This document shows positions 1 through 64,000 of a DNA stretch of 64,000 nt, piece after piece. Made by a program: the position numbers and the translations under genes. Under the pieces are notes generated by a model. That model saw only the letters and a program-made list of their open reading frames with translations. It did not search any database and was not told the DNA's origin. The stretch is from Isoetes taiwanensis (lineage: Eukaryota; Streptophyta; Lycopodiopsida; Isoetales; Isoetaceae): positions 870,001-934,000 of the forward strand of contig JAJEKV010000034.1 of assembly GCA_021234155.1 (NCBI GenBank), given 5' to 3'. Each line of letters starts with the position of its first letter. Within the stretch, counting starts at the first letter, position 1.

Positions 1-2241
1 CATGCGATATGAAGGGATTTCCAATTTATTATTCCAAATCGATAATTGGGCGCCAAGCTTGTCACAGGCATGATGTTATGCACCGGAATTTGAAGCCTGA
101 GAATTTTCTCTTGGCCAGCAGGAAAGAAGAGTCTATATTTTTTTAGCCTGGGGACACCTAGGCAACCAACCACGGCCCCAGTTTCAGGCGCACAGCTCCA
201 AAACATGTATGAAGGATCCGCAAATGCTTGATCCAGGGCCGATTTAGTTTGGTATGCAGGGCCAGAGTTTAAACATGCCCGCTTTCTGGTGTTTGGTGCT
301 TCCTGGACCGCTTTCAGGCTCCTTTTCATATTTGTCTATATGATTTGAGATCAAACATGTATATTCTTTGAAGATTGCAATATATTGATTTTGAACTTTT
401 AAATATTTGCAATACACTTAGTCTCTGCTAGAAATAATTGCAAAGATTTCTAGCTATTAATAAATATACATTTTGTTGGTACATTGTGTCCTTGCCACTT
501 ATAAAAACTATCCCCTTGGAGTTACCACAGCACCATGTAAATAATTATATATTTTGTAAGTACGTTGTGTCCTTGCCACTTTTAAAAACTATCCTATTGA
601 AGTCGACATGGCACCGATAACTAGACATTCTCTTTGTAGGCCGATGTTTTATTTGCGTACTGCGAAATGATCCACTATAGGTTTATATGTGCAGCTTGAA
701 TCGTCGCAATAAACTAAAATGAGTGAGATACAAGCATCCGAAGATGGATTCTACTTGGTAAATCTGCTATTAACCATTAAAATAACTAAGTCGATTATTT
801 CTTAGAGCAACATGAAAAGAAAAAAAGAATTGGCCCGAGCTTAAGGTAAAACACATTCATTTGATAAGGCATAGCTAATAGAGTTATAATAAGAAATTGC
901 TACTCATTGGCCAAATGCCAATCCTATACTCTCCGCCGGATGGTAATTACGTACTATGCTATATGCAGGAAGTTGTACTATGAGGCTTATGTGCACTTGA
1001 AAATTGGAAGTTACTAAATGCACTGGTGAACCATGCACAGGTTTATCACAGAGGAAGAATTGTGAAGCTTTGGTACAAACCAACCCTTTGGATTAAGTTA
1101 CCTCTTTGAGTACTGCTCATAAGCTACTGTCAAGAGCTAGAGAGGCGGAGCTTTATTTGTCATGCCCACACAATATATTACAGTATATAAGGAAGGATTT
1201 TCTTTCACATGGTGCAAAATGATGTCACTGTTGATCTTGTGATATTGATCTGCATTGCATTTGTTACTCAAATAATTGGTATGACATTCCTTCCTTATTA
1301 TTCTTGACATTACTAAAAACTAAGAAGGATAGACAAACTGTTTTTCTTTGGAATTCTTTTAACACAAGGACCTTTATAAAGGTGACTATGGATGTTTTGC
1401 TCTTAATTCACTTTGAGGTTACCACATTGTTGAACATTGAATTATTAGTTTTCATCGACGCGCATCAAGGTCTTTTCAGGGGTCAAACCCGACCGCTTTT
1501 AAAGGGGTGCTCCTTGACCAAACAACATGGGTTAAGATGATTTAGGCACACTGGTACTCAACATAATCTACGACATGGCATAACTTAAACACAACACCAG
1601 CATTCAAAGATGAGACGAGCCTGAGGAATCGAACCCCGGTTCTAATCCACTGCTCAGGACTCACCTACTCATGTTATGATTCTTCACATTTATCGAAGCT
1701 TAAATACCGAGGCTCTCTGCAAGCAAGAACCCACATGATTTCGGTCAATTTTTGCTGATGGCTTCGCTAATTTGGTCAAGTCAGACCTTGTATTAATGTC
1801 AATTCATCAATATGACCATGTTAGGGCATTGATTTGGCTCCGGAAAAAAGGAAACCTACAATTTATGATGTTTATTTCCCTAATAATGCAAGCTCGCCAT
1901 CTCTCGCTCGGACCCATCTAATATATCCGCAAAGCTGATTCTAGAATCTAACGCCTTGCTTGAGTGATTAATTTGCAACCGTCGCGGCTTTTGATGCACC
2001 CAAATTTTTCACCGATTTTAAGCTCTGGACTTGTTAAACTAATTGAACCCCACATGATTCTAGAGCATTTTATACTGATGGCTTACTGAACCCGTCCAAT
2101 CAGGGCTTTTATTAGCCCCAAGTCGTCAATTCCTGCCTTTATCAAGCATGCATGACAGTATTTGCACAACCAAAAAACAACAAAACACAAGCACAGCACC
2201 GAACCGCGCACTTAATCGGAACATGCCACGAACATGTCACC
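1..2241. other. No gene seen; internal DNA of the duplicated unit
   Basis: AT-rich sequence with only short unsupported ORFs. It matches 16651-18880. The one recognisable signal is a pol III B-box-like motif (see 1625-1635). Small differences from copy 2 are frequent and mostly sit on CG, CAG or CTG. Confidence 0.6.
1625..1635 (-). promoter_or_regulatory. Pol III B-box-like motif (possible SINE or tRNA relic)
   Basis: The minus strand reads GGTTCGATTCC, an exact match to the tRNA/SINE B-box consensus. It is conserved in copy 2 at 18287-18297. I could not place a convincing A-box at the usual 30-40 bp upstream, and no cloverleaf folds around it, so this may be a SINE head, a tRNA relic or chance. 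Confidence 0.25.
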
Positions 2242-2495
2242 CAGCTCAAACATGCCAAGGTGGCTCAAACATGCCACGCGGGCTCCAACATGCCATCTAG
2301 GCTCCAACATGTCACGGTGGCTCAAACATGCCACCTAAGCACCAACATGCCACCTAGGCTCAAACATGCCAAGGTGGCTCAAACATGCCACGCAGGCTCC
2401 GATATGCCACCTAGGCTCCGACATGCCAACGTGGCTCAAACATGCAATGTGGACTCCAACATGCCAATGTGGCTTAGGCATGCCACCTAGGCACC
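2242..2495 (-). repeat. Short inverted 19-bp satellite array (left arm, copy 1)
   Basis: About 13 monomers of the 5.2-8.4 kb satellite in reverse orientation ('GGCTCCAACATGCCACCTA'). They form the left end of the foldback. Copy 2 counterpart at about 18890-19140. Confidence 0.9.
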
Positions 2496-3794
2496 CCAAG
2501 TGGTGACATGGCATGCCAAGAAAGCAAGGCCAAGTTTTGACTAGGCCAAAAATGAAAAAAAATGTCCATCTCTGGCCTTTTCATTGGGTGATGTTGGCAA
2601 ATTTTGGATGACATGGCTAGATGGTGGTGACATGGACATGATGACTAGGACTTTATGCAAGAAATATGATGACCTTTGAAATTTTTGATAGAGGAGTTTG
2701 GCAAGGAATTAAATAGAGGGATCTGAAGAACTTAAAGCCGACACTTCCCCAACTCGAACCCGGGCCAGGGACTTTGGCGCAGTTTTCTCACCCGAGGGGA
2801 GAGGCCGGACCCGGAGATGGACCTCGAAAAGGTTGTCGAGGCAGCCTTTCCCTATCGATCCTCCGGGAGGGCAAATGTCAATTCCCCCCTCAGGAGCTCA
2901 ATTTTCCTATCCGGATCGTTGAATCCGTCATTCAAGTAACCCGCTTCGGTAGGCTCAAAAAATCCAAGATCCGTCCCACGAGAACTTATCACACCACGAA
3001 GCGTTATGCGGGTTGACCGCATAGAAAACCAAGTGTTTTGTGTTCGGGCAGTATAAAGGCTCTGGAATGGAGATTCGACTTCGCCATGTCGGCCGGAATG
3101 GCGAAATTACCCCAGGGACCAAGTTACATGTCATTTTGGCAACGAAAGAAACACGAACCCTCTACATAGTGGTATTCCGCAGCCACCTCTTAGGCCAATT
3201 GACTACGAACGTGTTGGAAGTGAGCTACCTTGGTGCTTCTTGAAGAAGGGGTGGTCTTACGCCTCATCCATAAACTTGCTCCCGGGGGTAAAAGTCGACA
3301 TTTTGAGTCCATTAGCGGAGTTAGTTCATACCCCGAGTGGGAAGTTGCCCGTCCTGCGGGGCGGGATTCTTTGGGAGAGGACCTTTGGGGCGAACTGCCT
3401 CCGAAAAGTTTTAAAGGTCCATCTTATGGCCTCAACACCCTCCCTCTACGTGATGACATTGTGCAAGATTTTGGTCGAATCTGACTAGGATATGGCCTCC
3501 GAAACGTAAACCACATTGCTGCTAGGTTATTGAAGGGTTTACGTTATGGGGTCGGTTTAATCGGGTTGCACTTGGGTCATGGTTGAGAAGCCGCAATTGA
3601 GAACATGAAGCAATAGGAACTCATGGAATGGGGTTTGGAGTTATCCTCCTCCCAATCAATTAGAAGTCAAGAGCAAGTAGCAAAATTGTTTGGGATCATT
3701 CGGGATGGCCAATAGATCCAAACTCTGTTATTTTCAGGTTGCTATGGTTCAAGATGTGTTTAGCAAAGAAAGACATCTAGCTATCCAAGAAAAT
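2496..3794. repeat. Left non-satellite arm of the foldback (copy 1)
   Basis: The reverse complement of 3881-5207 with small indels. Shared landmarks are the 'CCCAAGTGGTGACATGGCATG' edge, the 'GGATGGCCAATAGATCCAAAC' block and the 'CAACGAAAGAAACACGAACC' block. Short ORFs appear on both strands but differ between arms by frameshifts, so no conserved protein is supported. Confidence 0.85.
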
Positions 3795-3880
3795 CCACCG
3801 CGCTTTGGCCTCCCAAATATAAACCCCGTGGTGTTGCTAGGTTATTGTAGGGTTTACGCTTGGGAGGCTAAAATGTGATC

Positions 3881-5207
3881 ATTTTCTCGATAGCTAGATG
3901 CACCTTTGCTAAACACACATTGAGCCATAGCAATCGAAATAACAGAAGTTTGGATCTATTGGCCATCCCTAATGATCCCAAACAATTTTGCTAATTTAAA
4001 GGTGCTCTTTGACTTCTAATTGCCACACCGGGAGGAAGTTAAATCCAAATCCCATTCCCTCGCCTCCTATTGCTTCACATTTTCAACTCGCAGCTTCTTG
4101 ACCATGTCCCAAGTGCAACCGACTAAAAACTCGACCTCCATAATGCAAACCTTTCAATAACCTAGCAACACACGTGGTTTACATTTTGAGGATGTATCCT
4201 AGTCGATTCACCGTGATCTTGCAAAATGTCATCATGTAGAGGGAGGGTGTTGATGCCGTAAGACGGACCCCTTAAAACCTTCCCGAACCAGCCGGGCCCC
4301 TAAGGTCCTTCTCCTCGGCGGCCCCGCCACGGACGGCAACTCTCCCACTCCAAAACCGTGGAACCGACCGCCAATGGACTCAAAATGTCGACTTTACCCC
4401 GAGGACCAAGTTTCAGGGGCGTAACACCACCCCTTCTCCAAGAAGCACCAAAGTAGCTCATGTCCAACACGTCAGAGTCAATTGGCCTAATAGGTGGCTG
4501 CGGAATACCGCTATGTAGAGGGTTCGTGTTTCTTTCGTTGCCAAAAATGACCATGTAACTTGGTCCCTGGGGTAATTTCGCCATTCCGGATGACATGGCG
4601 AAGTCGAACCTCCATTCCAGAGCCTTTGTACCGCCTCGAACGACAAAACACTTGGTTTCTTTCGCATTGCGGTCAACTCGCTGAACGCCTTCGTGGTTTG
4701 ATAAGTTCTCCCGATGGATCTTGATTCTTTGAGCCCTCGCCGAGGTGTTACTTGAATGACGGATTCAACTGCCCGGATAGGAAAAATTGAGCTCCCTGAG
4801 GGGGGGGGGGAGGGGATTGGCATTTGCCCTTCTAGAGGAGCGCTGATAGGAAAGGCTGCCTCGACAACCTTTCTGAGGTCCATCTCCAGGGGTCTGGCCT
4901 CTCCCCTCTGGTGAGAAAGCTGCGCAAAGTCCTGGCCTGGTTCGAGTTGGGAAAGTATGTCAGCGCATTAAGTTCTTCAGATCCCTCTATTATATTCCTT
5001 GCCAAACTCCTCTACCAAAAATTTCAAAGGTTATCATATTTTTTGCATAAAGTCCTAGTCATCATGTCCATGTCACCATCATCTAGCCATGTCACCTAAA
5101 ATTTGCCAACATCACCCAATGAAAAGACCAAAGATTGACATCTTTTCATTTTTGGCCTAGTCAAAACTTGACCTTGCTTACTTGGCATGCCATGTCACCA
5201 CTTGGGG
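3881..5207. repeat. Right non-satellite arm of the foldback (copy 1)
   Basis: Inverted partner of 2496-3794. A G-run (4800-4811) interrupts it; copy 2 has a longer G-run near 21444-21457. The loop between arms (3795-3880) itself contains the imperfect inverted motif 'GCCTCCCA...TGGGAGGC'. Confidence 0.85.
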
Positions 5208-8200
5208 TGCCTAGGTGGCATGCTTGAGCCTAAGTGGCATGCCTGACCCACCTTGGCATGTTGGAGCCTAGATGGCATGTTGGAGCCTGGAGCCACCTTG
5301 GCATATTTGAGCCTAGGTGGCATGTTTGAGCCACCTTGGCATGTTGGAGCCCACATGGCATTATATGTTTGAGTCTAGGTGGCATGTTGGAGCCTAGGTG
5401 GCATGTTTGAGCCACCTTGGCATGTTTGAGCCTAGGTGGCATGCAGGAGCCACCTTGGCATGTTGGAGCCTAAGTGAGCCTGCATGGCATGTTTGAGCCT
5501 AGGTGGCATGTTTGAGCAACCTAGGAATGTTGGAGCCCACGTGGCATATTTGAGCCACCTTGGCAAGTTGGAGCATAGGTGGCATGTTGGAGCCACCTTG
5601 GCATTTTTGAGCCTAGGTGGCATGTTTGAGCCACCTTGGCATGTTGGAGCCCACGTGGCATTATGGAGTCCACGTGGCATGTTTGAGCCTAGGTGGCATG
5701 TTGGAGCCTAGGTGGCATGTTTGAGCCCACCTTGGCATGTTTTAGCCACCTGGCATGTTTACGCCTAGGTGGGATGTTGGAGCCTTCGTGGCATGCTTGA
5801 GCCACCTTGGCATGTTGGAGCCCACGTGGCATATTTGAGCCACCTTGGCAAGTTGGAGCATAGGTGGCATGTTAGAGCCCGCGTGGCATGTTTCAAAGAT
5901 GTTGGAGCCACCTTGGCATTTTGAGCCTAGGTGGCATGTTTGAGCCACCTTGGCATGTTGGAGCCCACGTGGCATTATGGAGTCCATGTGGCATGTTTGA
6001 GCCTAGGTGGCATGTTGGAGCCTAGGTGGCATGTTTGAGCCCACCTTGGCATGTTTGAGCCACCTCGCATGTTTGATCCTAGGTGGCATGTTGGAGCCTA
6101 GGTGGCATGTGGGAGCCACCTTGGCATGTTTGAGCCTAGGTGGCATGTTTGAGCCACCTTGGCATGTTGGAGCCCACAAGGCATGTTGGAGCCTATGTGG
6201 CATGTTGGAGCCCACGTGGCATGTTTGAGCCACCTTGACATGTTTGAGCACGTTGGAGCCTAGGTGGCATGTTTGAGCCACCTTGGCATGTTGGAGCCTA
6301 GGTGGCATGTTGGAGACCACGTGGCATGTTTGCGCCCACCTTGGCATGTTTGAGCCACCTGGCATGTTTGAGCCTAGGTGGCATGTTGGAGCCTAGGTGG
6401 CCTAGGTGGCATGTTGGAGCCACCTTGGTATGTTTGAGCCTAGGTGTCATGTTTGAGCCACCTAGGAATGTTGGAGCCTAGGTGGCATGTTGGAGCCCAC
6501 GTGGCATATTTGAGCCACCTTGGCAAGTTGGAGCATAGGTGGCATGTTGGAGCCCGCGTGGCATGTTTGAGCATGTTGGAGCCTAGGTGGCATGTTTGAG
6601 CCATTTTGTCATGTTGGAGCCTAGGTGGCATGTTTGAGCCACCTTGGCATGTTTGAGCCTAGGTGGCATGTTGGAGCCACCTTGGCATGTGGGAGCCACC
6701 TTGGCATGTTTGAGCCTAGGTGGCATGTTTGAGCCACCTTGGCATGTTGGAGCCCACATGGCATGTTGGAGCCTATGTGGCATGTTGGAGCCCACGTGGC
6801 ATGTTTGAGCCACCTTGGCATGTTTGAGCACGTTGGAGCCTAGGTGGCATGTTTGAGCCACCTTGGCATGTTGGAGCCTAGGTGGCATGTTGGAGACCAC
6901 GTGGCATGTTTGAGCCACCTTGGCATGTTTGAGCCTAGGTGGCATATTGGAGCCTGTGTGGCATGCTTGAGCCACCTTGGCATGTTGGAGCATAGGTGGC
7001 ATGTTGGAGCTCAAGGTGGCATGTTTGAGCACGTTGGAGCCCTAGGTGGCATGTTTGAGCCATTTTGTCATGTTGGAGCCTAGGTGGAGCCCACGTGGCA
7101 TGTTTGAGCCACCTTGGCATGTTGGAGCCTAGGTGGCATGTTGAAGCCCATGTGGCATGTTGAAGCCCATGTGGCATGTTTGAGCCAACTTGTCATGTTG
7201 GAGCCTAGGTGGCATGTTTGAGCCACCTTTGCATGTTGGAGCCTAGGTGGCATGTTGGAGCCCACTTGGCATGTTTGAGCCACCTTGGCATGTTTGAGCC
7301 TAGGTGGCATGTTAGAGCCATGGTGGCATGTTGGAGTCTAGGTGGCATGTTTGAGCCAACTTGGCATATTTAAGCCTAGGTGGCATGTTGTGAGCCACCT
7401 TGACATGTTGGAGCTTAGGTGGCATGGTGGAGCCCACGTGGCATGTTTGAGCTACCTTGGCATGTTGGAGCCTAGGTGGCATATTGGAGCCTAGGTGGCA
7501 TGTTTGAGCCCACCTTGGCATGTTTGAGCCACCGGCATGTTTGAGCCTCCGGTGGCATGTTGGAGCCTAGATGGCATGTTTGAGCCACCTTGGCATGTTA
7601 GAGCCTAGGTGGCATGTTGGAGCCACCTTGGCATGTTGGAGCCTAAGTGAGCCTATGTGGCATGTTTGAGCCACCTAGGAATGTTGGAGCCTAGGTGGCA
7701 TGTTGGAGCCCACGCATATTTGAGCCACCTTGGCAAGTTGGAGCATAGGTGGCATGTTGGAGCCTAGGTGGCATGTTTGAGCCATTTTGTCATGTTGGAG
7801 CCTAGGTGGCATGTTGGAGCCACCTTGGCATGTTTGAGCCTAGGTGGCATGTTAGAGCCACCTTGGCATGTTGGAGCCCACGGCATGTTTGAGCCACCTT
7901 GGCATGTTGGAGCCTAGGTGCCATGTTGAAGCCCATGTGGCATGTTTGAGCCAATTGTCATGTTGGAGCCTAGGTGGCATGTTTGAGCCACCTTGGCATG
8001 TTGGAACCTAGGTGCCATGTTGAAGCCCATGTGGCATGTTTGAGCCACTTGTCATGTTGGAGCCTAGGTGGCATGTTTGAGCCACCTTGGCATGTTGGAG
8101 CCCACGTGGCATGTTTGAGCCTAGGTGGCATGTTAGAGCCACGGTGGCATGTTGGAGCCTAGGTGGCATGTTTGAGCCAACTTGGCATATTTAAGCCTAG

Positions 8201-8392
8201 GTGACATGTTGTGAGCCACCTTGGCATGTTGGAGCCTAGGTGGCATGGTGGAGCCCACATGGCATGTTTGTGCCACATTGGCATATTGGAGCCTGCATGG
8301 CATGTTAGAGCCCGCGTGGCATGTTGGAGCCACCTTGGCATGTTGGAGCCACCTTTGTGGCATGTTTGAGCCACCTTGGCATGTTTGAGCTG
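5208..8392 (+). repeat. 19-bp tandem satellite array (right arm, copy 1)
   Basis: The monomer is GGCATGTTKGAGCCNANNT, 19 bp. Main variants end in CACCTT, CTAGGT or CCACGT and are intermixed, giving irregular higher-order patterns with some truncated or duplicated units. Long ORFs on both strands (up to ~150 codons, HATWAPTCHLGSNMPRWLK-like peptides) arise because 19 is not a multiple of 3 and stops are rare in the monomer; they are not genes. Confidence 0.95.
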
Positions 8393-8449
8393 ATTGGGAC
8401 CTGAGATCATGTGCATATGCTCAAAAAATGGATTTGAGGCATAAACAAG

Positions 8450-8454
<5 letters not shown>

Positions 8455-8484
<30 letters not shown>
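8455..8484. repeat. (CT)15 microsatellite
   Basis: Uninterrupted CT dinucleotide run just outside the foldback. The copy 2 equivalent (25735-25758) is three units shorter. Confidence 0.97.
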
Positions 8485-8486
<2 letters not shown>

Positions 8487-8689
8487 AAAAATTCAATTTT
8501 GGGGATCTTCATAATGCCTTTGCATTCTAGTTTTCTATAAGCATGAGGGGTAAAGGGACAATAGATGAGATATTGCATTTTTGCAGCGGCCCTGCACCCC
8601 CTCAAGGAATACAAATAAAATTCTTGATGGTTTTGTTATGCAAAAATAGGTGTTAAGTAATTGAAGTAGTTGAAGTAACTTGTCTTACA

Positions 8690-9190
8690 TGGAATACTAG
8701 TATAAGGACATGTGATCGTGCACGTGCATCACATGTAGCAAATCAAGTACTCTGTCCTACCACTATAAAGACCCGTGATATGGAAGGATAGGACATGTAG
8801 AGAATCAAGTATTCTTTCCTACTTCTATAAAGACATGTGACATAATTCATGTATTCTTTCCTACAATGCCTTAGCAAATAAAGTACTCATCCTACTACTA
8901 TAAAGACATGTGACATGGAAGCATAGGACATGTAGAGAATCAAGTATTCTTTCCTACTTCTATAAAGACATGTGACAATAGAAGTATTACACATGTCGTA
9001 ATTCATGTATTCTTTCCTACAATGCCTTAGCAAATAAAGTACTCTGTCCTACTACTATAAAGACATGTGAATGGAAGTATAGGACATGTAGAGAATCAAA
9101 TATTCTTTCCTACATCTATAAAGACATGTGACAATAGAATTATTAGACATGTAGAAATTCAAGTATTCTTTCCTACAGTGGATTGTATTA
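8690..9190. repeat. Subterminal-type tandem repeats (copy 1)
   Basis: Nested repeats built from 'TACTATAAAGACATGTGACA', 'AATCAAGTATTCTTTCCTAC' and 'TGCCTTAGCAAATAAAGTAC', recurring with a longer period of roughly 165 bp. They lie next to the 31-bp inverted terminal repeat at 9350, the position expected for transposon subterminal repeats. Each contains a TATAAAG core. Copy 2 at about 25970-26460. Confidence 0.8.
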
Positions 9191-9349
9191 TAAAATGACA
9201 TGTCACAATAGAAGAAACTACAAAACAACAGTGGATATTTTAGTCCACTGAAAAAAGAACACCATTATCGAACAAAACCATACCTCCACAAATCCACATG
9301 TAGGATTCTTTGAAAACAGGACATGTAGACCTACCAAAACTGATGTTTT

Positions 9350-9380
9350 CAACAGTGGACCAAAAACTGGGGTGAGTGTG
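9350..9380. repeat. 31-bp terminal inverted repeat (right end, copy 1)
   Basis: The reverse complement of these 31 bases matches 13921-13951 at 29 of 31 positions, around the core CCCCAGTTTTTGGTCCAC. It abuts coding-like sequence of the split gene (9381 onward). The copy 2 partner is 26621-26651. The ends begin CACACT on both sides. No clean target duplication was found (AAG versus TAG directly outside). Confidence 0.75.
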
Positions 9381-10060
9381 TAGGATTAATAATAGCAGAA
9401 GGATGGACAGTGGAAACAGGCTCCACAGACAGGGCTCTAGTCTGGGTAGAGTCCTCTGCTAAAGAAACAGGCTTTACATTCTTTTTCTTCGCCTGAGCTC
9501 TTAACCAGTTTGTGTCCATTACCGAGGGCATTTTGTCATCACGTTTAGCTTTCAATGCAATGTTGAGAAACCAGACAATATATCCCTATTTCCAGTTATT
9601 CCGGACAGAGACAGAGATTCATACGACTGCAACTCCCAGCCATATCCTTTTGCACTAGTGGGAACATTCTTTCATGTGGCTGTCATGAGTGAGGGATCAT
9701 AGCTCATCCATTTCAGGACGTACTCAAGGAACTGCAAATTTTGTGTATCCTCCACGCTGCATATAATGGCGTCTTGGACATTGTTTTTTGTTCCTTCCCA
9801 CATAGCAATGACAATTCCTACCTGTTGTATGTCCTCAGCCTTTTTGCCAGTCTTGAGGAACAAGCAAAGGTCTTTTCTGCGGTCACCTTTTGTCTGTGGA
9901 ATTGCTTGTGCAATTTCAATGCACCACTTCCTTTCATTGGAAGGTGTGATGATCTTCGTAGGCTCAACGTCAGGACCACGAAACAAATCCAGAGCTGCAA
10001 GGAAAAGAAGTGTAGTATTAAACCTAACCGCACTAAACTTATTCTCCGAGAACTCAACTT
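9381..10060 (-). pseudogene. Unrecognised gene family, 5'/central part (locus A, copy 1)
   Basis: Product unknown. Reading the minus strand from ~10060: a block 'ALDLFRGPDVEPTKIITPSN' and 'KWCIEIAQAIP', then 'AEDIQQVGIVIAMWEGTKNN' and 'FLEYVLKWMSYDPSLMTA', a stop, then 'VPTSAKGYGWELQSYESLSL' and 'MPSVMDTNWLRAQAKKKNV'. The last two blocks align with the locus at 56.2-57.85 kb ('VPTSAKGYGWNLSTYDSLSL', 'LPSRMDTNWLRAVVKKKVV'), so they are real family blocks. The frame ends at the terminal inverted repeat at 9380, and the matching 3' part is found at 13606-13920. Stops and frame changes between blocks make this copy non-coding as it stands, unless some are introns or sequence errors. Confidence 0.65.
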
Positions 10061-10246
10061 GATCGCGACCGCGATCTTGTCGAGTGCTCAGTAGGATCGC
10101 GGCCGCGATCCTGTTGAGTGCTCCACCAGATCGCGGGCGCGATCCTGCCGAGCACTCGACAAGATCGTGGTCGCGATCATGCTGAGCACTCAAGAAGATC
10201 GCAGCCGCGATCCTGCTGAGCACTCAACAGGATCGCGGCCGCGATC
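10061..10246. repeat. Six-unit 34-bp array of GATCGCGG-type palindromes (copy 1)
   Basis: Six near-identical 16-bp palindromes (GATCGCGGCCGCGATC and single-base variants) start at 10061, 10095, 10129, 10163, 10197 and 10231, an exact 34-bp period. The 18-bp spacers contain GAGTGCTC in the left half and its reverse complement GAGCACTC in the right half, so the array is also inverted-symmetric as a whole. A diverged extra unit lies near 10327. The array overlaps the open 5' end of the minus-strand reading frame of locus A. Copy 2 (27334-27519) is identical. Confidence 0.95.
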
Positions 10247-10249
10247 CTG

Positions 10250-10910
10250 TTGAGTCTCATACTTCTGTATGACTACTTGAAAACTAGAAGATGAACCGTA
10301 AAGTAAAACATGCATTCTCGAAATAAATCGTGGCCGCGATCTTCTTGAGCTGAGGGGGCAAGAACTTACCTTCTCTGATATGGGCTTTAGGTGCCATGGA
10401 TCGCGGGCGCCGGAAGATAACGGAAGGTGGCTTTCCTAGGTATGCGATCGAAGGCGCTAGGGTGAGCTGAAGGCGCAGAAATCGTCGATGGCGCTAGTCT
10501 CCTTTTAAAAAAAAAATCGTGAATTCTAAGAATAAGTAGTAATCTGGCGGCCGTCGAAATTTACTATCACACGTGCGAGTTCTGACGCGCCATAAATGCC
10601 TGCCATTATTGCAGCCGGCATTAATAATTACACCGCCCATTACTGCAGCCGCCCTTAATTATGGAGACGCAACAAATTTGTTATAATTGAGGCATGTTTC
10701 AGACAGGAGGTACTTTTTGACGTAGACCTCCGGATTCAAAATCTGTACGTTGAGGGAGAGATATAACCACGCCCCCATACCAATACCCCGCGTAATAAAT
10801 GCCCCACGGAATAAAGCAGTACAAGGTTCAGGAGGACGAGTTACGGACGGAAAAAGACATCTGCGTTTGAAATTAGCGATTGAATTTCGCGCTCGTTCTT
10901 GTTGGCGGGG
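10250..10910. other. No gene identified (copy 1)
   Basis: GC-richer than the surroundings with many CG dinucleotides, and identical to 27523-28183 in copy 2. A short plus-strand ORF (10750-11013) has no recognisable features. The sequence could be promoter or 5' region of the minus-strand family gene, but no specific element is visible. Confidence 0.4.
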
Positions 10911-10914
10911 ATTC

Positions 10915-11050
10915 CATTTTGAAATCGAGCAAGCTGTTCTTGAAGGCGCTCGATCTCCTCGTCTGAAGCCCTATCCGTTCTTGAAGGCTTTCGATCCGTT
11001 CTTGAAGGCTTAGTTACGTTCTTGAAGGCGCCGAGTATCTTAAGCTGCCA
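10915..11050 (-). pseudogene. Coiled-coil heptad-repeat coding fragment (copy 1)
   Basis: The minus strand encodes iterations of the heptad E-R-L-Q-E-Q-I/L from 21-bp repeats (GTTCTTGAAGGCGCTCGATC on the plus strand). Copy 1 has lost several CG/CTG bases (for example 'gaaggctttcgatcc'), which breaks the frame. Copy 2 (28200-28330) keeps three consecutive heptads plus one separated heptad and has a single in-frame TAG. The parent protein is not recognised. Confidence 0.55.
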
Positions 11051-11164
11051 GGGTTCAAAATCCTAAGGCCTTACCTGCATATGCAGCCAGACATTATTCA
11101 ATTCAGGAGGTGATTTTTATTTTGTTGTTTATGTATGGGATATAATAGTGTTTTCACAATCACC

Positions 11165-11262
11165 CATGTATTTTACTGTAATAGCACCATCTCTCCGACT
11201 GTAATGCATTTTACTGTAATAGCACCATCTCTCCGACCATTTTACTGTAATGCATTTCTCCG
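11165..11262. repeat. Short tandem repeat 'tttactgtaat...tctccgac'
   Basis: Two and a half copies of a ~37-52 bp unit (TTTTACTGTAATAGCACCATCTCTCCGAC with variable TGTAATGCA insert). Identical in copy 2 (about 28446-28540). Confidence 0.8.
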
Positions 11263-11583
11263 ACTAATTGAGTAATGAAGGGCTCGATTTCAGTGTAAGA
11301 ATGGCACATTCGATGCCTTTAAAATGAGGCTAGAAGATGATCCTAATAATGGGCATAAATACGCCTTCCCGAGAGCACATCGCATACCCAAAGATGTTTA
11401 ATGGTGATCAATCTAACATAACTATGGATCCGCTAACAAAGTTGACAAATCGGGACGGATCTCCATTCTAATTAACATGAAAAGCGTAGATTCGTTGTGG
11501 AAATAACAGATGCAATTAATATTTATGTTCATTTAATTTGCGAGTTACTCAAATATCTCAGTTGCACCAACTCGGATCTCTGC

Positions 11584-11817
11584 CTAAAAGAATCGCGACT
11601 GCGTTCCTGCTGAGATATCGACGTATAACGCGACGCGAGGTATCGTCGACCACAACACGAAGTGAGCTTCCCGCAAGCACTTTCGCGGACCATCTGCTTT
11701 GGACCGGAGCCATGGATCAAGATTAACACCATTTCTATAGCATTCACACAGATCGTTGTAGCTCAGGTAGCACTTGAAGGATCGGATGTGCTCCGGACGA
11801 GGAGGCAAGGAAGCCAT
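11584..11817 (-). pseudogene. Small ORF MASLPPRPEHIR... (copy 1, frame shifted)
   Basis: The same N-terminus as the 95-codon ORF of copy 2 (28803-29090), but the copy 1 frame shifts after ~43 codons because of small differences at CG, CAG and CTG sites. See the copy 2 entry. Either this copy is decayed or the differences are sequence errors. Confidence 0.4.
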
Positions 11818-11819
11818 GC

Positions 11820-13605
11820 AAGATGAATGAATGGAGCTGTTTTTATAGTGAACTAAAATTATTGAGGTGAATTATTGGTGTAGATTGTAGCGCCATTATT
11901 GGGCTTGTATAAGTATCACGTACATGTACAAGTATAACACATAATTTATATGTATATGTGTATGTTAATGACCTCATGTATGTTGGGCTCGAGAATTAGG
12001 TGAAAATATTCGTGCTTGAGCAAATTAGGTGTGCTTAAAATTCTCAAAATTGCGTTATTTTCTCCAATTAATGAAATCATGCTTATCACATAAAGGGAAG
12101 CAACTAGCTTAGTGCAGCTTACTAGCTTGTCCATGCGACATTAGGAAAAATGCCTCCGTTTGCCTATTTTCTTGTCATTTTCTAATTTCCGCAGACGTAT
12201 ATAACTGAAGTTATTAGAATCACAATGTGACATGCAGTCCATGTGGATAGAGATCAGAAATTACCGACAGTTTGCAACAATCAAGGCATAGTTTCCGATT
12301 CCAAGCACAAATTCCTTGACATACACGGCTCACGTTCTCTGTTCTCTGTAAGTATTGCATCCATATTAACGTCAACAAAGCATGAAGTTTAAGATAGAAG
12401 AAACTCTAATGGCTAACCTAAGATAGAAGAAACTCTAACAAAGCATAAAGTTCAAGATAGAAGATTGCCATACCTTAACGGCGGGAGGGATCTGTAGTCG
12501 GATCGGAGGGCTAGCACGAGCGATCTGGAGGGAGCACTGGCGTTTCCGTTATTGGCCTCCGTTGCCTATTTTCCTGCCATTTTCTAATTTCTGCAGCCGT
12601 GGATATGGAAGATTCGAGATCGAACGGAGAAGCCTAAGTCCACATCTTTTTTTGCTGATCTGGAAATTACACGTGGATAGGCTAGAATTTGAGGAAAGGT
12701 TGTAGGCACGGTAGGGCTGGTGTGCTAATAAAAATTCCGAGCTCATGTACTGCAGCTTGATCATGCATCTATTGGATTGGTCTTAGGGTGGCTCCTCCAC
12801 CTCCTGCGACATGCCTAATTAGCACCAGCTTTGGCGACCATCGTTTCCTGAGAGGTTTTTGTTAGAGGATATTGGGTCCTGGTATCGCATGACCTATTTA
12901 AATGTATTATTTGTTTGGTTTTATTAAGAATTCGTTGTTGGCTTTGTGGCTAACTTTCTTGCTGGTTCGATTCGCTCCAATGGCCAAATATTTTTTCCTT
13001 TTTTTCTTGGGTTTCTTTCGTGTTTATATGGCATAAACTTGTTGGGATAATATATGGCCCGACAAAAATTCCAATTTCTCTCCAAAAATTCTATCGTTTG
13101 TACTGCTTTTAAGTTGTTCTCTGGAAAAACTTGTTTATATTGTATAAACTTGTTGGGAAGGTATATGGTTCGATTCCCTCCAATGGTCGAACACTTTTTC
13201 CCATTTTCTCTCGAGTTTCTTTCATGTTTATATTGCATAAACTTGTTGGGAAAGTATATGGCCCGACAAAAATTCCCATTTCTCTCATGTTTGTATTGTA
13301 TTAAGTTGTTTTCTAGGAAATTTCCATGTTTTCTTGTGGTGATGTTGTATTAAATTGTTGCTGAGAAAAGTTTATGGCCTGCTTTTGTGTAAAAAAGCTT
13401 TGGGGTCTTATGTCTTGTCTTCTTGGGTCTTGAGGGCATAACCTAGATTCTTCATTTTATTTTTTGAATAGTCGGCCCCTCCTCCTTGCTGGGTCTGTAT
13501 GGGTCGTATGTTGTTTGTCCCTTCAAGTCGTGCTTTTGGATTTTGGTCTTCCTCTTAGCTTGTGTGTTTCTTGCTTGGAGCCAGGATGGTCTAAAGGTTG
13601 ATGGC
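11820..13605. other. No gene seen (copy 1); minor repeats at 12950-13280
   Basis: AT-rich and nearly identical to copy 2 (29105-30877). Between ~12950 and 13280 the motif 'ATAAACTTGTTGGGA' with its neighbourhood ('atggcccgacaaaaattcc') recurs three times at 90-115 bp spacing. ORFs here are short and featureless. Confidence 0.5.
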
Positions 13606-13920
13606 ATGTTCATAAACCAGTTCACACCAAGCGGATAAAACCGCTTAAACTGTTCAAGCTTCTGTGCAGTTTGTTAAGCCAACTTACGTTCTTCCTCGGG
13701 ATTGAATTTAAGCTCCGTCGGCAGTTCAGAAATAACGGGCCATGCTAAGCTCTTCGAGGATAAATACCTGTCACGGAAGGGGGCGTACGAGATGACGAAG
13801 GCTCTCCACTGTCTGAAGTAGTCAGTTTGCGGAGGTTGATCATGAACTTTGAAATCTTGTTGGGGACTGTAGTATCTTTCGTTACAAGAGGGGGAGCACA
13901 AATAGCCAAAGGCTGAGAAG
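13606..13920 (-). pseudogene. Unrecognised gene family, 3' part (locus A, second unit)
   Basis: Minus-strand blocks: 'ICAPPLVTKDTTVPNKISKF', 'ESLSSS..P'-like serine-rich linker, 'LAWPVISELPTELKFNPEEE', 'KLA', stop, 'QTAQKLEQFKRFYPLGVNWF'. These align with 57060-57330 ('LTWPSASRMPNELKFDPDG', 'KLAEQTASKLEGFKRFYPMG', 'VNWF'). The 5' part of the same gene lies across the 12.7-kb TIR-bounded insertion, at 26652-27333. The left edge (13605/13606) is the tandem duplication junction, so the gene is cut there. In-frame stops and frame changes are present. Confidence 0.65.
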
Positions 13921-13951
13921 CACACTGACCCCAGTTTTTGGTCCACAGTTG
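13921..13951. repeat. 31-bp terminal inverted repeat (left end)
   Basis: Begins CACACTGACCCCAG and matches the reverse complement of 9350-9380 (29/31); 26621-26651 is the more diverged copy 2 right end. It is followed inward by TTGTTTT-rich sequence. Confidence 0.75.
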
Positions 13952-14720
13952 TTTTTTAGTTGTACGGAAGTGTTGTTTTATGCCAAAAACAACACCAAAA
14001 TGGCCCCAAAAGTCCACGTGGCCTGTTTATCCGGATTTGCACAAAGAGACAGTGGTTTTTTGGCAGAAATTTCCCCACGGTGGTTTTTTTGCAGAAAAAA
14101 ACCACGCGTAGAAAAAATTGATATAGTTTTTGTGATTTTTTGTCAACGTATATTTTTTTCCTTCTTGACTGTTGTTTTTGAAGTAGGCACGCGTTGTTTG
14201 TCTTGTAAATAGCATATGTAGGTTCGAATATTAGTACATGTGGAAAACTGAAAAAGACAGTTGTTTTTCTCTTTTCCATTTGTGTGTTTTTTTTTCTCTA
14301 TTTGTAGTTTTTTTAAGTTGACATTGTTTTTCCAAAAAAATATACATAATTTTCAAGAAATCCACATGTTTTCTATAAAAAACAATTTGTTTTCAAATGT
14401 TGTTTTACTCAATGTGACATGTAGAAATTAGAAAGTAGACGCATCATTCTTGTTGTTTTCAAATGTTGTTTTTGCGAAAGAGGGAAAAAAAAAAAAAAAA
14501 AAAAAGACCACACGTGGTCTTTCATTTCTAGCGTTGTTTTCGGATCAAAATTTTAAAAACCACATAATTAAAAAAAAAATGGACATGTAGATAAAGCAAT
14601 GCTACACGCGTAGAAACAATGCTACAAGTAAAACAATGCGTTGTTTACGCGCGGAGAAACAATGTCACAAGTAAAACAATACATTGTTTTTACTATCTAA
14701 TAACCAATCAAACATTGACA
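13952..14720. repeat. AT-rich left subterminal region with TTGTTTT motifs
   Basis: Many recurrences of 'TTGTTTT' and, at 14590-14690, of 'gaaacaatgctacaagtaaaacaatg'. A 21-base A-run occurs near 14485. No ORF with recognisable features. Position and composition fit a transposon subterminal region. Confidence 0.5.
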
Positions 14721-15290
14721 CGTGGCACACTCAAATAAAAAAATAATATAAATCACAATTTAAAGCCAATATAATCATATTTTATTTTTTCAATATGAAT
14801 TGTTTTTGGGAACCAAGTATTGTCTTTTGACTATTATTTCTAAGTGCTTGATTCCACAAATATTCTTTATTTTATGCCACACATCTAAGGTTGGCAAATT
14901 TTTATAAAACTAAAACTATAGAAAACAAACAATTAAGATTACTTTCATATTTACAATACAAGAACTTCATATATTTAATATTTAACAATTGAAACCAGAG
15001 ATTACATTTACATTCCATTTTACACTTCAGTACCGCAGATCAGCTTCTGCTGTGTTAAAAGCCAAGTTCAGTAAAGATCCTGGCCTCAGTAAAGAATAGA
15101 ATAGAATAGAATAGAATAGTTTTTTTAAATCAATATCGGACTCTAGCACAGAGCCAACAAAAAAGCATCTTGTAACAAAGAAGAAAAGGACGGAAGAAGG
15201 CCTCTGCTCCAACAATCAGCCGATCAAACAAAGGAGGAAAAGACTTGTGGCAGAAACTTTCTGGCAAGACTCAACAAGAATGGCAGGAGT
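14721..15290. other. No gene; (GAATA)n microsatellite at 15094-15119
   Basis: AT-rich spacer. Five GAATA units occur at 15094-15119 upstream of the multicopper-oxidase exon. Possibly intron sequence carried along with the exon. Confidence 0.5.
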
Positions 15291-15293
15291 TTA

Positions 15294-15581
15294 ATGCAGG
15301 AGACGTGGGAAAGATTGTCAGTAGTGGATTATCAAGATCCAAAGGGCTGCTACACTGCGAATTTTACAGAGCCATATAATGATCAGTCTGGCTGGAAAGA
15401 CACAGTTACAGTTTGTCCAGACTATGTGACAAGATTCCTTACATCTTTTACTCCACAGGATGAAAAGGCATTTCCCTTCAATGTCACCCAAGCTCCGGGC
15501 TATGTCTGGCATTGCCATATCTTAGACCTTGAAGACAACGAGATGATGCATCCTCTCCTTGTTAAGCCGTCTATTCATTGA
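15294..15581 (+). pseudogene. Captured multicopper oxidase (LPR/CotA-like) C-terminal exon
   Basis: Encodes the last ~90 residues of a multicopper oxidase of the LPR1/spore-coat CotA type, enzymes that oxidise metal or phenolic substrates using four copper ions. Visible are 'GWKDTVTV', 'FPFNVTQAPGYVWHCHILD' and the terminal 'NEMMHPL'. The family motif is HCHxxxHxxxM. Here the HCH pair (type-3 ligands and type-1 Cys) and the axial Met are present, but the type-1 copper histidine is Leu ('HCHILDLEDNEM'). The upstream cupredoxin domains are absent from the window, and 'tttaatgcag' just upstream could be a splice acceptor. The lost copper ligand and missing domains say this is a dead fragment, probably carried by the surrounding TIR element. 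The identification is firm; the capture is inference. Confidence 0.85.
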
Positions 15582-15589
15582 CTTGAATT

Positions 15590-16650
15590 TTATAGCCGAC
15601 ATTTGTCTGTATACACATAAAGAAAATATTTAACCTGTTCTTTTAAAAAAAAAAAGAGCAGAATAGAACAAAATAGTATGAACCTCTAGGCCAACGATGG
15701 TGGCTTTGCCAAAAAAAGATGTATGAAGGAAAAAAACTCTCCATTGTACCTTTGCTACCAGTCCCACAAACCAAAGATGGGAAACACACCAAGCCTCTGC
15801 ACAAAAAACAAGAAGAATAAAGTAAAAGCAAAGAAACAAAGGCAATAAAATGAATGAGGTCTGTGATTCTCGCCAAGAACCTCTTACCGCTACCGTAAAC
15901 TCCTAGCCGATGGTTTCAAATAAGAGCCCTTCTTCGTGTGGATCTTTTCTCGTCATTCTTAGCACGCTTTGTTTTTCTTCAGATTGGGCCTCGACCGCTC
16001 CTTAGTTTAGCTCAAGTTTGCTATGCAATAACACCTTATTCTGCAAAAGGAGAAGAATAGCATGTCCGCTTTTAGCGTAAAACAAACCGCCTCAAGGCTA
16101 CTGAGCTGCCCATTTCAAACAGAGGCGATGCAAAGAAAACCAACTCCACAAACGTAATCCGGGCCTAATGCGCTCTTCGCAGACCCTCCGTTGGATTATT
16201 CCCCATCGGATTGCACAATGGGATTGCATAACCCCCAGCCCATTCTTTAAGTAAGCGGGATGAAGCATAATGGCGATACGTAAATCACATGGGCTTAAAT
16301 TAGAAGAGCGGAAAAGATCCGAAAGGGGCAAGTCATCACAAAGAAGAGGCGCTCCCATCACCGAGGAGCGAGCAAGATAAGCGCCATTGCTACCTATCGC
16401 CATAGCGGGCGCTGGAAACAAAACACAAACGGGCGCCTAAGCAAGCACAACCGCCCATTAAGCCCAACCAATAGGATGAGAGGGTCTGATTGAAATCTAG
16501 GCCGCTTATCTCGCACAACTCGGCCGCTGGATGGGATGCGTGTTTATCAAAATGTGTTCTATTTTTTATAATTTTCAAAGTGCCCCTCTATTTTTGCATT
16601 TGTTAAAATGCCTCTTTATACCATCACGAAGCTGCTATTTTCTTCGCTCC
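15590..16650. other. No gene seen
   Basis: Contains an A-run (~15645) and a GC-richer block at 15890-16520 with overlapping short minus-strand ORFs that show no recognisable motif. Confidence 0.45.
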
Positions 16651-18880
16651 CATGCGATATGAAGGGATTTCCAATTTATTATTCCAAATCGATAATTGGG
16701 CCAAGCTTGTCACTGTGCATGATGTTATGCACCGAATTTGAAGCCCGAGAATTTTCTCTTGGCCAGCAGGAAAGAAGAGTCTATATTTTTTTAGCCTGGG
16801 GACACCTAGGCAACCAACCACGGCCCCAGTTTCAGGCGCACAGCTCCAAAACATGTATGAAGGATCCGCAAATGCTTGATCCAGGGCCGATTTAGTTTGG
16901 TATGCAGGGCCAGAGTTTAAACATGCCCGCTCTCTGGTGTTTGGTGCTTCCTGGACCGCTTTCAGGCTCCTTTTCATATTTGTCTATATGATTTGAGATC
17001 AAACATGTATATTCTTTGAAGATTGCAATATATTGATTTTGAACTTTTAAATATTTGCAATACACTTAGTCTCTGCTAGAAATAATTGCAAAGATTCCTA
17101 GCTATTAATAAATATACATTTTGTTGGTACATTGTGTCCTTTGCCACTTATAAAAACTATCCCCTTGGAGTTACCACAAAGACCATGTAAATAATTATAT
17201 ATTTTGTAAGTACGTTGTGTCCTTGCCACTTTTAAAAACTATCCTATTGAAGTCAAAGATGGCACCGATAACTAGACATTCTCTTTGTAGGCCGATGTTT
17301 TATTTGGTACCGCAGAAATGATCCACTATAGGTTTATATGTGCAGCTTGAATCGCACGCAGAAAACTAAAATGAGTGAGATACAAGCATCCAAAGGATGG
17401 ATTCTACTTGGTAAATGCTATTAACCGTTAAAATAACTAAGTCGATTATTTCTTAGAGCAACATGAAAAGAAAAAAAGCAATTGGCCCGAGCTTGAGCAG
17501 AAACACATTCATTTGATAAGGCATAGCTAATAGAGTTATAATAAGAAATTGCTACTCTGCATAATAAATGCCAATCCTATACTCTCCGCCGATGGTAATT
17601 CTTGTACTATGCTATATGCGTGAAGTTGTACTATGAGGCTTATGTGCACTTGAAAATTGAAGTTACTAAATGCACCGGGTGAACCATGCACAAAGTTTAT
17701 CACAGAGGAAGAATTGTGAAGCTTTGGTACAAACCAACCCTTTGGATTAAGTTACCTCTTTGAGTAATCGCCATAAGCTACCACAAGAGCTAGAGAGGCG
17801 GAGCTTTATTTGTCATGCCCACACAATATATATTACAAAGATATAAGGAAGGATTTTCTTTCACATGGTGCAAAATGATGTCACCAAGTGATCTTGTGAT
17901 ATTGATCTCGCATTGCATTTGTTACTCAAATAATTGGTATGACATTCCTTCCTTATTATTCTTGACATTACTAAAAACTAAGAAGGATAGACAAACTGCT
18001 TTTTTCTTTGGAATTCTTTTTAACACAAGGACCTTTATAAAGGTGACTATGGATGTTTTGCTCTTAATTCACTTTGAGGTTACCACATTGTTGAACATTG
18101 AATTATTAGTTTTCATCAAACGATCAAGGTCTTTTCTCGGGTCAAACCGACCCGCTTTTAAAGGGGTGCTCCTTGACCAAACAACATGGGTTAAGACAAA
18201 GATTTAGGCACACTGGTACTCAACATAATCTACGACATGGCATAACTTAAACACAACACCAGCATTCAAAGATGAGACGAGCCTGAGGAATCGAACCCCG
18301 GTTCTAATCCACTGCTCAGGACTCACCTACTCATGTTATGATTCTTCACATTTATCGGCTTAAATACCGAGGCTCTCTCAAGCAAGAACCCACATGATTT
18401 CGGGCCAATTTTTGCTGATGGCTTCGCTAATTTGGTCAAGTCGACCTTGTATTAATGTCAATTCATCAATATGACCATGTTAGGGCATTGATTTGGCTCC
18501 GTAAAAAGGAAACCTACAATTTATGATGTTTATTTCCCTAATAATGCAAGCTCGCCATCTCTCGCTCGCACCCATCTAATATATCCGCAAAGCTGATTCT
18601 AGAATCTAACGCCTTGCTTGAGTGATTAATTTGCAAACCGTGCCTTTGATGCACCCAAATTTTTCACCGATTTTAAGCTCGACTTGTTAAACTAATTGAA
18701 CCCCACATGATTCTAGAGCATTTTATACCGATGGCTTATCAACCCGGGCCCAATCGTGGCTTTTATTAGCCCCAAGTCGTCAATTCCTCGCCTTTATCAA
18801 GCATGCATGACAAGATTTGCAAACCAAAACAACAAAACACAAGCACAAAGACCGAACCGCTGCACTTAATCTAACATGCC
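16651..18880. other. No gene seen; copy 2 equivalent of 1-2241
   Basis: Direct counterpart of the window start. The 130-codon plus-strand ORF at 17815-18207 is open only because of small differences from copy 1 and has no domain features. The B-box-like motif is kept at 18287-18297. Confidence 0.55.
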
Positions 18881-18889
18881 ACCTAACAT

Positions 18890-21800
18890 GTCACCCAAAT
18901 CAAACATGCCAAGGTGGCTCAAACATGCCACGCTGGCTCCAACATGCCATCTAGGCTCCAACATGTCACTTGGCTCAAACATGCCACCTAAGCACCAACA
19001 TGCCACCTAGGCTCAAACATGCCAAGGTGGCTCAAACATGCCACGCAGGCTCCGATATGCCACCTAGGCTCCGACATGCCAACGTGGCTCAAACATGCAA
19101 TGTGGACTCCAACATGCCAATGTGGCTTAGGCATGCCACCTAGGCACCCCAAGTGGTGACATGGCATGCCAAGAAAGCAAGGCCAAGTTTTGACTAGGCC
19201 AAAAATGAAAAAAAATGTCCATCTCTGGCCTTTTCATTGGGTGATGTTGGCAAATTTTGGATGACATGGCTAGATGGTGGTGACATGGACATGATGACTA
19301 GGACTTTATGCAAGAAATATGATGACCTTTGAAATTTTTGGTAGAGGAGTTTGGCAAGGAATTAAATAGAGGGATCTGAAGAACTTAAAGCGCCGACACA
19401 CTTCCCCAACTCGAACCAGGCCAGGACTTTGCGCAGCTTTCTCACCGTGAGGGGAGAGGCCGCACCCCGGAGATGGACCTCGAAAGGTTGTCGAGGCAGC
19501 CTTTCCTATCGCTGCTCCTCCGGGAGGGCAAATGTCAATTCCCCCGGAGCTCAATTTTCCTATCCGACCGTTGAATCCGGCCATTCAAGTAACCCGCCGG
19601 TAGGCTCAAAAATCCAAGATCCGGCCCCGAGAACTTATCACACCATTTAAGCGTTATGCGGGTTGACCGCATAGAAAACCAAGTGTTTTGTGTTCGGGCA
19701 AGATAAAGGCTCGAATGGAGATTCGACTTCGCCATGTCGGCCGAATGGCTAAATTACCCCTGTGGACCAAGTTACATGTCATTTTGGCAACGAAAGAAAC
19801 ACGAACCCTCTACATAGTGGTATTCCGCAGCCACCTCTTAGGCCAATTGACTACGAACGTGTTGGAAGTGAGCTACCTTGGTGCTTCTTGAAGAAGGGGT
19901 GGTCTTCTGCCCACGAAACTTGCTCCCCGGGGTAAAGTCGACATTTTGAGTCCATTGGCAGAGTTAGTTCACAGTTCCGGAGTGGGAAGTTGCCCGTCTG
20001 TGGCCAGGATTCTTTGGGAGAGGACCTTTGGGGCGAACTGCCTCCGAAAAGTTTTAAAGGTCCATCTTATGGCCTCAACACCCTCCCTCTACGTGATGAC
20101 ATTGTGCAAGATTTTGGTCGAATCTGACTAGGATATGGCCTCCGAAACGTAAACCCTGTGTGCTGCTAGGTTATTGAAGGGTTTACGTTATGGGGGTCGA
20201 GTTTTAGTCGGTTGCACTTGGGTCATGGTTGAGAAGCTGCAATTGAGAACATGAAGCAATAGGAACTCATGGAATGGGGTTTGGAGTTATCCTCCTCCCA
20301 GTGTTGCAATTAGAAGTCAAGAGCGCCTTTTGTTGTAGCAAAATTGTTTGGGATCATTCGGGATGGCCAATAGATCCAAACTCGTTATTTTGTTGCTATG
20401 GCTCTCATGTGTGTTTAGCAAGAAGCACCTAGCTATCCAAGAAAATCGATTGACGCTTTGGCCTCCAAATATAAACCCCGTGGTGTTGCTAGGTTATTGT
20501 AGGGTTTACGCTTTGAGAGGCTAAAATGTGATCATTTTCTGATAGCTAGATGCACCTTTGCTAAACACACATGCGGAGCCATAGCAACTGAAATAACAGA
20601 GTTTGGATCTATTGGCCATCCCGAATGATCCCAAACAATTTTGCTACTGCAAAAGGTGCTCTTGACTTCTAATTGCCACACTGGGAGGAAGTTAAATCCA
20701 AATCCCATTCCCCGCCCTATTGCTTCACATTTTCAACTGCAGCTTCTTGACCATGTCCCAAGTGCAACCGACTAAAACTCGACCTCCATAATGCAAACCT
20801 TTCAATAACCTAGCAACACACAGGGTTTACATTTTGGAGGATGTATCCTAGTCAGATTCGACCAGGATCTTGCAAAATGTCATCATGTAGAGGGAGGGTG
20901 TTGATGCCAGAAGACGGACCCTTAAAACCTTCCGGAACCAGTTCGCCCCTAAGGTCCTCTCCCGAAGGCCCCTGGCCACGGACGGGCAACTCTCCCACTC
21001 CAAAACTGTGAACTGACTCTGCCAATGGACTCAAAATGTCGACTTTACCCTGAGGACCAAGTTTCGTGGGCAGAACACCACCCCTTCTCCAAGAAGCACC
21101 AAAGTAGCTCATGTCCAACACGTTCGTAGTCAATTGGCCTAATAGGTGGCTGCGGAATACCGCTATGTAGAGGGTTCGTGTTTCTTTCGTTGCCAAAAAT
21201 GACCATGTAACTTGGTCCCTGGGGTAATTTCGCCATTCCGGATGACATGGCGAAGTCGAACCTCCATTCCAGAGCCTTTGTACTGCCCGAACGACAAAAC
21301 ACTTGGTTTTCTACGCGGTCAACTCGCAGAACGCTTCGTGGTTTGATAAGTTCTCCTGGATGGATCTTGGATTCTTTTGAGCCTGCTCGAAGCAGGTTAC
21401 TTGAATGACGGATTCAACGGTCGGATAGGAAAATTGAGCTCCCGGGGGGGGGGGGGGAGGGGATTGGCATTTGCCCTTCTAGAGGAGCGCTGATAGGAAA
21501 GGCTGCCTCGACAACCTTTCTGAGGTCCATCTCCAGGGGTCTGGCCTCTCCCTCCGTGAGAAAGCCGCAAAGTCCCCGGCCCGGTTCGAAAGTTGGGAAA
21601 GTATGTCAACAAGATTAAGTTCTTCTCGATCCCTCTATTATATTCCTTGCCAAACTCCTCTACCAAAAATTTCAAAGGTTATCATATTTTTTGCATAAAG
21701 TCCTAGTCATCATGTCCATGTCACCATCATCTAGCCATGTCACCTAAAATTTGCCAACATCACCCAATGAAAAGACCAAAGATTGACATCTTTTCATTTT

Positions 21801-24800
21801 TGGCCTAGTCAAAACTTGACCTTGCTTACTTGGCATGCCATGTCACCACTTGGGGTGCCTAGGTGGCATGCTTGAGCCTAGGTGGCATGCCTGACCCACC
21901 TTGGCATGTTGGAGCCTAGATGGCATGTTGGAGCCTGGAGCCACCTTGGCATATTTGAGCCTAGGTGGCATGTTTGAGCCACCTTGGCATGTTGGAGCCC
22001 ACGTGGCATTATATGTTTGAGTCTAGGTGGCATGTTGGAGCCTAGGTGGCATGTTTGAGCCACCTTGGCATGTTTGAGCCTAGGTGGCATGCGTGAGCCA
22101 CCTTGGCATGTTGGAGCCTAAGTGAGCCCCGCATGGCATGTTTGAGCCTAGGTGGCATGTTTGAGCAACCTAGGAATGTTGGAGCCCACGCAGGCATTTG
22201 AGCCACCCTGGCAAGTTGGAGCATAGGTGGCATGTTGGAGCCACCTTGGCATTTTTGAGCCTAGGTGGCATGTTTGAGCCACCTTGGCATGTTGGAGCCC
22301 ACGTGGCATTATGGAGTCCACGCGGGCATGTTTGAGCCTAGGTGGCATGTTGGAGCCTAGGTGGCATGTTTGAGCCCACCTTGGCATGTTTTAGCCACCT
22401 GGCATGTTTACGCCTAGGTGGGATGTTGGAGCCCCGCGGGCATGCTTGAGCCACCTTGGCATGTTGGAGCCCACGTGGCATATTTGAGCCACCTTGGCAA
22501 GTTGGAGCATAGGTGGCATGTTAGAGCCCTCACGTGGCATGTTTCAAAGATGTTGGAGCCACCTTGGCATTTTTGAGCCTAGGTGGCATGTTTGAGCCAC
22601 CTTGGCATGTTGGAGCCCACGTGGCATTATGGAGTCCATGTGGCATGTTTGAGCCTAGGTGGCATGTTGGAGCCTAGGTGGCATGTTTGAGCCCACCTTG
22701 GCATGTTTGAGCCACCTCGCATGTTTGATCCTAGGTGGCATGTTGGAGCCTAGGTGGCATGTGGGAGCCACCTTGGCATGTTTGAGCCTAGGTGGCATGT
22801 TTGAGCCACCTTGGCATGTTGGAGTCCACATGGCATGTTGGAGCCTATGTGGCATGTTGGAGCCCACGTGGCATGTTTGAGCCACCTTGACATGTTTGAG
22901 CACGCTTGGAGCCTAGGTGGCATGTTTGAGCCACCTTGGCATGTTGGAGCCTAGGTGGCATGTTGGAGCCCACGTGGCATGTTTGAGCCCACCTTGGCAT
23001 GTTTGTGCCACCTGGCATGTTTGAGCCTAGGTGGCATGTTGGAGCCTAGGTGGCATGTTGGAGCCACCTTGGTATGTTTGAGCCTAGGTGTCATGTTTGA
23101 GCCACCTAGGAATGTTGGAGCCTAGGTGGCATGTTGGAGCCCGCAAGGGCATGTTTGAGCATGTTGGAGCCTAGGTGGCATGTTTGAGCCATTTTGTCAT
23201 GTTGGAGCCTAGGTGGCATGTTTGAGCCACCTTGGCATGTTTGAGCCTAGGTGGCATGTTGGAGCCACCTTGGCATGTGGGAGCCACCTTGGCATGTTTG
23301 AGCCTAGGTGGCATGTTTGAGCCACCTTGGCATGTTGGAGCCCACATGGCATGTTGGAGCCTATGTGGCATGTTGGAGCCCACGTGGCATGTTTGAGCCA
23401 CCTTGGCATGTTTGAGCACGTTGGAGCCTAGGTGGCATGTTTGAGCCACCTTGGCATGTTGGAGCCTAGGTGGCATGTTGGAGACCACGTGGCATGTTTG
23501 AGCCACCTTGGCATGTTAGAGCCTAGGTGGCATATTGGAGCCTGTGTGGCATGCTTGAGCCACCTTGGCATGTTGGAGCATAGGTGGCATGTTGGAGCCC
23601 GCTGCGGGCATGTTTGAGCACGTTGGAGCCCTAGGTGGCATGTTTGAGCCATTTTGTCATGTTGGAGCCTAGGTGGAGCCCACGTGGCATGTTTGAGCCA
23701 CCTTGGCATGTTGGAGCCTAGGTGGCATGTTGAAGCCCATGTGGCATGTTGAAGCCCATGTGGCATGTTTGAGCCACCTTGTCATGTTGGAGCCTAGGTG
23801 GCATGTTTGAGCCACCTTTGCATGTTGGAGCCTAGGTGGCATGTTGGAGCCCACGTGGCATGTTTGAGCCACCTTGGCATGTTTGAGCCTAGGTGGCATG
23901 TTAGAGCCATGGTGGCATGTTGGAGTCTAGGTGGCATGTTTGAGCCAACTTGGCATATTTAAGCTTAGGTGGCATGTTGTGAGCCACCTTGACATGTTGG
24001 AGCATAGGTGGCATGGTGGAGCCCACGTGGCATGTTTGAGCTACCTTGGCATGTTGGAGCCTAGGTGGCATATTGGAGCCTAGGTGGCATGTTTGAGCCC
24101 ACCTTGGCATGTTTGAGCCACCTGGCATGTTTGAGCCTAGGTGGCATGTTGGAGCCTAGATGGCATGTTTGAGCCACCTTGGCATGTTCGAGCCTAGGTG
24201 GCATGTTGGAGCCACCTTGGCATGTTGGAGCCTAAGTGAGCCTATGTGGCATGTTTGAGCCACCTAGGAATGTTGGAGCCTAGGTGGCATGTTGGAGCCC
24301 ACGTGGCATATTTGAGCCACCTTGGCAAGTTGGAGCATAGGTGGCATGTTGGAGCCTAGGTGGCATGTTTGAGCCATTTTGTCATGTTGGAGCCTAGGTG
24401 GCATGTTGGAGCCACCTTGGCATGTTTGAGCCTAGGTGGCATGTTAGAGCCACCTTGGCATGTTGGAGCCCACGTGGCATGTTTGAGCCACCTTGGCATG
24501 TTGGAGCCTAGGTGCCATGTTGAAGCCCATGTGGCATGTTTGAGCCACTGTCATGTTGGAGCCTAGGTGGCATGTTTGAGCCACCTTGGCATGTTGGAGC
24601 CCACGTGGCATGTTTGAGCCTAGGTGGCATGTTAGAGCCACGGTGGCATGTTGGAGCCTAGGTGGCATGTTTGAGCCAACTTGGCATATTTAAGCCTAGG
24701 TGGCATGTTGTGAGCCACCTTGGCATGTTGGAGCCTAGGTGGCATGGTGGAGCCCACGTGGCATGTTTGAGCCACCTTGGCATGTTAGAGTCTAGGTGGC

Positions 24801-25673
24801 ATGTTGGAGGCTAGGTGGCATGTTTGAGCCACCTGGCATGTTTGAGCCTAGGTGGCATGTTGGAGCCTAGGTGGCATGTTTGAGCCACCTTGGCACGTTT
24901 GAGCCTAGGTGGCATGTTGGAGCCACCTTGGCATGTTGGAGCCTAAGTGAGCTTGCATGGCATGTTTGAGCCTATGTGGCATGTTTGAGCCACCTAGGAA
25001 TGTTGGAGCCTAGGTGGCATGTTTGAGCCACCTTGGCAAGTTGGAGCATAGGTGGCATGTTGGAGCCCCCGTGGCATGTTTGAGCACGTTAAAGCCTAGG
25101 TGGCATGTTTGAGCCATTTTGCATGTTGGAGCCTAAGTGGCATGTTGGAGCCACCTTGGCATGTTTGAGCCTAGGTGGCATGTTAGAGCCACCTTGGCAT
25201 GTTGGAGCCCACGCAGGCATGTTTGAGCCACCTTGGCATGTTGGAGCCTAGGTGGCATGTTGAAGCCCATGTGGCATGTTTGAGCCACCTTGTCATGTTG
25301 GAGCCTAGGTGGCATGTTTGAGCCACCTTGGCATGTTGGAGCCTAGGTGGCATGTTGGAGCCCACGGGCATGTTTGAGCCACTTTGGCATGCTTGAGCCT
25401 AGGTGGCATGTTAGAGCTACGGCAGCATCTTTGGAGCCTAGGTGGCATGTTTGAGCCAACTTGGCATATTTAAGCCTAGGTGACATGTTGTGAGCCACCT
25501 TGGCATGTTGGAGCCTAGGTGGCATGGTGGAGCCCACATGGCATGTTTGTGCCACATTGGCATATTGGAGCCCCAGATGGCATGTTAGAGCCCAAGGTGG
25601 CATGTTGGAGCCACCTTGGCATGTTGGAGCCACCTTTGTGGCATGTTTGAGCCACCTTGGCATGTTTGAGCTG
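18890..25673. mobile_element. Foldback-like element, copy 2
   Basis: Same architecture as 2242-8392: short inverted satellite (about 18890-19140), left arm (about 19145-20440), loop, right arm (about 20535-21857), long satellite (21858-25673). The right array is ~630 bp longer than in copy 1. A G-run (~21444-21457) lies in the right arm. Confidence 0.6.
21858..25673 (+). repeat. 19-bp tandem satellite array (copy 2)
   Basis: The same monomers as 5208-8392 in largely the same order, with about 33 extra monomer equivalents net. Where the copies differ within a monomer, the change is often at the 'CCACGTGG' CG/CHG site (for example 'CCACGCAGG' or 'CCGCAAGGG'). Confidence 0.95.
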
Positions 25674-25734
25674 ATTGGGACCTGAGATCATGTGCATATG
25701 CTCAAAAATGGATTTGAGGCATAAACAAGCAAAA

Positions 25735-25758
25735 CTCTCTCTCTCTCTCTCTCTCTCT
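25735..25758. repeat. (CT)12 microsatellite
   Basis: Copy 2 equivalent of 8455-8484, three units shorter. Confidence 0.97.
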
Positions 25759-25969
25759 ACAAAAATTCAATTTTGGGGATCTTCATAATGCCTTTGCATT
25801 CTAGTTTTCTATAAGCATGAGGGGTAAAGGGACAATAGATGAGATATTGCATTTTTGCAAAATGGCCCCACACCCCCTCAAGGAATACAAATAAAATTTT
25901 GATGGTTTTGTTATGCAAAAATAGGTGTTAAGTAATTGAAGTAGTTGAAGTAACTTGTCTTACATGGAA

Positions 25970-26460
25970 TACTAGTATAAGGACATGTGATCGCACGCGT
26001 GCATCACATGTAGCAAATCAAGTACTCATCCTACCACTATAAAGACCCGTGATATGGAAGGATAGGACATGTAGAGAATCAAGTATTCTTTCCTACTTCT
26101 ATAAAGACATGTGACATAATTCATGTATTCTTTCCTACAATGCCTTAGCAAATAAAGTACTCATCCCTACTACTATAAAGACATGTGACATGGAAGCATA
26201 GGACATGTAGAGAATCAAGTATTCTTTCCTACTTCTATAAAGACATGTGACAATAGAAGTATTACACATGTCGTAATTCATGTATTCTTTCCTACAATGC
26301 CTTAGCAAATAAAGTACTCATCCCTACTACTATAAAGACATGTGAATGGAAGTATAGGACATGTAGAGAATCAAATATTCTTTCCTACATCTATAAAGAC
26401 ATGTGACAATAGAATTATTAGACATGTAGAAATTCAAGTATTCTTTCCTACAAAGGATTG
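25970..26460. repeat. Subterminal-type tandem repeats (copy 2)
   Basis: Counterpart of 8690-9190, with the TATAAAGACATGTGACA and TATTCTTTCCTAC motifs. It lies just inside the right terminal inverted repeat at 26621-26651. Confidence 0.8.
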
Positions 26461-26651
26461 TATTATAAAATGACATGTCACAATAGAAGAAACTACAAAA
26501 CAACAAAGGATATTTTAGTCCACCAAAAAAACACCATTATCGAACAAAACCATACCTCCACAAATCCACATGTAGGATTCTTTGAAAACAGACATGTAGA
26601 CCTACCAAAACCGATGTTTTCAACAAAGGGACCAAAAACCGGGTGAGTGTG

Positions 26652-27333
26652 TAGGATTAATAATAGCGTAAGGATGGACAAGTGGAAAACAGGCTCCACG
26701 CATGGGGCTCTAGTCCGGTAGAGTCCTCTCGCTAAAAGAAACAGCTTTACATTCTTTTTCTTCGCCGAGCTCTTAACCAGCTTTGTGTCCATTACCGAGG
26801 GCATTTTGTCATCACGTTTAGCTTTCAATGCAATGTTGAGAAACCGACAATATATCCCTATTTCCAGTTATTCCTGACAGAGACGAGATTCATACGACCG
26901 CAACTCCCACCATATCCTTTTGCACTAGTGGGAACATTCTTTCATGTGGCTGTCATGAGTGAGGGATCATAGCTCATCCATTTCAGGACGTACTCAAGGA
27001 ACTGCAAATTTTGTGTATCCTCCACGCTGCATATAATGGCGTCTTGGACATTGTTTTTTGTTCCTTCCCACATAGCAATGACAATTCCTACCTGTTGTAT
27101 GTCCTCAGCCTTTTTGCCAGTCTTGAGGAACAAGCAAAGGTCTTTTCTCTCATGTCACCTTTTTATACGTGGAATTGCTTGTGCAATTTCAATGCACCAC
27201 TTCCTTTCATTGGAAGGTGTGATGATCTTCGTAGGCTCAACGTCAGGACCACGAAACAAATCCAGAGCTGCAAGGAAAAGAAGTGTAGTATTAAACCTAA
27301 CCGCACTAAACTTATTCTCCGAGAACTCAACTT
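26652..27333 (-). pseudogene. Unrecognised gene family, 5'/central part (locus A, second unit)
   Basis: Copy 2 of the 9381-10060 fragment, with the same blocks ('ALDLFRGPDVEPTKIITPSN', 'EYVLKWMSYDPSLMTA', 'DTKLV...'). A short block around 27147-27170 differs from copy 1 and breaks the frame after 'IEIAQAIP'. The ORF is abruptly followed by the terminal inverted repeat at 26621-26651. The continuation of the protein is found 12.7 kb away at 13920-13606, consistent with one gene split by an insertion before the tandem duplication. Confidence 0.65.
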
Positions 27334-27519
27334 GATCGCGACCGCGATCTTGTCGAGTGCTCAGTAGGATCGCGGCCGCGATCCTGTTGAGTGCTCCACC
27401 AGATCGCGGGCGCGATCCTGCCGAGCACTCGACAAGATCGTGGTCGCGATCATGCTGAGCACTCAAGAAGATCGCAGCCGCGATCCTGCTGAGCACTCAA
27501 CAGGATCGCGGCCGCGATC
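27334..27519. repeat. Six-unit 34-bp array of GATCGCGG-type palindromes (copy 2)
   Basis: Identical to 10061-10246. This CG-dense block carries no differences between the copies, whereas flanking CG/CHG sites elsewhere in the unit often differ. Confidence 0.95.
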
Positions 27520-28199
27520 CTGTTGAGTCTCATACTTCTGTATGACTACTTGAAAACTAGAAGATGAACCGTAAAGTAAAACATGCATTCTCGAAATAAA
27601 TCGTGGCCGCGATCTTCTTGAGCTGAGGGGGCAAGAACTTACCTTCTCTGATATGGGCTTTAGGTGCCATGGATCGCGGGCGCCGGAAGATAACGGAAGG
27701 TGGCTTTCCTAGGTATGCGATCGAAGGCGCTAGGGTGAGCTGAAGGCGCAGAAATCGTCGATGGCGCTAGTCTCCTTTTAAAAAAAAAATCGTGAATTCT
27801 AAGAATAAGTAGTAATCTGGCGGCCGTCGAAATTTACTATCACACGTGCGAGTTCTGACGCGCCATAAATGCCTGCCATTATTGCAGCCGGCATTAATAA
27901 TTACACCGCCCATTACTGCAGCCGCCCTTAATTATGGAGACGCAACAAATTTGTTATAATTGAGGCATGTTTCAGACAGGAGGTACTTTTTGACGTAGAC
28001 CTCCGGATTCAAAATCTGTACGTTGAGGGAGAGATATAACCACGCCCCCATACCAATACCCCGCGTAATAAATGCCCCACGGAATAAAGCAGTACAAGGT
28101 TCAGGAGGACGAGTTACGGACGGAAAAAGACATCTGCGTTTGAAATTAGCGATTGAATTTCGCGCTCGTTCTTGTTGGCGGGGATTCCATTTTGAAATC

Positions 28200-28330
28200 G
28201 AGCAAGCTGTTCTTGAAGGCGCTCGATCTCCTCGTCTGGGCGCCCTATCTGTTCTTGAAGGCGCTCGATCTGTTCTTGAAGGCGCTAGTTCTGTTCTTGA
28301 AGGCGCTCGAGTATCTTAAGCTGCCAGGGT
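28200..28330 (-). pseudogene. Coiled-coil heptad-repeat coding fragment (copy 2)
   Basis: The minus strand reads L-E-R-L-Q-E-Q, then a TAG, then R-L-Q-E-Q-I-E-R-L-Q-E-Q-I, a short spacer (GRPDEE) and I-E-R-L-Q-E-Q-L. This is a regular heptad pattern with Leu/Ile at a and d positions, typical of a coiled coil. A possible splice donor 'CAGGTAAGG' lies just 5' on the minus strand (~28345). No full gene could be assembled. Confidence 0.5.
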
Positions 28331-28802
28331 TCAAAATCCTAAGGCCTTACCTGCATATGCAGCCAGACATTATTCAATTCAGGAGGTGATTTTTATTTTG
28401 TTGTTTATGTATGGGATATAATAGTGTTTTCACAATCACCCATGTATTTTACTGTAATAGCACCATCTCTCCGACTGTAATGCATTTTACTGTAATAGCA
28501 CCATCTCTCCGACCATTTTACTGTAATGCATTTCTCCGACTAATTGAGTAATGAAGGGCTCGATTTCAGTGTAAGAATGGCACATTCGATGCCTTTAAAA
28601 TGAGGCTAGAAGATGATCCTAATAATGGGCATAAATACGCCTTCCCGAGAGCACATCGCATACCCAAAGATGTTTAATGGTGATCAATCTAACATAACTA
28701 TGGATCTGCTAACAGGTTGACAAATCAGGACAGATCTCCATTCTAATTAACAGTAAAGCAGAGATTCGTTGTGGAAATAACAGATGCAATTAATATTTAT
28801 GT

Positions 28803-29090
28803 TCATTTAATTTGCGAGTTACTCAAATATCTCAGTTGCACCAACTCGGATCTCTGCCTAAAAGAATCGCGACTGCGTTCCTGCTGAGATATCGACGTAT
28901 AACGCGACGCGAGGTATACGTCGACCACAACACGAGTGAGCTTCCTGCAAGCACTCGCAGGACCATCTGCTTTGGACTGGAGCCATGGATCAAGATTAAC
29001 ACCATTTCTATAGCATTCACACAGATCGTTGTAGCTCAGGTAGCACTTGAAGGATCGGATGTGCTCCGGACGAGGAGGCAAGGAAGCCAT
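28803..29090 (-). CDS. Hypothetical 95-residue protein (copy 2)
   Basis: Open frame starting ATGGCTTCC, a good plant start context, and ending at a TAA/TGA-rich region. The product begins MASLPPRPEHIRSFKCYLSY, is basic and serine/arginine-rich, and shows no recognised domain or signal peptide. The minus strand has CTATAAAAAC ~25 bp upstream of the ATG, a good TATA box but unusually close, leaving almost no leader. Copy 1 shares the first ~43 codons and the TATA but is frame-shifted downstream. It could be the first exon of a longer gene or chance. Confidence 0.35.
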   Translation of the reverse strand: MASLPPRPEHIRSFKCYLSYNDLCECYRNGVNLDPWLQSKADGPASACRKLTRVVVDVYLASRYTSISQQERSRDSFRQRSELVQLRYLSNSQIK

Positions 29091-29111
29091 GCAAGATGAA
29101 TGAATGGAGCT

Positions 29112-29121
29112 GTTTTTATAG
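29112..29121 (-). promoter_or_regulatory. TATA-box-like element
   Basis: Minus-strand CTATAAAAAC upstream of the 28803-29090 ORF, conserved in copy 1 (~11839-11848). It is very close to the ATG, so it may serve a transcript with a downstream start. Confidence 0.35.
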
Positions 29122-29124
29122 TGA

Positions 29125-30877
29125 ACTAAAATTATTGAGGTGAATTATTGGTGTAGATTGTAGCGCCATTATTGGGCTTATATAAGTATCACGTACATGT
29201 ACAAGTATAACACATAATTTATATGTATATGTGTATGTTAATGACCTCATGTATGTTGGGCTCGAGAATTAGGTGAAAATATTCATGCTTGAGCAAATTA
29301 GGTGTGCTTAAAATTCTCAAAATTGCGTTATTTTCTCCAATTAATGAAATCATGCTTATCACATAAAGGGAAGCAACTAGCTTAGTGCAGCTTACTAGCT
29401 TGTCCATGCGACATTAGGAAAAATGCCTCCGTTTGCCTATTTTCTTGTCATTTTCTAATTTCCGCAGACGTATATAACTGAAGTTATTAGAATCACAATG
29501 TGACATGCAGTCCATGTGGATAGAGATCAGAAATTACCGACAGTTTGCAACAATCAAGGCATAGTTTCCGATTCCAAGCACAAATTCCTTGACATACACT
29601 CCGTTCTCGCTCTCTCTCGTAAGTATTGCATCCATATTAACGTCAACAAAGCATGAAGTTTAAGATAGAAGAAACTCTAATGGCTAACCTAAGATAGAAG
29701 AAACTCTAACAAAGCATAAAGTTCAAGATAGAAGATTGCCATACCTTAACGGCGGGAGGGATCTGCAGTCGGATCGGAGGGCTAGCACGAGCGATCTGGA
29801 GGGAGCACTCAGGCGTTTCCGTTATTGGCCTCCGTTGCCTATTTTCCTGCCATTTTCTAATTTCTGCAGCCGTGGATATGGAAGATTCGAGATCGAACGG
29901 AGAAGCCTAAGTCCACATCTTTTTTTGCTGATCTGGAAATTACACGTGGATAGGCTAGAATTTGAGGAAAGGTTGTAGGCACGGTAGGGCTGGTGTGCTA
30001 ATAAAAATTCCGAGCTCATGTACTGCAGCTTGATCATGCATCTATTGGATTGGTCTTAGGGTGGCTCCTCCACCTCCTGCGACATGCCTAATTAGCACCA
30101 GCTTTGGCGACCATCGTTTCCTGAGAGGTTTTTGTTAGAGGATATTGGGTCCTGGTATCGCATGACCTATTTAAATGTATTATTTGTTTGGTTTTATTAA
30201 GAATTCGTTGTTGGCTTTGTGGCTAACTTTCTTGCTGGTTCGATTCGCTCCAATGGCCAAATATTTTTTCCTTTTTTTCTTGGGTTTCTTTCGTGTTTAT
30301 ATGGCATAAACTTGTTGGGATAATATATGGCCCGACAAAAATTCCAATTTCTCTCAAAAATTCTATCATTTGTACTGCTTTTAAGTTGTTGTCTGGAAAA
30401 ACTTGTTTATATTGTATAAACTTGTTGGGAAGGTATATGGTTCGATTCCCTCCAATGGTCGAACACTTTTTCCCATTTTCTCTCGAGTTTCTTTCATGTT
30501 TATATTGCATAAACTTGTTGGGAAAGTATATGGCCCGACAAAAATTCCCATTTCTCTCATGTTTGTATTGTATTAAGTTGTTTTCTAGGAAATTTCCATG
30601 TTTTCTTGTGGTGATGTTGTATTAAATTGTTGCTGAGAAAAGTTTATGGCCTGCTTTTGTGTAAAAAAGCTTTGGGGTCTTATGTCTTGTCTTCTTGGGT
30701 CTTGAGGGCATAACCTAGATTCTTCATTTTATTTTTTGAATAGTCGGCCCCTCCTCCTTGCTGGGTCTGTATGGGTCGTATGTTGTTTGTCCCTTCAAGT
30801 CGTGCTTTTGGATTTTGGTCTTCCTCTTAGCTTGTGTGTTTCTTGCTTGGAGCCAGGATGGTCTAAAGGTTGATGGC
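29125..30877. other. No gene seen (copy 2)
   Basis: Counterpart of 11850-13605. The 'ATAAACTTGTTGGGA' repeats lie at about 30305-30520. Confidence 0.5.
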
Positions 30878-31648
30878 TCTTGGGTCGTATTTTCGGAGTC
30901 TTGGTGGTTCATCGAGTTCTTCCTTGTTTTGGCGGTGTGGCCTATCAGTATTTCATTCCTCCCTTCTGGTCTTCATTTTTTATTATTTCGATTTAATTCA
31001 CTATTCGGTAACGGCTGAAAATTGAAAGTTTAAGGCTAGCTCGAGGTGGTGGGTTTGAGCAAGGTAGTGTGCTAAGAAATTGCGTGCTTGGTAATGTTTG
31101 AGTAGTAATTTGATAAGAGTTCACGTGTCATTTTGTTTGCTTTGTTGTTTGGTAAATGGTCTGGATTTTTAGTTTGCAGGTCCGATAATAATATTGTGAT
31201 TTTTCGAGCAATATATGGCCATCATTTGACACAACATTTATCCCTTCACTCTTTTGCAAAATTGTCACCATTCTAAGGAACTTTGGGACCATACGTGAGC
31301 TAACTCTTTTATGTTAGCTCTCATGCATTATGAATGATGTATCTTGGTGATCTTTGCAAACATGCATTATATCTCCCTAGCCATGTTTCATTTGTTAGTC
31401 ATTCACATGGACTCTCTTATTAAATGCATTTGTTGTCCTTTTCCTATGTTAGCATTGGATTTTATAGATTTGTAAACTTGATATCATGATGCATTTTTAT
31501 CAGCATTTTTCTTGTCATCATAGAATTGGAATTTCTTGAGTTTTTTGAGGGTTACATCGAACAAATTGGACGGACTTTACTGTTTATCATTTCCTAGAAC
31601 CTCGGTATATTGCATTATTTAACGTTTAGGACTTGTATTAGGGCTTGC
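30878..31648. other. No gene seen; unique T-rich DNA
   Basis: Right flank of the tandem duplication. T-rich on the plus strand, with no ORF carrying recognisable motifs. Confidence 0.5.
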
Positions 31649-31771
31649 ATCATGTGGCTGTCAAATTGGTTATGGTTTCTCGTTACCTCACTGTGGTGGT
31701 TTTCTAGAGTTAACATTTGCTGACACTACATGTTGTAGTCTCTCATTAGCTTAGATCATGCATTATCCTAT
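31649..31771. repeat. Long direct repeat flanking LINE (left)
   Basis: Resembles 33080-33193: shared 'CATGTGG..GTCAAATTGGT.ATGGTTTCTCGTTA', 'TCACTGTGGTGGTTT', 'AGAGTTAACATTTGCTGACAC' and 'GCATTATCCTAT', with several substitutions and a ~12-bp indel. Either an unusually long target duplication or a local duplication. Confidence 0.8.
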
Positions 31772-33079
31772 CAGTGGGTTCTGTGGGGCAACGGGAATGA
31801 CAGTGAACTTGCACAAAACTAAGCTTCTCACAATCCTGTCCTCGCAACACCCTATCCCGGAGTTATATTACAGGGGACAGGAAGTGGAGATGGTGCGGAG
31901 CTTCAAGTATCTGGGAATTGATTTCACTACTAACATGCTGTGGGATGAGTGTGTGGAGAGGAGAGGTCAGGTGGAAGGCTTTATATGCGCGATTAAAAAG
32001 CGCGTGTTGCGGATAGATCTCTCGTGGATTTGGCGAGGAGAGCACACCTCTTTAGGGCTTTGGTCGGTAGGTCTTTGCTATATGGGGTGGAGGTTTGGGG
32101 CCCGCCAGCTTAGCAAAAACACGTGGGATAGGTTGGAAAGGGTGCGAAAGCTTTCTTGACATATAGCTTGGGAGTGAAGGACACCGCATCGTGTCGATTT
32201 TGTTGTATGAGGCGGGGTTCGCCTTTCTGACGATACGCTATCTTGCAGGGCATCTTACTTGCTTCCATAAGGTGGATGGGATGGATGAGCATCGCTTGCC
32301 CCCACAGGCGGTTGTTAACGCAGGGGCCCCCCGGTCGAAGAGGGTATGGCACGAAAGCAATCGTAAGGGATGGTTTAGGAGGTGGTCTATGGATTACCAA
32401 ATGATGGTGGCACCGGGCGGTCTCGATCGCGCGAGAATGGGCAATTGGATGCGGGCTATGCCGCCACCCCCGTGGGATGCCTCTACTCTTGCAAAGCCCA
32501 AGACAGAGCACTATCACGCCGATTAATCCCGCCTTGAGCATGGACCCCATCGGTGCCCGAAAGCACACATCTCTGTGAAGAAACGGAGAGCTATTGCTGC
32601 CATAAGGACGGGTTCCCATTACCGGGAATTGGGGGTGAATGGCGGGCCACGGGATCCCCTGGGAGGAGAGGATATGTCGGTGTTGTGAGATGCACGTGAT
32701 AGAGGATGAGCACCATGCCCTCCGGCGATGCCCAAAGATATGCCCCAGTCCGGCGGTGCACAATCGATCTTAGATGCTCTGACACACCGCTACATCAGTT
32801 ACTCGCATCACCTATGGTAGCGCGACTGGGAGCTTACATCCTGCAGATTTCGGCCGTCAGACTTGCTCTTCAGGGGCATGGTATTTGAGAGCCTACTGTT
32901 AGGGTTTTTCCTCCCAAGTGGGGGTTTTTTCATCCCGGTAGTAGGGTTCTACTGTACAGTTACATTGTTTGTTTTTGGTGTTGGGGTTTTTGGCTTCTTT
33001 GCCTGTTCTCTGCATGTACCGTCTCATAGGCCTCTGGCCTCCGTGGACGTTAAAATAAACTTCCTTCCTTCCTTCCTAT
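31772..33079 (+). mobile_element. 5'-truncated LINE fragment (RT thumb to zinc finger)
   Basis: Non-LTR retrotransposon remnant. It begins within the reverse transcriptase just after the YxDD region: 'GMTVNLHKTKLL' and 'RSFKYLGIDF' are the conserved (G)xxxNxxKTK and FKYLG motifs of LINE reverse transcriptases. Frames change near 32158. A later frame encodes a CCHC knuckle, 'ICRCCEMHVIEDEHHALRRC' (~32670-32730), as found near LINE C-termini. The element ends in AATAAACTTCCTTCCTTCC rather than poly(A). Several frame breaks mean it is inactive. The clade is uncertain. Confidence 0.75.
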
Positions 33080-33193
33080 GCTTCATGTGGCCATCAAATT
33101 GGTAATGGTTTCTCGTTATCTCACTGTGGTGGTTTCCTAGAGTTAACATTTGCTGACACGTCTCCCATTAGCTCAGATCCTGCATTATCCTAT
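33080..33193. repeat. Long direct repeat flanking LINE (right)
   Basis: Partner of 31649-31771. Confidence 0.8.
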
Positions 33194-35780
33194 TATATTC
33201 GCTCATTCGACATAAGGTGCCACGACTTGTACCATGTGGCTTCGTATGAGCCGTTAGATTCATTTTGGTTTGCTATCCTAATGCATTGTTTTTACTTGGA
33301 TCCTCATATGGTTTGCTACGACTGGCCTTTTTTTTTATGAGAAAATTTTGAAAGCGCATAAGTTGGGTTATTAATATGCATGGGGTGCCATGTGTTCGGT
33401 TTTGGTCATTTTGCCATAATCATGTCTTTGTCTGTCCAACTCCTATATCCACATTTCATGATGTCATTTGTCTATAGATATTGTTCGCATGAATTAGGTA
33501 CATACGGGTTGTTGGTTATGTTAGCCTCTAGGCCAGGGAGATCTCTCCACATAAGCGTCTATTGCAAGTTATTTGTTTGGTTGGGGCTTTTGATCAGGAT
33601 GCTAAGAGATAGGTGATGAGGTGTTCTCTCTGGTTATGTTACACGTGTTCATATGAGGTTAGATTTTACATACATCTTTATTACGTTGGCTAGTTAGTTA
33701 CGTTTCTTTATATTTGTGGTTGTTGGGTTAGTCCCAGTTGGCCAACTAGTGGCTTCTATTGTTCATTGTCTTTGAGTTTTACTATTGATTCCTTCCTCTC
33801 CGGTCTTGTTTAGCCACCCATTTTTCCATATTTACTTCCTGTTTGTCCCATCTACCTATTTGGCTCCAGTTCTTGTTATTTGCTCCTTTCGACATATGCC
33901 ATACAAGTTCATTTGACTTTCTCGTTTGATTACCTATCCGAGTTAACGTTAGTTCTCTTTGCAGTTGCTTCATCCTACTCGGGTTGCATTGTTTGTTCTA
34001 TTGCTTCATTCATTCTTTGTCTCATTACCGCTGGTCACTCGACTGCTCTTGGCTTCTAGTTGAGTTCTCATTGTTGCCTCTATCTAACCTTTCATCCCTA
34101 TTTCGTTGGTCTCTTTACCCACTCCATCGATTCCATTTTGCTCACTCTAATTTAACTACACATGCTTTGTTTTTCTATTTCTTCATGTTGCTCTTTGATT
34201 TTACATTGTAGATTCTCTATTTTTTTGGCCACCATGGTTGTTCCATTTATTGTTTATTTTGTTCCATTCGCCTTATCTGCTCTGCTCATCCTCCTTATCC
34301 TGGGTTCATCTTTTTGGTTCCTTCAAACTTCGTTGTCTCCATTCGATTTTCTTGTTCCATGTTCTCCATTAACTCTTTATCTGTGTATTTTATTTCATGG
34401 TTTTGGTTGTTTTTCTCCCAACAATTCCTTTTCAATCTTTCACTGCATTGTTTTATTTGTTCTTTTTATGCATTTTGGTGTTCTGGTACTCTAGCACAAT
34501 TCCCTTTCTATCTTTCACTACATTGTTCCATTGGTTCATTTTATGTTTTTCGTTTTCCAGTGCTCTAGCACTCGTTACTTGCCCCATCTGCCTTCTTAAT
34601 TGCGTTATTCTATTTATCTTTGTTATCCCATTACTTCTTTTTGCACTCCATTATTCTGGTATTTTGTCTCTCCTTCCTTGCTCCTCTTTCTGTGTCCTTC
34701 CACTTGCTCCATGTTCTCCATCAACTCCTTATCTATGCATTCTAACTCCTTATCTGTGCATTTTGTTTCATTTGCTGCATTGACCTTAGGTTGACATATG
34801 TGATATCAGGACCATTCTCAAAATATCATTTCTTTATTTCATTGTGGCTGCATTGTTTCCTTCTTTGAGTTCCTTCGGCTTGTTGTTCCGTTTAACTTGG
34901 TTGATGTTATTCTCCTTTAGTCTAGTTGCATCATTTTATCTTTGATTCTTTATCTCTGGCTCCTTTTCTATTGCTGGTGAGGTTAGTTCGGGTTATAATA
35001 TCTTTTGCTCGTGTGGTGTTTTCTGATTCAGTATTCATTTAAGATCTTTACGTTGTTGACGTCGTCATGGCCGTGTCTGTTGTTCCTATGACTTCATTAC
35101 CCTATTGCGGGTTATATTGTGTCCTTTTTTATGTTCCTTTGCTTTGTTCCTTTGGTCCCTCCATTTTATGCACCCATGGATCAGATTCCAGCTTTACTTG
35201 CTCATTCGACTTTTTCATTGCTCCTTTGTCTCTGTCTTTTTCTTTCCCTATTTTCTTGGGTTTCCACTTCCTTCCATTTTACTCTGCTTGTTTTGGTTGC
35301 CCTTTTTGCTCTCACCAAGCCATCCCTTCCAGTACTCTGGAAATATTGCTTGCCCTTTCTGCCTCATTTGTCCTGATGCTCTCTTATCTTTATTGTCTCG
35401 TTATCCCTTTGTATCTCTATGATCTCATCTTTCTGTTGATGTCTTGTATTCTAGCCATCCTGCTCTGGATTTCATCTGTTCTCTAGATGGGTACTCTTGC
35501 ATGAAAGTTTGCTTGAATCTGTTATGCATGAATGATATAGGTTGGGTATTTTCGTCTTTGCTTTCAGAAGCATTTTGTCGTTAGGTATTCTATGTAGTTC
35601 GTTGGTACGTTGATTCTACAATTTCGTTTTCTGTGCTTTGGTTGTGGCCGTAGTTGTCCCGGGGTTTCTTGTGCTCCTTTCCCTCCGCTTGCGTTGGCAT
35701 CCCGCCTCGTCTCCCATAGTCTCGACCTGTGAGAGGAGTTTGGAGGTAGGTTCCTCTTTGTGTCAGATGTTGTTTACAAG
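33194..35780. other. Pyrimidine-rich, gene-free tract
   Basis: The plus strand is strongly T/C-rich over roughly 33.7-35.5 kb, with few A and G. ORFs here translate to Phe/Leu/Ser/Cys-rich peptides in all three plus frames, which is what such composition gives by chance. No conserved motif seen. Confidence 0.6.
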
Positions 35781-35782
35781 GA

Positions 35783-35845
35783 CCTTTCCCTAGAATGCCA
35801 TGGTTCTCTTTTTATAAAGAAGAGAACAACCATTCTAGGGAAAGG
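35783..35845. repeat. Near-perfect hairpin
   Basis: CCTTTCCCTAGAATG...GGTTCTCTTT pairs with AGAGAACAACCATTCTAGGGAAAGG around a loop of about 10 bases. The stem is roughly 25-28 bp with one small internal bulge. Could be a tiny MITE-like foldback or a miRNA-type precursor stem; no evidence separates these. Confidence 0.75.
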
Positions 35846-36048
35846 GCCAGTTTTGGATCCGCTCTTTCTGTGGCATGTGCTTTCTATAGCGCGGGCTCTC
35901 GTTTTGGCTTTGTCATCTATATATACTCCGTTGCTTGCTTCTTTCCTTCATCGGTGTTTCCTCTGAGCTGGATTCTTTGTTGTGCGGAGTCCCCCTCCCC
36001 TCCCCGATATCTGAGTTGGGCTTTACATTGGTTGTTCCACTCTACTAG

Positions 36049-37568
36049 TGTGACGTCCCCTACTCGTATACGGTGCACTCACCGTATACAAACAGGAGTT
36101 CATCCCCCATACCAGCTCCATGCCGATACAGGGCCCTCCACATAACACTGCAACCGTAACGGGTTCCAGCGGGAAGAGTGAAGGGGTCATTTTACCCCGT
36201 CTCCCTCAGGGCCTACCTAGCTGTGGAAGCGTAAACATACATGTCAGTATACAAGAGCAACATATTCCCACCTCGAGGGGTGGTACATCACATCTGCACA
36301 GACAATGATCAGCACAATGCATATGGAAAATCCTACCCGAGGCTCAGACTCGAAAGGACGACTGACGGCTTGGGTCTCCAGAGTTCCTTGCAGACAGAAT
36401 CATGACAATGGATTGGGCTGGCATAAGAACATGGCATTGGGTTGTCCACTCCATCCGCCCCTCCTGTGCACACTTTGCAGAATAGGTTGAAAAGTGTTGG
36501 GACTTGACTGTAGCCCTCCGGAGGCATAGCCAAAGGGGCTATTCCTGGGTTGCATCTCCCCAGTTCCGATGGGGCAGGTAGGGATCACTCCCACCAGAGA
36601 TCTCCATGCCGACTCAAACCCAATGGAAAGTGAACGCCACTTCACGGGTGTCGAGCCCATGCCTTGCCCGCACTCAGTGGCAAGCCATTAGACCTAGTCA
36701 CAATGATCCCCGGTAGACTTTACACACCAGAGGGATCGTTCAAGAGTCGGAACACGAATCTCCTTCTTAGCCAGTCTGGCCCCTTCACCCACAACCAGAT
36801 GTGGTTCTTGTACACAGGCCGAATCTACAGTGTGCTAGAGAGGCTAATCTAGGAGCATCTACTACCAAGCTTTAGGTCTCTACCCCCCCTTCCCAATACA
36901 AGGAGTTCATAGAGATACATCATCCATATACATCACAGAAGAACTAAAGAACTAGATCTATTCTATATCATAGAGTTAGGTTCTTTAGTTAGAGTCTGAT
37001 ATCTAGAGATCTAGAGGGCTGCTATGGGCAATTTAATAGGCTAAACCTACTGATTCTATGACTAAAAGAGGGTTTAGGCTATTACATTGACCAAATACCT
37101 GATCCTTGAGTTGCTCCTCCTGACCTGAGACCATCCTGCTGAACTGCTCGAATCAAGGGAAACTAATGGTGCAATTCTCTTAGACAGAGTCTGGGAGGCG
37201 GTTTTGGCTCTTGGGGCAGCCAAAACAGAGCTCTAGGGCAAGTTAGGGTTTCCCCTCCTAAATAGACAAGGGGTTGGGCTAGGGTTTCCAATTATCCCCT
37301 TTAGGCATGTGGGATAATTGGGAATGGGCCCACTTGCCTTTAATGGCTAGGTGGCAAAATGTGCCCACATGGAAAGGTGTGCACCTTAATAAATGTGCAC
37401 ATTGGTAAATGTGCACATTAATGACCAATGCACATACCTTGCGAGTTGCCCCCTAGGGGCTACTAGCCTGGCTACACGTCGGCGTACACGTCAGTCGGGG
37501 TGGCGTGTACGCGTGACGAGGCAGTACAGTATACGTCCTGGGACCGTGTACTGTGCTGGAACGTCACA
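36049..37568. mobile_element. Solo LTR, 1520 bp
   Basis: Starts TGTGACGTCCCC and ends GGAACGTCACA, so it has the TG...CA ends of an LTR with an 8-bp inverted terminal TGTGACGT/ACGTCACA. It is flanked by a perfect 5-bp target duplication ACTAG (36044-36048 and 37569-37573). No primer-binding site, polypurine tract or pol sequence adjoins it, so it is a solo LTR left by recombination between the two LTRs of a full element. Its lack of open frames and length fit a Ty3/gypsy or copia LTR; the superfamily cannot be assigned. Confidence 0.85.
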
Positions 37569-37573
37569 ACTAG

Positions 37574-38600
37574 GGCCAATTATTTTGGGCGGCTCTTGGG
37601 GACATTTTGGCGGTCGGGCCTGGTGTATCTCTATATGTCTCTAGATATCTCTGTATGTGTTTCTCTCTATCTCGACGTAGCAATGTAGCTTCCGATGATT
37701 CTTGATTACTTCTCGATCATGTTTGTATATTCTCTCTTGTGTATATTTTCTCTCTTGTTCTCTTTTCCCGTGGGATTTTCTCTCGGAATGTTTTTCATTG
37801 GTCGTGCTTTTACTCCCTCTCTCTCCCCCAGCATAGCACTTGTCGCTTCTGGGTAGGCTCCAAAGGGTTCTTCTATTGGATGTGCCTATTTTATCTTCCT
37901 GGTGTTGCTTTGTGGCTTACAGAGGGCACTGAGGGAAGACCCCGCGATCGGGCCTATCTATATATTTTCTCTCTACCTCGGCGTAGCGATGTCGCTTCCG
38001 AGAATACTCTATAATTTCTCTATTTTGCGCCTTTCGAGCATGATGCATGCTTGGCCATAGGGCTCCTAACCTTTTCATGTTAACCATCTGCGTGATTGTG
38101 TTTTGCAGTTCGGCGCAATTCTCTTTCTTGACATTGAGGTGGTAGCCGATTATCAACGGTTCCGAGGTGGTTGCAGTTACAGTTTTTACTTCTACCCCAT
38201 CTTGTTGGGGTGGGGGTTGGGAGTCAACATTTGAGGAGTTGCGGGCCGAGGTACAGCTTTGGTCTACTCAATTCTGACTTGGACAGATTTTGGATGCGGT
38301 CTTGGGTTCGGGAACTTTGTGGGTCGTGGGCCTAGTTATATGTTTTGAGCCTAGTTATATGGCTGAGATCATTGTTGGATTTTTTTCACTCATATTCACT
38401 CATGTTGGGGCCTCATTGTGAGTATCCCTGTGGGTCGTTGTATTTCTATTCATTCAACTCAATGGAACTCCACTTCACAACTTATCTCTACATATGTAAT
38501 CTATATTGTTGTTTTCCTTTTTTCTTTTTTGTTCCCTTGAAAAGTTTCTGGGCCGCAATCTAAATTCATTATTAAATGACACCTGTCTTTGGATTTAAAG
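37574..38600. other. No gene; short internal repeats
   Basis: T-rich. The motif 'TCTCTCTATCTCGACGTAGCAATGTAGCTTCCGA' at ~37661 recurs with changes at ~37970 ('TCTCTCTACCTCGGCGTAGCGATGTCGCTTCCGA'). 'GGGCCTAGTTATATG' is duplicated at 38329-38360. Confidence 0.5.
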
Positions 38601-39089
38601 AATGCATCTGTGCCATTCAAAATATCCTGCGCCATTCACCATCCGGACTTCCGCCTTCGCTTCCAAGCTTCAAGTTTTTGTTGAAATGAGGCATTGTGGC
38701 ATTCCGGTAAGAGCTTTGTTTGAGAGCTTTATTCTGGCAATTCACTGTTGTTGCCGAGGTAAAGATCGAATCCGCCATGCCCTAACTCTGTAGTTGCAGA
38801 GGTACTTCCGTTTGCATTCATTTCAGTGTAGTCAACCGAGGATCCAGGCAATGAACGCTTCAGACGGTGCTAATCATCTGGGCCGCAATCTTAGCGGCCA
38901 CGTTTTCTTCTGGAACATCTCGTGTGTCAAAGCTTTGAATCCTGGCAGCGGCAGCATGAAAACGATTTCGTACTTTGATTTGTAGTCCGGCTGTGGTGTT
39001 CTCCAGTCTTTGCCGCGATCTTTGAAGAAGCGCTTTCAGGTAAAATTGCACCTAAAGCCCCTCTTTTTGTGAATCTTTTTAGAATACCG

Positions 39090-39675
39090 TTGGCGCAGAG
39101 GATGAATCAATGCCTCTTGGGTATGCTGCTCCTGGACTAGACAGTTTTAAAAATTTATCTAGTGGGTACGTTGATGGCAAAGAAAATGGTATTAATTATG
39201 CAAGAATAGCAGATATAAAGCCACGTTCGATTAAGACCTTGGATAAGAGATCTTTCCATGACTTATTTTCTATAGCATTCTCACCCATTTTGTCTAATTA
39301 TGCTGCAGAACATGATGGCACTCATTACTCCAACTGTTTCTAGAGCGAGCCTTTGCATATGCATGGGGAAATATTTGACGGTCTCCATTTTTTGGAGGCA
39401 AATCAGTTTGTGGCACAATTATAGCCAGGGATCAATTTGAAGAATTATAAATCTATAACCAGGTTAGTGTTTTGTTTTGGAAATAAAATGCAACATTTTA
39501 TTGTCTTTTCCTTTCTCTTTTTTTCTTGCCAACTGAATCTCTCATGTTCTTTTTAGGCGTTTTCCAGAGATTTTGTTCCAAGTGGTTTTGGCATGATTAA
39601 TGAGCAAAACATTGTGAAGAAGTTTCTACTAAAAACGTTGCAATCTACAGGCTTGGGAAAACAAGATTGATTGTT
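39090..39675 (+). pseudogene. Decayed multi-exon gene, identity unknown
   Basis: A 77-codon frame at 39110-39343 ('MPLGYAAPGLDSFKNLSSGY' ...) is followed in shifted frames by 'ERAFAYAWGNI', stop, 'RSPFFGGKSVCGTIIARDQF', then 'EEL', stop, 'IYNQ'. A candidate donor (CAG/GTTAGT) lies at ~39464. A pyrimidine-rich stretch ending 'CTTTTTAG' then leads into an exon at ~39557 ('AFSRDFVPSGFGMINEQNIV', 'KKFLLKTLQSTGLGKQD', stop). The protein-like composition and well-placed splice signals say this was a gene. In-frame stops and a frameshift say it is dead. I do not recognise the family. Confidence 0.5.
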
Positions 39676-39679
39676 TTAT

Positions 39680-40246
39680 ACTTGGTAGAGGGAGCACTGC
39701 CTGCCAATTTCAAGGTAATTGCATGATCCAATCTACAACAATGACTCTATGATGGCAGATTTTGAGGAGAGTCCAGTTGGCAGAGTGGCGCCTGTTGATT
39801 GGGGAATCCGATGGATCGTACTATTGTGCGCTTATGTGAAATTAATAGGAGATGTGCAAATGTTATGTTCAAGCTTGGAAATAGGGGCAAAGAATTGATT
39901 GAAAGACCTGAAAAATGTCTACATGCTTTAACTTATGAATTGAGATCATACTTCTGGCTGGGAGCATCATAATTCATAAGGAGGAATGAGATTCATTATT
40001 ACTCTCTGTATTTTCAAAACGATTTGGTAGCTTCGCAACCCTCCTTTGTGCAGGTGGCTGTTACAGAAGAATGGTAAAATGATAAAATGGTAAGGTTCCT
40101 GTATGAATTTATTATTGCATTGTTACAGGGTATTTATGAATATACAAATGAAATTCAAGCTCCTTTCTTCATGGCTTTTCGATGTGCAAAAATTATGCTC
40201 AAACCTAAAAATTGAGGCAAAAAATTGACAATCATTTGCATTCTTT
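39680..40246. other. No gene; downstream of decayed gene
   Basis: Possibly intron or further decayed exon sequence. A block at ~39850-39970 ('gatgtgcaaa...attgagatcatacttct') is similar to 40180-40275. Confidence 0.4.
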
Positions 40247-40384
40247 AAGTTATCACTTGATATCATACTTCTTGCTACATTTCTAGCAACTTAATAACAT
40301 ATATAGGTATTAGAAAAGTTATCACTTAATATCATACTTCTTGCTACATTTCTAGCAACTTAACAACATATATAGGTATTAGAA
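40247..40384. repeat. 69-bp tandem duplication
   Basis: Two adjacent 69-bp copies (AAGTTATCACTTGATATC... and AAGTTATCACTTAATATC...) with two or three differences. Confidence 0.9.
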
Positions 40385-41005
40385 AGCAGAGTACTCTCTA
40401 ATTGGATTTGGACGTGGTCTCGCTGTCCAGAGTTTGCTGCTCAAAATGTTGGCTCTCCATTGAGTGGGTAACATAATTTTGATAGCTTCAGTTTGGAGAT
40501 TGAAGATCAAATCACTGTGGAGAAGTTTGAGAGCATCTGTCGCTATTTGTTACTTACTACAGATATCCAAGAGTCAGTTTATGGATTTCTCAGCCTTTGT
40601 TGCTAAAATAAATTACGTTCCTGACAGTGTGGTGGGGGTACTACTCTAATGTTTTATTTATTATATAAGATGGCACGTCATTAAGATCTTGATACATCTG
40701 TGCCATAATATTGTCATCGTTCTATCTTGAGCTAGGTAGAACTATAAATTAGGGATTTTTTTGTGGCATTATATTTTGACTTATGTTGATGAGGCAACCC
40801 ATGCGTCTTCCACAACAAACTCTCTGACTCGTGGCACCATCACTCGGGTCACCAATAGAAAACATTAATCATGCCACCAATAGCTAACATAACAAACATT
40901 AATTTAAATGTATCTAATACCTTCTTTTACAATGGCTTAAATTAGAACAAAATTCAAATGTTCACATGTACACCAAGAAGTGAGTCAGTTGGGAAGAGAA
41001 ATGTT

Positions 41006-41027
41006 CGCGGCGGCCTTGGCCGCCGCG
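41006..41027. repeat. Perfect 22-bp GC palindrome
   Basis: CGCGGCGGCC TT GGCCGCCGCG, in otherwise AT-rich DNA. It lies ~50 bp outside the poly(T) end of the next element. Confidence 0.85.
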
Positions 41028-41074
41028 ATAAATTTCTTGTAGGTCAAAAATAGAAACACACGTAAAGACTAACA

Positions 41075-42345
41075 TTTTTTTTTTTTTTTTTGAAGGTAAG
41101 ACAAATTTATATTCAAATAGGAAGAATTACAACAGAAAGATTCCGCAAGGATCAAATAACCTTGAAGTACAGAGGATCCCTTGTGGATCAAACATAATAT
41201 TTGAAGCTTGGTACTCATAATTTTTTCTCAACCTCTTCTTCCAACTAACTAGTACTACAGGATCAGAATCAACATCTTTCCAGCTAGAGGAATACTACAG
41301 GAGACAAATATAAATTTTCCTCAAGCTACGAATATACCTTGAATGCTCTATGAACCACCTCTTGCAAGAGTAGAGACGAACAGAGAAAGGCATGAAGAAA
41401 ACATGAGCAATCTCCCGCATTGATCAAGGAAGCTAACACAGCTCCAAATAACCCATTCTGCAAATTAATCAATACTGATTGTACCAGGAAAGATGCTGCA
41501 TTGTCAGGATATATGCAGTCGGCCTAGAATAAATGTAGCCATCAGAAATGCTGCATTGTCGGGATATGAAGCAGTCAGCCTGTACTAGACCCCAAAGCCC
41601 AGCTACCAAACTCCTCCCTAAAGTCCGGCTCAAGATATATAAGCTTCATCCTGCTTAAAAGAATTCCCTAGCTCGGCATCTCAAACATTCAAACAGACCA
41701 ATCCTGCACTGAAGATCCCTAGCTCCGCAATCAGACCCAGTTCCGATCTCATCAAAAAATCTGAAGAGTCAGGCTAATCTATTCTTATTCTTTTTCAAGA
41801 AACAACTCTACACCTTTCCGCTAGTAGGAAAGAGCAAGAGGAAGGGAAAGGCTTCTGGCATTACAGACCTGAGGAAAGAATAAAGCTGCCAATTAACTAG
41901 AAATTTGAAGCATCTTCTCTCATAGCCCTGCATCTTAATTACTCAACCTTATAGGCAATCTGAGCCATTTCGGTGTGCATCCACAAAGGAAAACGGCCAG
42001 CCCAGCCCCAAAAAATTTATGCCTTTCAAGAAAGGGCAAGAACGAATGGGCTGCTGGCCAGACTAATCTCTGTTTGAAAACACAATGCTTACCTAGACCG
42101 AAAGCATCAGAGTAAAGATCCACGTTAGTGGATAATCTGAGAAGGCTGGAGAGGCCGCCATTAAGAAACTCCAAGAAAACCAGAAAACAGAGGCAGATGG
42201 AGGAAGAATCTGAAAAACCGAGATGCCAAAACCCTTGTGCTAGCCATTAGATCTGGAAATAGAAGAAATTTGCAGCCACTGCAGTGCCGATAGCAGGGAT
42301 TAGGGGCGGCCCCTTTCCCTGCCGCCGCCCTAGCCGTGAAGGCGC
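41075..42345 (-). mobile_element. Candidate poly(A)-tailed retroelement
   Basis: On the minus strand a run of 17 A follows sequence ending '...CTTACCTTC'. The plus strand reads poly(T) then GAAGGTAAGACAAATTTAT, resembling the 3' ends of the two LINEs in this window (poly(T) then GAAGGACGA). The body has short minus-strand frames ('SWKKRLRKNYEYQASNIMF', 'MASTRVLASRFFRFFLHLPL') and a GC-rich 5' end ('GGCGCCTTCACGGCTAGGGC') near 42345. No RT motif is visible and no target duplication was found, so the 5' limit and class are uncertain. Confidence 0.4.
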
Positions 42346-43735
42346 CAAGAAACCATCTTTTTGTCAATCCCGTTCCAGTTGGTGAATTCAGATTAACATT
42401 ATTATTAAAAATCTGTAGTGGACTTATAATAGATGGTAAAAGGTTGCTTACAAATGCACGTTGTGTTGAAAATAGCACGGGAGTGATGGTGCAACTTTCT
42501 CTCATATTGTTCAACATATGATTTTGACAATCTATATTCATCCCTTTCCTGCTCCCCTTCAAAATTGTAATGTGTTGTTTTGTATCATTCTTTCTTTCTT
42601 TCTTTCTGTATATTCTCAGTTTGCAAGTCACCATCTGAACAGTTTATCCCTAAGGGGCATTAATATTTAAGAACCCAGCTTCACTCATTTCACCCCATGG
42701 ATGATGTTAGGCACATATTATATCGATTTAATGAACACCACATATGGTAGGAAGTAACATGAAGTCATTTCTTTGCGATAATCAAATAATGATTTTTCAA
42801 AGGTTCATTAAGCATTCTCGTGGTTTGCAACATCATCTATCTCTACAATAATTTATCATTAGCGTTGGAGTTTATTTGTACGAACAATACTTTATCTCCC
42901 TTTCTCAACCTTTACAATCTGATCTTATTGAGCGGCATCTCACCCTACTAACATTCACCAATAGTTACAGCATTTGAGTAACACATCATTGTATCCTTTA
43001 GACTAATCGAGCTCACGAAATACAAATCAAAGTTATGTATTGTTTGTTTCACGAACCATTTCTACAATGGTCCTTACTTTTTCTAATATCACAAATTTGA
43101 CAACCTCACACTCAGTATTTATAAACAACTTCAATTCTTACATGCTTCATTCTGGCCACTTAAAATTGCATGCTTGCTTTCGTCCCCCCCTTGCTTCATT
43201 TTGAATGGGGACATCTAGTGTTGGCCTTCATAGGTATATGTTATTAGAGAAATGCTTACATTTGTTGCAATTACAAGCTATGACCCTTGGTCATCTTAAC
43301 ATTTTGCAATTCATCTCTACCTTCATTATTGTAAGTCAACTACACAATGCATTAAACGCCCATGCTTAACTTTTTAAGGCTCATATGATGAGCTAACCAT
43401 TACTCTATCATGCAAAGAGGTAGTGGTATTGCTTCTTCCAATGGATTTTAGTCATAATAGTGTTCCATACTTCCTCTAATTTAGAACTATGTATGTGTTG
43501 ACTACACATTGGATCTGTTCTCTTCCATAAACACAAAGTCAAAGACCAACCTTAAAGCCTAAGCTCTATGCAATCCTTTCTATCCATTCTACCATCTGCA
43601 CTCCATTATGTACAAACTCTTTAGTCCATTTACAAACTCCCTTATATATGCCCATTTCAAATGTCCAGACTAATGCCTGACATCGTCAAGCACACGTTTC
43701 TAGTCGATCATTATATAAAACACAAGTCTAATAAT
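42346..43735. other. No gene seen
   Basis: AT-rich intergenic DNA. A short plus-strand ORF (42336-42521) and others show no features. Confidence 0.5.
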
Positions 43736-43739
43736 GCTT

Positions 43740-44140
43740 TCCAATGCCAACATTGATAGATTTAGGGAGCAAAATTGTGAAGCTGATGCATTGTGCAGAA
43801 GTGTCCTACTCGAGCATTTGGCTGAGGTAGCAATTCAAGAAGAAGACTTGGAGAGAGATGATCTGCAACAACTCTATCCTATCTTGGTAATCAATGCAAG
43901 TGAGGAAAAATAGGTAAAAGAGGTAAAAGTGAATAAGAAAGATCAAGATAGAGTTTTACATGTTGGGAATTTGTTCAAAGAAGATGATGAGTCATTTGTC
44001 ACTAAGTTTTTCGATGAATGGAAAGATGTATTTGTTGGGACTACAATGAACTGGTTGGTGTTGATAAAGGAGTGTGTGAGTTTGAAATAAAGATCAAGGA
44101 AGGCATGAAACCTGTTGTTCAAAAGCTTAGGAGAATGAAT
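43740..44140 (+). pseudogene. Ty3/gypsy polyprotein fragment
   Basis: After a frame change near 44032, the plus strand encodes 'DEWKDVFV' followed by 'WDYNELVGVDKGVCEFEIKI' and 'KEGMKPVVQKLRRMN'. This is the conserved segment between protease and reverse transcriptase of Ty3/gypsy elements (typical form EFxDVFAWxYxDL...HxIxxxxGxKPVxQRxRRM). Upstream, 'NCEADALCRSVLLEHLAE' may belong to the same element. No RT core follows, so it is a truncated relic. Confidence 0.65.
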
Positions 44141-44149
44141 ACATCTTTG

Positions 44150-44520
44150 CTTCCCATAAATAACCACAACTAAAAAGTTCAATTTTGTTTTGCCTTTGTG
44201 TTCCCATTGTCTACGACTTCTCTCACGCAAGCTTAGTTAATTCAATTCTCTTGTAGCCGCAACAGAGCTACTTTTCGACAATCTCCCCTCTTCATCCCTG
44301 TAGAAGCCCTCCCACGTTCTTCTTTATAAAATTCATGGCAATAGTAATGGTCACTAAATTCTCGTTTCTTACCCGAAGACCCTTCGTTTGCAGCTGCTCC
44401 ATTGGCCTTCACTTTGAAACTTGGCAATCGAGTTAAATTCTGTTGTTAGTCGATGTTTGAAGTTGGTCAATGTTTGATACTGTGTTCGTTGCATCCTTCT
44501 AAAAAGTTGTCGCACCTTTA
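44150..44520. other. No supported gene
   Basis: Minus-strand frames here (44242-44427, 43943-44230) are lysine/arginine-rich and unrecognised; they may belong to the gypsy relic or be chance. Confidence 0.35.
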
Positions 44521-44930
44521 AAAAAAAGTTGTGTTGGCCTTTTAAAAAAAAGAATGCCTTTGCCTATTTTAGATTGCACATTTTTCTTGTTTATAAAGCA
44601 CGCAATATTGTGGTGGCATTTTAAAAAATAAAGTGCCTTCATCCACCTTTCTTTGTTATTTATCTTTAGTGACTTGGATATTTTCTCTTAAAACAACGAT
44701 TTGCCACAAAAATCTCTCTTTTTTATTAAAAATTTTGTGTTGGCCTTTTAAAAATAGAGGCATTTGCCTATTTTAGATTACACTTTTTCCTTATATGGTG
44801 GCCTTTTAAAAATAAAAGGCCTTCATCTACCTTTTGTTTCTTTTTTCTTTAGTGACGTACATATTTTTTCTTCTAACAGTGGTTTGCCATAAAAAACTCC
44901 CTTTCTTTTATTAAAGCTTTTTTCTCCAAC
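44521..44930. repeat. ~207-bp tandem repeat, two copies
   Basis: 'GTGTTGGCCTTTTAAAAA...TTTGCCTATTTTAGATT.CAC' begins at 44530 and again at 44737. Each is followed by 'GGTGGC.TTTTAAAAA.AAA..GCCTTCATC.ACCTTT' and 'TCTTTAGTGAC'. Confidence 0.85.
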
Positions 44931-45239
44931 AAAAAATTTTGAAAAAGGCATTTACAAATATTATTGGTTGTCTATCCATCATTTAGAAACTATTTACAGT
45001 ATTTAAATGCTATATTGCTCAGGCAAAAATGTTCTAGTTATGTGCTGGATATATTTTGTTATCATGTATATTAGCATTATGAGCTCAAACCCCATAGATT
45101 TGTTTCACAATCTTAACAAATACAAGAAAATTGTAAATTCATACAGTGATAGGTTGAATAACCATTTTTTCTTATTAAAATGCAGTTAACATGTGCATTG
45201 TGCATGATTTCTACTACTAAGCACGATTCGTATAATGTA

Positions 45240-46418
45240 AAATGTTGCGACTGGAGTTTTGGATTTTAAACAATATTGCACATAAACACATGCTCCCCAA
45301 AAAAAAAAACCCCAAAAAAAATTCAATTCTAGATCATTCATGCCTTGAGGTTTAAGTTTTTATACCATAAGCTGATCTTCACCACAATACAATCTGACAT
45401 TTGAGTTTATAGTCCACATAATATAATGGCTCGTCCCTGCCCAGAATGACGATCCGATGGCTCGGATCGATGCGATTTGTAACAATGTTTAGAATACGTT
45501 TGCAAATAGTTTTACAAGTTTTTTGTTCAAAACTCTATTCAAAAATAGAGTTTTTTTTTTTTTTTTTTTCGTGGGGAACCATTGAAAGTTTTAATCTGAA
45601 ATAGATGTCTTTTTTTGGCATCGCCATTGCCAAAACATGGTTCAGAAAAGCATTCACGCAGGAAAAGCCTTAGTTTGCAGATCTGTAAGCTTCGGGAAGG
45701 CAGATTCAACAAACCGGCAAGCAGGCTGGTCAGAGGTGCCAGGGCGCAGCGTAGCGAATTAAGGATCCAATATTCGGCCTCAACTCTTCGTGCTTTTATT
45801 TTTTTTTCTTATTGGAGCATGATATGTATCTTATTCTTTAATCTGTAATGGACCTCATCGGAACCCACATGCAGAGCTCAAATAGATGATTCTTAGCAGG
45901 GCCAAGCTTGAATGGTTCATCTGCTAAAACTAATTCTAATTCCAGTTCCTTCTTTTTGTTTCCAATTTTGGATTTAAGGCAAAGAGGTGGCAGATACGAA
46001 GCTGGGTTTACACACTGGTTCTCATCAAGGAGTAACAGCAAACTCCATAGACCTGTTTTTATAGTGAGATCCATTCCCAATACCATAGACAAAATAGTAA
46101 GTTTTTTTCTGCTTCACACATACTTGAACCTGGAGATCCACACTAGAGTGGTGTCTCATATCTTAGCCACTTCTATTGGGCCACATAAGCAAATAATGAT
46201 TTTCTACTTTCAAAATAAGACATGTCCCATTTACGTTTGGATAAGTTCATTTCCTTCTTTTAAGGGGAATGAAGTCTTATTTTATACGGGGGGATTTCCC
46301 CCTGTATAAAATAAGACAGTGTCACATATGTTAAAAATATTATTAAAATAGGACATGTCTTATTTTTTTGGGTTTTCCACTACCATTTTGATGGTGTATT
46401 ATTTTATGACACCTTATA
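45240..46418. repeat. Diverged ~1.1-kb direct duplication, left copy
   Basis: Aligns with 46980-48070. Shared anchors are 'TATTGCACATAAACAC', 'GGCAAAGAGGTGGC', 'GATCCATTCCCAATACCA', 'TTGGGCCACATAA', 'CCCATTTACGTTTGGA', 'CACATATGTTAAAAAT' and 'TTTGGGTTTTCCAC'. A 22-base T-run lies at ~45550. Short ORFs (45615-45848, 45908-46309) are not conserved between copies. Confidence 0.75.
46274..46317. repeat. Hairpin GTCTTATTTTATAC...GTATAAAATAAGAC
   Basis: About 19-bp stem with G5/C5 at the apex and one bulged base. The right duplication copy has only a degraded version (~47911-47952). No known function. Confidence 0.85.
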
Positions 46419-46421
46419 GTC

Positions 46422-46921
46422 ACACATAACAACCATCATTAACAACCAACACATAACTACCATTGACATTAATTAACACAACCATTGGGTCCAACATATT
46501 TAAATTAAAATCCCCCTTAAACCCCCTTTGGTTTGGGTGCATATTCACACGGGGGGTGACTCTGGGCAACGAGAGCTATTGGATAGGCATATTCACCCCT
46601 TATTCCTTAATCTACACCGCATATTTTTTTCCTCGCTTGTGGGGTATGCAAGTACAAAATTTGCTATATTGTATAACACGATTCCAACAAAAATACTATA
46701 AGATTTCAAATTTAATACTATATGGTGTTGATTTTGTATTTAAAAATACAATTATGAGGGCTCTAGTTATGTCTTTGGATATACGTTACCCATGTATAAT
46801 ATGCACCCAAACCAAAACCCCATTTAAGGGGATTTTAATTTAAATATGTTGGACCCAATGGTTGTGTTAATTAATGTCAATGGTAGTTATGTATTGGTTG
46901 TTAATGATGGTTGTTATGTGT
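46422..46921. mobile_element. ~500-bp element with ~120-bp terminal inverted repeats
   Basis: The left arm (46422-46545) and the reverse complement of the right arm (46798-46921) are nearly identical: 'ACACATAACAACCATCATTA' at the tip, then 'ACACAACCATTGGGTCCAAC', ending 'TTTGGTTTGGGTGCATATT'. The ~250-bp centre has no transposase. Size and long inverted repeats fit a MITE or mini-foldback element. It lies exactly between the two copies of the 1.1-kb duplication. No clear target duplication. Confidence 0.8.
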
Positions 46922-46979
46922 TGGTTGTTATGTGTTGGGGATTTATTTTTATATGTTGGATGTTAATGGTTTGTGTTGC

Positions 46980-48070
46980 AAAAAATTTTTAAACCCTATT
47001 GCACATAAACACAGGGATGTCCCTCCCCCCAAAAATTTTAGAATTCAAACCGTAAAAAACTAGAATTCATTTGAGGCTTTCATCACCAGTAGCTTTTGAA
47101 TTTCATCACAATAAAACAAATAGAACATAAGTAAAAAATATAATGTTACCATAAAGATAGAGCGAATTGATCCCATTATTCCGAAAGTCATAAAGTTTGC
47201 AACACCCATACACAAACATTTTTCAACTAGAATTTAACAAAATTTGGCCTCCATGGATTTTTGTGGTGAGAAACCAAAGTGGGAAAGCGTTTAATTGTTA
47301 GCACAAGGATCTAGAAGCCTTGGAATTTGCTTAATAACCGCCTCAAAATCTAAAAAAAAGCCTGCATGGTAATTTTTGCAAGCTTCATTTGGAATGAGCC
47401 ATAAAACAATATCCAATAGCACAATCCTCAGATAATCACCGGTAGGATGTGAAAGCCTACCAAACCCAACCGAAAATTGCTTTTTTAACATAGATAACTT
47501 AACCAAACATATACATATCATACATCGTCAAAAAAGATCTCTCTTAGCGAAGAGCTTTCCAACGCTTGAATAAAAATCATCTCAAACTAATTCTAATCAA
47601 AAGCTTCTTTTTGATTCCAGAAATTTTGTTTAAGGCAAAGAGGTGGCGACTACATGCGGTTTACTTCAAGCCCTCACAAAAAGAGGGCTTTTGTTCCATA
47701 GAGCCATTTTTTGTTGATCCATTCCCAATACCACACGACAAAAAAGTACTTTTTTTGTGAGCCATTGGCCGAACACCATTATCCACCACACGCACAAAAA
47801 GCGGGCTTTTGTTGTGGAGCCATTGGGCCACATAACCATTATGCACCACACGCAAAAAAAGACATTTCCCATTTACGTTTGGAGCCACGGTTTCCTTCTT
47901 TTATGAAAAAAGTCTTATTTTATCAACGGCTCCCCCGGTAAAAAATAAAGACGATCACATATGTTAAAAATCCATTTGAATACATCACGGATCATGTCTT
48001 ATTTTTGGGTTTTCCACACACCAAGTTGAAACCCCCATATTTTATTACACCTTATATTGGGAAAAACAAC
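46980..48070. repeat. Diverged ~1.1-kb direct duplication, right copy
   Basis: Partner of 45240-46418. It additionally carries an internal repetition of 'CACAAAAAG.GGGCTTTTGTT' (47677 and 47790) that is not in the left copy. Confidence 0.75.
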
Positions 48071-48496
48071 TTCAATTCTATGTGTCATATTTCTTGATTT
48101 GGAGTCATAAAGGTGTCATATTTCAATGCGACAGTCTTATTTTATGACTATAGTAGAAAATCACCCTGAACTGATTGGAGTGGCGTAGCCACCACATTTT
48201 GGCCTTGTACAAACATACTATTTTGCAAATTTGCACCAACCTATTGTCCAACGTTCTCAAAAATGAAATCAATAACAATGTGGAGACTCAGGATACATAG
48301 TGCGACTCTAGGATCTTATCCCTGGGATCTGAACTCAAGACATAGCTAATAGTAGTGTCTCTAGGAACATAGCTGTTGTAATAGTAGTGTCTGAACTCAA
48401 GACATAACTTACCACTACACCAAAAGGCATGCCTTGTTTTTGTTATTCTCTCATATGTGCTGAGCTCCAAATCCATTAGATGTGAATGCTGGGTTC

Positions 48497-48566
48497 ATGC
48501 AATAGGAGCTTGGGAACAAGACGGACTGTTTATGCAATAGGAGCTTGGGAACAAGACGGACTGTTT
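48497..48566. repeat. 35-bp tandem duplication
   Basis: Two perfect adjacent 35-bp copies starting ATGCAATAGGAGCTTGGG, 250 bp upstream of the PPR reading frame. A related partial repeat of 'GAACTCAAGACATA' lies at 48328-48404. Confidence 0.95.
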
Positions 48567-48815
48567 TGATAGACCGACCATGGTGTATCATGGTTATGGG
48601 ACTATGGCGATCCAGTTGCCGCCTCTTTCCTATCATAAGGTTCTATCTGCCATTTCACTCGCTCAGGTATGTTACACAGGATTAAGTTATAAATATGCCA
48701 TATATAAGGGTCTAACACTATCAGGATTTCCCAAGGAACCAGCAAACCCACCTCGTTGGATGAGTCTGCTGATGGCCTGGAGCTTCAATATGTATCCAGA
48801 GACCTGGCCTACATC

Positions 48816-50705
48816 ATGGTATGTGAATCCACTAAACAACACGATTTGAAACATGGTCGGCGCATGCAGACATTGATGATCTACAATGGATTGAGTTCAG
48901 TTGCCATTATAGCTGATCGCTTCATTCATTTGTTTGCTTCTCATGGGTTATATATAGAGGCCAATGAAGCATTTACCAGCATTTTACAACCAACTCTTTA
49001 TACATTGAATGCAATTATCAATGCCCATGTCAAGCTTGGTGAAGGTGAGCTCGTACTTAGTTTGTTTCAAAACATGCAGCATTCCGCTTTGAAACCGGAC
49101 AAATTCACATTTCCAAGTGCCTTGAAAGCATGTGGATTTCTAGGTTCTGTAGAGCAGGGCAGGTATATTCATGAACATATCATTTCTAATGAAATTCAGA
49201 TTGATGTTGTAGTGGGGAGTACCCTTGTTGACATGTATGTTAAATGTCGAAGCTTAGAAGAGGCGATGACAACATTCGATGGATTGCCTCAAAAAAATGT
49301 GGTGTCTTGGACCTCCATCATTTCAGGATATGCTCAGCATAGTATTAGTGCAAGCTCCCGTGCTGTAGTACTCTTTGAGAAAATGCTGCAACATGGTGTA
49401 AAACCAGATAAAGTTATATTTCTGAGCATTATAAAAGCATGTAACAGCCTGAAATTCCTGGAACAAGGTAGATTTGTGCATGAGCTCCTTATCACGTGTG
49501 GTCTTCATTCTGAACTTATGATATCAAGTGCTCTTGTTGATATGTATGCCAAATGTGCAAGCTGTGATGAAGCACATGTAGCTTTTTTTAGATCACCAAC
49601 CGAAGATGCGACATTGTGGAGCACAATGATTGCAGCATATGCACAGCATGGGGATAATCAGCGCGCATTAGAATGTTTTGAGCAAATGCAACGACGAGGA
49701 ATAAAGCCTAATAAACTAACATTTTTAAGAATCTTAAAAGCATGTGGGAGTATAGGTTCCATAATGGAGGGAAGGCGTATTCATGAACGTATAATTAAAA
49801 ATGGACTCCAAAATGATGCTGCTATAGCAAGTACTCTCGTTGACATGTATGCGAAATCTGCTAGCTTGGAAGAAGCACAAATGGTCTTTGACAGGTTACA
49901 AGATCAAGATGTTGTGTCATGGGGAGTAATGATTGCAGGTTATGCATACCTTGAGAAAGGTGCCCATGCTATAGCTTGTTTTGAAGGCATGCAGTATGAG
50001 GGTGTGAAGCCAGACAAGGTGACATTTTTGAGCATCTTGAAGGCATGTGGGGCTGTAGGTGCCATACAGAATGGCAGATACATTCATCATCAGATTATTG
50101 AGAATGCACTTCAATGTGATATTGTCATAGGCAATACACTTGTTGATATGTATGCTAAATGTGGGAATTTAGAGGAGGCACATGAACTTTTTTGCAAGCT
50201 GCAAAATCAAGATGTGGTGTCCTGGGATGCAATGATCACTGGATATGCATTACGTGGCGAGGCTGGACTAGCAGTGCAGTGTTTTGAAGACATGAAAATT
50301 TTTGGCATTTCACCACATGATATAGCATTTAGTGGCATCCTTATAGCATTTAGTAGATCTGGCTTTCTGGAAGAGGCTATTATGTATTTTTCAAACGCAA
50401 CACCAATCCATAGCATCAAACCTACACTAAACCATGTTTCCTGCATTGTAGATCTCTTGGGGCGTTGTGGGCACTTGTATGAAGCAGAGGCATTGCTTAA
50501 ATGTGTGGCACAACGGGATGCTTGTCTTTGGACAATTCTACTTAGTTCTTGCAGCACATACTGCAATATAGAGATTGGAAGACGCTGTTTTGAATCAATT
50601 GTTCACGTCGACCCCAGTTATGGTCCGGCGTATGTTCTTATGTCAAACATTTATGCTGTTGCCTATCAAGTAGAAAGTGTTCAGCAATGTGCATCCATCA
50701 AATAG
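48816..50705 (+). CDS. PPR protein (PLS class, truncated E-type tail)
   Basis: A 629-residue pentatricopeptide-repeat protein. Such proteins bind organellar RNA, one base per repeat, and act in chloroplast or mitochondrial editing, splicing or stability. Repeats cover almost the whole length: 'SVEQGRYIHEHIISN', 'VGSTLVDMYVKCRSLEEA', 'NVVSWTSIISGYAQH', 'GVKPDKVIFLSIIKACNS', continuing to 'DVVSWDAMITGYALRGEAG'. The end, 'GRCGHLYEAEALLKC' and 'AYVLMSNIYA', is the start of the E region, then a TAG. The usual rest of E/E+ and any DYW deaminase are missing. The start was set at the first in-frame ATG (48816), but the frame is open back to 48708 and starts inside the first repeat without a targeting peptide, so an upstream exon may exist. 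The frame is intact, so it may be functional or recently dead. Confidence 0.85.
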   Translation: MVCESTKQHDLKHGRRMQTLMIYNGLSSVAIIADRFIHLFASHGLYIEANEAFTSILQPTLYTLNAIINAHVKLGEGELVLSLFQNMQHSALKPDKFTFPSALKACGFLGSVEQGRYIHEHIISNEIQIDVVVGSTLVDMYVKCRSLEEAMTTFDGLPQKNVVSWTSIISGYAQHSISASSRAVVLFEKMLQHGVKPDKVIFLSIIKACNSLKFLEQGRFVHELLITCGLHSELMISSALVDMYAKCASCDEAHVAFFRSPTEDATLWSTMIAAYAQHGDNQRALECFEQMQRRGIKPNKLTFLRILKACGSIGSIMEGRRIHERIIKNGLQNDAAIASTLVDMYAKSASLEEAQMVFDRLQDQDVVSWGVMIAGYAYLEKGAHAIACFEGMQYEGVKPDKVTFLSILKACGAVGAIQNGRYIHHQIIENALQCDIVIGNTLVDMYAKCGNLEEAHELFCKLQNQDVVSWDAMITGYALRGEAGLAVQCFEDMKIFGISPHDIAFSGILIAFSRSGFLEEAIMYFSNATPIHSIKPTLNHVSCIVDLLGRCGHLYEAEALLKCVAQRDACLWTILLSSCSTYCNIEIGRRCFESIVHVDPSYGPAYVLMSNIYAVAYQVESVQQCASIK

Positions 50706-52150
50706 GAGGATGTGCTTGCACAAAGTTTTTTCATATGTTCATTACGACAGAGTTTATATTCTTTAGAAAGGTTTGGCAATACTTCCAGTGCCTATCAACA
50801 ACCCCAATTCATGCGGTTTCCATGGTAATGTAAAATGGAGTGGTGACGTGCACCCCAGGGATCCTCTTATGCACTAACTAGTTCTCACATTCCAGAATGT
50901 TAAGGCCATTGACAGGCTATAAGTTGTCTGAAGCCGACATATTAAAGCCACTAAGGCTGCTGATAGCTTTTAGTGTGTTCCTACCCAATAAGCATGCTAG
51001 CCTCTAGAACTATGTTCACTTCAAGAAAATTTTTTTCTGCTTTGGTTTGGTTTTACCTCTTGTCCTCAAACAGAACATTATCACAGGAAGGGGAACTCAA
51101 ACTCTGGAGGATTGGATTGGTCAGAATGAGCTTTTATCACTTTAAAAGCTACTAAAACTTTGGATGGATTGGTCGGAATGAGCTTTTATCACTTTAAAAG
51201 CTAATTGCAGTGTGACATATTTTAGCATTTCAAAATATTTGTTGTGCAGTTGCACTGTATATACCTGAGATGCCTTGTTAAAGAAGCTTCTTGAGGAACG
51301 AGTTATTGCGCAAGGAGCAGGCTTTTCATAGGAAGTGATGAAAGTAGAAGGCTAGCCCTGGAGTTTTGGATGGGCATTGTGTGTTTCCAGAGTTTTGGAG
51401 CATCATGTCTTGTTGTAAATTTTATTTCAATTGTGGTGTGGACAAGCTTTTAAGATACTTGCAATGGCAATGAGGTAGTGTGTTTGCAAACTACTGTTCA
51501 GCTAAGTCGCGCCACAATCAAACAACAATCACATCGTGCCATGTGGCACCTTTATTTTCTTGGAATATTAATAAAAAAAAAACTAGCAAAAACGCCAACA
51601 GGAGGCTTGGGTAGTTTTAGGCTTAGATTCAGTTTGGGCAGTAGTTTTACATTCGGTTCGATTAGACATTGTTTTATCTTTTTGATAAAACAACATTGTT
51701 GTTCTAAGTTAGAGATACTGAATTCTCTGTCTATTCTAAAAAACAACTACTAGGTTGAAGCTCGAATGGAAGAGGTGATCTTTGATCACCTGCATGCAAC
51801 TGCTTTTCAACATTGTCCATTGGGGCACACAATTTCAGGTCAGGTCCAGCTGATAACATTCAGGAGATTACAAAGCAAGACCTGCAAACATACATTGCAC
51901 CCATTACCAACTTTGTATGGCCTCGAGTTACCAGCCAAAAGTGCATCACCCACATTAACCAACATAGAAATCATGGAGAAATTTGCTCTTATTCAAAAAT
52001 TTCCCATGCAACCTGCCTCTTTTCCATCTGGTCTAAGGCTACGCCACATCTCATTCAATGCGTAAAGTTTGGTTGTTTATAAAAGGCCAACAATCAGTTG
52101 TCTGAAGATGAGATCCCAATGAATGCGTAGTGCACTTCAGACTGGAAAGT
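50706..52150. other. No gene; small repeats and a hairpin
   Basis: 'ggattggtcagaatgagcttttatcactttaaaagct' is duplicated at ~51111 and ~51167. A perfect hairpin TTGTTTTATC-TTTTT-GATAAAACAA lies at 51669-51693. Short ORFs (51478-52082) have no recognisable domains. Confidence 0.5.
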
Positions 52151-52159
52151 CGATGTTGG

Positions 52160-55100
52160 AAGTCTATTGACTTAGAAGCATTGATCTTTGCTAGCATCAG
52201 ATATTCTGCTTGGCCAGGTCCACCATACTTTCCCATGATATGGCTCTTGGTTGAAATGGCATAACAAATAGTATATCCTCTGTCTCTGCAATCCATCTTA
52301 ATTGAGCAATTGACTTAATTGCACATCCATAATGCTCTATAATTGAAGTAACTCCATGCTCCAAGGTCATAGAGATGACGTGCTGAAATGCCTCATCCAC
52401 AAAGCCCGCGTGCTGGTTACAGGCTGAAAGAACAATAACAAAGCTGACTTCGTCTGGTTTTGTGCCCATTATCTGCATTCTTTGGATTATTTGAAGAACC
52501 TTGTTGGCATCCCCATTGTGACAGTATGATGCTAGTATAACATTCCATGCAATTGTATCCTGAAGGATCATTTGGTCAAATATTAGCTGGGCATCTCCAG
52601 AACTACCACACTTGCCATACATATTGACAAGAGCTATAGCCACAGCACGGTTCCTTTCCAATCCAAAACTTGCAATTTTCCTATGGATTTGCGTGCCTTC
52701 GTCCAGCATTACAAAATTAGCACAAGTGTTTAAGGCATTGACAAATGCTACTTCGTCCAGTACCAGTTCTTGGCATTGTATTTCTTGAAATAACAGAAGT
52801 TTTTTTTTTTTTTTTTGGAAGGACGACAAACTGTTATTCAATATTCCAGAAGTACACACATAGATGCAAAGACAGGAATAAAATCTCAGCAGACAAACTG
52901 AGTGCAGCCACCTGTCTATGCATAAGATAAGATAGCCAAATATTCCTCAAAAATCAAACGTTTTTGAAGAAGTTGGTCGACAGTAATTGATAAGCCTTTG
53001 AAGATATACATTCGCCTTCTTTTCCAAATAGACCACAACAACCAGCCTGAAGCTAAGTGGAAAACCTGTTGCTTCAAGCTATTCCAAGTGGAAGGATAAA
53101 TGGCGAGCAGCACCTGCTGGTTAGTCAAGACCACATGGAAGAGAGATAGTAACCATGACCAAACTGGCTGAACTTGGTCACATAGAAAAAAGCAGTGCTC
53201 GATATTCTCAACTTGCCGCTTACACAAAGGGATGAGTTTCAAATGCGGGATAAAACTTATGAACCAGCACATTAACCCGCAGACATCTGTGAAGGAGTTG
53301 CCACCATAAGGTAGAAACTTTGGGATGCAGCAATTTATTCCAGACCCAGGACCACATACGCTTCCACTGAGGAGGGGGAAATGCGGAGCTGCCAACCAGT
53401 CCGAGGGGGGACAATGTCAACATCAACCAGCTTTTGATATAATGAATGCACAAGACATTGTGCATTAACAATTTGGGGACCAGTCCAAATAGGCACATCA
53501 ACTGATTATGAAGGAGCGTCTGGCAGAATGCCAGCCAGCTTTTGCCACAGAGCTCTGTCCCATCAAGATAGCATAAGCTTAGTCTGAAAAGCATCCCAAG
53601 TCAACAAGTGTCCTGCCTCAACCAAGCACCAACTGTGAGAATACCAGCACGCCTCCAATGCCGCTGAGTCAATGGATGTACAGTAGCACACAAAGGCATG
53701 TGATTATCCAGAGGAATCCACCAACACAGAGAGTCTGCTTGTGGACGTACACTTGGATTAATCTTAAATAGCACACGAACTATCTCCCAAGAATCAAGCA
53801 GTCCCTTCAAGAAGGGGGAAGCATTCGGATATGGACAAAACTGATAAAAGAGACACCAAGGAAGAACTGCCCTAAGTGCCGGTTTCCCAAAAGGAATACA
53901 CTGCCGAAGTGCTTGCGCAACCAATCTCATTCCAGGCGAATGTATCATACCCACCAAGTAGAGACAAATGAACTTAGATATCATAATTTTACTCCGTAAG
54001 TAAAAGTCAATCATGCCTAGACCTCCAGCAAATTTTGGTTTGATATATGTGGACCAAGTGACCTTCACAACTACACCTGTCTCAGTACATGCCCAAATGA
54101 AGTTACGGACAATTGCGACAACCTCTTGAAACTTTGTTTGTGAGGCAAGCACAGCAGATGCCATATATACATGAGTGTTGCTGATGCCATATATACATGA
54201 GTGTTGCTGAGAACCTGCTTAGCAACTACTATCCGCCCTGCCAGAGAAAGCTTAGCTGTATTCCACCAAAAAAGATGCTTATGCAGGCCTTCCACTATAA
54301 CATCCCATGCATCTGAAGTAGAGATATGTATACCTACAGGAATGCCCAATGTGGCCTTCCCTTGAGAAAGCACTTTCCATGGATACTCGTAAACACAGGG
54401 AGGAACATCCACATCCAAAGTCCATAAAGCAGAGCACTTTAGCCACCCAACAAGAACCCCGGATGCCAGGGAGAAAGAGTCTAGCAAAAGCTTAGCATTC
54501 TGAAGATTATCATCCTCAGCCACTAGAAAGAGAAATGTATCATCGGCATACTGATTACACACTTCTTGAGAACATAAGATCTTCTTCACCTTGCTCATTT
54601 CTTATGCATGCTGCAATCATATGGCAGTCCAAGAGACAATATTAGTTTCACTCATGCGTTGCAACATCTGCAACATCCCGTACGCATCCACCAGGCTTGC
54701 AAACTTCCCATACATATCAATTAGGGCATTTCCAAAATCAAGATCAGACCTGAATCCATTTATCAATACATGCGCATGCATCATCTTGTCTTCCGATAAT
54801 GATTCTAAGCTCACACAAGCATTGAGTGTGATGTTGAACGTGCTTTTATCAGGAGTTATTTTGTGCAGTTTTAACTGTTGAAATAATTGCATAGCTTCTT
54901 TAGCATAAGCATGATAATCATACAAGGCGGCCATTGCATTCCATGAAATGACATCTAGCTCAGGCATTCTATTAAAATTTATCAAAGCATTTTTCACGCT
55001 CCCGCATTTGCTATACATATTAGATATATCAGTTCCTATAACCACATCTATCTCAAGACTGTAATGTATAATGATGGCATGCACAAAGAGTCCATACGCA

Positions 55101-55690
55101 AGAGATGGCAAATTAGCACATGCATCAAGAACACTCAGAATGTCACCTCATCAGATGCTAAATCTTCATCTTGGCTTAAACAGCTTCTTGGCTTTTTTGC
55201 TATGACCATTTCGAGGACATGTCCCGATAATTGTTGACCATGACACATCATTCCTATCTCCCATAGTATAGAACATTTCAAGTGCATCTTGCAAGCTTCC
55301 ACACTTACCGTACATATTGATCATGGCATTACCAAGATTAATATTAAAATCAATATCACTTCTTGCAACGAAGGCATGTACCCATCTGCCTTGGAATAAG
55401 TTTCTATTATTAGCACATGCACTAACAGTATTGACCAGAGTAATACCATCAGCCATGCCACCCAAGGATTACCGTTGAAAGAGTAGTAAAGCTTGCTAGC
55501 CATGGCAATTCTGCACATATGCTACAATGATAGCATTCCAGGAGACAATGCTGAATTCAGACATTATGTGAAAGTCAACCAGCACATCATCAGGACCTCC
55601 AGAATTGCCATATATGTTGACAAGCCCATTCCCCACAAAAACATCAATCTTATATTTTTTTAGCAAAAACAATTGCATGAACTAGCTTTG
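52160..55690 (-). pseudogene. PPR pseudogene interrupted by a LINE
   Basis: Minus-strand PPR frames appear in order: 55678-55496 ('VFVGNGLVNIYGNSGG', 'SIVSWNAIIVAYVQN'), 55465-55166 ('LGNAMINMYGKCGSLQDALE', 'DVSWSTIIGTC'), 55111-54600 ('MYSKCGSVKNALINF', 'NALIDMYGKFASLVDAYG', 'NIVSWTA'), then the LINE, then 52799-52197 ('FQEIQCQELVLDEVAFVNAL', 'IALVNMYGKCGSSGDAQLIF', 'DTIAWNVILASYCHNGDANK'). Small frame changes separate the blocks, and the tail stops after 'MPFQPRAISWESMVD'. Just before the LINE the reading can be followed as 'ACIRNEQGEEDLM', and it resumes with 'LFQEIQC', so the insertion hit the middle of a repeat. It is opposite in strand to the neighbouring PPR at 48.8-50.7 kb. Confidence 0.85.
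52800..54570 (-). mobile_element. 5'-truncated, frameshifted LINE inside the PPR pseudogene
   Basis: Starts at the reverse-transcriptase active site ('EVCNQYADDTFLFLVAEDD'), continues with 'LASGVLVGWLKCSALWTLD', 'HLFWWNTAKLSLAGRIVVAK', 'KFAGGLGMIDFYLRSKIMIS', then the zinc-binding RVT tail ('LLHPKVSTLWWQLLHRCLRV'). It ends with 17 A (52800-52816 as T) after GGAAGGACGA. The flanks share an imperfect 8-bp duplication, AACAGAAG (52792-52799) and AACATAAG (54571-54578). At least three frameshifts and a 26-bp tandem duplication (54157-54208) show age. It is related to, but distinct from, the LINE at 59950-63635. Confidence 0.85.
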
Positions 55691-55699
55691 CATGAGCCA

Positions 55700-56210
55700 T
55701 GCTTCTCGAAATAAGCAAGAATTCATTAATTAGAGAAATTTCATTTTCTCGTTTGACAACGAAATAGGTCGCGGTCATCTCACTCAAATTAAAAAATGGT
55801 TGTATGCAACCAGAATGAAGCGTTAATAATTAGTAAATCAGCTTGAAAAAATTACAATCGCTGAAAAATGCCTGTACAGATATAGCCTCTAGGTGTCATA
55901 ACATTAACTATGGGGTTCAAAAAGCGTCACTAGTATTCCCAAAGATCGCCATGACGATATTTGGACAAGAAGGCAAGGCAAAACATAAAGAGTTTACTGC
56001 TTGCGATTACGTAATATTGATCTTAAAAATAGGCAAATCTTGTCTACATAATCGTCATCGCGATCTTTTAGACAAATTTATTCATGCAAAGTAGACAGAC
56101 TTCATAATGTATGTATTGGCAAAGAAGTATAATTATAAAAAAAGTAAGTATAATTATTAAAAGACTTTACATATAGATTGACAGGATTAAACCATAACAT
56201 AATCGTGAAG
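55700..56210. other. No gene seen
   Basis: AT-rich. A short plus-strand ORF (55843-56094) has no recognisable features. Confidence 0.5.
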
Positions 56211-56216
56211 GCGCTT

Positions 56217-57850
56217 TTACTGAGTTTGTTTCACAGAGTCTACATCAACGCCAAGCTCCACAGCTATTCTAACATGCTCCTTTCCAACGTCAACCGTCTG
56301 TGGTATGTCCATCTCTGTATATCCTGTAGTATCCGGTATATCGACATTCATTACGACAGCTACCTCTTGCAGACGCCCTGACATCTGTGAACTATCCATC
56401 CTGTGCAACAAAGATGCTGTGATTACCAGAAATAATATAAAACTTTTTGTTCAACAACTCCTCAGGGCAAGACCAAGTGATCAACTTCCTGCATTGGTAT
56501 CCCATCAATGAATAAGCAATATAAATAGGCGGTATAATAGAGAGAAATGTCTAATAAAACTTACCTGGTCATTGGGTCAAATGGGACGACATCGGCAAGC
56601 ATGAGAATGATATGGTCTGTGGGGTATGGGATAAAGCCTGGAAAGGTTGGGGCTTGGATAACGATTTCCTTGAAGGACCCGCCCTTTTGGTGTGTTGGTT
56701 ACCACTAGAGGTGCTAGTGCGTAACATTTGGTATCAGAGCCAAGGTTCAATTCCTCGTGGCAACATTGGTGTGTTCCACATCTCGAGGAGGGGGAGGAAT
56801 TGATATGGTCTGTGGGGTATTGAATAAAGCCTGGAAAGGTTGGGGCCCATTGGATAACGATTTTCTTGAAGAATCCGCCTATTTGGTGTGTTCGTTACCA
56901 CTAGAGGTGCTAGTGCGTAACAGAGAACCTCCGTTGAGCACCTTTTGAAGCTCTTGATTAACGTTTGTACGTGATCGTTAGACCGAACCCTACGAGTTAG
57001 ATTTGCGGGGGCTGTCTCACAATAAAAAATGCCGATTTTCTGGAACCAATTCACTCCCATAGGATAAAACCTTTTAAATCCTTCTAGTTTGGAGGCGGTC
57101 TGTTCAGCAAGCTTCTTTTTTTCCATCAGGATCGAACTTCAACTCATTAGGCATACGTGAAGCAGATGGCCATGTCAAGATAAAAGTCGTAGCTGTAGGG
57201 TTGGTGGACGAGGTGGAAGTAAACGAAGAAGAAGGCTGCCCTGTCTCTTCGGTATTTAAATTTCAAAGCTTAATCTTGAAAATACTTATCTTTCTTGGCA
57301 AAGGTGCTTCTTGTGCATCCGAGTCTTTAACTGGAGGAGGCATAAGTATATTTTGACCGGAGGGATCGACAATGGCAGATCCACCAGGATTCGTATTTTG
57401 TATAGGCTGAGAGGACATTAAAGGTTTTTTGGGAGTTGATGGTTCACCTGCAACAGCCAATGGGACCACAACTTTTTTCTTGACCACTGCCCGCAACCAG
57501 TTCGTGTCCATCCGAGAAGGCAATTTGTTGTCTTTTGTAGCCTTCAATACAATAGAAGAAGGTTTCTTATCAGCCAAAAAGCCCTTTTTGCACATGTTGA
57601 ATCCAACAAGTATATCTCGGTTGCACTTTATCCCAGACAAGCTCAACGAATCATAAGTTGACAGGTTCCAACCATACCCCTTTGCACTAGTAGGTACCCC
57701 CTTGCCACTTGCAGGCTTATTCGCCTTGCTTAACAAGCAATTTACCATAAGCACCATTAAGAACTTTTAAACAAAGAAGGCCACCTGCAACTGCACATGC
57801 CTCGGACATGCTCTATAATGCTATAAAGAAATTTTTAAACTAAATTTGTT
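56217..57850 (-). pseudogene. Unrecognised gene family member with a TRIM in an exon (locus B)
   Basis: Minus-strand gene of the same family as 9381-10060/13606-13920. Blocks in order: 'MSEACAVAGGLLCLKVLNGA' (~57810, possible start), 'VPTSAKGYGWNLSTYDSLSL', 'LPSRMDTNWLRAVVKKKVV', a proline/serine linker, 'LPRKISIFKIKL' then an in-frame TGA, a Ser/Thr-rich stretch, 'LTWPSASRMPNELKFDPDG', a frameshift in an A7 run, 'KLAEQTASKLEGFKRFYPMG', 'VNWFQKIGIFYCETAPANL', 'KSFKRCSTEV'. A 315-bp TRIM interrupts here; removing it with one target copy restores the frame into 'LMLADVVPFDPMTR'. Then a candidate 164-bp GT-AG intron (56401-56564) leads in phase to a last exon ('MDSSQMSGRLQEVAVVMNVD') ending TAA at 56217. 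Function unknown. Whether the TGA and frameshifts are real or sequence errors is open. Confidence 0.65.
56608..56922 (+). mobile_element. Complete TRIM/SMART miniature LTR retrotransposon (315 bp)
   Basis: Two direct LTRs, 56608-56726 (119 bp) and 56801-56922 (122 bp), both TGATATGGTCTGTGGGG...GTGCTAGTGCGTAACA. Between them lie only 74 bp, containing the primer-binding site TGGTATCAGAGCCA (56729-56742), complementary to the 3' end of initiator tRNA-Met, and a polypurine tract GAGGAGGGGGAGGAAT ending directly at the second LTR. A perfect 5-bp target duplication GAGAA flanks it (56603-56607, 56923-56927). There is no coding capacity. The LTRs differ at several positions, so the insertion is not very recent. 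Confidence 0.95.
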
Positions 57851-57859
57851 AATCACTTG

Positions 57860-59105
57860 GTCAGAGCCTTGTGTGGTTGAAAACTCTGAAAGAAACAGAG
57901 CAATTCATAATGCTAGTATCTAAAGCCACCGGGAAATCAACATTGGCTAATCTTCAAAGAGAGATCATTGGTCCTGCCTGCCTATAAGTGGATTCCCAAT
58001 GACAACATCAAACTCTGCCCTACCTTTTATACGCAAATGGAAAAACATACCTATGAATTTCATTTTCAAATTGCAACATGCAGTAAAAATGTTTACAAAT
58101 CTCACCTTATTTAGCATCATTTATATCTTCCAATTGCATTTGAAAAATGTACAATCTAACTTGTTGTCTTCAAGGATCCGGTGAGCATTGGAAAACTTGT
58201 GCGTAAGTTTGCATCTCCTTTTCCACAATACCCAGCAGTAACTTCCTTGAGATAGTGTGCTGCAAGTTGCTGACTTGCGAGCTGATGACCACCAGTTAGC
58301 AAAATGTCTTGATACATGCAACCAATCACAAGATTACACATGATCCCAAACATGATGTGTTTCAGATTAGTGTTGTTCAAACATCTACCTTGGAGTGTGG
58401 TAATATTCAGTTATAGAACACAACATAGATACCGAGTGACATCCTGTAAAAACCAAGTTAATATGCATGTATATTAGGAACCTAAATCTAACATCAACAG
58501 CTATAAATAGATTAGGTCTTCGGATGTTCTGTATAAATCCACAAACCATCCTTTAATTCCCATAATCACATGCCATATTTGGAGAAATGGCGAAAAGAAT
58601 TCAAACATAAGAAAAATGGTAATGGACGTCAAGTTTTGTTAAAATATACAGTACTGAAAAAACATGCATAAAAGCATAGTAGTCTTACTGCCATAGACAA
58701 AATGTCTACAACACTACTTAGAACCTCAATAGCCGTCATCTTACTGCTATAGCTTGTACTGAAGTACTTGAAAAAGGAAACCCAAGTCGTGATGCTTATA
58801 AAATTAATTTCTCACAATGCTTAATAAATGCTGTAGTGAATTTACCACACAAAAAGCATTAAGAATCGTCACAGACAAGCCAATTTTTCCTATGAATGTT
58901 GCCACTTTCCGCAAGCCATCCTATGAATGTTGCCACTTTCCTCAGACGTGCCTGCATAAATCACAATCTCCAAAACCATAAAGATTTCAATATATGTATT
59001 TCAATGTTGCCTCTATATGATAATCTTAAATGAGATGAACTTGTGATGGGGGGAGATGAACGTTAGGCGCTTCGGAACGCACCTCGGATTCCATGCGAAA
59101 CCCAA
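57860..59105. other. No gene; small duplications
   Basis: AT-rich intergenic DNA. 'CCTATGAATGTTGCCACTTTCC' is duplicated at ~58889 and ~58920. Short minus-strand ORFs (58121-58380) show no motif. Confidence 0.5.
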
Positions 59106-59111
59106 GCCCCG

Positions 59112-59949
59112 ATGGATGAGGCCTTCTTGGAGGCTGTTCTCCAGGGACTGGGTTTCCCTGTTATCCCTTCAGACTTTGATGTGACAGTGTTAGCTTTGGA
59201 TAGTCTTATAATCCAATCGTACTCTAGAACTAGAATAGGATTCAGTAGATCAGATTTTAACAGTCATTATCTAAGCATTCTGTGTTTTGACAGAGTCGGA
59301 TATTTAAGGGTCTCGGCTCATAATTCGAGATATTTTGCCTCAAGAAGATTTTCACGCAACCTCTTTCAAATTTCGGTGCTTGAAAGATTTGGGATTGAAC
59401 CAATTCTACATTGGACGGACTTCTTTGATCTTCGCCCATCCTGGTTTTTCACGGACCTTCAAATCCTAGTGTGGAGATTTGCGGGAGAAAACTAAAAATG
59501 ACCAAAGAAGGGAGAAGCAAATCGGTTCTTACACGGAACCAAAAAGATATGGAGAAAGAACTTAAAAACATCGAAGACGACGAGGGGACAAATATTTTCT
59601 GGATGGAGGATAGGAGGGATCAAGTATGGGACAAGATGAAGACCATGTACATCATCTTCGAGCTTATAAAAGATCAACAGAGGGCAGCAACTATCTGCAT
59701 GGATGTTTTGGAAGATGGTGTTATATGCGATACTCTGGAAAAGCTGAAAATCTTGGAAAAAGACTACAACTCTGGAAGAGCAAATGACAGGAACTGGGCC
59801 TGGAACACCCTGGAATTGCTTCAGGATATGGATAGAAATCTGTATAAACTGATCATGGCCAAACAAGGTCACACAGAAATGGATTGTTGTAGCCTGAAAA
59901 ACAATATTTTCTATAAATCTATAAACGAACTGCTCAATCTTGCCAAGAT
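59112..59949 (+). pseudogene. Unrecognised coiled-coil-like gene, 5' part (split by LINE)
   Basis: A first frame, 59112-59495, starts 'MDEAFLEAVLQGLGFPVIPS' with a good ATG context and ends TAA. A second frame from ATG at 59498 ('MTKEGRSKSVLTRNQKDMEK') is highly charged and helix-rich ('DQVWDKMKTMYIIFELIKDQ', 'LEKLKILEKDYNSGRANDRN', 'NTLELLQDMDRNLYKLIMAK') and reaches 'SINELLNLAK', where a LINE has inserted. It continues at 63636. The two frames may be exons of one gene or a leader and main frame. No family recognised; possible coiled-coil protein. Confidence 0.55.
59934..59949. repeat. LINE target-site duplication (left)
   Basis: TCAATCTTGCCAAGAT, 16 bp, identical to 63636-63651 and directly adjoining the LINE poly(A) end. 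Confidence 0.97.
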
Positions 59950-60748
59950 TTTTTTTTTTTTTTTTTTTTTTTGAAGGACGAAAGCCAAAAAGTTTATTAA
60001 TCAGAGAAAAAGTACAAAATTTACATGTCTCATCTAACTGTGTAAGCACACAGAGATGCCACAGGAGCACGAGCCTGGAGCACAATGTACTTACTCCAGA
60101 ATAGGAGACTAATGATAAGAATCAATTCGAAGATACTGGATCCAGATGCGTTCCACCAGTTCTGAGTCAAGGGAAGAACACTCGTAGGCTGTCAATATCT
60201 TTTTCTGGGCCACTGTAATAACACTATGTGCAGACGAATAAATGCCCTGAAAGATGTGGTGTCTGTGACGCTCCCATATCGACCATAGGAGCCAACCGGA
60301 ACCAAGATGAAATGCCCTTTGTTTAGCTGGAGGCCATGCATTGGGATAGGACGCCAAAAGAATGCATCGGCAGTCCAATGTACTGTTAAACAAACCTTGT
60401 AGCCAGGATCATGCTGGTTGAACCTCAGGACAATCAAAGAGACAATGCTCAAGAGTCTCAACGTCCGAGAGGCGAGGCGGAGGGCATACCGCAGATATCA
60501 CGAGGATCATAGCGATGCCGAAAGGCATTAACCCCATGAGCACTGCGGATAACCCGCCACCACAAGATAGAGACTTTAGGGTGGAGCAACCTATCCCAAA
60601 GCCATCGCCATGTAGTGTGACACAAACATGTAGGTGCCACCCATCTGGCAACTGGAGGGGTTGTGGTGCCAAAAGAAAGGCGATATATAATCGATCGACA
60701 AATTGCTTGCCTTTGTGAATATTTTCATGACAGTCCCATGGCACCCTT

Positions 60749-62980
60749 TCAGCAGCACCAACTTGCACTATGAGAGGCAAATTTTCTGCGACCTTCTCCC
60801 ATAGAGATACATCCCAACGAGAGAGCAGGAACTTCACGAAATTCAAAGCCAAGACGAAAGGGCTGACCCTCCTCATACCATGCTTGAATAGAGACAACAC
60901 CTGCAAGAACCCATCGCCTCTGTGTAAGGGGATGAACTGAGGCTGCCAATGGAGGTGCTGAGGGGTCTGGAGGCAGTGGTGCCCACCACCATGGAGTCTC
61001 CAATAGGGTGTGGATAGAGGGGCAAGGCCAGAAAAGATGTCTGACTGCCTCCCATGCTGCCAACAAGCCACGCAGAAACGGAGAAGCGCTTGGAAAAGGC
61101 TGCAGAGTCTGAAATAAAGCCCAAGGTAGGACTGGTTTGACAGCCTTCTTGCCTAGAGGGATACAGTGACCAAGAGCTTGTCTAAGAAGGCGTGAACCAG
61201 GAGAGTCATCCTCACCATTCAGGAGTCTCCAAATGAACTTTGAAATAAGCACTTTGCTCTGCAGTAAGAAGTCCATCATACCCAGACCACCTGCCCATTT
61301 TGGAAGGATGCACTTCGACCAAGCCACCTTAACCACAGCACCTTCCTCAGTACCTGCCCAAATAAAGTTCCGAACTATTGCAATGAGCTCACGCACTTTG
61401 ATCTGTGATGCTAGCAGTAAGGATGCCATATAAACATGGGTACTACTAAGGACTGACTTGGCCACTGTAGCAAGAGACAACTTAGCAGTGGACCACCAGA
61501 ACAAGTGCTTCTCCAAACCCCTAATGATCTCCTCCCATGCAGCCCCCATAGTAACATGGATACCAACTGGAATCCCCAACAACTTGATGGCCTGTCCATG
61601 CGCAAGTAATTTCCATGGATAATCGTGAACACATGCCGGAGCCGGACTATCCAATGTCCACAAAGCTGTACACTTCTGCCACCCCACAAGAACACCGGAA
61701 GCCAGCGAAAAAGTGTCTAAAAGCATTTTGGCAGCAACAAGATTTTCATCATTAGCGACTAGGAAGAGGAACGTGTCGTCTGCATATTGATTGCAAACCT
61801 CTTGTGTGCCGTTCTCCATTGCAAGACCATGGAGAAGTCCCTCTGTCGTTGCAATGGTGAATAACTGTGACAAAGCCTCCGCAACAATTGTGAAAAGCAA
61901 TGGTGCTAAAGGGCATCCCTGGCGAATACCACGACCAAGTGAAAAGGCATGTGACGGCTCACCATGGAACAGGACAGTCGCTCGAGCAGAGATATGCAGC
62001 TTCATAATATCTGATGTGAATTGTTCCCCAAATCCCAGTCTTAGCATACAACGACGCATGAATTCCCAGCTGACACTGTCATAAGCTTTTGCAAAATCAA
62101 GCTTAAGATATACAACTGGAAGGTTTTGCCTACGTGCCCAATAAATTCCCTCATAAGCAGCAGCAACATTATTCAAAATGCACCGTTTTGGAAGAAAACC
62201 TGACTGGGTTGTTGAGATGGACTCTGCCAAGATGTCCTTTACCCGCTCTGCAAAAGCCTTGGCGAAGATCTTATATACGGATGACAGTAAGGTGATGGGC
62301 CGCCAATCTGAAATAGTCTGAGGATCCTTGACCTTGGGGATGAGTGAGATGGCACCTGTGTTTAGAATTCTATCCAAAGCAGTGGACCGCCGAAAGTCAC
62401 AGAAAGCATCATACACATCTGGCCCCAGCCATTCCCAATACTCCTGGAAGAACTCAATTGGCAAACCATCCAAACCTGGGCATTTGCCTCTTTTCAGTTC
62501 AAAGACTGCCGATTTTAAATCGTCAGCTGTCATAGCCACCTCTATTGACTCATGCTGCTCACCAGAGATGATGGGGGAAATCCTAGATAAAACAGCATCT
62601 TGCATTTCTAATTGAAAGGGAAGATGTTTCTCAGCAAAAAATGTCTGGAAGTGGTCATGCAGATGCTGCCTGAGTTCAGTCGGCTCTGTTAGCATCGAAC
62701 CATTCGGCAAAAGCAATGAGGACATGGTTGATGTCATATGACGCCTCTTAGCTGCACGAAAAAAGAAGCCCGTACAACGATCTCCATCACAAAACCACTG
62801 CAGACCTGCCTTCATCTTTGCTTGCTGAATTTGCTCCTCCTCCAATGCTTGGATCTGCCAAAATATCACGATCATGAACACCTGGAAGACGTCCCTGTCG
62901 AGAATGGAGGAGGTCCTGATACAGAGTGTCCAGTAAAGCACGACCTGCAGCTGCAGACTCTCGACCCCACTCTTTGGCAA
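60749..62980 (-). pseudogene. LINE reverse transcriptase
   Basis: A 743-codon frame with the full RT motif series: 'GLDGLPIEFFQEYW', 'ISLIPKVKDPQTISDWRPIT', 'TQSGFLPKRCILNNV', 'KLDFAKAYDSVSWEF' (motif A), 'GRGIRQGCPLAPLLF' (motif B), 'QYADDTFLFLV' (YADD catalytic site, motif C) and 'KLLGIPVG'. The catalytic aspartates are intact. The first ~35 codons overlap the EN frame and are out of register. The C-terminal ~100 codons shift frame, after which the zinc-tail motif 'LLHPKVSILWWRVIRSAHGV' appears in another frame (60640-60458). Related to the LINE at 52800-54570. Confidence 0.9.
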
Positions 62981-63590
62981 AACCCTTGACTGCCGCTATT
63001 GCATCCACTATGCCAGTCATACCTCGACGTCGATTGAAGGCAGTTGTCCAAGTATTCTTGCAACCTTCTTGAAAGTCAGCATCCTTTAAGAACTTCACGT
63101 TCAAGCGAAAACACGTCCTTCCAGGTCGCCGCTGCTGCAGGGGCTCGTCTGAAATGAGTTGCGGATGGTGGTCTGAAACTGAGTTATCTCTGAGACAGAA
63201 TCGAAAGAGACCTGGAAGTGTCGCAACTGTATCTGCATTCCAATAAGCTCTATCCAACCGAGAGCTTGCGCGACCCCCACCAACTTGACCATTGCACCAA
63301 GTGAAGGCACCTTCACCATCAATCTCCGAGAGGTTGCAGTCATGGAGTAGACGAAGCCACTGCTGGCGTTCAAAACCAGACACCACTGTAGAGGTCGCCC
63401 CCAACCGATCAGACTCCACTTCCACCATATTGAGATCCCCAACAAGAAGCCATGAAATGTGGCAGCCCAAGCTGAGTATCTTCCCTCGCAAAGAGGCCCA
63501 CAGTGAAGCTCTCTGATGAGGTCTATTGTGCGCATAAACATTAATTAGACCATATTTCACCCCTTGCTCCTGCCATACAATTAGGGCCAT
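62787..63590 (-). pseudogene. LINE endonuclease domain (C-terminal two-thirds)
   Basis: Apurinic-endonuclease-like domain that nicks target DNA for reverse transcription. Visible motifs are 'YGLINVYAHN', 'LLVGDLNMV' (the GDxN motif), 'SSRLDRAYWN' and the catalytic 'SDHHP'. The N-terminal catalytic Asn/Glu motifs are missing because of 5' truncation. The frame runs into RT after a frameshift at about 62860-62875, where 'IQALEEEQIQQAKMKAGLQW' continues in the next frame. Confidence 0.9.
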
Positions 63591-63635
63591 ACAATGTTGA
63601 GACTGGCTGAGAGACCACGAAAGTCTGCTAAGGGA

Positions 63636-63651
63636 TCAATCTTGCCAAGAT
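63636..63651. repeat. LINE target-site duplication (right)
   Basis: Second copy of TCAATCTTGCCAAGAT. Confidence 0.97.
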
Positions 63652-64000
63652 GTCTCTGGTGGACCTGGAAAGTCTCCAATGGAATTTGAAAGCCTCAATC
63701 GAGCTGATTAAAAGGTGGGAGGAAGCGGAAGATCATGTCAAAAAGGCACCGGAAACAAATTCTGAGCAGGTTGCCATCGGGAGCAGATCAGTTTCTTGGG
63801 GAAGTTTCTCAGAAGTATGAAACCTTTCAAAAGAAGCTCAAAAAAGATACCTTTGCATGCAAAATCAGGGATGCCAATGGTTATTTCAATTCGTTAGAAT
63901 CAGAGCAGTGCAACTGCAAGAACTGCGAAGAGATCAATGGTTCGGGGCTGAACAAAACAAACACTAAAATTGGGGACCATCGAATTAGCAACCGGATTCC
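63652..64000 (+). pseudogene. Unrecognised coiled-coil-like gene, 3' part (continues past window)
   Basis: Joining the two target copies restores the frame 'NLAK' to 'MSLVDLESLQWNLKASIELI' and 'KRWEEAEDHVKKAPETNSEQ'. After about 30 more bases the frame shifts by one, then stays open to the window end: 'FLGEVSQKYETFQKKLKKDT', 'ACKIRDANGYFNSLESEQCN', 'CKNCEEINGSG'. A cysteine cluster (C-N-C-K-N-C) is present. Rich in Lys/Glu, likely helical. Function unknown. Confidence 0.5.

Follow-up and report, generated by a model that had tools for sequence, protein, structure and literature searches.

Foldback transposons of the FB type end in long inverted repeats that carry tandem modules. The foldback element Tetris of Drosophila virilis has its tandem repeats (TIR-220) as part of the terminal inverted repeats (TIRs), and its target-site duplications (TSDs) measure 8–10 bp (PMC4079207). 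Satellite arrays inside CACTA (En/Spm) elements are already known. CACTA transposons are described as having a 3-bp TSD, a short TIR starting with CAC and short motifs repeated in the subterminal regions (PMC8978399), and 5-nt TSDs are stated for the CACTA elements annotated in PMC8903248. The CACTA-like element Jozin of Chenopodium quinoa, 16.5 kb in length, harbours an internal satellite array of 5,550 bp with a 171-bp monomer (PMC8978399). In Arabidopsis the satellite of ATENSPM/ENSAT1 is tied to an autonomous En/Spm-like element and has its origin in the 5' UTR (PMC9659126).

The 64,000-nucleotide stretch analysed here (the window) comes from the lycophyte Isoetes taiwanensis, a plant, as the sequence-only reading had supposed. 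It contains a palindrome flanked by arrays of a 19-bp monomer, a block that is very probably internal cargo of a family of TIR DNA transposons whose copies appear to be non-autonomous. As in Jozin, a satellite array lies inside a transposon, near its 3' end; unlike in Jozin, the monomer is 19 bp rather than 171 bp, and Jozin has a transposase (PMC8978399). A palindrome is present here, whereas none is mentioned for Jozin in section 10 of the same paper. The association of a satellite with an En/Spm-like element recalls ATENSPM/ENSAT1 (PMC9659126). With Tetris the locus shares an apparently non-autonomous nature, internal tandem repeats and a foldback-like structure, but here the repeats are internal to the ends and the TSDs are 3 bp long (PMC4079207).

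Self alignment recovers the inverted repeat of the earlier reading (2244–5493 against 5469–2220; 81.8% identity over 3,364 aligned columns, E = 0), a match far beyond chance. The palindrome measures ~2.7 kb and in element 1 is bounded by arrays of ~13 and 171 units; the arrays point towards each other in each of the window copies (Table 1). TRF places the left array of element 1 at 2244–2487 with 12.8 units and gives the right one 171.1; the original counts were ~13 and ~165 units. A TRF row of period 38/57 begins at 2231, and array-like motifs are seen from ~2220. The 19-bp unit contains ACATG. The palindrome does have a loop, but this is ~23 nt rather than ~85 bp in size, because the inner part of the loop as first proposed also base-pairs; the DNA fold of 3780–3905 scores z = -3.5 and was equalled in 0 of 200 shuffles. 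A plasmid search with the hairpin as query gave no match.

A second structure, noted at 18890–25673, is indeed present. It is not an independent insertion, because a tandem duplication of ~16.6–17.3 kb takes in the flanking DNA as well: the self-alignment offset is 16618 to the left of the array and 17266 to the right. The right arrays of the duplicate pair differ by ~33 units (171 vs 204 by TRF), so that array turnover is directly measurable; this supports the earlier reading of a 19-bp array that alters in length. Element 2 also holds a frame resembling a multicopper oxidase (PF07731, E 1.5e-5, 25.2 bits against a cut-off of 20.4; Pfam). This frame may be a captured gene piece, a feature reminiscent of Pack-CACTA elements, which contain gene pieces (PMC8903248).

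Table 1. Features of the two window copies and of the duplication that contains them (window coordinates; negative positions lie upstream of the window).
Feature	Position	Strand	Details and basis
Tandem segmental duplication, first unit	about -2856 to about 13605-13761		self alignment
Element 1, in-window part	1..9380	+	full: window -2697..9380 = C1039:867303-879380, ~12.1 kb
Left 19-bp array, element 1	2220..2487	-	~13 units, opposite to right array; TRF, motif scans
Left palindrome arm, element 1	2490..3826	+	self alignment, arm comparison, loop position
Palindrome loop, element 1	3827..3849	.	~23 nt; DNA fold
Right palindrome arm, element 1	3850..5206	-	self alignment
Right 19-bp array, element 1	5209..8390	+	171.1 units; TRF
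Right terminal region, element 1	8387..9380	+	(CT)n, 62/63-bp tandem repeats, ACATGT motifs; common to other loci up to sharp end
Right TIR, element 1	9350..9380	-	- strand reads CACACTCACCCCAGTTTTTGGTCCACTGTTG
Right TSD, element 1	9381..9383	.	3-bp TAG
Tandem segmental duplication, second unit	13762..30877	+	self alignment
Left target-site triplet, element 2	13918..13920	.	AAG
Element 2, complete	13921..26651	+	12.7 kb, duplicate of element 1; both ends and flanks
Left TIR, element 2	13921..13951	+	CACACTGACCCCAGTTTTTGGTCCACAGTTG
Reading frame like multicopper oxidase C-terminal part	15147..15578	+	inside element 2
Left 19-bp array, element 2	18900..19138	-	12.6 units; TRF
Palindrome core, element 2	19143..21854	.	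blastn of core
Right 19-bp array, element 2	21857..25671	+	204.1 units; TRF
Right terminal region and right TIR, element 2	25668..26651	+	common end sequence, TSD comparison

Facing arrays around a hairpin can pass for a foldback transposon as long as its actual ends have not been located, and the inverted arrays flanking the palindrome in the window copies had been taken for an FB design, with the arrays as terminal inverted repeats. That reading is scarcely credible, because the element does not end in the arrays. Beyond the right array, conserved sequence extends as far as a sharp end at 9380; on the left, element 1 continues to -2697, upstream of the window, where the end CACACTGACCCC was seen in locus L065. 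The right end of element 1 reads ..GGGGTGAGTGTG and the TSD TAG stands on both sides. Instead of long inverted repeats with tandem modules, the termini are imperfect 31-bp TIRs (CACACTGACCCC.. / CACACTCACCCC..). In the window copies ~1.0 kb separates the right array from the right TIR and ~5 kb the left array from the left TIR, the latter distance being 3.5 kb in L009. The paralogues L049 and L050 run uninterrupted where L009 has an 8,947-bp insertion; this empty site revealed the left end of the family and, together with the TSDs, puts the ends outside the arrays. Direct-orientation left arrays also speak against the foldback reading: both arrays run in the same direction in L004, L005, L007, L008 and L046. 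Furthermore, the adjacent 2.7 kb of the right end is devoid of an array in 5 of 12 right ends sampled.

The genome-wide search that had been proposed for other insertions, their ends and target duplications found loci with sharp ends and 3-bp TSDs. In each of the 12 distinct two-ended insertions compared, the triplet in front of CACAC is identical to the one behind GTGTG (AGG, GTA, GTA, GCA, AAA, TCA, AAT, TAA, CCC, ATC, AAA and TAG). The thirteenth copy compared is element 2, the tandem duplicate, whose right triplet (TAG, 26652–26654) equals the left one at two of three bases. Right ends stop at GTGTG and are followed by differing flanks in 18/18 loci and in 12/12 others. A 5-bp TSD (AGGCA) considered for L009 was dropped, as the comparison of 13 copies gave 3 bp and a CACAC end. 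A LINE-like or one-ended element, with fixed right ends and seemingly variable left ends, was ruled out by the empty site and the left end. A TSD search at the array edges of 10 loci (right end located in four) found none in W1, L005 and L009, and in L013 a single 7-mer, 35 bases off; this outcome is consistent with arrays that are not ends.

The 19-bp arrays are optional in the family and vary in length and orientation. They are inverted to each other in both window copies and in L001, L002, L003, L009, L011, L013 and L047; orientation is mixed in L006 and L012, and L010 has no detected left array. In the loci where they were measured, right arrays comprise ~77 to 236 units.

By its sequence features, the element is a TIR DNA transposon that resembles CACTA (En/Spm), with which it shares the 3-bp TSD, a TIR starting with CAC and apparently short motifs repeated subterminally (PMC8978399). 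It is not filed as CACTA because the ends read CACAC and no transposase occurs in the reading frames scanned; the large palindrome and the 19-bp arrays inside it are further differences. Both TIRs start with CACAC rather than CACTA. As to the 10–20-bp subterminal repeats expected of CACTA, what is seen is the 6-bp motif ACRYGT at both ends of a single copy, L009: 10 occurrences at the left end against 0.85 expected (top of 500 resamplings, 5) and 14 at the right end against 1.13 (top, 6), in a motif whose orientation is not readable as it is palindromic or nearly so. ACATGT occurs 14 times in the right terminal region of L009, against 0.98 expected. The longer repeat units, of 62/63 bp, are arranged in tandem and confined to the right side.

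PF02992 (Transposase_21/tnp2) is abundant in the genome. None of the 24 reading frames put through a Pfam scan, a subset of all frames of the elements, holds a transposase domain. The earlier suggestion of a mobile element is supported, with the structure as part of that element, and its copies appear non-autonomous. The frames of the core, element 2, L009, L010, L011 and L071 matched no Pfam family besides the oxidase piece. A PF02992 match in C520 was rejected as the family's transposase, being located outside the element there, and around two PF02992 loci (14 kb each) a search for TIRs of the CACAC type yielded 0 and 1 weak pairs, no more than in shuffles. In the left 8.5–9 kb, the part read of three members of 16.9–21 kb, L069 contains a frame of LINE type (RVT_1, Exo_endo_phos, zf-RVT), L070 carries an inserted LTR retrotransposon (RVT_1, RNase H, integrase) and L071 has four frames without a Pfam match. 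Other classes were discarded. PIF/Harbinger elements have a 3-bp TSD with a preference for TWA, which among the 12 TSDs only TAA fits. Mutator-like elements (MULEs) have TSDs of 8–11 bp and often long TIRs, at odds with a 3-bp TSD and a 31-bp TIR. Helitrons make no TSD and have a CTRR 3' end, and are ruled out by the TSDs and the GTGTG right end.

The family is present in many copies. An end-motif scan of the genome, allowing at most one mismatch, returned 1,427 left-end and 638 right-end matches, against 0 for the reversed patterns used as controls. Among the first 100 left and first 100 right ends listed, 50 left ends have a partner, a right end that lies no more than 40 kb away, on the expected strand and in the expected order, compared with 2 in each control (wrong strand, reversed order); the other 50 have no partner among the listed right ends. 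Among these matches 36 of the 50 paired ends are less than 13 kb apart, and most end pairs indicate an element size of ~8–13 kb. An 18-mer from the 19-bp unit has 31,490 exact matches genome-wide, an abundance that could be expected if the monomer were an independent chromosomal satellite, serving as insertion target or captured by the elements. This explanation is very improbable. The two window copies contain 35 and 46 exact matches and 15 other loci 18–55, which implies roughly 800 elements with arrays, an approximate figure, as the 15 loci were chosen as good matches, that falls within the range of the end counts. In addition, the window has no exact match anywhere except in the two elements, and the junction between array and right terminal region (GAGCTGATTGGG) is identical in 10 of 15 loci.

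Read from the left, a complete copy of the cargo-bearing transposon, such as element 2, consists of a 3-bp TSD, the 31-bp TIR CACACTGACCCC.., an ACRYGT-rich subterminal region, a variable filler of up to ~4 kb that may hold a gene piece, an optional left array, the palindromic core, an optional right array, a terminal region of ~1 kb with 62/63-bp repeats, a second 31-bp TIR and the TSD. The TIRs, and perhaps also the subterminal ACATGT motifs, would be recognised by a trans-acting transposase, most likely a CACTA-type enzyme. Against this reading stand the outcome of the Pfam scan, the two PF02992 loci in which TIRs of this kind were not seen, the CACAC start of the TIRs, the surplus of left-end over right-end matches and the 50 left ends that found no partner among the listed right ends. 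Arrays and palindrome would be passengers: array length would shift via slippage or unequal exchange, and most palindromes would be inherited along with the element and then decay. Some 800 transposon copies, by the rough estimate, bearing 19-bp arrays beside a long palindrome provide a dispersal route for a short-monomer satellite; the family thus exemplifies a transposon that carries a changeable satellite and spreads it, and is not a new kind of foldback element.

The core itself might be a foldback or long-TIR element in its own right that became nested in the family ancestor and was then carried along, a possible but rather unlikely history. Sequences related to the end of the arm (within positions 1–203) recur outside the left array, within ~0.6 kb, in L006, L009, L012, L046 and L047, and core-like pieces ~75% identical follow one another at L006, L012 and further loci, as nesting might leave them; against this, the core sits between the arrays in 11/11 full-core loci of the arm comparison, and a non-systematic look met no TSD or empty site for the core alone. 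The satellite may have had a hairpin-seeded origin, as first suggested. It is unlikely that palindrome and arrays act as a satellite nursery inside the transposon, in which extrusion of the core hairpin would re-form or homogenise the arms and switch and grow the 19-bp arrays, with the ACATG-containing unit as an amplified subterminal transposase-binding motif, through which arrays could titrate or recruit transposase. The nursery idea points to L006, whose two arms are 99.2% identical, as opposed to 84–92% in the other 10 loci compared.

For the block carried as cargo, the arms speak partly in favour: across 11 loci, left arms of different copies are on average 91.9% identical, right arms 91.5%, and left and right arms within one copy 89.2%, and nine left arms group together with a support of 1.0 in the arm tree. 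Arm inheritance is not clean, which counts against it: differences in mean identity are small, the right arms of L004, L005, L007 and L008 have the left arm of L006 as their nearest relative, and the two arms of L006 are nearest each other.

The palindrome and its arrays of 19-bp units form a block internal to a DNA transposon, which is characterized by terminal inverted repeats (TIRs) of 31 bp and a 3-bp target duplication. The sequence-only reading had taken 2242–8392 as a foldback element whose arms end in facing arrays of ~13 units on the left and ~165 on the right, with a second such structure at 18890–25673; Tandem Repeats Finder recovers both pairs of arrays. Self alignment of copy 1 reveals an inverted repeat at 2244–5493, with 81.8% identity over 3,364 columns. 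The loop, thought to span ~85 bp, is shorter: most of that stretch is base-paired in a DNA fold of 3780–3905 (z = −3.5, 0 of 200 shuffles as good), leaving 23 nt unpaired.

Features of the window (negative positions lie upstream of it)
Feature	Position	Size	Method or score
Element 1 (copy 1)	-2697 to 9380
Left 19-bp array, copy 1	2244-2487	12.8 units	Tandem Repeats Finder
Right 19-bp array, copy 1	5209-8390	171.1 units	Tandem Repeats Finder
34-bp tandem repeat	10048-10254	6.1 copies
Element 2 (copy 2)	13921-26651
Multicopper oxidase match (PF07731)	15147-15578		above cut-off
Left 19-bp array, copy 2	18900-19138	12.6 units	Tandem Repeats Finder
Right 19-bp array, copy 2	21857-25671	204.1 units	Tandem Repeats Finder
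34-bp tandem repeat	27321-27527	6.1 copies
PPR region	48708-50705
PPR region	54617-55147
Frame with reverse transcriptase domain (RVT_1)	60749-62995		E 7.8e-28

Because -2856..8390 aligns to 13762..25047 and 5288..13605 to 22554..30877, both at 92%, a unit of ~16.6–17.3 kb, flanks included, is tandemly duplicated here, and copies 1 and 2 are non-independent. Their right arrays differ by ~33 units, a difference that arose after the duplication. The duplicated flank also carries a partly palindromic 34-bp tandem repeat, GAGCACTCAACAAGATCGCGGCCGCGATCCTGCT.

A search of the genome (1,658,258,908 bases in 1,110 contigs) yielded 4,740 first-look candidates with an array-arm query and 5,724 with an arm query, 40 of each being scored; 13 loci of 10 kb were fetched from among the arm-query matches. 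The right array runs into GAGCTGATTGGG in 10 of 15 loci, the window copies included. At fetched loci L010 and L011 this stretch lies on the opposite side of the array because the elements there are in opposite orientation, and L003, L006 and L012 are without the junction. Sequence common to the family loci breaks off at window position 9380. As the matches of L001 (contig C1102), L002 (C952) and L003 all stop there, the right ends of these loci suggest that the subfamily seen in the window inserted separately at each. The 18 additional right ends retrieved all finish in GGGGTGAGTGTG, followed by differing flanks, as do 12 more from the first 17 pattern matches listed; the pattern has 638 matches genome-wide and none in the control. 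In six loci (L004, L005, L008, L009, L013, L033) a (CT)n tract in the right terminal region is far longer than in the window copies, and some also harbour (CA)n.

Comparison of 13 two-ended copies identifies the left end as CACACTGACCCC, so that the L009 element measures 8,947 bp, with an AGG target duplication, TIRs matching at 27 of 31 positions, and arrays at 3468–4003 and 5827–7562. The two-ended copies, not all of the pairs listed, were selected because both of their ends were already available, and this choice preceded any comparison of flanks. Flanking triplets are identical in 12 of 12 distinct insertions (AGG, GTA, GTA, GCA, AAA, TCA, AAT, TAA, CCC, ATC, AAA and, for window copy 1, TAG); copy 2, the duplicate, is flanked by AAG and TAG. 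By visual inspection, the right flank of L009 encodes a fragment of a gypsy-type reverse transcriptase; two uninterrupted empty-site paralogues (L049, L050) align to both sides of the insertion in the joined locus L048+L009.

The left-end motif has 1,427 matches genome-wide (control 0). Between the first 100 left and first 100 right ends listed, a right end is correctly placed within 40 kb for 50 left ends, against 2 in the wrong-strand control and 2 in the reversed-order control; the paired ends lie a median of 11.2 kb apart (36 under 13 kb, maximum 33.7 kb). Left-end motifs are more than twice as common as right-end motifs, which suggests a sister subfamily that ends differently on the right. 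At C323:390745-391305 two left ends face outward merely ~0.5 kb apart.

The arrays are optional in the family: the 2.7 kb adjacent to 12 sampled right ends contains an array in seven (in opposite orientation in L034 and L038) and none in five; core-like sequence was found for 11 of the 12. The facing arrangement holds for the window copies and seven other fetched loci (L001, L002, L003, L009, L011, L013 and L047, where a simple motif count gives some units in the other direction too), but not for L004, L005, L007, L008 and L046, whose left array runs in the same direction as the right, nor for L006 and L012, where it is of mixed orientation. The left arrays of these last two comprise forward, reverse and forward blocks of nearly equal size between loci (~35, 29 and 28–30 units). 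No left array was found in the complete L010 element. Right arrays range from ~77 to 236 units in the loci measured.

The exact 18-mer GAGCCTAGGTGGCATGTT occurs 31,490 times genome-wide (control 0), with 35 and 46 occurrences in the window copies and 18 to 55 in 15 other loci, some of which break off inside an array. Set against these per-locus counts, obtained from good matches, the total suggests very roughly 800 array-bearing elements. Free-standing arrays away from elements are possible, the 18-mer places listed being the first 100.

At 11 loci with a full core, the outermost 1,250 bp of each arm have a mean identity of 91.9% between left arms (55 pairs), 91.5% between right arms (55 pairs), 89.2% between left and right within one copy (11 pairs) and 89.1% across copies (110 pairs). 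Nine of the left arms cluster together in the tree (support 1.0). The pattern is not clean: the right arms of L004, L005, L007 and L008 have the L006 left arm as nearest relative, and the L012 left arm, placed with those of right type, has a long branch. It nonetheless fits an ancestral palindrome, common to the copies and inherited by transposition. The two arms of L006 (C948:1370879-1380878) are a further departure: they are 99.2% identical, versus 84–92% in the other 10 loci compared, and might reflect recent homogenisation or re-formation.

The 3-bp target duplication, CAC-initial TIRs and ACRYGT-rich subterminal regions recall CACTA elements, as described in PMC8978399. However, the terminal motif is CACAC, and a Pfam scan of 24 element reading frames (six, excluding a PPR control and a repeat entry, plus 10 and 8, possibly with duplicates) detected no transposase domain; the family is therefore CACTA-like and is not filed as CACTA. 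PF02992 is abundant in the genome, and no TIRs of the family type occur at two PF02992 loci scanned. The family is not described in the titles or abstract openings of the literature matches listed for CACTA, foldback, satellite and lycophyte topics, a scope that excludes most subscription journals.

Element 2 contains a frame matching the C-terminal domain of multicopper oxidase, likely a Pack-type gene capture. The window also harbours long PPR reading frames, one of 665 aa, together with a frame that encodes a reverse transcriptase domain; many PPR genes are reported for the Isoetes taiwanensis genome (PMC8566536).
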